Part shown: one piece after another, positions 1 to 26,704 of the stretch
How positions within the stretch are numbered: position 1 is the stretch's first letter
Layout of the letters: each line of letters opens with the position of its first letter
Source of the DNA: a virus
Direction: 5' to 3' (one strand)
Length of the DNA: 26,704 bases
Virus record (IMG/VR): IMGVR_UViG_3300004461_000265
Location: 1-26,704 of that record
Made by a program: the position numbers and the translations under genes
Notes under the pieces: generated by a model
What the model saw: the letters and a program-made list of their open reading frames with translations, nothing else
Database searches by the model: none
Told to the model about the DNA's origin: nothing

Positions 1-1882
1 CTTCGAGCTGTAGGACGATTGCGTCACCTGAGCTTAGCGAGTCTGTGAAGCTCGTGTTAGCCGCAAGAGTCTTGGTCTGTACTGCGCCGTTCGTAGCGTC
101 AAAGGCTGTGCCTGACAGAGCGTATACAGTGTCTCTTACTGTTTTATTAGTAAGCGTCTGAGTGTTCGTAGACGTTGTAGTGTTAGCGTCATAGCCCTGC
201 ACCGTAGACCCAATATCAGCATCAACAACAATCGTTGCGTCATAGCCCTGAACAGTCACGCCAATTGCAGCCGACTTTAAGATAGTCGCGTCATACGCTT
301 CTACGTCTGTGCCGATAACTAGGCCAAGGTTAGTTCTGGCTGTAGCTGCACTAGCAAGATCAGACAGGTTGTTTGCTACTTGGGCAAACTTCGCATCTGC
401 TTGAGCCTGAGTGTAAGTATCAGCAACATTAAACGCGCCATAAGCAATGATAGAGACGTTATCGCCTGTCGTTGCGCCTGTGCCTAATACTACTGTCGCC
501 CCATCGGTAGCCGTAAAGTCAGTCGTAGGGATTAGCTTAGAACCGTTCAGGTAGACATCAACAAAGCCTACATCGTAAGTGGCTGCAAAGTTGGTCTGAC
601 CTGACGTAGCGACATACTCCTGACGCTCTGCTGTGCCGTTTACTGCTGAGCCTGCTGCTGCCCACGAAGAGCCTGAGTAGACGAACATCGTGTTTGAGAC
701 AGTGTTGAAATATAAAGCACCTGCGGCTAAAGCGTTGCCGTCATTGTCCAAAGTAGGAGCAGAAGACTTAGCGCCAAGATAAATGTCATCGAACTGATCA
801 AAAGAAGCCGCTGCTGCCGAGGCTGAGTTAGCCGCTGCTGTTTCTGAATTGCCTGCGTTAGTCTCTGATGTTGCGGCGTTGCTCGCAGAAGTAGAAGCGT
901 TACTCGCTGATGTGGCTGCTGCTGCGGCAGAGTCTGCTGCTGATGTTGCACTACCCAAGATAGAGTCTGTGTAGGCTTTAGTCGTAGCGTCTGCTGCGTC
1001 TGTTGGAGTGCCAAGACCTGTGATCTTGTTTGTCCCCATAGCAATAGCGCCGGACATCGTACCACCCGATAGTGGGAGTCCTGTGCTGTCTGCTGCATCA
1101 ACGTAAGCCTTAGTGGCTACATCTTGCGCGAGGGTAGGGTCGCCAACGCTAACAATCTTATTAGTACCTAGCGACAGTTGGCCTGTCATTGTGCCGCCTG
1201 ACAAAGCTAGCTTGCCTGTCAGAGCATTGGTGACTGTAGTATGGAAAGAAGCGTCATCATTCAGTGCAGCAGCTAGTTCGTTTAGCGTGTCTAGTGCAGC
1301 AGGTGCGCCGTCAATGACAGCCGCGATAGATGTATCAACGTAGGTCTTAGTAGCAGCGTCAGAACCTGCAACAGGCTCAGCTACGTCAGTAAGGCGTGTG
1401 TTGTTGAAATCTACTGTGCCATTAACAATAAGGTTGTTGACTGTAGACGTCCCTGTAGAGGCTGTAACATTGCCGGTCAGATCGCCTGTGACGTTCCCAA
1501 CTACGTTGCCTGTCACGTTACCTGTGACGTTACCGACTACATTGCCCGTCAGACCGCCTACAAAGCCCGTGGTGGCCGTTACTGTTGTACCCCTTACCGT
1601 TGATGGGGTAGTCGCACCAATGGGCGTAGAATTGATTGTGCCGCCTGTGACGACTGCGTTGCTCGAAGCAAACGTACCATTCGCGGTTAAAGTGCCGGAT
1701 ACAGTCGCGGTAGTGGTTGTGATGGTAGAAGGATTAGTTCCGAGTTCTACAATCTGTGTAGACGCATTCTCTGTGAATAGTCTCTTGTCAGTTACATTGA
1801 CAGCGAGTTCGCCCTGAACCAAGTCACTTGTGGTAGGGACTGCGGAGGCTGTAGAGCTGTTCTTGGTTACTATCGTTGCCAT
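1..1882 (-). CDS. Tail fibre protein, 3' end beyond the left edge
   Basis: This is a long open frame of at least 627 codons read leftward. It starts at the ATG whose A is base 1882, behind an AGGAA-type ribosome site, and runs off the left edge. The N-terminus (MATIVTKNSS) is followed by low-complexity repeats typical of fibre shafts. About residues 108-140 form a TGNV/VGNV tetrapeptide repeat with a 12-bp DNA period. Two LSGGTM-type repeats lie near residues 231 and 271, both followed by LGTNKI-like or MGTNKI-like segments. An Ala/Ser-rich probable coiled coil spans about 300-365. Three VQGYDA-like repeats lie near the cut end. Such repeats are known from phage fibres that bind host receptors; the receptor-binding tip is not visible. 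The gene follows the capsid and a small basic protein in the late operon. Antisense open frames here are shadows of the repetitive sequence. Confidence 0.85.
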   Translation of the reverse strand, partial: MATIVTKNSSTASAVPTTSDLVQGELAVNVTDKRLFTENASTQIVELGTNPSTITTTTATVSGTLTANGTFASSNAVVTGGTINSTPIGATTPSTVRGTTVTATTGFVGGLTGNVVGNVTGNVTGNVVGNVTGDLTGNVTASTGTSTVNNLIVNGTVDFNNTRLTDVAEPVAGSDAATKTYVDTSIAAVIDGAPAALDTLNELAAALNDDASFHTTVTNALTGKLALSGGTMTGQLSLGTNKIVSVGDPTLAQDVATKAYVDAADSTGLPLSGGTMSGAIAMGTNKITGLGTPTDAADATTKAYTDSILGSATSAADSAAAAATSASNASTSASNAATSETNAGNSETAAANSASAAAASFDQFDDIYLGAKSSAPTLDNDGNALAAGALYFNTVSNTMFVYSGSSWAAAGSAVNGTAERQEYVATSGQTNFAATYDVGFVDVYLNGSKLIPTTDFTATDGATVVLGTGATTGDNVSIIAYGAFNVADTYTQAQADAKFAQVANNLSDLASAATARTNLGLVIGTDVEAYDATILKSAAIGVTVQGYDATIVVDADIGSTVQGYDANTTTSTNTQTLTNKTVRDTVYALSGTAFDATNGAVQTKTLAANTSFTDSLSSGDAIVLQLE

Positions 1883-1897
1883 GTTAAATTCCTGTAG

Positions 1898-2182
1898 TTA
1901 CCACTTGGTCTTATGTGACCAATAGCGAGCTGATAGTTTGGATGGGCTTGAGTCTTGAGCGTTATGCCTAGCGTAGTATGATTTCTTTCGCGCTTTGTCT
2001 TTGGCAGTCTTGGGATTGCTCCCTGCGCCCTTCACGCCCTGCTGTCCGAATCGGACAGTCTTAACTTCATCACCTACTTTCGCCAATACAACATGGCTTT
2101 TAGTAGGATGATTGGGAGTCTTTTTGGGTTTGTTATACCCACTTAATCCGAGCTTGGTTAATTTCGGGTCTTTATTACGCAT
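1898..2182 (-). CDS. Conserved small basic phage protein
   Basis: A 94-residue, strongly basic protein (MRNKDPKLTK...). It has a PNHPTKSH segment and a VRFGQQGVKGAGSNPKT segment, and it ends in YWSHKTKW. I recognise this as a protein that recurs in many marine podoviruses beside structural genes, but I do not know its function. The high Lys/Arg content and the position between capsid and tail fibre fit a virion-associated or nucleic-acid-contacting role; that is inference. A hairpin separates it from the upstream capsid gene, which could lower its expression relative to capsid. No signal peptide or membrane segment is visible. Confidence 0.75.
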   Translation of the reverse strand: MRNKDPKLTKLGLSGYNKPKKTPNHPTKSHVVLAKVGDEVKTVRFGQQGVKGAGSNPKTAKDKARKKSYYARHNAQDSSPSKLSARYWSHKTKW

Positions 2183-2189
2183 AAGATAA

Positions 2190-2211
2190 GGGGGCAGGTT
2201 TCCCTACCCCC
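2190..2211 (-). terminator. Hairpin with GAAA tetraloop after the capsid gene
   Basis: Read leftward, GGGGG-T-AGG pairs with CCT-G-CCCCC (nine positions including one T-G pair) around a GAAA loop. TTATCTTAT follows, a weak T-rich tail. It sits 8 bases past the capsid stop codon. A partial terminator just after the capsid gene would be analogous to the T7 arrangement, giving more capsid than downstream mRNA. The 3' arm plus tail, GCCCCCTTATC, is identical to that of the hairpin at 15260-15275 on the other strand. Confidence 0.6.
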
Positions 2212-2218
2212 ATCTCCA

Positions 2219-3172
2219 TTAGCCGTTAACAGCCATGATGAAGCCGCTGTCAGGACGGTAAGTCTTGACACCGTACAGAGTATCAGCAGTATACAGTGTT
2301 CCGAGGAACTCCTGCTTGTACTGAGTCTGTGAACGTACTGACATCTGCTCTGCCAAGATCATAGTGTCTTGGTGAATGAGCATAGCTGCCTTGATTTCAC
2401 CACCCGCAGTGTTGTCACCTGCTGCTTCTGTGACAGGGCAGTTAGAAGTAACGTATACGTCAACGCCGTATAGGCTACCAATCTTACCGTTCTGTACAGT
2501 CTGACCACCAACGAAGTCAGAAGATACATAACGCTCAACGCCCATGATGGCGTTACGCAGTGAAGGAGGAATAACAAACGCACGGTTGTCCATAGGGACA
2601 TCGGCGTCATCCTGCTTCTGAATCAAAGCGCGGAAACAAGCATCAGTGAAAACGTCAGCAGTAGTAACCGTGTCATCAGCGTAGGCAGTCAGACCACCAG
2701 TTGCATCACAGTAGAATGCAGCAGAGTTAGTCCAAGCAGAGCCATCGCCATCACCTAGTGACTTACCAAGTGTAAAGAGGTCTGTGTCTACCTGACGCGA
2801 CAGAGCATAGCCCGCATCAGATGTGTAGAAATTACGGAGTGAAGCAAGAGCTTGAGTCTCTGTAATATCTTCGATGATGCGTGAGTACTCGTAGTGCTTG
2901 TCAATTGCAACTTGCACTTCGCTCTCTGTGTTGCTTTGGATTGTGACAGCAGTTGCTGACGCTTTCGCGTACGCATCGCCACGGATAGGAGCAGGAATAT
3001 GGATGATGTCACCCTTCTTGCCTGTCATACCCATTTTCTTGACTAGGTTCGCGAGGATGAGGTTTTTCTCATACGCCGCACGAATCTCGTCACTCCAAAT
3101 TTCAGGAATAAATGTAGCAGCAGTAGTGTTAGTTACTGCGCCGCCCATATTAGGATAAGTAGAAGTAGCCAT
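2219..3172 (-). CDS. Major capsid protein
   Basis: This 317-residue protein is called the major head protein from its size, sequence style and position directly after a scaffold-like gene. The N-terminus reads MATSTYPNMGGAVTN, then IPEIWSDEIRAAYEKNLILANLV. That pattern, with an early aromatic-rich helix and 'LANLVKK', is usual in HK97-fold coat proteins of podoviruses. Later come IHIPAPIRGDAY and a long helix-rich middle with SRQVDTDLF. The LRNAIMGVERYVSSDFVGG stretch near residues 205-225 and YGVDVYVTSN are also characteristic of phage capsid subunits. It would assemble with the scaffold and portal into the procapsid. A hairpin follows the gene. I cannot place the exact coat family without a structure search. 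Confidence 0.9.
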   Translation of the reverse strand: MATSTYPNMGGAVTNTTAATFIPEIWSDEIRAAYEKNLILANLVKKMGMTGKKGDIIHIPAPIRGDAYAKASATAVTIQSNTESEVQVAIDKHYEYSRIIEDITETQALASLRNFYTSDAGYALSRQVDTDLFTLGKSLGDGDGSAWTNSAAFYCDATGGLTAYADDTVTTADVFTDACFRALIQKQDDADVPMDNRAFVIPPSLRNAIMGVERYVSSDFVGGQTVQNGKIGSLYGVDVYVTSNCPVTEAAGDNTAGGEIKAAMLIHQDTMILAEQMSVRSQTQYKQEFLGTLYTADTLYGVKTYRPDSGFIMAVNG

Positions 3173-3188
3173 AATAATCTCTCAAAGG

Positions 3189-3950
3189 TTAGCTTTTTAC
3201 GCGACCTTCCTGATACGCTCTCATGATCTCATCAGACATCGATTGATAGCGTTGCGGGTTGGTTCGCATTAGTTCAATAATGTCGCTTCGTCTATAGATC
3301 TTTCTGCTTGGTGCTTCTGAACTTCCATTAGCACCACCCGTTGAAGCTGCGTTCAAAGTTTGTTTACGCTCTTTGCGCTCAACATCTACAGCCTGTTGCG
3401 CAACGTCTTGAGTTGATTTCCAAGAAGAAAACAATTCATCTGCTGCGTCATAGTCGTACTTGTTGTTTGCTCGCTCGTATAACTCTGAACGGATCTTGCT
3501 GCCGACTACCCACTGCTGAAAGTTGGCGTCCATAGCAATCTCTTTAATGTCAGGATGCTTCTGCTGTAAAGCCGAAAGCGTCTGACTTTGTTTCATTTGA
3601 TTGCCCAATTGCTCCAACTGTTTAATGGTTGGATGGTTTGCAATTTTGCTATCAACAGCTTTGTCGGGTTCGGCAAAGAAATCTATCTCTTCAGCCTGTT
3701 CCGGTTCGTTGACTTTGCTTTGATTAAGAATGAAATCGTCTACAACTTTCCTTAGCTGACCTACTTCCTGTCCTTGCTGACCGATGCGGGACTCTGCCTC
3801 TTGGTGCATCTTGATCAACTCAGCAGGAGTTTTCCCCCTGTAATGCTCGGGAGTGTCATCTACGGCTACCTCTTCAGTATTTTCCGAGACCGTTTCCTGT
3901 TGTACTTCTTCATCTACCTCGTTCGTCACTTCGTCAATAAGTTGTGCCAC
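3189..3950 (-). CDS. Scaffold-like capsid assembly protein
   Basis: A 253-residue, highly charged protein starting at a GTG (base 3950) with AGGAG eight bases upstream. Residues 1-40 are very acidic (EVDEEVQQE). The middle (about 55-175) is Gln/Glu-rich and predicted helical. Residues 195-215 are low complexity, and the C-terminus is basic (RKIYRRSDI ... YQEGRVKS). An acidic, helical body with a basic C-terminal helix, immediately upstream of capsid, is the classic profile of podoviral scaffolds. These guide procapsid assembly and bind coat subunits through the C-terminal helix. Sequence identity to known scaffolds is weak in this class, so the call rests on layout and composition. Confidence 0.7.
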   Translation of the reverse strand: MAQLIDEVTNEVDEEVQQETVSENTEEVAVDDTPEHYRGKTPAELIKMHQEAESRIGQQGQEVGQLRKVVDDFILNQSKVNEPEQAEEIDFFAEPDKAVDSKIANHPTIKQLEQLGNQMKQSQTLSALQQKHPDIKEIAMDANFQQWVVGSKIRSELYERANNKYDYDAADELFSSWKSTQDVAQQAVDVERKERKQTLNAASTGGANGSSEAPSRKIYRRSDIIELMRTNPQRYQSMSDEIMRAYQEGRVKS

Positions 3951-3999
3951 TATTAAACTCCTATGGAGACAAGACCAATTCTAAGCTACCCCGAAGGAC

Positions 4000-4245
4000 T
4001 TATGATTCGGCTACCTTGCGTTCGTGTTTAATCTTCGCCTGTCTATCCTTAGCCCATTTCATAGTAGCTCCCGGATAAGAACCGGAGATGGGGTCGAGTA
4101 CCGACTTAACAGGTGAGATCATCTTACTACTAGCACCGCCACACTCAGGACAGTCACGCGTATAACCCTCAACAACCTTATCGCGGTTAACCATTGCCTC
4201 ATGGACATGGCCTTTCGCGCATTGGAAATCAAAGATTATCAACAT
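4000..4245 (-). CDS. Small zinc-ribbon protein, FmdB-like
   Basis: About 81 residues. The N-terminus MLIIFDFQCAKGH with C9 and H13, followed by CPEC (C32, C35), matches the layout of FmdB-type putative regulatory zinc ribbons: a short beta strand, a first ligand pair, and a second CxxC about 20 residues later. The second ligand is His in a CxxxH spacing rather than the usual Cys. The C-terminal half is Lys/Arg-rich. The likely start is ATG at 4245; a GTG one codon earlier is possible. It overlaps the end of the upstream gene, which suggests translational coupling. Its role in the phage is unknown. Confidence 0.65.
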   Translation of the reverse strand: MLIIFDFQCAKGHVHEAMVNRDKVVEGYTRDCPECGGASSKMISPVKSVLDPISGSYPGATMKWAKDRQAKIKHERKVAES

Positions 4246-4471
4246 CACTGCTACCCTCTCGTAAGCGATCCACTGTAGATTCTAAGTTAAGTATGTAGGC
4301 CAAAATGTTTAACTGGCCTTTACGAAAGTTAAGATCATTCTCATCTTTCGTATACTCAACACAATTAATGTGAGCAGCGTTAGTGGTTAGCTCCTCAACT
4401 AAATCTTTCCACCCTCGCGTTAAAAACATATCCGCGAGGTTGTCGTAATACTGTTCTGTTTCTTTATCCAT
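4229..4471 (-). CDS. Small acidic protein of unknown function
   Basis: 80 residues, beginning MDKETEQYYDNLADMF. It is mostly helical by composition, with one Cys and an acidic C-terminus (SSDVDNL). The start ATG overlaps the stop of the small coiled-coil ORF upstream, and its 3' end overlaps the zinc-ribbon gene. It is therefore part of a tightly coupled set of small genes between portal and scaffold. This position in podoviruses often holds head-completion or assembly-related proteins, but nothing in this sequence identifies one. Confidence 0.6.
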   Translation of the reverse strand: MDKETEQYYDNLADMFLTRGWKDLVEELTTNAAHINCVEYTKDENDLNFRKGQLNILAYILNLESTVDRLREGSSDVDNL

Positions 4472-4613
4472 TCTTCTTAGCCTTAACCTTAGTTTGTAGC
4501 TCGTGAAGAAGAATAGCGTGTTGCTTTTCTACGGACTCTAGACGCTTGTTTAGTCTCTCTAGCACAGCGTTAACCTGCGTAACTACGTCCTCGAGTTCTC
4601 GTTTGGTAATCAT
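4464..4613 (-). CDS. 49-aa coiled-coil protein after portal
   Basis: This short ORF translates as MITKRELEDVVTQVNAVLER followed by further heptad-like residues and a Lys-rich tail ending KKNG. Its ATG shares its A with the portal stop (TAATG), and its stop overlaps the ATG of the next gene. Both overlaps are typical of coupled phage genes. Spacing of Leu/Val (LEDVVTQVNAVLERLNKRLESVEK) indicates a parallel or antiparallel coiled coil of about 35 residues. Function unknown; comparable tiny coiled-coil proteins near portal genes occur in other podoviruses. Confidence 0.65.
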   Translation of the reverse strand: MITKRELEDVVTQVNAVLERLNKRLESVEKQHAILLHELQTKVKAKKNG

Positions 4614-6550
4614 TAAGATAAAGCCTTTGCTGCATCAAGGTTCAGTCTCTTCTCTTTCAGCGCAGCGTCAGCAACTTTTAGTCGGCGTTCAAACTCTTTG
4701 TCGTCCGCATTACCTGCCGCAAGGTTAGATGTCACAGCTTTAATCTGATCAATCTCTAGCTCAACAGGAATCGCTTTAGTTTCTGCTGCGATCTTCGCAG
4801 CTCTTGCTTGAGACTCAGCGCCTTGTCCGTTCAGTGCGTTAGTCTGCGACTGTTGGAACTCCATCTGTGCTTGCTGCATAGCTTGTTGTGCTTGCTGCTG
4901 CTCAGGTGAAGGCTGTCCTGCTTCTTGTAGAGTTTGTATTAACTGCTCGCGGTTACTCAGGTTCATGTTGTCTATGATTGATTGAATCAACGCAGGATAA
5001 AGCGGAGACTCAGGAGACATTGTTTGTAGAAGCTGAACCAACTGTGTAACCTCGTATTCTCTAGCAATGATGCCAAGAGACGAGGTGACTTCAAACTTAT
5101 AATCCGATACCGGATATAACTCAGGTTCAAACTGCATGTATCTGTGTGCAGCTTTAGTCACAAACGGTATTAAGAAAGACTCTTGGAAGTTAATTAACGT
5201 GCGTTTATGGCGCTTAATCACCGCGCCAAGGGACATGGAAATGCCCGCTGCGGTAGCTTCGCCATTGATTGAGCCGCCAACTCCAACAGAGTCTATTGCG
5301 CCTGTGGCAGTCTGCACCATTCGCTGTAGCTCACCTGCTTGCGCGAAGGTAATCTGAGATACTTGACCAAAGTTAAATGGCTGCAAGACTTCAGAAGGAT
5401 TACCATTGGTTAGAATAATTTTTCCCGGTCTTACTTCAGGTTTTGCCCCGCGAGGTAGGCGTGTTGCGTCCATCGCCATCATTGGGTGGACTGTTAGAGC
5501 CAGTGCATCGATCCTAGCCCTTAATTCTGCGTCCAATGCCTTCTGTGAGTTGTAACCTTTCTCACATACACCACGACCCCAGAACCTAGAGGGTACGATG
5601 TCCCAAGGGAACGCCACAACAGGGCGGTCTTGCATCATGTACGGGTTCTTCTCCGCTTTCAGCAGAGTACCACCGTTAGCTATTACAACAATCGCCTCAA
5701 CATAGAAGTCAGTCTCTTCTTCGGCGTCTGTAAGCTGTTCAACCTCTTCGTATTCATCGTCATTCTCAAGTAAATAGCGGGGAACAAGTCCGTAATACTT
5801 GGTCAAACGAGTCTTATCGGTAGGCTGCGTGGTAAGTTCGTGGTCAGGATCTAGGTCTGTGTCAGGATACGCGAAGTTAAAGGGTACATTCTTGTATACA
5901 CCCTTCTCCTGTAGCTGTTCTATGGCGTGTGGTGAGACGAATTCATCAATCACTACACCCAATGCGCTGTCTACATCCACAGCAACAGGGTCAATCAAGA
6001 AGTTTTGAGGTAAAACAGGTCGTAATTTAACGACTGTGCGGTCTGAGATGTTCACACCTACCGCTTGTAGCTGCCCATCCATGATAGGTTCGGTTGCAGG
6101 CTTCATCTCTTTTATTTCTTCTAGGACAATTTCGGCTATACCTGTACCAAAGACGGCTGCGTTGATTAAACACTCAGCCACGCCCTTGCGAATCTTGTTA
6201 GCTTTAAAGTCTTCCAATAGTTTTTCGCGAAGGTAGGCTACGTCTTGAGTCTCTTGGTCAGAGATGTCGTCCTTCATATCAAAGAACCTGCCACGACCAA
6301 ACGTAGCTTCTTCAATCTCTGCGACTGATGACTCTACGGCTTGTTGTAGGGCAGGAGATATGATCTGTGATCGTTCGGAATCGCGGTTACGGTCTTCGCT
6401 AGAGTAGATACCACGCCAAAGACGGTAGTATTCATCAAACTTTGCTTCGTAATTAGTCTCGTAATGGTCGCGCCAATCGCGGCACTTCTCCATTATCCAA
6501 GACTCAAGAGTCTCTTCTATGCCAAACTGATCTTCGTTGGATTCGAGCAT
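4613..6550 (-). CDS. Portal (head-tail connector) protein
   Basis: 645 residues, in the size range of podoviral portals. The portal forms the dodecameric channel through which TerL pumps DNA. The N-terminal part contains YYRLWRGIYSSEDR, then SQIISPALQQAVESSVAEIEE, which resembles the clip-proximal start of podovirus portals. The middle carries the conserved-looking WDIVPSRFWGRGVCEKGYN segment (about residues 315-335) and PRGAKPEVRPGKI. The C-terminal region is Gln-rich and coiled (about residues 550-580), then a charged helix ending DAAKALS, a barrel-like extension common in this group. It lies one base past the terminase stop and directly upstream of the small assembly genes, as expected. 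Confidence 0.88.
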   Translation of the reverse strand: MLESNEDQFGIEETLESWIMEKCRDWRDHYETNYEAKFDEYYRLWRGIYSSEDRNRDSERSQIISPALQQAVESSVAEIEEATFGRGRFFDMKDDISDQETQDVAYLREKLLEDFKANKIRKGVAECLINAAVFGTGIAEIVLEEIKEMKPATEPIMDGQLQAVGVNISDRTVVKLRPVLPQNFLIDPVAVDVDSALGVVIDEFVSPHAIEQLQEKGVYKNVPFNFAYPDTDLDPDHELTTQPTDKTRLTKYYGLVPRYLLENDDEYEEVEQLTDAEEETDFYVEAIVVIANGGTLLKAEKNPYMMQDRPVVAFPWDIVPSRFWGRGVCEKGYNSQKALDAELRARIDALALTVHPMMAMDATRLPRGAKPEVRPGKIILTNGNPSEVLQPFNFGQVSQITFAQAGELQRMVQTATGAIDSVGVGGSINGEATAAGISMSLGAVIKRHKRTLINFQESFLIPFVTKAAHRYMQFEPELYPVSDYKFEVTSSLGIIAREYEVTQLVQLLQTMSPESPLYPALIQSIIDNMNLSNREQLIQTLQEAGQPSPEQQQAQQAMQQAQMEFQQSQTNALNGQGAESQARAAKIAAETKAIPVELEIDQIKAVTSNLAAGNADDKEFERRLKVADAALKEKRLNLDAAKALS

Positions 6551-6551
6551 C

Positions 6552-7802
6552 TTAATATCCCGCTACTGAGTCGATTACGTCAAACTCATCTATTTCAAAG
6601 TCGTATGAGTAAGACACCTTAGCCAATTGATCTATATAGGCTAAAGCGTCTACCATGTCATCGTGGGTTAAGGCGTCAGGGAATTGGAAGATTTCATCCA
6701 TGAATTGGATGTTCCACTCACCTTTGTTGAGGTTGCAGATTCCGTTCTCGAATCTACCCTGTAACGCCCACATTACCCTGTCAGTTTTCTTTTTGTTCCC
6801 GTGAGTAAGTTCCTCAACGCGAAAGAAGTTCTGGTACTTTTTCATCAGGTCAGTCAGTGGCGACATCACAGCCTGTCGGGCAATTCCTTTCTCAATGCCG
6901 ACTGATATGGGCTGATAGTCTCTAACTATCTGGAATATCTTCTCCGCAGTGGCGTTTAATTCCCACCTACCGCAGATAATGTCCTTGACCCACCATCCAT
7001 ATTCGCCCACTTTTACCACGGCTATAGCGGTATTGTCAAGTTTTTTGTTTTTAGATTTGGCTTTTCCTACCTCTTCAAAGCCCGCGAGGTCAATGGCAAC
7101 GTAGTAATCTCCGGTATCAGGCTCTTCGTCATCGAACCTAACCCACTCTTCTTTAAACATCTCAGAGCCACGCGCTTCAAAAGACGCCATGAACTCTTGG
7201 CGAAACGCGAAGGAAGACATGGATTTCTTGGCTGCATCAATCTCTTCTTTGTCTAGTAAGTCGTTGTCGTAACTGGTGTAGTGCCATGCTTTATAAGTGG
7301 GGTCTTCGCCTAAACTGGCTTGCTTGTAGAGTTCATAGAAATGATTTCTACCCATTGGTGTCCCGATAAATAAGGCATCGCCCTTCAAGTCTGTCAACGC
7401 AGGTCGTAATATTAGCTCCCATACATCGGGCTTCATGTCTGCGTATTCATCCAAGACAAGAAACTTGAGACTTACGCCGCGCATTGTCTCAGGTCTGTCA
7501 GCGCCCTTCAAGCTGATAGTTGTGCCATTGATAAGTCTTACCTGCATGTTGTTGACATGCGAGTTCTCGATGACGGGCTGACCTATCTCCAAAAGGAGAT
7601 TCCACATAATATCCCTTGCTTGGCCTTGCGTGGGGGCTACATAGAAGACTTGACCCTTGTCTGACCTTAAAGCGTTGACTATCAAAAGATAAGCCGCAAG
7701 ACGAGACTTGCCCGTCCTGCGACCCGCAGCAACTACTTTGAAACGCGTAGGGTCGTTCCAAACTTCTTTCTGCCACTCAAGGAGACTAATGTCTAGGTTC
7801 AT
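6552..7802 (-). CDS. terL: Terminase large subunit
   Basis: 416 residues. The packaging ATPase is recognised by Walker A AGRRTGKS (26-33), Walker B LKFLVLDE (112-119, acidic pair D118/E119) and the coupling motif LFIGTP (144-149). The C-terminal RNase H-fold nuclease begins at YYVAIDLAG with the likely metal-binding D238. It continues through a GIEKG segment with a second acidic residue and ends with THDDMVDALAY, the third acidic cluster seen in TerL nucleases. It cuts concatemers and translocates DNA into the portal. ATG 7802 overlaps the stop of the 46-aa ORF. The length is complete for a short TerL. Confidence 0.95.
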   Translation of the reverse strand: MNLDISLLEWQKEVWNDPTRFKVVAAGRRTGKSRLAAYLLIVNALRSDKGQVFYVAPTQGQARDIMWNLLLEIGQPVIENSHVNNMQVRLINGTTISLKGADRPETMRGVSLKFLVLDEYADMKPDVWELILRPALTDLKGDALFIGTPMGRNHFYELYKQASLGEDPTYKAWHYTSYDNDLLDKEEIDAAKKSMSSFAFRQEFMASFEARGSEMFKEEWVRFDDEEPDTGDYYVAIDLAGFEEVGKAKSKNKKLDNTAIAVVKVGEYGWWVKDIICGRWELNATAEKIFQIVRDYQPISVGIEKGIARQAVMSPLTDLMKKYQNFFRVEELTHGNKKKTDRVMWALQGRFENGICNLNKGEWNIQFMDEIFQFPDALTHDDMVDALAYIDQLAKVSYSYDFEIDEFDVIDSVAGY

Positions 7803-7939
7803 TTTTTCTTCGCGGTCTTCTTAGCTTGCTTGAATGCTTTAGCTGTAGGCGCGCCTTTACTGCCGACCTTTCTCATGGTCTCGCCGCTACCTGCTGCAAT
7901 CCGCTTCTTCTTTGCGTTGATATTGCTGTAGAGACCCAT
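7799..7939 (-). CDS. 46-aa Lys-rich protein before TerL
   Basis: A small ORF starting MGLYSNINAKKKRIAAGSGE and ending in a poly-Lys tail (KKTAKKK). It carries about a third Lys/Arg. Its TGA overlaps the TerL ATG, so it is probably translationally coupled to TerL. Similar short basic proteins with GLY(S/A)NI(N/H)AK starts occur near the terminase in many aquatic podoviruses, from memory. A role in DNA binding or the virion is guesswork. Confidence 0.65.
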   Translation of the reverse strand: MGLYSNINAKKKRIAAGSGETMRKVGSKGAPTAKAFKQAKKTAKKK

Positions 7940-7940
7940 G

Positions 7941-8045
7941 TTACTTCCTCTTGGGTGGGGCTTTCTTCTTAACAGCCTTAGCTTTTTTAGCTGCTGCCAT
8001 TCCCGCAGGAGTGTAGGGGTATTTCTTTCCGTTTACATTAGGCAT
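7941..8045 (-). CDS. 34-aa basic protein
   Basis: This tiny ORF begins MPNVNGKKYPYTPAGMAAAK and ends KAPPKRK. I recognise the 'GKKYPYTPxGM' pattern as a recurrent small phage protein, often beside late genes, without known function. It is preceded by a GAGG ribosome site and followed within two bases by the 46-aa basic ORF. Both are short enough to be missed by automatic callers. Confidence 0.6.
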   Translation of the reverse strand: MPNVNGKKYPYTPAGMAAAKKAKAVKKKAPPKRK

Positions 8046-8055
8046 CGTATAATCC

Positions 8056-8376
8056 TCATTTAGCCTTCATTGATTGAAGTTTTGTTCCTTTTTTGTACCC
8101 GCCTTTGGCGTAAGTTAGTGCTTCTTTTTTGCCTTTCATTGGCAAGTAATTGTTATTCTTTAGATTATACTCCATAGCTTTAGAGCTGTCTTTGAATTGA
8201 TACAGCTCTCCGCTAGGAAGCTGCACAATGGTGGGAAATACAAACCAGTTACCATTTTCATCTACCTCTGCCGCCATGCGGTGTGTAGAGATTGAGCCGT
8301 CTTTGTTTTTGATAAATGGGTAGCTATCAGGGTCTCTGATACGAGCTAGAAACTCAGGCTCTGCTTTGTCAGGCAT
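8056..8376 (-). CDS. Conserved phage protein of unknown function
   Basis: 106 residues. The core reads YPFIKNKDGSISTHRMAAEV, then NWFVFPTIVQLPSGELYQF, and the protein ends AYAKGGYKKGTKL in general style. The same segment occurs in phage proteins and as a domain inside larger phage structural proteins, from memory, with no assigned activity. It overlaps the upstream lysozyme by 8 bases. No membrane segment or catalytic motif is visible. A virion-associated role is possible. Confidence 0.65.
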   Translation of the reverse strand: MPDKAEPEFLARIRDPDSYPFIKNKDGSISTHRMAAEVDENGNWFVFPTIVQLPSGELYQFKDSSKAMEYNLKNNNYLPMKGKKEALTYAKGGYKKGTKLQSMKAK

Positions 8377-8782
8377 TGTATTCTCCGGTTCGTATCATGT
8401 TAGTAATAGTTATCGCTCGTTGACCCACTTGCTCTGCCCAGTTAGAGTCTAAGAACTCTACTGAGGCTGCTTCGTAGTTAGCAAGAGACATTTCTCTGAG
8501 AGCGTCTCTAAAGCCTCGAAGACGGCTAATACCAAGGTTGAAGCACATATCCATCATAGCGTCTTGACGCACCAAGTCCAAGTGGGTAAACCACTCAAAC
8601 GCTTTGGTTAGCTCCTGCTCGCAGCGGCGGATATCATTCGCGAGGAGATAGTAGACTTCATCCTCAGATAATCCCATAGAGTCTAGGTTACGCCCAACTC
8701 CTATGGTCATATCTCCCGCCGTGCATTCGTAAGGCTTAAGCCGCAAGCCCTCGTGCTTAATGAGCAGGTCTTCAATCCTCAT
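8369..8782 (-). CDS. T4-type lysozyme (endolysin), Glu-Cys-Thr active site
   Basis: 137 residues with the glycoside hydrolase family 24 fold signature. HEGLRLKPYEC places catalytic Glu at 11, and TAGDMTIGVGRNLD places Thr at 26, exactly the T4 lysozyme numbering. The residue at the T4 Asp20 position is Cys20, so this is an E-C-T triad. This variant occurs in other phage lysozymes, and the T4 D20C mutant is known to stay active. The later FNLGISRLRGF and W-AEQVGQRAITITNMIRTG segments match the C-terminal lobe. It cleaves peptidoglycan at lysis. There is no signal peptide or SAR helix, so it would need a holin, and none is obvious in the late block. The start overlaps the upstream gene by 11 bases. 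Confidence 0.92.
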   Translation of the reverse strand: MRIEDLLIKHEGLRLKPYECTAGDMTIGVGRNLDSMGLSEDEVYYLLANDIRRCEQELTKAFEWFTHLDLVRQDAMMDMCFNLGISRLRGFRDALREMSLANYEAASVEFLDSNWAEQVGQRAITITNMIRTGEYNA

Positions 8783-9140
8783 GGAACTCTCCTTCTATCA
8801 CTTCGGGTTCTACGATCGTATCAGTGACCCCTGAGATGGTTATATTGACCGTAGGCTTACCCCCGAGCTTGTCCTTATCAAACGAGCTGATCGGTAAGAT
8901 GCGATCTACTATGAGCTTCCACGCCGCAGATTGGTTCTTGTGGTCGTCATCTTGAGCAGCTCGGAAGATAGACTCTATCACAGCATTGGTATCCCTCCTC
9001 GCGAGAAATCGCTGCTTCATCTCTGCCATAGCCGAATGGTCACCCTTGGGTCTACCAACAGGACGGTTCTTAGGTTTCTCTATCTCCGACTTACGGGGAC
9101 GGCCACGCTTTCTCTTTACTGGTACATTGTCTTCAGCCAC
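8772..9140 (-). CDS. AT-hook DNA-binding protein, possible small terminase
   Basis: 122 residues. Two AT-hook-like motifs are visible near the N-terminus: KRKRGRPRK (about 9-17) and RPVGRPKG (about 26-33). These would bind the minor groove of AT-rich DNA. A helical middle (AMAEMKQRFLARRDTNAVIE ... AAWKLIVDRILP) follows, then an acidic C-terminal tail (EPEVIEGEFHED). As the first gene of the leftward late operon, a few genes upstream of TerL, and given this architecture, it could be the small terminase subunit that recognises phage DNA. It could equally be a late regulator. No canonical TerS helix-turn-helix is clear. Confidence 0.5.
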   Translation of the reverse strand: MAEDNVPVKRKRGRPRKSEIEKPKNRPVGRPKGDHSAMAEMKQRFLARRDTNAVIESIFRAAQDDDHKNQSAAWKLIVDRILPISSFDKDKLGGKPTVNITISGVTDTIVEPEVIEGEFHED

Positions 9141-9175
9141 AACATAGAAGCTCTTTTAAGATTAATATTTGGCGT

Positions 9176-9205
9176 ATTAAACCATTAATTGGTCAATTTC
9201 GCCAA
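9176..9205 (-). promoter_or_regulatory. Candidate leftward sigma70-like late promoter
   Basis: Read leftward, TTGGCG (9205-9200) and TTTAAT (9181-9176) are separated by 18 bases, a plausible -35/-10 pair. This would start RNA near 9169, about 30 bases before the first late gene (ATG at 9140). It is the only reasonable site I see ahead of the leftward block, but a match of this quality can arise by chance. Confidence 0.35.
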
Positions 9206-9243
9206 CCCCTGTGTTCATGCGGGTTTTAGGGGTGGTTTTTTTT
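9205..9243 (+). terminator. Rho-independent terminator, rightward
   Basis: ACCCCT (9205-9210) pairs with AGGGGT (9228-9233), followed by GG and a run of eight T (9236-9243), read rightward. The loop is long (17 bases). The T run and G/C stem are convincing only in the rightward direction, where no gene lies upstream. It would stop antisense RNA coming out of the leftward late block before it reaches the early promoter. It also overlaps the -35 of the candidate leftward promoter. Confidence 0.45.
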
Positions 9244-9352
9244 GCTTCTTTTTTTTAATTTGGCCTCACGCAAATTTGAGGGGCAACTACAATAAAAAGC
9301 CACGCGCAATCGCCCCTCCCCGTCCATGATTCGAACCCCGTCTGTTTATACG

Positions 9353-9404
9353 CGCGCGCACGCGAGCTGTTAACGCGCGCACGCGAGGCTTATCTAGACG
9401 CGAG
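9353..9404. repeat. GC-rich direct repeat, 14 bp at 21-bp spacing
   Basis: CGCGCGCACGCGAG occurs exactly at 9353-9366 and 9374-9387, start to start 21 bp. A shorter third copy, ACGCGAG, lies at 9398-9404. The alternating purine-pyrimidine tract from 9350 to 9364 could adopt Z-form DNA. The 21-bp spacing (two helical turns) matches the second repeat family at 9511-9552, which suggests a stacked protein-binding array such as an origin or operator. Confidence 0.55.
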
Positions 9405-9439
9405 CAATCCCAAGCGGTGAGAGTGAGGGGAGGGAAGGC

Positions 9440-9460
9440 AGCCAATAGCCAATAGCCAAT
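9440..9460. repeat. Three tandem AGCCAAT heptamers
   Basis: AGCCAAT is repeated three times without a gap between 9440 and 9460 in the control region. No gene overlaps it. It may be a protein-binding array or a slippage product; nothing else in the sequence decides. Confidence 0.6.
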
Positions 9461-9490
9461 CGCATACCCTATACACACGATTCTCAAACC

Positions 9491-9552
9491 GTTACCGGTA
9501 ACACATCTACGGTAACACGGTAACACTTTACGGTAACACAGTAACACTCTCA
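9491..9552. repeat. GGTAACAC iterons with 12-bp palindrome
   Basis: GGTAACAC occurs at 9497, 9511, 9519 and 9532, and the one-base variant AGTAACAC at 9540. The pairs at 9511/9519 and 9532/9540 make two copies of a 21-bp unit. The first copy is part of a perfect 12-bp palindrome, GTTACCGGTAAC (9491-9502). A second palindrome, GTATGCATAC, lies at 9558-9567. The array ends about 60 bp before the putative rightward promoter. It may be an iteron origin, a repressor operator or upstream activator sites. Confidence 0.65.
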
Positions 9553-9612
9553 ACACTGTATGCATACACAGTACATTGGCTACACACCGCGTAAACACTG
9601 GACTTTGAAAAG

Positions 9613-9629
9613 TTGGCACGGGCAATGCA
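9613..9629 (+). promoter_or_regulatory. Sigma54-like (-24/-12) promoter for the early operon
   Basis: TTGGCACG (9613-9620), four bases, then ATGCA (9625-9629). The invariant GG (9615-9616) and GC (9627-9628) have the exact 10-bp separation needed by sigma54. Only one base departs from the usual TTGCW at -12. The transcript would begin near 9640 and give a leader of about 38 bases before the first early ATG at 9678. A sigma70 reading is also possible (TTGGCA, 17 bases, TACACG), but its -10 is poor. Confidence 0.45.
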
Positions 9630-9677
9630 TTGTATTACACGACAACGCAATACACACACAACACAAAGGGGAATCAC

Positions 9678-9845
9678 ATGCTATACGAATACGATGACGG
9701 TAGATCAAGCTTCCAATGCTACTTGCTAGCAGAACATATCGAAGACGATTCGCGCTCATATATTGAATTACTGCCCGAATATGTAGAACGTGGCGAGCGA
9801 TCAAAGTACTGGATCAATAACGAATACTTAAGCGAAGGGGAATAA
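9678..9845 (+). CDS. Early protein of unknown function, 55 aa
   Basis: This is the first gene of the rightward operon. The ATG at 9678 is preceded by AAGGGG at good spacing, so I prefer it to upstream in-frame non-ATG starts that would read through the promoter. The protein (MLYEYDDGRSSFQCYLLAEH...) is acidic and aromatic-rich and ends NNEYLSEGE. No motif is recognised. Early leading genes of this size are often host-takeover or anti-defence factors, but there is no direct sign of that here. Confidence 0.65.
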   Translation: MLYEYDDGRSSFQCYLLAEHIEDDSRSYIELLPEYVERGERSKYWINNEYLSEGE

Positions 9846-9846
9846 C

Positions 9847-10116
9847 ATGCACAACAAAGCGCATTTAGACTACAAAACAGAAGACGCATTAGGCTATGAC
9901 CTGTATCGCGTGCCTAATGACGTATACGGCAATCCTCGCTACGTTATCCACTGGCTAGCATTCGCGAATGAATACGACCAAGCAAAGAAGATAGCGAACT
10001 CGCTAGGGTTCAGGGTATATCGCGGCAAAGACTTTGGCGGCGGTTTTGTGTGCCAGTCCTACAACGTAGAAAACACAGCGGAAAACATAATCGCAGCCAG
10101 ATCAAAAGGAAAATAA
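9847..10116 (+). CDS. Conserved phage early protein, 89 aa
   Basis: Begins MHNKAHLDYKTEDALGYDLY. The segment YRVPNDVYGNPRYVIHWLAF and the later YRGKDFGGGFVCQSYN form a pattern I recall from hypothetical proteins of several aquatic phages, without function. The probable fold is alpha/beta, with a single domain. It follows the previous stop by one base, after a GGGG ribosome site, and is clearly co-transcribed. Confidence 0.7.
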   Translation: MHNKAHLDYKTEDALGYDLYRVPNDVYGNPRYVIHWLAFANEYDQAKKIANSLGFRVYRGKDFGGGFVCQSYNVENTAENIIAARSKGK

Positions 10117-10117
10117 C

Positions 10118-10474
10118 ATGTATAAAATCGAAATTAATCACAGAGAATCGGAATTTATTAGCGCATACCTTGAGGCGGTAGACTTCACGGAACTAGGCGA
10201 AGAAGGACAACCGCCAATCGGAGCAGATATTGACGAGGATTTTATGCGCGAATGCATAATCGACTGTCTCGCATTCTATAGCCAAGTCGAATGCGTTTTA
10301 GCGCCTAAGAATATTGCTCAAGCGGGGCATGATTTTTGGCTTACCCGTAACGGGCATGGCGTAGGGTTCTGGGATAGGCCAGAAATATACGGGGCAAATC
10401 GCGTGCAAAGGTTTACTGAGATTGCCGAATCGTTTGGCGAGTCTTATGCGACATATGACGAGATAGGGGGATAA
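10118..10474 (+). CDS. Conserved phage early protein, 118 aa
   Basis: The C-terminal half holds QAGHDFWLTRNGHGVGFWDR, a signature shared with many uncharacterised phage early proteins. The N-terminal part is acidic and ends with CIIDCLAFYSQVE (two Cys). The HDFW and HGVGFWD residues suggest a metal- or ligand-binding site, but no activity is known to me. It starts one base after the previous stop, in the same operon. Confidence 0.7.
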   Translation: MYKIEINHRESEFISAYLEAVDFTELGEEGQPPIGADIDEDFMRECIIDCLAFYSQVECVLAPKNIAQAGHDFWLTRNGHGVGFWDRPEIYGANRVQRFTEIAESFGESYATYDEIGG

Positions 10475-10475
10475 C

Positions 10476-10637
10476 ATGACGCACGAAACAGCACTAACCA
10501 AAGCGCTAGTCCTATGCGTGACAGCGCCAGAACATAGGCTCGGGGATGCGCTTAAATTAGCGCACGAGATCGCATCAATGTGTACGCCCGCCGAAGTGGC
10601 GAGAGCAAAAGAAAACGCCAAGGAGGTGATGGCATGA
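10476..10637 (+). CDS. 53-aa protein of unknown function
   Basis: This small ORF (MTHETALTKALVLCVTAPEH...) is predicted helical and ends KENAKEVMA. Its TGA overlaps the ATG of the following membrane protein. It carries within its own 3' end the AAGGAGGTGAT ribosome site of that gene, the strongest Shine-Dalgarno I noticed in the window. The tight packing supports it being translated. Confidence 0.55.
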   Translation: MTHETALTKALVLCVTAPEHRLGDALKLAHEIASMCTPAEVARAKENAKEVMA

Positions 10638-10861
10638 GAAATAATCGCAGAAATATAGAGGCAGAAAATTTTTGGCTGAAATGTATACTTGTGGGGGCGG
10701 CTTTGCTAATCTCGTTCACCCTTGGTGCTTTGCTTGAACCGAGCGAGGTGCTAGAGGCAAGGGAGTCGAACCTATATGCCGAAATGGTTTGCTTGGGCAT
10801 TGAAACCGATATGGCCTATGGGTGGCCAAATTATAAGGGGTTAACGGTAGACTGCAATTAA
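10634..10861 (+). CDS. Small membrane protein, one transmembrane helix
   Basis: 75 residues starting at ATG 10634 after an excellent AAGGAGG site. A basic N-terminus (MRNNRRNIEAEN) is followed by a hydrophobic helix at about residues 16-35 (LKCILVGAALLISFTLGALL). The C-terminal part is probably periplasmic, with two Cys (C53 and C74) that could form a disulphide. It could be an early inner-membrane protein, such as a superinfection or lysis modulator, or a holin-like protein. Nothing identifies it further. Confidence 0.65.
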   Translation: MRNNRRNIEAENFWLKCILVGAALLISFTLGALLEPSEVLEARESNLYAEMVCLGIETDMAYGWPNYKGLTVDCN

Positions 10862-10864
10862 AGT

Positions 10865-10882
10865 GTCCCCCCGAAGGGGGAC
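10865..10882 (+). terminator. GTCCCCC hairpin with CGAA loop
   Basis: GTCCCCC pairs perfectly with GGGGGAC around CGAA, three bases after the membrane-protein stop. No T run follows, so it is more likely an mRNA-stabilising or processing hairpin, or an attenuator, than a full terminator. It separates the first early genes from the replication genes. Confidence 0.5.
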
Positions 10883-10907
10883 TGATCACCACACAAGGGG
10901 GAGGAGG

Positions 10908-10973
10908 ATGCATTGCGATCTAGCGCAGGTTATCCGCTCTCTCCCTGTAACGCAAGGGGGAAATTATGGCTGA
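10908..10973 (+). CDS. Possible 21-aa leader peptide before the replication genes
   Basis: An ATG directly after GGAGGAGG opens a 21-codon frame (MHCDLAQVIRSL...). It closes with a TGA that overlaps the start of the primase-type zinc-ribbon gene at 10966. The ribosome-site spacing is very short. It could serve translational coupling or be meaningless. Confidence 0.2.
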   Translation: MHCDLAQVIRSLPVTQGGNYG

Positions 10974-11367
10974 TTTCGATTTAGTCTGTAGCAAATTAGA
11001 GCAGGTTAGGCGCAAGGGTAACAAGGCTATGGCCTTATGCCCCGCGCACGATGACAAGTCGCACTCGCTCAGTATTCTATACCGCGAGGCCGATGATCGG
11101 GTGCTACTACACTGCTTTGCGCAGGACTGTAGCGCAGAGTCCATTCTAAAGGCCGTGGGGCTTGCGTGGCGGGACATCTACCCTAACGATGGGTCACCCT
11201 ATACACCAAGGGTCAGTAAGCATACACGCGAGGAGGTGAAGTCTGCGGAGTGGCTTCTAGAATTAGTGCCAGTATGGTCTCGCGAGGGGGTGGCATTTAC
11301 TGAGAAGGATCGGGCAGATATCTACAATGCTCAGCGGATAGTTAACAGCGCGAGGGGGATCAAATGA
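10966..11367 (+). CDS. Standalone primase-type (CHC2-like) zinc-ribbon protein
   Basis: 133 residues. The N-terminal half has C25-P-A-H28, a beta-strand segment (HSLSILYR), then LLHC50FAQDC55SAESILKAVGL. This matches the zinc ribbon at the head of DnaG and TOPRIM primases, which recognises the template. The second pair is spaced CxxxxC rather than the usual CxxC. No TOPRIM polymerase domain follows: the rest (about 70-133) is a short charged helical tail. It overlaps the next replication gene by four bases (ATGA). It probably acts with the winged-helix protein and the ATPase downstream in replication initiation. Confidence 0.75.
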   Translation: MADFDLVCSKLEQVRRKGNKAMALCPAHDDKSHSLSILYREADDRVLLHCFAQDCSAESILKAVGLAWRDIYPNDGSPYTPRVSKHTREEVKSAEWLLELVPVWSREGVAFTEKDRADIYNAQRIVNSARGIK

Positions 11368-11978
11368 ACGGATGGATTAGATTAGACAGGGCGATACAGG
11401 ACAATTTCCTGTGGCAAGAGCCTGAAGCTTTAAAACTATGGCTGTATCTACTGATGGCTGCGTCCTTGACGGATAAAGCGACAGCGTTTAACGGGCAAAT
11501 GCTCAACATAAAGCGGGGTCAATTGGTCTTCGGTTTGAATGCCGCGAGTGCCAGATTAAACATCTCAATACGGCGTTTGAGAAAGTACCTAAATTGGTTT
11601 GAAGCTGATGACATGATTGACAAGCAAGTGACAAACAAATTCTCAATCATTTCAATAACTAACTACGCTCAGTACCAAGATTCGGGCAAGCAACCGTCAA
11701 GCAAGAGTCAAGCAACTGCCACGCAAACGACAACAACTATACAAGTAACAAGTAACAAAGAACAATCTATACCCCCGACAGTTGAGGAAGTGAGGGCGTA
11801 TTGTGACTCGCGGGGCAACGGCATTGATCCCGAAATGTTCATCGCGTTCTATGAGGCGCGCGGGTGGAAGATCGGCAAAGACAGAATGAAGTCTTGGAAG
11901 GCTTGTGTGGTTACATGGGAGAAACGTAGGCAAGAGCAGACCCCTACTCGCGAACAGTCATGGGGGGTGGAGCTATGA
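11364..11978 (+). CDS. Winged-helix replication initiation protein
   Basis: 204 residues. Residues 1-105 (GWIRLDRAIQDNFLWQEPEA ... LNIKRGQLVFGLNAASARLN ... ISITNYAQYQ) match the N-terminal winged helix common to phage replication proteins of the lambda O and DnaD-like type. A Thr/Ser/Gln linker follows at about 110-135. A C-terminal helical domain begins PPTVEEVRAYCDSRGNGIDP and includes FYEARGWKIGKDRMKSWKAC, which is widespread in phage replisome organisers. It probably binds the origin and recruits the helicase encoded next. Its stop overlaps the helicase start (ATGA). Confidence 0.75.
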   Translation: MNGWIRLDRAIQDNFLWQEPEALKLWLYLLMAASLTDKATAFNGQMLNIKRGQLVFGLNAASARLNISIRRLRKYLNWFEADDMIDKQVTNKFSIISITNYAQYQDSGKQPSSKSQATATQTTTTIQVTSNKEQSIPPTVEEVRAYCDSRGNGIDPEMFIAFYEARGWKIGKDRMKSWKACVVTWEKRRQEQTPTREQSWGVEL

Positions 11979-12940
11979 AGCTGCCCCAAGGACTAGAGCT
12001 AGACCAATACCTTGAGCTTACTGGCTTGATGGAAGCATCGCAAATTCACTCGGCGGGCAGGTGGCATGATGAGGTGGTCGAACGATCCAAAGGCCAAAAG
12101 ATATGGGGTGCTAAGCTACCGTGGCCTAAAACGCATGACACTTTTCGTTTAAGACAGGGGGAACTAACCATATTTGGTGGAGCTAATGCCTCCAAGAAAT
12201 CCCTTATCTGTGGCGAGATAATCCTTGGGCTACTCAAAGACTCTAAGGTCTGCCTCGCGTCCCTTGAAATGAAGCCGAGCGAATCCCTGTACCGGATGCT
12301 AATGCAAGCGGCAGGGGCGAAGGATGGTACGCCCGCAGAATCCTTCATTTCTGAATTTTCAGCGTTCGTTGACCATAACCTAGTCATATTTGACCAGTTA
12401 GACACAGTGAAGCCGGAGCGAGTGCTATCCATCATCCACTACTGCGTTAAGGAATTGGCATGCAAGTATGTCTTCATTGATTCCCTCGCGAAATGTGGCA
12501 CGGGCTTTCAGGATTATGTAGCCGAGACAGAGTTCGTGAACAAGCTACAGCACTGCGCCAAGACGCTAGACGTTGGGATTATATTAGTGGCTCATATCAG
12601 GAAACCCCCACAGGCAGATGACAATTGGATACCTGACAAGTATTCCATTCGCGGGGCAGGTACGCTGACCGACATGGCTGATAATGTGTTGTTAACTGCT
12701 AGCAACGCGAAGAGAAAGCAGCTAAAGGAATTAGCCAAGATGACCGAGTTAGATGAGAAGCAGCAGGAATATTTATCTAAACATAAAGACCAAAAGCTGA
12801 TTGTAGCGAAGCAAAGACACAGCGGCGGATGGGAAGGCACGTACAATTTTTACTTTCACGACAACAGCTTACAGCTAACCGAGCAGGAGGATCGGCCTCG
12901 CAGGTTTTATTTCGACACAATTGTTGACAAGGATATTTAA
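11975..12940 (+). CDS. RecA/DnaB-fold replication ATPase with degenerate P-loop
   Basis: 321 residues from ATG 11975, chosen over an in-frame ATG 15 bases upstream because it overlaps the preceding stop and has GGTGGAG before it. The family is the phage AAA/RecA-like helicase with a long N-terminal arm. LPWPKTHDTFRLRQGELTIF precedes the P-loop. SLEMKPSESLYRMLMQAAG, Walker B YVFIDS (165-170), the sensor VAHIRKP and RGAGTLTDMADNVLL are well conserved. The P-loop reads GANASKKS (69-76), where relatives have GVNGHGKS: both central glycines are lost, Lys75 and Ser76 remain. The role is probably fork helicase or its loader. Confidence 0.8.
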   Translation: MKLPQGLELDQYLELTGLMEASQIHSAGRWHDEVVERSKGQKIWGAKLPWPKTHDTFRLRQGELTIFGGANASKKSLICGEIILGLLKDSKVCLASLEMKPSESLYRMLMQAAGAKDGTPAESFISEFSAFVDHNLVIFDQLDTVKPERVLSIIHYCVKELACKYVFIDSLAKCGTGFQDYVAETEFVNKLQHCAKTLDVGIILVAHIRKPPQADDNWIPDKYSIRGAGTLTDMADNVLLTASNAKRKQLKELAKMTELDEKQQEYLSKHKDQKLIVAKQRHSGGWEGTYNFYFHDNSLQLTEQEDRPRRFYFDTIVDKDI

Positions 12941-12978
12941 TCTATATTACGATGACTACACATTCTGAGGAGGATGAC

Positions 12979-13395
12979 ATGAAATACATCAAAGAGTGGC
13001 TCGCCGAGCCGACAACCGCAACACAATATCTTATTGACGGTGACATCGATTGGGACGTAGTCCCACTAGCTGACATCGATCAGATGATCTTCTCTGTACT
13101 GCATGACGCAGATGCGAACGAGTATCTGTGTGACATCATGCTCTACCATGCAGACCCTGAAGTCCTGCGCGGCTGCATCCATAAGTTAATTACGAACAAA
13201 GCTGACACGCTTACTTACTCTGTGATCTTTAGGAGTGAGATGCGCGAGGCTGTCCTGTCTTTCATTCGGGATGTCGCCACTCGCGAGATTGGCATAGCCG
13301 AGACTGCATTAGCTGTGTACGGTCACGAGTATGCGACCACTGAGCAGGTCATGCACAGCATTCGCGAAGACATGCACGAACAAAAATACTTTTAG
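12979..13395 (+). CDS. Unknown acidic early protein, 138 aa
   Basis: The ATG at 12979 follows GAGGAGGATGAC, a strong ribosome site; an in-frame ATG 27 bases earlier lacks one. The protein (MKYIKEWLAEPTTATQYLID...) is acidic and mostly helical. It contains repeated hydrophobic patterns such as DADANEYLCDIMLYH that suggest a small helical-repeat fold. No catalytic motif is seen. It sits between the replication ATPase and the recombination genes, so a replication-associated role is reasonable but unproven. Confidence 0.6.
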   Translation: MKYIKEWLAEPTTATQYLIDGDIDWDVVPLADIDQMIFSVLHDADANEYLCDIMLYHADPEVLRGCIHKLITNKADTLTYSVIFRSEMREAVLSFIRDVATREIGIAETALAVYGHEYATTEQVMHSIREDMHEQKYF

Positions 13396-13404
13396 GGGGA
13401 TACC

Positions 13405-13623
13405 ATGGCAGATTACACATTAATTTTAGACACTGAGAAAGCGCGGATAATATTCTCATCATTACTCAACACGCAAGTAGAGTGCAGAATGATCGAAGAG
13501 GATAAAGATGTCAGAGCCAAGTACCCCACACTGGTGGGCATGGCGCAGCTAACACACGGTGTGATTACTGATGTATTAGACACAATGTTCGATCAAGAGG
13601 CGGATGAAGATGAAACAATCTGA
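13405..13623 (+). CDS. Unknown small acidic protein, 72 aa
   Basis: MADYTLILDTEKARIIFSSL opens a small, mainly helical protein with an acidic end (DQEADEDETI). A GGGG site lies upstream of the ATG. It overlaps the ERF gene start, indicating coupled translation. No known family is recognised. Confidence 0.6.
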   Translation: MADYTLILDTEKARIIFSSLLNTQVECRMIEEDKDVRAKYPTLVGMAQLTHGVITDVLDTMFDQEADEDETI

Positions 13624-14053
13624 ATCAATAGCAAACCTAGCAGCCGCGATGGCTGCGGCACAGGGCGAGATGGGCGCGGCAGTCAAAGGCTCGTCCAATC
13701 CATTCTTTAAGTCTAGCTACGCTGATCTTGGGGCTGTCATACAAGCAGTCAAAGCCCCATTCGCGATGCATGGCCTGAGCTATGTGCAATTCCCTGTTAA
13801 TGGGCAGGGTGGTATTGGAGTATCTACACGCTTAATGCATTCATCCGGTGAGTGGCTAGAGCAGGAGTTTTTAATCCCTCTAGGCAAGTTAGATGCGCAC
13901 GGTGCGGGTTCAGCTATCACTTACGCTAGACGGTACGCTTTGCAGTCTATCGCAGGTATCCCTGCCGAGGATGACGATGGTAATGCTGCATCTGCTAAGC
14001 CTAAGCACCCATCACATCCCGCAGCGAAACAGTCTGCGCCGGATTTCTTTTAA
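13610..14053 (+). CDS. erf: ERF-family single-strand annealing recombinase
   Basis: 147 residues. The ERF family signature is clear: SNPFFKSSYADLGAVIQAVK (about residues 26-45), HGLSYVQFP, then GSAITYARRYALQSIAGI (about 99-116) and a DDDGN stretch. ERF proteins, such as P22 Erf, form rings on ssDNA and anneal complementary strands. With the exonuclease two genes downstream it makes a Red/Rec-like pair. I prefer ATG 13610 to 13604 for better spacing from AGAGG; the difference is two residues. The C-terminal tail is short compared with P22 Erf. The stop overlaps the next ATG. Confidence 0.85.
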   Translation: MKQSESIANLAAAMAAAQGEMGAAVKGSSNPFFKSSYADLGAVIQAVKAPFAMHGLSYVQFPVNGQGGIGVSTRLMHSSGEWLEQEFLIPLGKLDAHGAGSAITYARRYALQSIAGIPAEDDDGNAASAKPKHPSHPAAKQSAPDFF

Positions 14054-14217
14054 TGAGAAGGGATGTACGATGCGGGACTTGCAGTCAATGGGTAGAGCCA
14101 AATTACTACCCGTTCTGCAAGCCTTGCAAGGATCTAATAGACCTAACTAACAAATTGTGGAGGACACATGAGAATAATAGATTGCGAACAGGGCAGTCAG
14201 GAATGGCTGTCAGCTAG
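14053..14217 (+). CDS. 54-aa zinc-ribbon ORF overlapping the exonuclease start
   Basis: The TAATG at the end of ERF opens a frame beginning MRRDVRCGTCSQWVEPNYYP and continuing FCKPCKDLIDL. C7, C10, C22 and C25 form a clear CxxC-x11-CxxC zinc ribbon. The ORF runs 50 bases into the exonuclease gene in another frame. The regular Cys pairs argue for a real protein, possibly a nucleic-acid-binding accessory. Alternatively, a 26-aa frame from ATG 14070 uses the same space and lacks the Cys pattern. Confidence 0.5.
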   Translation: MRRDVRCGTCSQWVEPNYYPFCKPCKDLIDLTNKLWRTHENNRLRTGQSGMAVS

Positions 14218-14767
14218 GCTAGGTGTCCCGTCTGCCTCACAGTTTTCTAAGATAGTTACTGGCAAAGGCGGTAAGTCTACGCAGGTAGAGGCTTATATCA
14301 ATCAGCTAGTCGCTGAAGAGCTAACAGGCGAGACTACGTTGGTCTACGTCAACGAACACATGAAGCGTGGCACTGAGCTAGAGCCAGATGCGCGTGAATT
14401 GTACGAAGCCCTGACAGGTCAAACTGTTCAGGAATTGGGGTTCTGTCTGCACGACACCGTGAACGCAGGTTGTTCGCCAGACGGATTAGTGGGGGAGGAT
14501 GGCGGGCTAGAAATCAAATGCCCTGCCCCTGCTACGCATGTGGAGTGGGTGAAGGCAGGAGTATTACCTTCTAAGCACTTGCAGCAGATCATGGGATGCC
14601 TGTGGGTCACAGGCCGTCAGTGGTGGGACTTTATGTCCTATCACCAGACCATGAAACCTTTGATCGTTCGTGTTGAACGCGATGAGGAATACATAGCAGC
14701 ATTGGCAGAACATGTAACCAATGCAGCATTAAAAATCAAACAAGATGTTAACCAATACTTTCAGTAG
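14168..14767 (+). CDS. YqaJ/lambda-Exo-type recombination exonuclease
   Basis: 199 residues. QGSQEWLSARLGVPSASQF opens the YqaJ-type viral recombinase fold. The catalytic PD-(D/E)XK site is visible as GTELEPDARELYE (about 68-80), SPDG with D105, and E115-I-K117 followed by CPAP. The HLQQIMGCLWVTGR helix (138-150) is the usual Gln-containing closing motif. It degrades one strand from dsDNA ends and hands ssDNA to the ERF annealase. The AGGACAC site precedes ATG 14168. Complete length for the family. Confidence 0.9.
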   Translation: MRIIDCEQGSQEWLSARLGVPSASQFSKIVTGKGGKSTQVEAYINQLVAEELTGETTLVYVNEHMKRGTELEPDARELYEALTGQTVQELGFCLHDTVNAGCSPDGLVGEDGGLEIKCPAPATHVEWVKAGVLPSKHLQQIMGCLWVTGRQWWDFMSYHQTMKPLIVRVERDEEYIAALAEHVTNAALKIKQDVNQYFQ

Positions 14768-14775
14768 GGGGTGTT

Positions 14776-15021
14776 ATGAAGGGAAGGAGGAGCTTAAACA
14801 ATGCGCTTATAAGCATCGACATAAATTACGAGTGTGGAGAGGGTGAGGTTTATTTTGCTAATACATTCTTATCATTAGACCCCCTGTTAAAAGCAGACAT
14901 TTTGCAGGATTTAATGCATGACATGCAAGACCAATACCTTGTCTCTAGGATACAGATGCGCAAGGCTTACACTAAAATCGAAGATAGTTTTAACCCAAAA
15001 GAGGAGCAAGACAATGAGTGA
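14776..15021 (+). CDS. Unknown small early protein, 81 aa
   Basis: Starts MKGRRSLNNALISIDINYEC after a GGGGGTGTT ribosome site, eight bases after the exonuclease stop. It has a beta-rich first half (GEGEVYFANTFLSLDPL) and a helical second half ending in NPKEEQDNE. No known motif. Its stop overlaps the start of the SSB-like gene by eight bases, suggesting joint translation. Confidence 0.6.
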   Translation: MKGRRSLNNALISIDINYECGEGEVYFANTFLSLDPLLKADILQDLMHDMQDQYLVSRIQMRKAYTKIEDSFNPKEEQDNE

Positions 15022-15253
15022 TTACGATGATACAAACCGTGGCGCACTGTTCAAGAATGAGCGCAAAGAGATTGAGACGCACGCTGACTACAATGGCACG
15101 ATCAATGTAGGCGGTCAGGAATACTGGCTTAACTCGTGGCTCAAGGAATCTAAGAACGGAAAGAAGTACATGAGCCTGTCGGTTAAGCCGAAGGATGTTC
15201 AGTCTGCACCTGCCCCTAAGGTGGAGATTGCTTCAGAAGACATGCCCTTTTAA
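15014..15253 (+). CDS. SSB-like protein with acidic C-terminal tip
   Basis: 79 residues from ATG 15014. The middle (YNGTINVGGQEYWLNSWLKE then GKKYMSLSVKPKD) looks like part of an OB-type beta barrel, as in ssDNA-binding proteins. The last residues are SEDMPF. The acidic run followed by Pro-Phe resembles the DDDIPF tip with which bacterial SSB recruits repair and replication enzymes. The protein is far shorter than bacterial SSB, so it may be a compact phage version or only a tip-mimic. Location beside ERF and the exonuclease supports a ssDNA role. A longer frame upstream lies in the neighbouring gene and is not likely used. Confidence 0.6.
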   Translation: MSDYDDTNRGALFKNERKEIETHADYNGTINVGGQEYWLNSWLKESKNGKKYMSLSVKPKDVQSAPAPKVEIASEDMPF

Positions 15254-15259
15254 TTTATC

Positions 15260-15275
15260 GGGGGCGCAAGCCCCC
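15260..15275 (+). terminator. GGGGGC hairpin with GCAA tetraloop
   Basis: GGGGGC pairs with GCCCCC around a GNRA-type GCAA loop, followed by TTATCCTT, directly after the SSB-like gene. It is a partial terminator or attenuator ahead of the HTH gene. Its arm and tail, GCCCCCTTATC, match the hairpin behind the capsid gene on the other strand. Confidence 0.6.
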
Positions 15276-15292
15276 TTATCCTTGGAGGAAGT

Positions 15293-15514
15293 ATGCACAT
15301 AGGCCAAGCGATTAGATGCGCACATGCCATTAAGAATATCAAGCACATCCGAGTGGCGCAGCAGATAGGAGTGAGTGCAGCTAACTACTCGCACTCACTT
15401 ACCCAAAAGGGTATGCAGGTTAAACGCTACAAAGAAATCTGTGACGCGCTTGGCATGAGCATGGATGATGTATTTAAAATAGGAGAAGAATATGCTGACG
15501 GCGACTCAGAGTAA
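15293..15514 (+). CDS. Small HTH (Cro/C1-type) regulator
   Basis: 73 residues. A helix-turn-helix occupies about residues 17-45: IRVAQQIGVSAANYSHSLTQ and onward. EICDALGMSMDDVF (about 48-61) is the usual fourth helix of the XRE fold. The short acidic tail (GEEYADGDSE) has no dimerisation or peptidase domain, so it is Cro-like rather than a CI repressor. It may bind the palindromes or repeats of the control region; that is inference. A good AGGA site lies before ATG 15293, after the hairpin, so its expression may be lower than that of the genes upstream. Confidence 0.75.
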   Translation: MHIGQAIRCAHAIKNIKHIRVAQQIGVSAANYSHSLTQKGMQVKRYKEICDALGMSMDDVFKIGEEYADGDSE

Positions 15515-15668
15515 CCAACAAGTCAGAGATAGATTAGAGAAAGACTTGGAGTTGTTCTTCAGCAAGGGCGGGGAAGTTAGACACTTCCCTCCCTGCACCT
15601 ACTCCAATCAAGTGCTAACAGAGAAGCAGCGGTTTGATGCTCGTTTCGGTCAGAGGGGGAAGAAATGA
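15492..15668 (+). CDS. 58-aa protein of unknown function
   Basis: This ORF begins MLTATQSNQQVRDRLEKDLE and ends RFGQRGKK. It overlaps the HTH gene by 23 bases and the NinB-like gene by four (ATGA). AGGAGAAG lies five bases before its ATG, a good ribosome site. The N-terminal half is helical; the middle holds FPPCTYSNQ. No family recognised. Confidence 0.55.
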   Translation: MLTATQSNQQVRDRLEKDLELFFSKGGEVRHFPPCTYSNQVLTEKQRFDARFGQRGKK

Positions 15669-16087
15669 CGGATATAAATCAGGGGGATTTCTGGGTCGTA
15701 GATGACAGGCGTTCGCTTGAAGCCTTCATCAAGATGATGACTCAGATGTACGAGGAGAAAAAGTATCTAACACTCAAGATCAAGGGTGGCAAGACTAGAA
15801 CCTCAGCTCAAAACAACGCACTGCATGTGTACTGCCGACTACTAGGCGAGAAGCTCAACGACTCAGGGTTTGATATGAAGCGAGTCATCAAGCAGGAGGT
15901 AGATATACCGTGGTCACCCTCTCTCGTGAAGGAGTACCTGTGGAAGCCCATTCAAAAGATCGTAGCTAACGAAGACTCTACCGCGAAGGCAGGGTCGGAT
16001 GATTACTACAACACCTACTCCGTACTGAGCCGACACCTTAGTGATAAGTTCGGGGTGTTCGTTGAGTTTCCGAGTAAGCGCAAGTGA
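15665..16087 (+). CDS. NinB-like recombination mediator
   Basis: 140 residues. RTSAQNNALHVYCRLLGEKL (about residues 45-65) and DIPWSPSLVKEYLWKPIQK (about 80-98) match the general plan of the NinB/Orf family. That plan is a short beta region followed by 'QN.A.h' helices, an IPWS/EFLW-like segment and a C-terminal YxxLSRHLSDKFGV helix. Lambda Orf (NinB) binds ssDNA and helps load the annealase, so it would fit with ERF. The ATG lies in an ATGA overlap with the upstream stop. The assignment is by pattern and could be a related uncharacterised phage family. Confidence 0.55.
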   Translation: MTDINQGDFWVVDDRRSLEAFIKMMTQMYEEKKYLTLKIKGGKTRTSAQNNALHVYCRLLGEKLNDSGFDMKRVIKQEVDIPWSPSLVKEYLWKPIQKIVANEDSTAKAGSDDYYNTYSVLSRHLSDKFGVFVEFPSKRK

Positions 16088-16284
16088 TTATCTTCGATGA
16101 CTTTGCGCGAGCCTTAGAGGAAGCGGAGTGGTGCGCGAATGACGAAAGAGTTTTGTATTATGTATTCCTGTTCAATGACAAATTCGTGGTACGCAAGAAG
16201 CACGGCGGCGCACCGAAGCCCAAACGAAAACACATAGAAGTAGGCTTTCATCACAGGAAAGCAGGGAGAAAACCAGATGCTTGA
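16084..16284 (+). CDS. 66-aa protein of unknown function
   Basis: Starts at GTG 16084, overlapping the NinB-like stop by four bases. An acidic aromatic half (MIIFDDFARALEEAEW ... YYVFLFNDKF) is followed by a basic tail (GGAPKPKRKHIEVG ... KAGRKPDA). The overlaps on both sides support translation. No family recognised. Confidence 0.5.
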   Translation: MIIFDDFARALEEAEWCANDERVLYYVFLFNDKFVVRKKHGGAPKPKRKHIEVGFHHRKAGRKPDA

Positions 16285-16669
16285 GATCGCTTGTATCGCT
16301 ATGGCAATTTACTTCGAGGCTAGATCTGAACCCTTGGATGGGCAGGTCGCAGTAGCTAATACCATCATGAATCGTGTGGCATCTCCTAAGTTTCCTGATA
16401 CACCCTGTGAAGTAGTCCAACAAGGTAGGACATGGAACGGTCATATGCTCCGAAATCAGTGCCATTTCAGCTATTACTGCGATGGTAAGCCTGAAGTAAT
16501 AGTAGACCAAGGGGCATACACGTTAGCCCTCAGTATCGCGGTAAATTGGGCGAATCTCGTTGACATAACAAGCGGTGCTACTTACTATCACAGAGATGAC
16601 GTTCATCCCTACTGGATTGAAAACCTAAATATCAGCCGCAAGATTGGTCGTCATATCTTTTATAACTAG
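16277..16669 (+). CDS. SleB-type cell-wall hydrolase
   Basis: 130 residues. CIAMAIYFEARSEPLDGQVA (6-25) with the probable catalytic E14 is the start of the SleB/Hydrolase_2 fold. Further matches are ANTIMNRVASPKFPDTPCEV, the CHFSYYCDG segment (62-70) and GATYYHRDDVHPYW. SleB enzymes are lytic transglycosylase-like and cleave the glycan strand. No signal peptide is present. This is a second murein enzyme besides the lysozyme, encoded on the opposite strand in the early operon, an unusual place for lysis. It may act in virion entry, local wall remodelling or a second lysis step. Confidence 0.82.
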   Translation: MLEIACIAMAIYFEARSEPLDGQVAVANTIMNRVASPKFPDTPCEVVQQGRTWNGHMLRNQCHFSYYCDGKPEVIVDQGAYTLALSIAVNWANLVDITSGATYYHRDDVHPYWIENLNISRKIGRHIFYN

Positions 16670-16691
16670 ACGCGCTGAACGAGAAAGCATT

Positions 16692-16892
16692 ATGAATGAT
16701 CAACCACAATACCAACCGCCAGACGATGTGAAGGCTGTAGCTAAGACATACTCTGTCATGTCGAAGCTGTTTAGCATAGCTCTACTCAAGCTGCGCTACG
16801 ACAAAATGAATACGGCGAGCCAGATCCGCGCCGAGAAAACCATGTTTGCACTGCTTCACGAGAGAAACTGGGATGCCAAGAGCGACAAATAG
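16692..16892 (+). CDS. 66-aa protein of unknown function
   Basis: ATG 16692 (MNDQPQYQPPDDVKAVAKTY...) is preferred to an upstream in-frame GTG inside the hydrolase gene. The protein is helical, basic in the middle (LKLRYDKMNTASQIRAEKT) and ends HERNWDAKSDK. No known motif. It precedes the AT-rich glycosyltransferase. Confidence 0.5.
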   Translation: MNDQPQYQPPDDVKAVAKTYSVMSKLFSIALLKLRYDKMNTASQIRAEKTMFALLHERNWDAKSDK

Positions 16893-16917
16893 GCGCACAA
16901 AAACTTAAAGGAAAGTT

Positions 16918-17589
16918 ATGAAAGTTTTAATTGCAACACCAAGTTACTCTGGATCTGTGACGGCGGGATATTTAATCGGCATGGCTGAAACTTTTCGTCT
17001 GTCCAAAGAAAAAAACATACAACTAAATCTTCATCTGTGGCTCAATGAAAGCCTTGTACAAAAAGCGCGAAACAATTTATTTGCCATTGCTTATAACCAA
17101 GGGTATGACGAGCTTATATTTATTGATGATGACCAACCTTTTAGCGCCGAGGCATTTTATAACATTCTTTCTCATGATACTGATGTAGTTGGCTACCCTG
17201 TCAGAATGAAAACAGATGAAGAGCGATATAACATTAGACCAGAAGATGTCTCCTCGCATACATTTGACACACAATTGAATTTGTTAGAGGTGCAGAATAT
17301 TGGCACTGGATTTTTACGCTTAAATCGAAAAGCAATTGCATGCCTGTGGGATAATAGCGAAACGTACAGCGACAATTCTTGCGAAAAAAGAATGATATGC
17401 AATTTGCAAATCGTTAATGGGGGGCTGATTAGTGAAGATATTCAAATTTGCGAAAAGTTACGGGAGCATGGGTTTAAAATTTATGCAGATCCGCAGTACA
17501 CTTGCAGCCATGTGGGCGCAAAAGAATATAAAGGTAGTTACATGAAGCACTTTATTCTTAATTCTTTAGACCACAAGCTAGTCATGTAA
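16918..17589 (+). CDS. GT-A fold glycosyltransferase
   Basis: 223 residues. MKVLIATPSYSGSVTAGYLI opens a Rossmann-like strand as in family-2-type glycosyltransferases. LIFIDDDQPFSAEAFYNILS (about 65-85) holds the metal-binding DxD (DDD). DVVGYPVRMK, NIGTGFLRLNRKAIACLW (about 126-144), SEDIQICEKLREHGFKIYAD and a closing H-V-G motif complete the pattern. Phage enzymes of this type sugar-modify DNA, capsid or host envelope; which one is unknown. Hand counts give about 37% GC here against about 47% in the next gene, so it looks like a recently acquired cargo gene. AAAGGAAAG precedes the ATG. Confidence 0.78.
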   Translation: MKVLIATPSYSGSVTAGYLIGMAETFRLSKEKNIQLNLHLWLNESLVQKARNNLFAIAYNQGYDELIFIDDDQPFSAEAFYNILSHDTDVVGYPVRMKTDEERYNIRPEDVSSHTFDTQLNLLEVQNIGTGFLRLNRKAIACLWDNSETYSDNSCEKRMICNLQIVNGGLISEDIQICEKLREHGFKIYADPQYTCSHVGAKEYKGSYMKHFILNSLDHKLVM

Positions 17590-17594
17590 TTTCT

Positions 17595-18038
17595 ATGCGA
17601 AAAACCAAAAGAAAATCCAAACCAAAGACCAAGACCTCGGCACAGCTAAAGCAGGAGTGCTATAGGGCGATACAGAAGCTCGCGAGGATAGCTGCGGCAG
17701 ATGATCAAGGTTATTGCTCTTGTGTCTCCTGCGGCGTTACAAAGCACTACAAGGACATGCAGGGTGGACACTTTATTCCCAAGGGCAACTCGTCTTACTG
17801 GGCATTAGAGATAGAGAACATCCATCCTCAATGTGCAGGGTGTAATATGTGGGGTATGAGGCATGGTTCTGCTGCTCAAGAGTATACGATGTGGATGGAA
17901 GACATGTATGGAAGAGACTTTGTCAAGGACATGATTGCCAAAAAGTCGTCCCCTGTGAAGAGATACAAGGCAGATTACGAGCAACTTTTAGCGGAGTTTA
18001 CCGAGCTTATCCGTAAGCACGAGAGGAGGATCGCATGA
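17595..18038 (+). CDS. ninG: NinG (Rap) recombination endonuclease
   Basis: 147 residues. A very basic N-terminus is followed by YCSCVSCGVTKHYKDMQGGH (40-59) and IHPQCAGCNMWGMRHG (76-91). C43/C46 and C80/C83 with H59 form the HNH-like zinc site of NinG. In lambda this gene (Rap) cleaves Holliday and D-loop intermediates. The glycosyltransferase stop is five bases upstream and no good ribosome site is visible, so coupling to that gene may be needed. The stop overlaps the next gene's start. Confidence 0.88.
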   Translation: MRKTKRKSKPKTKTSAQLKQECYRAIQKLARIAAADDQGYCSCVSCGVTKHYKDMQGGHFIPKGNSSYWALEIENIHPQCAGCNMWGMRHGSAAQEYTMWMEDMYGRDFVKDMIAKKSSPVKRYKADYEQLLAEFTELIRKHERRIA

Positions 18039-18502
18039 ATTTCTATCAGGCTGTTGCCGAGCTAGCCAAGACACATGGCAATGCTCGTAAGAACCTACAC
18101 AACCCACACACGGAACAGAAGGCGTTGGTGGAAGACCAAGACCCAATCGGCATGATGGGCGAGCTATACTTCGCTTTGATGTACGGATACGCAGCAGACC
18201 TAAAAGAAAAAATCTCAGGAGATGATGGTTACGATTTCACAATTCCGCTAAAGTTTACAGTAGATATAAAGACAACAGTTAAAACGCCGAACGCTAAGAA
18301 TTTATTCGTCAAGCAAGGCACGGTCAAGGCCGACATATACGTCCTAGCGATGTACGATGATGAGAAAGTAGACTTACTTGGGTGGGCTTGGGGGAAAGAA
18401 TTACTAGCAATTACCCCTCGCGACTTTGGTAGGGGTAATATTAACCACTATATACCCATAGAAAAGCTACGGCCTATGGACTCGTTAACCGTAAGGATGT
18501 GA
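18035..18502 (+). CDS. PD-(D/E)XK nuclease-like protein
   Basis: 155 residues. GMMGELYFALMYG (39-51) with E43, SGDDGYDFTIPLKFTVDIKT with D67 and D77-I-K79, then a beta-strand DIYVLAMYDDEKVDLLGWAW, reproduce the E...D...(D/E)xK arrangement of the restriction-endonuclease fold. It resembles small phage nucleases of unknown target, perhaps a Holliday-junction or host-DNA nuclease. It follows NinG with a four-base overlap, so it probably works in the same recombination or DNA-processing step. The exact family is not certain. Confidence 0.65.
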   Translation: MNFYQAVAELAKTHGNARKNLHNPHTEQKALVEDQDPIGMMGELYFALMYGYAADLKEKISGDDGYDFTIPLKFTVDIKTTVKTPNAKNLFVKQGTVKADIYVLAMYDDEKVDLLGWAWGKELLAITPRDFGRGNINHYIPIEKLRPMDSLTVRM

Positions 18503-18505
18503 CAT

Positions 18506-18727
18506 ATGGACGAAGAAATTTACATAGAGATGGTGTCTTCAGACGAAGCATACGAGTGGATCAACGACATGGTGCAAACCCTTGAGGGTCATGACCGTGA
18601 CGTTATTGGCACGATAGCGTTAATGCTAGAAGACCTGACCGAGTTCGTAAACAAGAATGAGTTCATGAAGAAGCACTTCATGCAGTTCATTGAAGATAAA
18701 CATGACAGCGAGGAGTTACTACATTGA
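18506..18727 (+). CDS. 73-aa acidic protein of unknown function
   Basis: MDEEIYIEMVSSDEAYEWIN begins a strongly acidic, helical protein ending KHDSEELLH. AAGGATG lies about seven bases before ATG 18506. Its TGA overlaps the TTG start of the DUF3310 gene. No family recognised; such acidic early proteins sometimes mimic DNA or inhibit host factors, without evidence here. Confidence 0.55.
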   Translation: MDEEIYIEMVSSDEAYEWINDMVQTLEGHDRDVIGTIALMLEDLTEFVNKNEFMKKHFMQFIEDKHDSEELLH

Positions 18728-18975
18728 GCGCAACAGATCATCAGGTAGCAGGTGACCACTACAGGAAGCTAAAAATTCAACCTATTGAATACATCCTCGC
18801 GAATGAGATGCAGTTCTGTGAGGGGGCAATCATCAAGTACATCTCTCGGTGGAGAGACAAGGGTGGGATAGAAGACCTGCGGAAGATCAAACACTTCTGC
18901 GATTTTTTGATTGAGAACGAGGTTAAGGAAGAACCCCTCGCCCAGATGAGCGAGAGGCGCGTCCCTAAGTTTTAG
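18724..18975 (+). CDS. DUF3310 family protein
   Basis: 83 residues. HYRKLKIQPIEYILANEMQF, CEGAIIKYISRWRDKGG and DLRKIKHFCDFLIE are the conserved DUF3310 blocks, often annotated 'nucleotide kinase' without biochemical proof. The start is TTG at 18724 in a TTGA overlap with the preceding stop. Its stop overlaps by four bases the stop of the opposite-strand virion gene, so transcription converges here with no intergenic room for a terminator. Confidence 0.82.
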   Translation: MSATDHQVAGDHYRKLKIQPIEYILANEMQFCEGAIIKYISRWRDKGGIEDLRKIKHFCDFLIENEVKEEPLAQMSERRVPKF

Positions 18976-21887
18976 TCTCTGTAGCGCTCGCGTTCTTCTT
19001 TCTCTAAGAACGCTTCAGCGCCTCCGCCTAAGAAGTTGTATAGCCCCTGACCTGCGACTGGCAAACTTCTTAACGCCTTAGGGTCTACTGGCTCGCCGTT
19101 ATAGAGCGAATCAAGAGTTGAATATATATCCTTGGTTGCGTTGGACAAAGCGGTAGTAGGTGGCAGCACAACGTCCTGCACTGTGCCTATGATGTCGCCT
19201 CTTAGTAGTTTCTTTTCTACCGTATACCGAGAGGTCAGAAAAGTGCCGAAAACAAACTTCATTGCGTTGTCAGGTATTCTGTCGACATCAACTCCCCTTC
19301 CCTTTATGGCATTCTTAAACTCTTCTACCGCCACAGACCCGCCGCCAACTAAGGTCGAATAAGATAGCAGAATTTTACCCGCTTCTTTGTAGTTGCCTTT
19401 GTCGTATTCTGTGCCAATACTATTGCGCAACATGTCTAGTTGCTTGATGGCAAAACTTTTTAAGTTATAAACGATTCTTCCGTTTGGGTTTTCCAAATAA
19501 GCTAACGGCATTTCAAGTAACGAAATAGGCTGATGTCCTGACAACTCGCTAAACATTAATAACTTTACGTTTTCTGATACCCGCCCTCGCGAAAGGTCTT
19601 GCACAAGTCCGTTAAATTCTGCACCAAACACATCACCCCATTTCTCTTTAAGTTTTGCAACCCCCGCTGTTGTTTTGGCAAGATTTTTGTTCATCTTAAA
19701 TGCCGCTTCTAACGCGGTGTTTTTGCCAAGCCTATCCATTGCTTTAAAGCCGGAGTATTTTAAAGCGCCATCCAATACGCCTGCCAAACTGCTAGGGTTG
19801 TTCATGTCTTCTGCAATGATATTAGTTAAGCCAAGTTTTTCTACGTTAATATCGCCGCGACCAGTAACGCCTTTTACTAAAGAGCCTAGCGTATTCTTGA
19901 TTCCGTATCGGTGAGCTGCAACAAATAAGTCTCCTAGCTGAGTAGCAGCAGAGAATGGGTTGCCGAGAAGTATCATGTTACTGACTGCTTTTAAGTCATT
20001 GAAAACTCTACCAAGTTTTCCTACAGGCTGAGTCCCCGCCTCAAGTCTTGCTGATAAAAACTTTTGTAGTTGTTTTACTTCTGCGGAGTTGATGTCACCA
20101 GAATCAAACAAGTCATTAGCTAATGCTCCGATGCTTTTGCTAATGTTCATTTCTCCTTCATCGCTTTTTAGCGCAGACACGTTGTTAAATAATCTTTTAG
20201 TCTCTGTGTCATTGGTCATTCGTGTGATGTATTTTGTCAAAGCGTTAGTGGGCGATTCGTAATTTTTAATGAGATCAGAATCTAACACCGCGATTTCGCG
20301 CCGCTTATATTGATTAGGTGTAGTTTCTTTAATGGAATACCTAACATCATTTTTTAAGAATGCTTCCATCACAGAAGTTTTTTGCGCTTGAGTTAAGTCA
20401 GACACTTCTCTGTTCATAGAATTAGCTTTGTCTTTGAACATCTTGTCTAGTCTGCTGTTTTCTATATTGCTTAACCCTAGATCAAGCCTTGTTTTTTCTA
20501 CATCTTTATTGATGCGAGGAAAATAGTCAGGAATTTCTCTGGCATTTTCATCTATCGTGAGTCTTGATTTATGAATATCTTTTAAAGTTCTTTTAACGCC
20601 GTCCATAATATCCAGAACGGATCTAGACTCCCCAGTTAGTCTTCCGCCAATGCGCACCTCATTGATACCGTAATTAGATGCTAACTCTATTGCGCCATCG
20701 TAATCACCATTAGCAAGCAGCGTTGCGTATGCGTCTTTTTGGTTGGCAGGTATGGCTTTCTCTATTTTTTCAAAGCCTTGTATGTTTTTCATGTATGTGG
20801 CGTTGCGAGTAAGAGTTCTAAGCTCAAACTCTTGCATTGACTTGTATAATTCAGGGCTGATTTTTTTAATACCCGTAGAAACAGAACCCAACATATCTGC
20901 CACCCAACCTTGCGGCACTGCGGCAACGTCAAGTGTATGTTGAAATTCTTTAATAGCATTTGCTATTTCGGGAGTTGGCAAATCAAATGTTTCGGTGGCA
21001 GTGCCTAATACTTTGATCGCTTCTTTAGGCTCAATGCCCAACCGAGACACAGCGCCAATTACAGGGTTGTCAAGATCTAAACCCTCTGCTCGCATTTCAA
21101 TTATTTTAGAATTAATCTCTACCATTTTTTCGTTAGCCGCGAGTGTGTCGGCCTCGGTTCGTCTGGCGTTTAATGCGGTTTTTAATCTATTGTAATTTGG
21201 CTTAATGGCTCTGATGGCTTTGTCTGCCACTGTTCCAAACGCTGCTCCGCCCGTTGTGGCTAGGCCGGTCATGGCGTAATCAATCTCGCCATCTTCAGCA
21301 AGACCTCTAGTAGCTTCGTACCCTCCTGCTAGAAGACCACTAATTGCAGCGACTTGCTTTAATCCTTTGCCTACGGGAGATAAAGTTGAGGGATCTGCTA
21401 TGCCTTTTACAACTGCGCCAAAAAGTCCTGCGCCACCAGTGCTTTCGCCATCTATCCTTGCTCTTTGATAAAGCTCAGGATATTGAGCTTGATAAACTTT
21501 TTGTCTGTATTCTTGAATCCGCTGACGCTTTTCATCGTAAGAAAGATCATCGTAGTCTTCGCCGTATGCTTCGCTCGGGCTTGTATAAAAACCATTACCC
21601 TCATTGGAGGGATCGCCAAAGTAACCCATAGGGATTGCGGCTTCTGCTAACAATGCAATATTGCCAGTTAAATTTGGCGAAGTATTAAACTCAAACGCAA
21701 ACCTTTCCATGCCAGAAAAATCATCCACCAAAGTATCAGTAGCAACAGGCTCTTCTTGCTCGGTTGCAATGGCTGCTTCAGCATTTAGGCTTTTCTGTAT
21801 TGCTGCGATTATATCTTTTTCTGGCGTACCCACAGGAAAGCTCGCAACGCTACCATTAGGCAGGTCTATGTCAATCATTTCAGCCAT
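18972..21887 (-). CDS. Large internal virion (DNA ejection) protein
   Basis: 971 residues, the largest gene here and the last of the leftward block. It starts MAEMIDIDLPNGSVASFPVG, then TPEKDIIAAIQKSL. This 'IDLPNG...GTPEKDI' head is common to internal virion proteins of podoviruses. Long helical stretches and several Gly/Ala-rich hydrophobic segments (near residues 165-220, and ATQLGDLFVAAHRYG around 650) fit a protein that leaves the capsid and forms part of the ejection channel, as T7 gp16 does. No transglycosylase domain is seen at the N-terminus, unlike T7 gp16. Hand-counted GC is about 37-40%, lower than the capsid genes. Confidence 0.7.
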   Translation of the reverse strand: MAEMIDIDLPNGSVASFPVGTPEKDIIAAIQKSLNAEAAIATEQEEPVATDTLVDDFSGMERFAFEFNTSPNLTGNIALLAEAAIPMGYFGDPSNEGNGFYTSPSEAYGEDYDDLSYDEKRQRIQEYRQKVYQAQYPELYQRARIDGESTGGAGLFGAVVKGIADPSTLSPVGKGLKQVAAISGLLAGGYEATRGLAEDGEIDYAMTGLATTGGAAFGTVADKAIRAIKPNYNRLKTALNARRTEADTLAANEKMVEINSKIIEMRAEGLDLDNPVIGAVSRLGIEPKEAIKVLGTATETFDLPTPEIANAIKEFQHTLDVAAVPQGWVADMLGSVSTGIKKISPELYKSMQEFELRTLTRNATYMKNIQGFEKIEKAIPANQKDAYATLLANGDYDGAIELASNYGINEVRIGGRLTGESRSVLDIMDGVKRTLKDIHKSRLTIDENAREIPDYFPRINKDVEKTRLDLGLSNIENSRLDKMFKDKANSMNREVSDLTQAQKTSVMEAFLKNDVRYSIKETTPNQYKRREIAVLDSDLIKNYESPTNALTKYITRMTNDTETKRLFNNVSALKSDEGEMNISKSIGALANDLFDSGDINSAEVKQLQKFLSARLEAGTQPVGKLGRVFNDLKAVSNMILLGNPFSAATQLGDLFVAAHRYGIKNTLGSLVKGVTGRGDINVEKLGLTNIIAEDMNNPSSLAGVLDGALKYSGFKAMDRLGKNTALEAAFKMNKNLAKTTAGVAKLKEKWGDVFGAEFNGLVQDLSRGRVSENVKLLMFSELSGHQPISLLEMPLAYLENPNGRIVYNLKSFAIKQLDMLRNSIGTEYDKGNYKEAGKILLSYSTLVGGGSVAVEEFKNAIKGRGVDVDRIPDNAMKFVFGTFLTSRYTVEKKLLRGDIIGTVQDVVLPPTTALSNATKDIYSTLDSLYNGEPVDPKALRSLPVAGQGLYNFLGGGAEAFLEKEERERYRD

Positions 21888-21893
21888 GAATTA

Positions 21894-23102
21894 TTATCCC
21901 TTTGGTACTAGCGTTTGTGTTTCTGGGTCATATTCCAGTGCAGGCTTAACAGACGATTCTTCGCTAGTGTTTGGCATGTAGACTCCTGCCGCAACATCTT
22001 CGCGGTTCATGCCCTCAACTATTTGAATTGCTGCTTGCTGAGAAATGCCACGCTCTTGCGAAATAAAATCAATTAAGTTAGCCAAAGAATCTATAGTAAT
22101 AGCTTGGTCTCCTGCAAACAGCGCAGTGCTTTTTGTAAAAGCATTTAATGTTGGATTTTTTCTGATTGTTTGTTTTAGCGCCACGCCTGATGCGTTTGGC
22201 ATTCTAGTTGGCTTAAAAGCTGACCCAAGCGGTGGTTGACTAGAAGATAAGTTTAACTTGGTAACTTCATTGTTATTGTTAGGGTCAATAACAATATTGT
22301 AGTTTTCCATTTGACCTGTCTTAGAGTTCATAAATCTAGCAGTGGTATAGCGTAGGCTATTGGGGTCGCCAGAAATTAATTGTTCTAATTTAGCAGGAGT
22401 AAACATGCCCGACAAAACCGCATCGTGCAGCATTTTTTCTTCTGGTATATCTTGATTGTAAGTTGCCGCTAGCTGCTTTTCTAACTCGGCTTTACCTTCG
22501 CGCACTGTCTTTGCTGCCGCAGCACTGGTTTCCGCGTTCTCTAAATTTAAGACTTGTAACGCTTGCTGAATTGAATTACTTTCTTTCCATTCATTAAATC
22601 TTGTGACGCGCTCTTCTGCTGCAGCAATTGCACGATCTTCTCCTCTTGCTGCACGATCTGCCGACTCTTGCTGCAATTTATCCGCAGTATCTTGTCTAGA
22701 TATTTGTCTGGCTTTATCCGCCAGTTCAACTGTTTTTTGAGATGCCGCTGCTCGCAAAGCTGCTGCTTGAACAGGATTAGTGGACTGTAAAATTTCCGCA
22801 GCTTGACGCATTCCCGAAGGCTTAGACATGTCTAACCGTGCAATCTGCTCACCTATTTTTTCGCCACTACTTCTTGGATCTAACCCAAGCAGAGGCTGTA
22901 CCGCACGGCGCAAGTCTTCGTTACGCTGTACGCCTAGCTGACCTGCCATCTGGGCAAGAGGAGCTGCGGCTCTAGCTAATCCGGTAAGATTAGAAGACAA
23001 CAACCTGCCTTGTGTCATGCCTTGCTGTAGTAGCTTCTCTTGGCGCTGCTCAGGAGTATCAATGATGTCCGCGAAGAGGGTATTTATATTGATAGGTGTC
23101 AT
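21894..23102 (-). CDS. Internal virion protein, coiled-coil rich
   Basis: 402 residues. The first 200 residues are Gln/Ala-rich helices (QRQEKLLQQGMTQGRLLSSN, then AADKLQQESADRAARGEDRA-like runs) suited to a long coiled coil. The C-terminal part has ISQERGISQQAAIQIVEGMN. Its position between the 971-aa and 344-aa proteins matches the second member of an ejection-protein trio (T7 gp15-like place), though sequence similarity cannot be shown. No enzyme motif is visible. Confidence 0.6.
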   Translation of the reverse strand: MTPININTLFADIIDTPEQRQEKLLQQGMTQGRLLSSNLTGLARAAAPLAQMAGQLGVQRNEDLRRAVQPLLGLDPRSSGEKIGEQIARLDMSKPSGMRQAAEILQSTNPVQAAALRAAASQKTVELADKARQISRQDTADKLQQESADRAARGEDRAIAAAEERVTRFNEWKESNSIQQALQVLNLENAETSAAAAKTVREGKAELEKQLAATYNQDIPEEKMLHDAVLSGMFTPAKLEQLISGDPNSLRYTTARFMNSKTGQMENYNIVIDPNNNNEVTKLNLSSSQPPLGSAFKPTRMPNASGVALKQTIRKNPTLNAFTKSTALFAGDQAITIDSLANLIDFISQERGISQQAAIQIVEGMNREDVAAGVYMPNTSEESSVKPALEYDPETQTLVPKG

Positions 23103-23104
23103 AG

Positions 23105-24139
23105 TTATTGCCCCGGAAATAATGGCGAGTTAGGATTTAGCCCAAAACCTCCAGAGCCAATAGTAATCATAGGTTGACTAGAGGCAGGAGGATTTGCGGC
23201 AGCTTGCTCACCCTTTAGTAAATCAAACAAACCTTGGAACTGCTGCTGACGTAATGCTGCTGCCAGACCTTCAAAACCTAGCTGCGCTTCTAGCCCTGTC
23301 TCTGCTAATCCTGCTCCGACTCCTATAGCATTAGACTGTAGTGCCGCTCGGATTCTGGCTTCTTCTAGTGCAGGGGCAAGGTTCGCGAGGAGTTGGTTCT
23401 GTCCTTGGTAAGCCGATGGGATTGATTGTAGACCTAGCTCACCTAACAGTCCTAGCCTTGAACGTGTCTCACCCAAACCCTGTAATGTTTGCTGTGACGT
23501 TAACGCTTGCTCTGCCCTAGCTTGTTCCATAGCGGTTAATGCAGAACCTGCTTGCTGCTCCTGTATGGCCTTCTCAAGGGCTAGCTGCTCTGGTGTACCA
23601 CCAAACATACCTGTTCGGACACCTGTCCTTCCCTGCCCAAATAGACGCTCCTCAAGGGCTAGGCGCTGACGTTCCTGCTCAGGTGCTTGCAGGGCTGTAA
23701 GGTTGCCCATGATTTCTTGCTCTCGCGCAGCCCTTTGTGTAGGGTCTTGCGTGAGCATACCTATTACATTAGCTTGCTCTGCGGCTCTTGCAGCAGGATC
23801 ATCTAGCATGCCAAATGCGCGAGTGCCAAAGCCTAGCATCTGCTCCTGTAGAGCCTGTTCCGTAGGGCTTAGCATTGTATCCATGTTGCCCGTAGAACTA
23901 AAAGTAGCCCTTGCACCAGTAGGCGTGGTAATGCCAAACGGTTTAAACTGAGACTCAGCTTTGACCATGCCAAGCAAGCCGCCTTCAGGAACGGTGTAAT
24001 CCGAACCATAGATAGCTGTGGTAGCGTCTTTGCCTAGACCTCTGATGTCTTTGATTGCTTCGTTCTGCGCAGCAAAACCACCTAATCCCGCGAGAAGGTT
24101 GCCTGTTTGACTGCCAATTAAATTAGTAAGCCATTCCAT
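23105..24139 (-). CDS. Internal virion protein, Ala/Gln-rich
   Basis: 344 residues. MEWLTNLIGSQTGNLLAGLG gives an amphipathic or hydrophobic N-terminus, then a Gln/Ala/Glu-rich helical body with many LxEQ repeats, and a Pro/Gly-rich tail (NPPASSQPM ... GGFGLNP). It is probably the first of three ejection proteins (T7 gp14-like place), which insert in the outer membrane. Identification is by position and composition. The ATG overlaps the stop of the upstream 77-aa gene (TAATG). Confidence 0.6.
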   Translation of the reverse strand: MEWLTNLIGSQTGNLLAGLGGFAAQNEAIKDIRGLGKDATTAIYGSDYTVPEGGLLGMVKAESQFKPFGITTPTGARATFSSTGNMDTMLSPTEQALQEQMLGFGTRAFGMLDDPAARAAEQANVIGMLTQDPTQRAAREQEIMGNLTALQAPEQERQRLALEERLFGQGRTGVRTGMFGGTPEQLALEKAIQEQQAGSALTAMEQARAEQALTSQQTLQGLGETRSRLGLLGELGLQSIPSAYQGQNQLLANLAPALEEARIRAALQSNAIGVGAGLAETGLEAQLGFEGLAAALRQQQFQGLFDLLKGEQAAANPPASSQPMITIGSGGFGLNPNSPLFPGQ

Positions 24140-24372
24140 TAGTAAGTACCTCCATCAATAGTACCAAAGGTAGACGTACCACTAACGGTTAAGTTAGCTG
24201 CGGTTACCGTTCCTGTAAATGTAGGAGACTCAGAGTTTGACTTGCTGTTTACTGCGACAGCAATTGCATCGTACTCAGCCCCTACCTCAGTGCCTTTGAT
24301 TACTTTAGCGGGGTTACCACTAACCAAAGCATCCTTAGCTGCGAAGTTCGTTATCTTCGTGTAGTTAGACAT
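24139..24372 (-). CDS. Small tail-associated protein, fibre-like end
   Basis: 77 residues: MSNYTKITNFAAKDALVSGN, then GTEVGAEYDAIAVAVNSKSN and FTGTVTAANLTVSGTST, ending IDGGTY. The closing part resembles the beta-repeat start of tail fibres and the whole pattern recurs in marine podoviruses next to tail-tube genes. It probably decorates the tail or links a fibre. TAATG overlaps on both sides show coupling with its neighbours. Confidence 0.65.
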   Translation of the reverse strand: MSNYTKITNFAAKDALVSGNPAKVIKGTEVGAEYDAIAVAVNSKSNSESPTFTGTVTAANLTVSGTSTFGTIDGGTY

Positions 24373-25895
24373 TACACAATCCTTCCCATTAGGGCTTGAA
24401 TATTAATTTCTTGCAAGGCAATTGTCTTGCCATCAACTGTGGTCTCTACGCCAACGGCTACTACTGTACCCTGCCCTGACGTATTGATTTTCTTTCGCGT
24501 TATTAATGCAATAGAGGAAGAGTACTCTGCCTCTGTGTTAAATTCTGAGATATTGTATTGTCCCACATTCGACTTGGGTAAGGTATACGCTTGCTTTTTG
24601 TACGCACCGGAGTAGTCGTATGCCCAGTTCAATACCACCGTAGCCTCAGCCCCATCAAAAGTCGTGAGGTTAATCTTCTTTAGGAACTTTAGGTTAGATG
24701 TATCGCCAAAGCTAAGAGGATGACTAAAGTAGCTAAGAAGATAATTGCTTGTTCCATCGTTAAATCCCGTGTACTTTGCTATGCCCTCTGAGTTACCAAT
24801 GTACAGGTCTTCGTCAGAGTTGGTGTTAAAGCATAAAGGGTTGATATGCGACCATGTGGTAGATCTGTAGCTCCCATCCTGTAGAGGGAAGCGAGTATCA
24901 AAGCAGTATACTACGCCTAGATTTGTGAAGTTTAGTAACACAAACGCCTCTTGTGGCGAGTAGTGCATGCTAATATTTCCGGTCTCTGCTTTGAGCAAAG
25001 ACTTGACATCATTGTTGACGTTCTTAGAGATGTCACCAATAGGGGCAGATTTCTCTTGTATCGTCCTCGCTAAACTTCTAACACCTGAGTCATCAAGGAA
25101 GATTAAATCCTTACCTGTGGACACTACGGCGTCCCTAGACACACATCCTACGTTAGAGATGGTATCCGCGAGGGTCATGTTGGCAGGGCTATCTGCTCCT
25201 TCGTATATAACGATAGAGTTGCGACCAAAGATAACTAAGAACCCGTTATGCGCCGCTAGAGCGGTTATAGTGTCATAACCAGTAGGCCATACTGTTGTTA
25301 TGTCTATTGAGCCGCTGCTTCCTGTTGACCAATTTGTTCCATCAAGAAGGTCTGACCAGTAAATAGTAGACTTATCATCAACAATATCTGCTACCCATAG
25401 ACGACCAAATGCAGCTAAACACTCATTACCTTCCGGCGCAGTTCCATGGCTATGAGCATGATCATCAATAGGCTCAATAACTGCATCACCCGCCTCGTAT
25501 GTTAGTGGCTGATGACCTGCTTGGAAGAAATACATATGGTCATTAAACGTCACCATCTTCCAATTATTAGCTGTGATTGTATAGCTAACCGGCGTGACAT
25601 CTACTAACGTAGTCGTACCTGTAAACAGCTTGTTGTTTCCTGCCGAGTACAGGGTTGTGTCACCGTTGTTAGCCACAAACTCCTGCATAGATTCAATGCC
25701 CTTTGACGTACCTAATACGTCATTGGTTGTGAGGTTGATGTAACCCTTTCTCGCGGCAACTCTACCCTCTTTATCAATCACACAGTTGTCCGCAACAGCG
25801 GCAAAGCTAGGCTCTTGCGCGAGAGGTGCGTCTTGGGTGTTTATCCCTGCAAATCCCGGAGCTGTGATTGTAATGCTCTGTAGTTGTTGAGCCAT
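24372..25895 (-). CDS. Tail tubular protein B-like (nozzle)
   Basis: 507 residues, nearly all beta strand. The start MAQQLQSITITAPGFAGINT, then DNCVIDKEGRVAARKGY, is typical of podovirus tail-nozzle proteins. DHMYFFQAGHQPLTYEAGDA and repeated W/Y-rich strands (LWVADIVDDKSTIYWSDLLD, about residues 170-190) fit a beta-propeller body. T7 gp12, its likely functional counterpart, forms the hexameric tip of the tail. It lies directly after the tail-tube A-like gene, as in T7. Assigned by gene order and composition. Confidence 0.72.
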   Translation of the reverse strand: MAQQLQSITITAPGFAGINTQDAPLAQEPSFAAVADNCVIDKEGRVAARKGYINLTTNDVLGTSKGIESMQEFVANNGDTTLYSAGNNKLFTGTTTLVDVTPVSYTITANNWKMVTFNDHMYFFQAGHQPLTYEAGDAVIEPIDDHAHSHGTAPEGNECLAAFGRLWVADIVDDKSTIYWSDLLDGTNWSTGSSGSIDITTVWPTGYDTITALAAHNGFLVIFGRNSIVIYEGADSPANMTLADTISNVGCVSRDAVVSTGKDLIFLDDSGVRSLARTIQEKSAPIGDISKNVNNDVKSLLKAETGNISMHYSPQEAFVLLNFTNLGVVYCFDTRFPLQDGSYRSTTWSHINPLCFNTNSDEDLYIGNSEGIAKYTGFNDGTSNYLLSYFSHPLSFGDTSNLKFLKKINLTTFDGAEATVVLNWAYDYSGAYKKQAYTLPKSNVGQYNISEFNTEAEYSSSIALITRKKINTSGQGTVVAVGVETTVDGKTIALQEINIQALMGRIV

Positions 25896-26543
25896 CTACA
25901 CCACCATGTAAGTTGTTTCTGAGGGGTATCTGTTAGCGTCTACTGCTATTGCATCTGACAACGCTGACGAAGCTACAGCAAATTGCTCTGCTGCTGACTG
26001 ACCACCTGTCTCACCTCTTTCGCGAAGAGCCATAGCGTAGGCCATTTGTACGACAGGATGATACGGGACTTTGATCTTAGTAGCATCTGCCGCGAGCAAT
26101 GCCTGTGGTGCAGCAATATCAAACCGGAGCGTGTACACGGCGTCAGGCTGTGGGTAGACCTTTACCTTAAGGTCATCGTTATCGTCCACGCCACTGATGA
26201 TGTAGTCAGTAGGCACTGCACTAGCAGGAGTTTGATTGAAGTATACGTTGTCAAAATACGGCACAGTGTTGAGCGTCAAAAATCCGTGACCACTACTGCT
26301 AAGGGCTTGTTTGATGACCGCACTCTGACCTGAGCCTGTAAGAGAATACTCTGCCTGACCAACCACTGTGGGGACTTCAATAGTGCTGCGCAATGCAGAC
26401 CAATTCCATGAGTCTTCTACTAGCTTCTTTGCGTCATTTACTAAGTCCCCTATCAAAGCTGAGTACGAAGTCTCGCTTGTAGTAGTGACTTCATCTTCTC
26501 TTAACCTGCGGAGGACGTTGTTAATTGCTTCTAAGTATGTCAT
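25896..26543 (-). CDS. Tail tubular protein A-like (adaptor)
   Basis: 215 residues. MTYLEAINNVLRRLREDEVT, then LVNDAKKLVEDSWNWSALRS (about 35-54), is the characteristic N-terminal helical pair of the T7 gp11-like adaptors, with 'AI..VL...GE' and 'W.W' residues. A beta-rich middle (IISGVDDNDDLKVKVYPQPD) and a C-terminal helix bundle with MAYAMALRERGE complete it. It forms the ring between portal and nozzle. The ATG at 26543 directly follows the stop of the upstream gene. Confidence 0.82.
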   Translation of the reverse strand: MTYLEAINNVLRRLREDEVTTTSETSYSALIGDLVNDAKKLVEDSWNWSALRSTIEVPTVVGQAEYSLTGSGQSAVIKQALSSSGHGFLTLNTVPYFDNVYFNQTPASAVPTDYIISGVDDNDDLKVKVYPQPDAVYTLRFDIAAPQALLAADATKIKVPYHPVVQMAYAMALRERGETGGQSAAEQFAVASSALSDAIAVDANRYPSETTYMVV

Positions 26544-26704
26544 CTACCTGCCTCCTGTGGCTCGCATAAATCGTTCAAACATCCCAATAGGAATGTTATC
26601 TAGTTTTGTGAACTGTGGCTCAAACAAAATTGAATCTGTAATTGGAGCTTGGCTAATAGCTGCAAACAATCCAACTCTAGTTCCCGTACCCGTACCCGTA
26701 CCCG
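26544..26704 (-). CDS. C-terminal end of a late gene cut by the right edge
   Basis: 53 codons are visible. The frame opens at the edge with a Gly-Thr repeat (GTGTGTGT) and continues RVGLFAAISQAPITDS to the end GMFERFMRATGGR. The upstream part lies outside the window. If the window ends are joined, this frame is in register with the tail-fibre gene that runs off position 1 and would form one 680-residue protein. It may instead be a separate small tail protein whose start is missing. No motif decides. Confidence 0.55.
   Translation of the reverse strand, partial: GTGTGTGTRVGLFAAISQAPITDSILFEPQFTKLDNIPIGMFERFMRATGGR
26682..26704. repeat. CCCGTA hexamer repeat at the right edge
   Basis: The hexamer CCCGTA recurs three times and a fourth copy is cut (CCCG) at the end of the window. 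Read leftward it encodes Gly-Thr repeats in frame. A change in copy number would add or remove two residues without shifting the frame. Confidence 0.8.

Follow-up and report, generated by a model that had tools for sequence, protein, structure and literature searches.

CbrB is a sigma54 activator described from Pseudomonas, where it recognizes the site TGTTAC-N12-14-GTAACA-N15-19-GTAACA (PMC8871633, PMC6296734). The subsites share a face of the helix, the promoter is of the GG-N10-GC type, and IHF lies between the subsites and the promoter (PMC6296734, PMC8871633). The CbrAB system has been held to be unique to the Pseudomonadaceae (PMC8871633). Two further systems connect phages with the host regulators considered here. 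In the temperate Bacillus phage GIL01, early promoter P1 is under the control of host LexA, which acts with the phage protein gp7 (PMC4551915, PMC6182141). RpoN, SOS and phage are also connected in the activation of RtcR/RpoN during SOS linked to prophage Gifsy-1 (PMC9879122).

Here we describe a phage control region in which positions 9491-9629 are likely (probability about 0.74) to form a sigma54 early promoter that imitates host CbrB promoters, served by RpoN and a CbrB-family activator and gated by LexA. This reading is inferred from sequence alone. Like the Pseudomonas CbrB promoters of crcZ, crcY and PP2810 (PMC6296734, PMC8871633), the phage site has GTAACA half-sites about two helical turns apart, and it shares with them the layout of a GG-N10-GC promoter with an IHF-like element between. 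It differs in driving replication genes and in having more half-sites, arranged as direct repeats; in the sequence analyzed here a LexA box is added and the IHF element is degenerate. The likeness to GIL01 lies in phage early transcription under host LexA, but the present promoter is of the sigma54 type, and the phage proteins that were checked included no integrase. In the Gifsy-1 case the sigma54 promoter is the host's; the one described here would belong to the phage itself and drive its early genes. We infer that known promoter types are combined in a new variant, and in the open literature searched we found neither this setting nor any phage early promoter under host sigma54 and a named enhancer-binding protein.

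Gene Layout and Features of the Control Region

The window, by which we mean the whole stretch of DNA analyzed, is a 26,704-base record of an uncultivated virus described as a marine phage. The genes for terminase, portal and capsid point leftward, starting at about 9140. The early block points rightward, begins at 9678 and encodes a primase-like protein, a DnaD-like helicase loader and a replicative helicase. ERF, YqaJ, NinG and a cell-wall hydrolase are also encoded. The features considered below are as follows.

9141-9677: divergent control region, splitting the leftward structural genes from the rightward early genes
9491..9547, + strand: putative upstream activator array (GTTAC at 9491; GTAAC at 9498, 9512, 9520, 9533 and 9541)
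9554..9573, + strand: LexA/SOS box CACTGTATGCATACACAGTA, assigned as very likely on its CTG-N10-CAG frame, matrix score and conservation
9583..9594, + strand: position of the IHF-like element, AAGCCATTGAAT in relatives L020, L136 and L188 and degenerate in the window
9613..9629, + strand: very likely sigma54 -24/-12 promoter TTGGCACGGGCAATGCA, assigned as the best matrix match and on its invariance in 34 control regions
about 9640, + strand: predicted transcription start, 12 bases past the -12 C, placed by promoter geometry only and unmapped
9678..9845, + strand: early gene 1 (55 amino acids), with the ribosome-binding sequence AAGGGGA just before it
10966..12940, + strand: early replication genes for a primase-like zinc-ribbon protein, a DnaD-like helicase loader and a replicative helicase (PHROGs, Pfam)

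The 55-residue product of the first early gene has no family match in PHROGs or Pfam and its function is unknown. The second early gene (9847-10116) has a Pfam match, to the family of TreK, a terminal-repeat protein of staphylococcal phage. No known RNA element or tRNA was found. Within the control region, a late-side block at 9247-9285, CTTTTTTTTAATTTGGCCTCACGCAAATTTGAGGGGCAACTA, is strongly conserved in all relatives and could be a late promoter or a packaging signal. In the late half, CGCGCGCACGCGAG also occurs twice without any mismatch, at 9353-9387, with 21 bp between the copies' positions. Searches with the terminase, capsid, portal and helicase, and with proteins of other phages of the same layout, recovered only distant isolated relatives. 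A terminase search of 369 gammaproteobacterial genomes found a single genome with a 45% match, and the promoter was absent from the stretch of it that was examined.

A Conserved Sigma54-type Promoter

The sequence-only reading had proposed a sigma54-like motif with exact GG-N10-GC spacing facing the early genes, and this claim held. Positions 9613-9629 of the + strand read TTGGCACG-GGCA-ATGCA, with GG at 9615-9616, GC at 9627-9628 and exactly 10 bases between them, which meets the criterion of GG-N10-GC within a TGGCAC-N5-TTGC-like sequence. Scored with a matrix of E. coli sigma54 sites (PMC4591121), which themselves score 10.9-19.1, this site reaches 16.1, the highest value at any position on either strand of the window (runner-up 15.1). 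A sigma70 promoter was rejected, there being zero + strand matches in 8700-10200.

Conservation was assessed across 34 distinct control regions that share the array, gathered via terminase relatives and pattern searches. TGG-N10-GCA(A/T)TG is present in 34/34. The T-GG-CA and GC-A positions are invariant, and the bases in the middle of the spacer drop to 0.3-1 bit. The check proposed by the sequence-only reading, conservation of GG/GC and the repeats in related phages, was thus passed. The distance of the promoter from the end of the first array unit is 109 bases in 30 regions, 108 in one and 153 in three. We infer that conservation in two blocks with a variable spacer is the trace expected of a -24/-12 promoter. 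Because the downstream sequences with the first genes differ among these phages, the conservation cannot be put down to coding sequence; a chance match is rejected by the conservation and by the controls. We regard the promoter call as strong and very likely correct, with RpoN dependence remaining an inference.

In L015, L018 and L172, the array and -24 lie about 44 bases further apart, and the added sequence includes a second, partial TTGGCA beside the real one. The added length fits action via looping but may represent one event. Many more distant terminase relatives have no such promoter at all. In five distant relatives (L066, L067, L068, L073 and L076) tandem repeats near TTGGCATGAGTCTTGCA mimic perfect sigma54 sites; these very strong matches were excluded as iterated tandem repeats. 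Since strong sigma54-like matches can be repeats, as in L066-L068, the sigma54 consensus alone is insufficient.

A rival explanation is that the array consists of replication-origin iterons and that the -24/-12 match is coincidental. In its favor, the region divides divergent gene blocks and coincides with the turning point of the GC skew, and some distant relatives have true tandem repeats resembling sigma54 sites. Against it, there is only one promoter, whose two conserved blocks keep a fixed distance from the array, the same pairing is seen in bacterial CbrB promoters and in otherwise different phages (below), and the skew turn is accounted for by gene-strand bias. We consider this explanation very improbable.

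The Upstream Half-site Array

The array is made of GTAACAC units, with pairs at a 21-bp period. One GTTAC and five GTAAC half-sites lie in 9491-9545, and at least four of the half-sites are followed by AC. Six half-sites thus fall within 70 bp; none of 2000 resampled versions of the region has more than four, and no other 70 bp of the window (1-9400 and 9701-26704) has more than three. There is no window-wide enrichment of GGTAACAC at one mismatch (17 found, 15.4 expected); what is unusual about the repeats is their clustering and not their number in the window.

The array is conserved together with the promoter in the 34 control regions. Most relatives have TGTTAC-N16-GTAACA-N15-GTAACA plus extra half-sites; the first subsite of the window is CGTTAC, and the first inverted half-site is missing from several relatives. 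The repeats claimed by the sequence-only reading were therefore confirmed, as six clustered and conserved half-sites. That reading had placed both the repeats and a palindrome about 90-145 bp before the start, which is about right for the half-sites (about -149 to -95 if +1 is near 9640); the palindrome is nearer, at about -86 to -67.

Association of the Half-site with CbrB-like Regulators

The core of the phage repeat, GTAACA, is the published CbrB half-site, so that the half-site criterion of TGTTAC / GTAACA is met. In a first search of gammaproteobacteria, two half-sites preceded a sigma54 site in six matches, against three for the control reading, which on its own is weak evidence. Two of the six matches lie upstream of the same DUF294 gene type, one of them adjoining a CbrB-like response regulator and kinase. 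At L243:6378-13565, a CbrA/CbrB-like pair without a crcZ context adjoins a PilZ gene and a DUF294 / sodium-solute symporter operon that has its own half-site array and sigma54 site.

Close relatives of the CbrB-like regulator, used as a query, were found in 33 of 340 gammaproteobacterial genomes. The name CbrB-like rests on similarity to the CbrB encoded beside a crcZ gene, NCBIfam having no CbrB model. The recognition helix LGISRKxLWERRQR is nearly invariant and is common to the CbrB beside the crcZ gene. A sigma54 site of more than 11 bits with at least three half-sites in the 165 bp upstream is present at 14 of the 33 CbrB-like loci; the same test found none at control gammaproteobacterial loci and none with reversed half-sites. 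At this strict threshold the other 19/33 CbrB gene loci lack such a promoter. At a looser threshold of 7 bits there are 20 sites in the real loci and at most one in each of ten resamplings, with the caveat that G+C-rich pentamers are then also frequent in the CbrB-like loci. CrcZ RNA was sought in 274 gammaproteobacterial genomes and gave four matches, one above the curated cut-off.

Given the 14/33 loci and the absence of control matches, we conclude that the GTAAC half-site is tied to CbrB-family promoters beyond Pseudomonas. This contradicts the restriction to Pseudomonadaceae stated in PMC8871633. The sequence-only reading had suggested a tie to a host enhancer-binding protein. The half-site match and the sigma54 sites beside CbrB-like genes support this tie, with the CbrB family as candidate. 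That the phage activator belongs to the host CbrB family is likely and well supported, but the support is indirect: there are no binding data and the host is unknown.

The IHF-like element bears on the same comparison. The YAA-N4-TTGATW-like criterion is not met in the window, but the element is present in the family members L020, L136, L188 and L033 and in many other phages, and a AAGTGNTTGATT-type element occurs at the same distance in other phages and in hosts. It lies 29-31 bp before the sigma54 site in 16 of 30 other phages, and of 16 bacterial promoters 9 have a similar element, at 27-30 bp.

Alternatively, the sigma54 promoter could be genuine and the array served by another host activator, or by a phage protein, with a GTAAC half-site. 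The half-site packing favors this: the window half-sites are direct repeats 8 and 13-14 bp apart, whereas bacterial CbrB promoters mostly have GTTAC-N5-GTAAC pairs. A search for a regular four-half-site array in bacterial genomes also gave 11 matches but no convincing regulatory site (a Pseudoalteromonas match was a repeat at the end of a transporter gene), and the phage encodes a small HTH protein at 15293-15514. On the other side, both the half-site and its distance from the promoter match CbrB promoters, as does the IHF-like element of other phages, and no sigma54-activator domain was found among the window proteins scanned with Pfam and PHROGs. We consider this alternative unlikely.

A Probable LexA Box between Array and Promoter

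The palindrome had been taken in the sequence-only reading as an activator-binding element. This part failed: the palindrome is very likely a LexA box. LexA recognizes the consensus CTG-N10-CAG (PMC2994835). The sequence CACTGTATGCATACACAGTA agrees with TACTGTATATATATACAGTA at 16 of 20 consensus positions and has an A/T-rich center; it is the best such site of the window and meets the gammaproteobacterial LexA criterion. The CTG-N10-CAG frame is kept in 33/34 relatives. A LexA matrix was derived from the boxes that precede lexA in CbrB-bearing genomes, recA-upstream boxes being few in a random gammaproteobacterial sample. With this matrix 9554-9573 scores 19.2, against 11.7 for the runner-up in the window. 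The host lexA boxes score 17.1-27.5, a range that includes the box variants tested from relatives (18.8-23.2). We regard the call as strong, although LexA binding and SOS derepression are inferred. The box sits between the last half-site and -24, a location that could conceivably let LexA hinder activator assembly or looping, the mechanism again being inferred.

The palindrome could instead be the operator of a phage Cro/C1-type repressor. The small protein encoded at 15293-15514 is indeed of the Cro/C1 HTH type (Pfam), and other phages have a different palindrome, TTAGACTAAGGTCTAA, at the same place. However, the tested variants stay in the range of host LexA boxes, and the phage L389, whose genes are quite different, has a LexA box at the same place. 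This explanation is therefore improbable, and we retain the assignment to LexA.

The Same Layout in Other Phages

The sequence-only reading had called sigma54 control of phage early genes rare. Our results differ, with similar promoters found in many uncultivated phages. Viral contigs were scanned twice for half-sites with a sigma54 site after them. The first scan returned 72 contigs, among them the window's own group, and the second 38. With reversed half-sites the second scan returned 9 contigs; at least three half-sites were present in 31 of the 38 contigs, and at least three reversed half-sites in 4 of the 9 controls. Some scan matches fall in coding sequence and are due to chance. Many others are recognizable promoters with an array, an IHF-like AAGTGNTTGATT-type element and TTGGCAC-N6-TGC.

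These phages differ widely in gene content. The portal class of the window recurs in several, and the genes of others include DNA polymerase, ribonucleotide reductase or a head-protease fusion. All four elements, including the LexA box, are present in L033, a relative with 84% terminase identity, and in L389, which encodes ribonucleotide reductase. In L358, L368, L372, L375, L376, L378, L309 and L363 the LexA box is replaced by TTAGACTAAGGTCTAA or variants of it. The operator between array and promoter may thus be exchangeable between phages, although the protein that binds TTAGACTAAGGTCTAA is unknown. In the distant relative L069, the control region upstream of the terminase has a cluster of the DnaA-box-like TTATCCACA.

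The elements themselves, their order, spacing and conservation, and their occurrence in bacteria and other phages are shown. A bolder reading, which on balance we slightly favor, is that a class of uncultivated aquatic phages uses CbrB-like sigma54 early promoters with an exchangeable repressor operator and gating by carbon and DNA damage.

Proposed Mechanism and Implications

In the proposed mechanism, host RNA polymerase with RpoN would bind -24/-12 as a closed complex, and a host CbrB-family response regulator would bind the GTAAC/GTTAC array about 70-120 bp upstream. The activator would loop to the promoter, probably helped by IHF in most such promoters, and its ATP hydrolysis would open the promoter, so that transcription of the replication block would start near 9640. 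Host LexA on the SOS box would repress the promoter until the SOS response removes it. The early genes would then be on under carbon limitation, with CbrB active, and at low LexA, two host stress signals being read. Binding, activation, repression and this physiological logic are all inferred. The host is unknown, the presence in it of RpoN, CbrB and a matching LexA is assumed, and no expression data stand behind the main reading.

Our results indicate that CbrAB-like systems extend outside the Pseudomonadaceae. If the main reading is true, the layout would flag phages of CbrB-carrying hosts and so help to predict the hosts of uncultivated phages. A two-component system with which the host senses nutrients would, along with SOS, be connected directly to phage replication, which would provide a testable link between marine carbon limitation and phage development.
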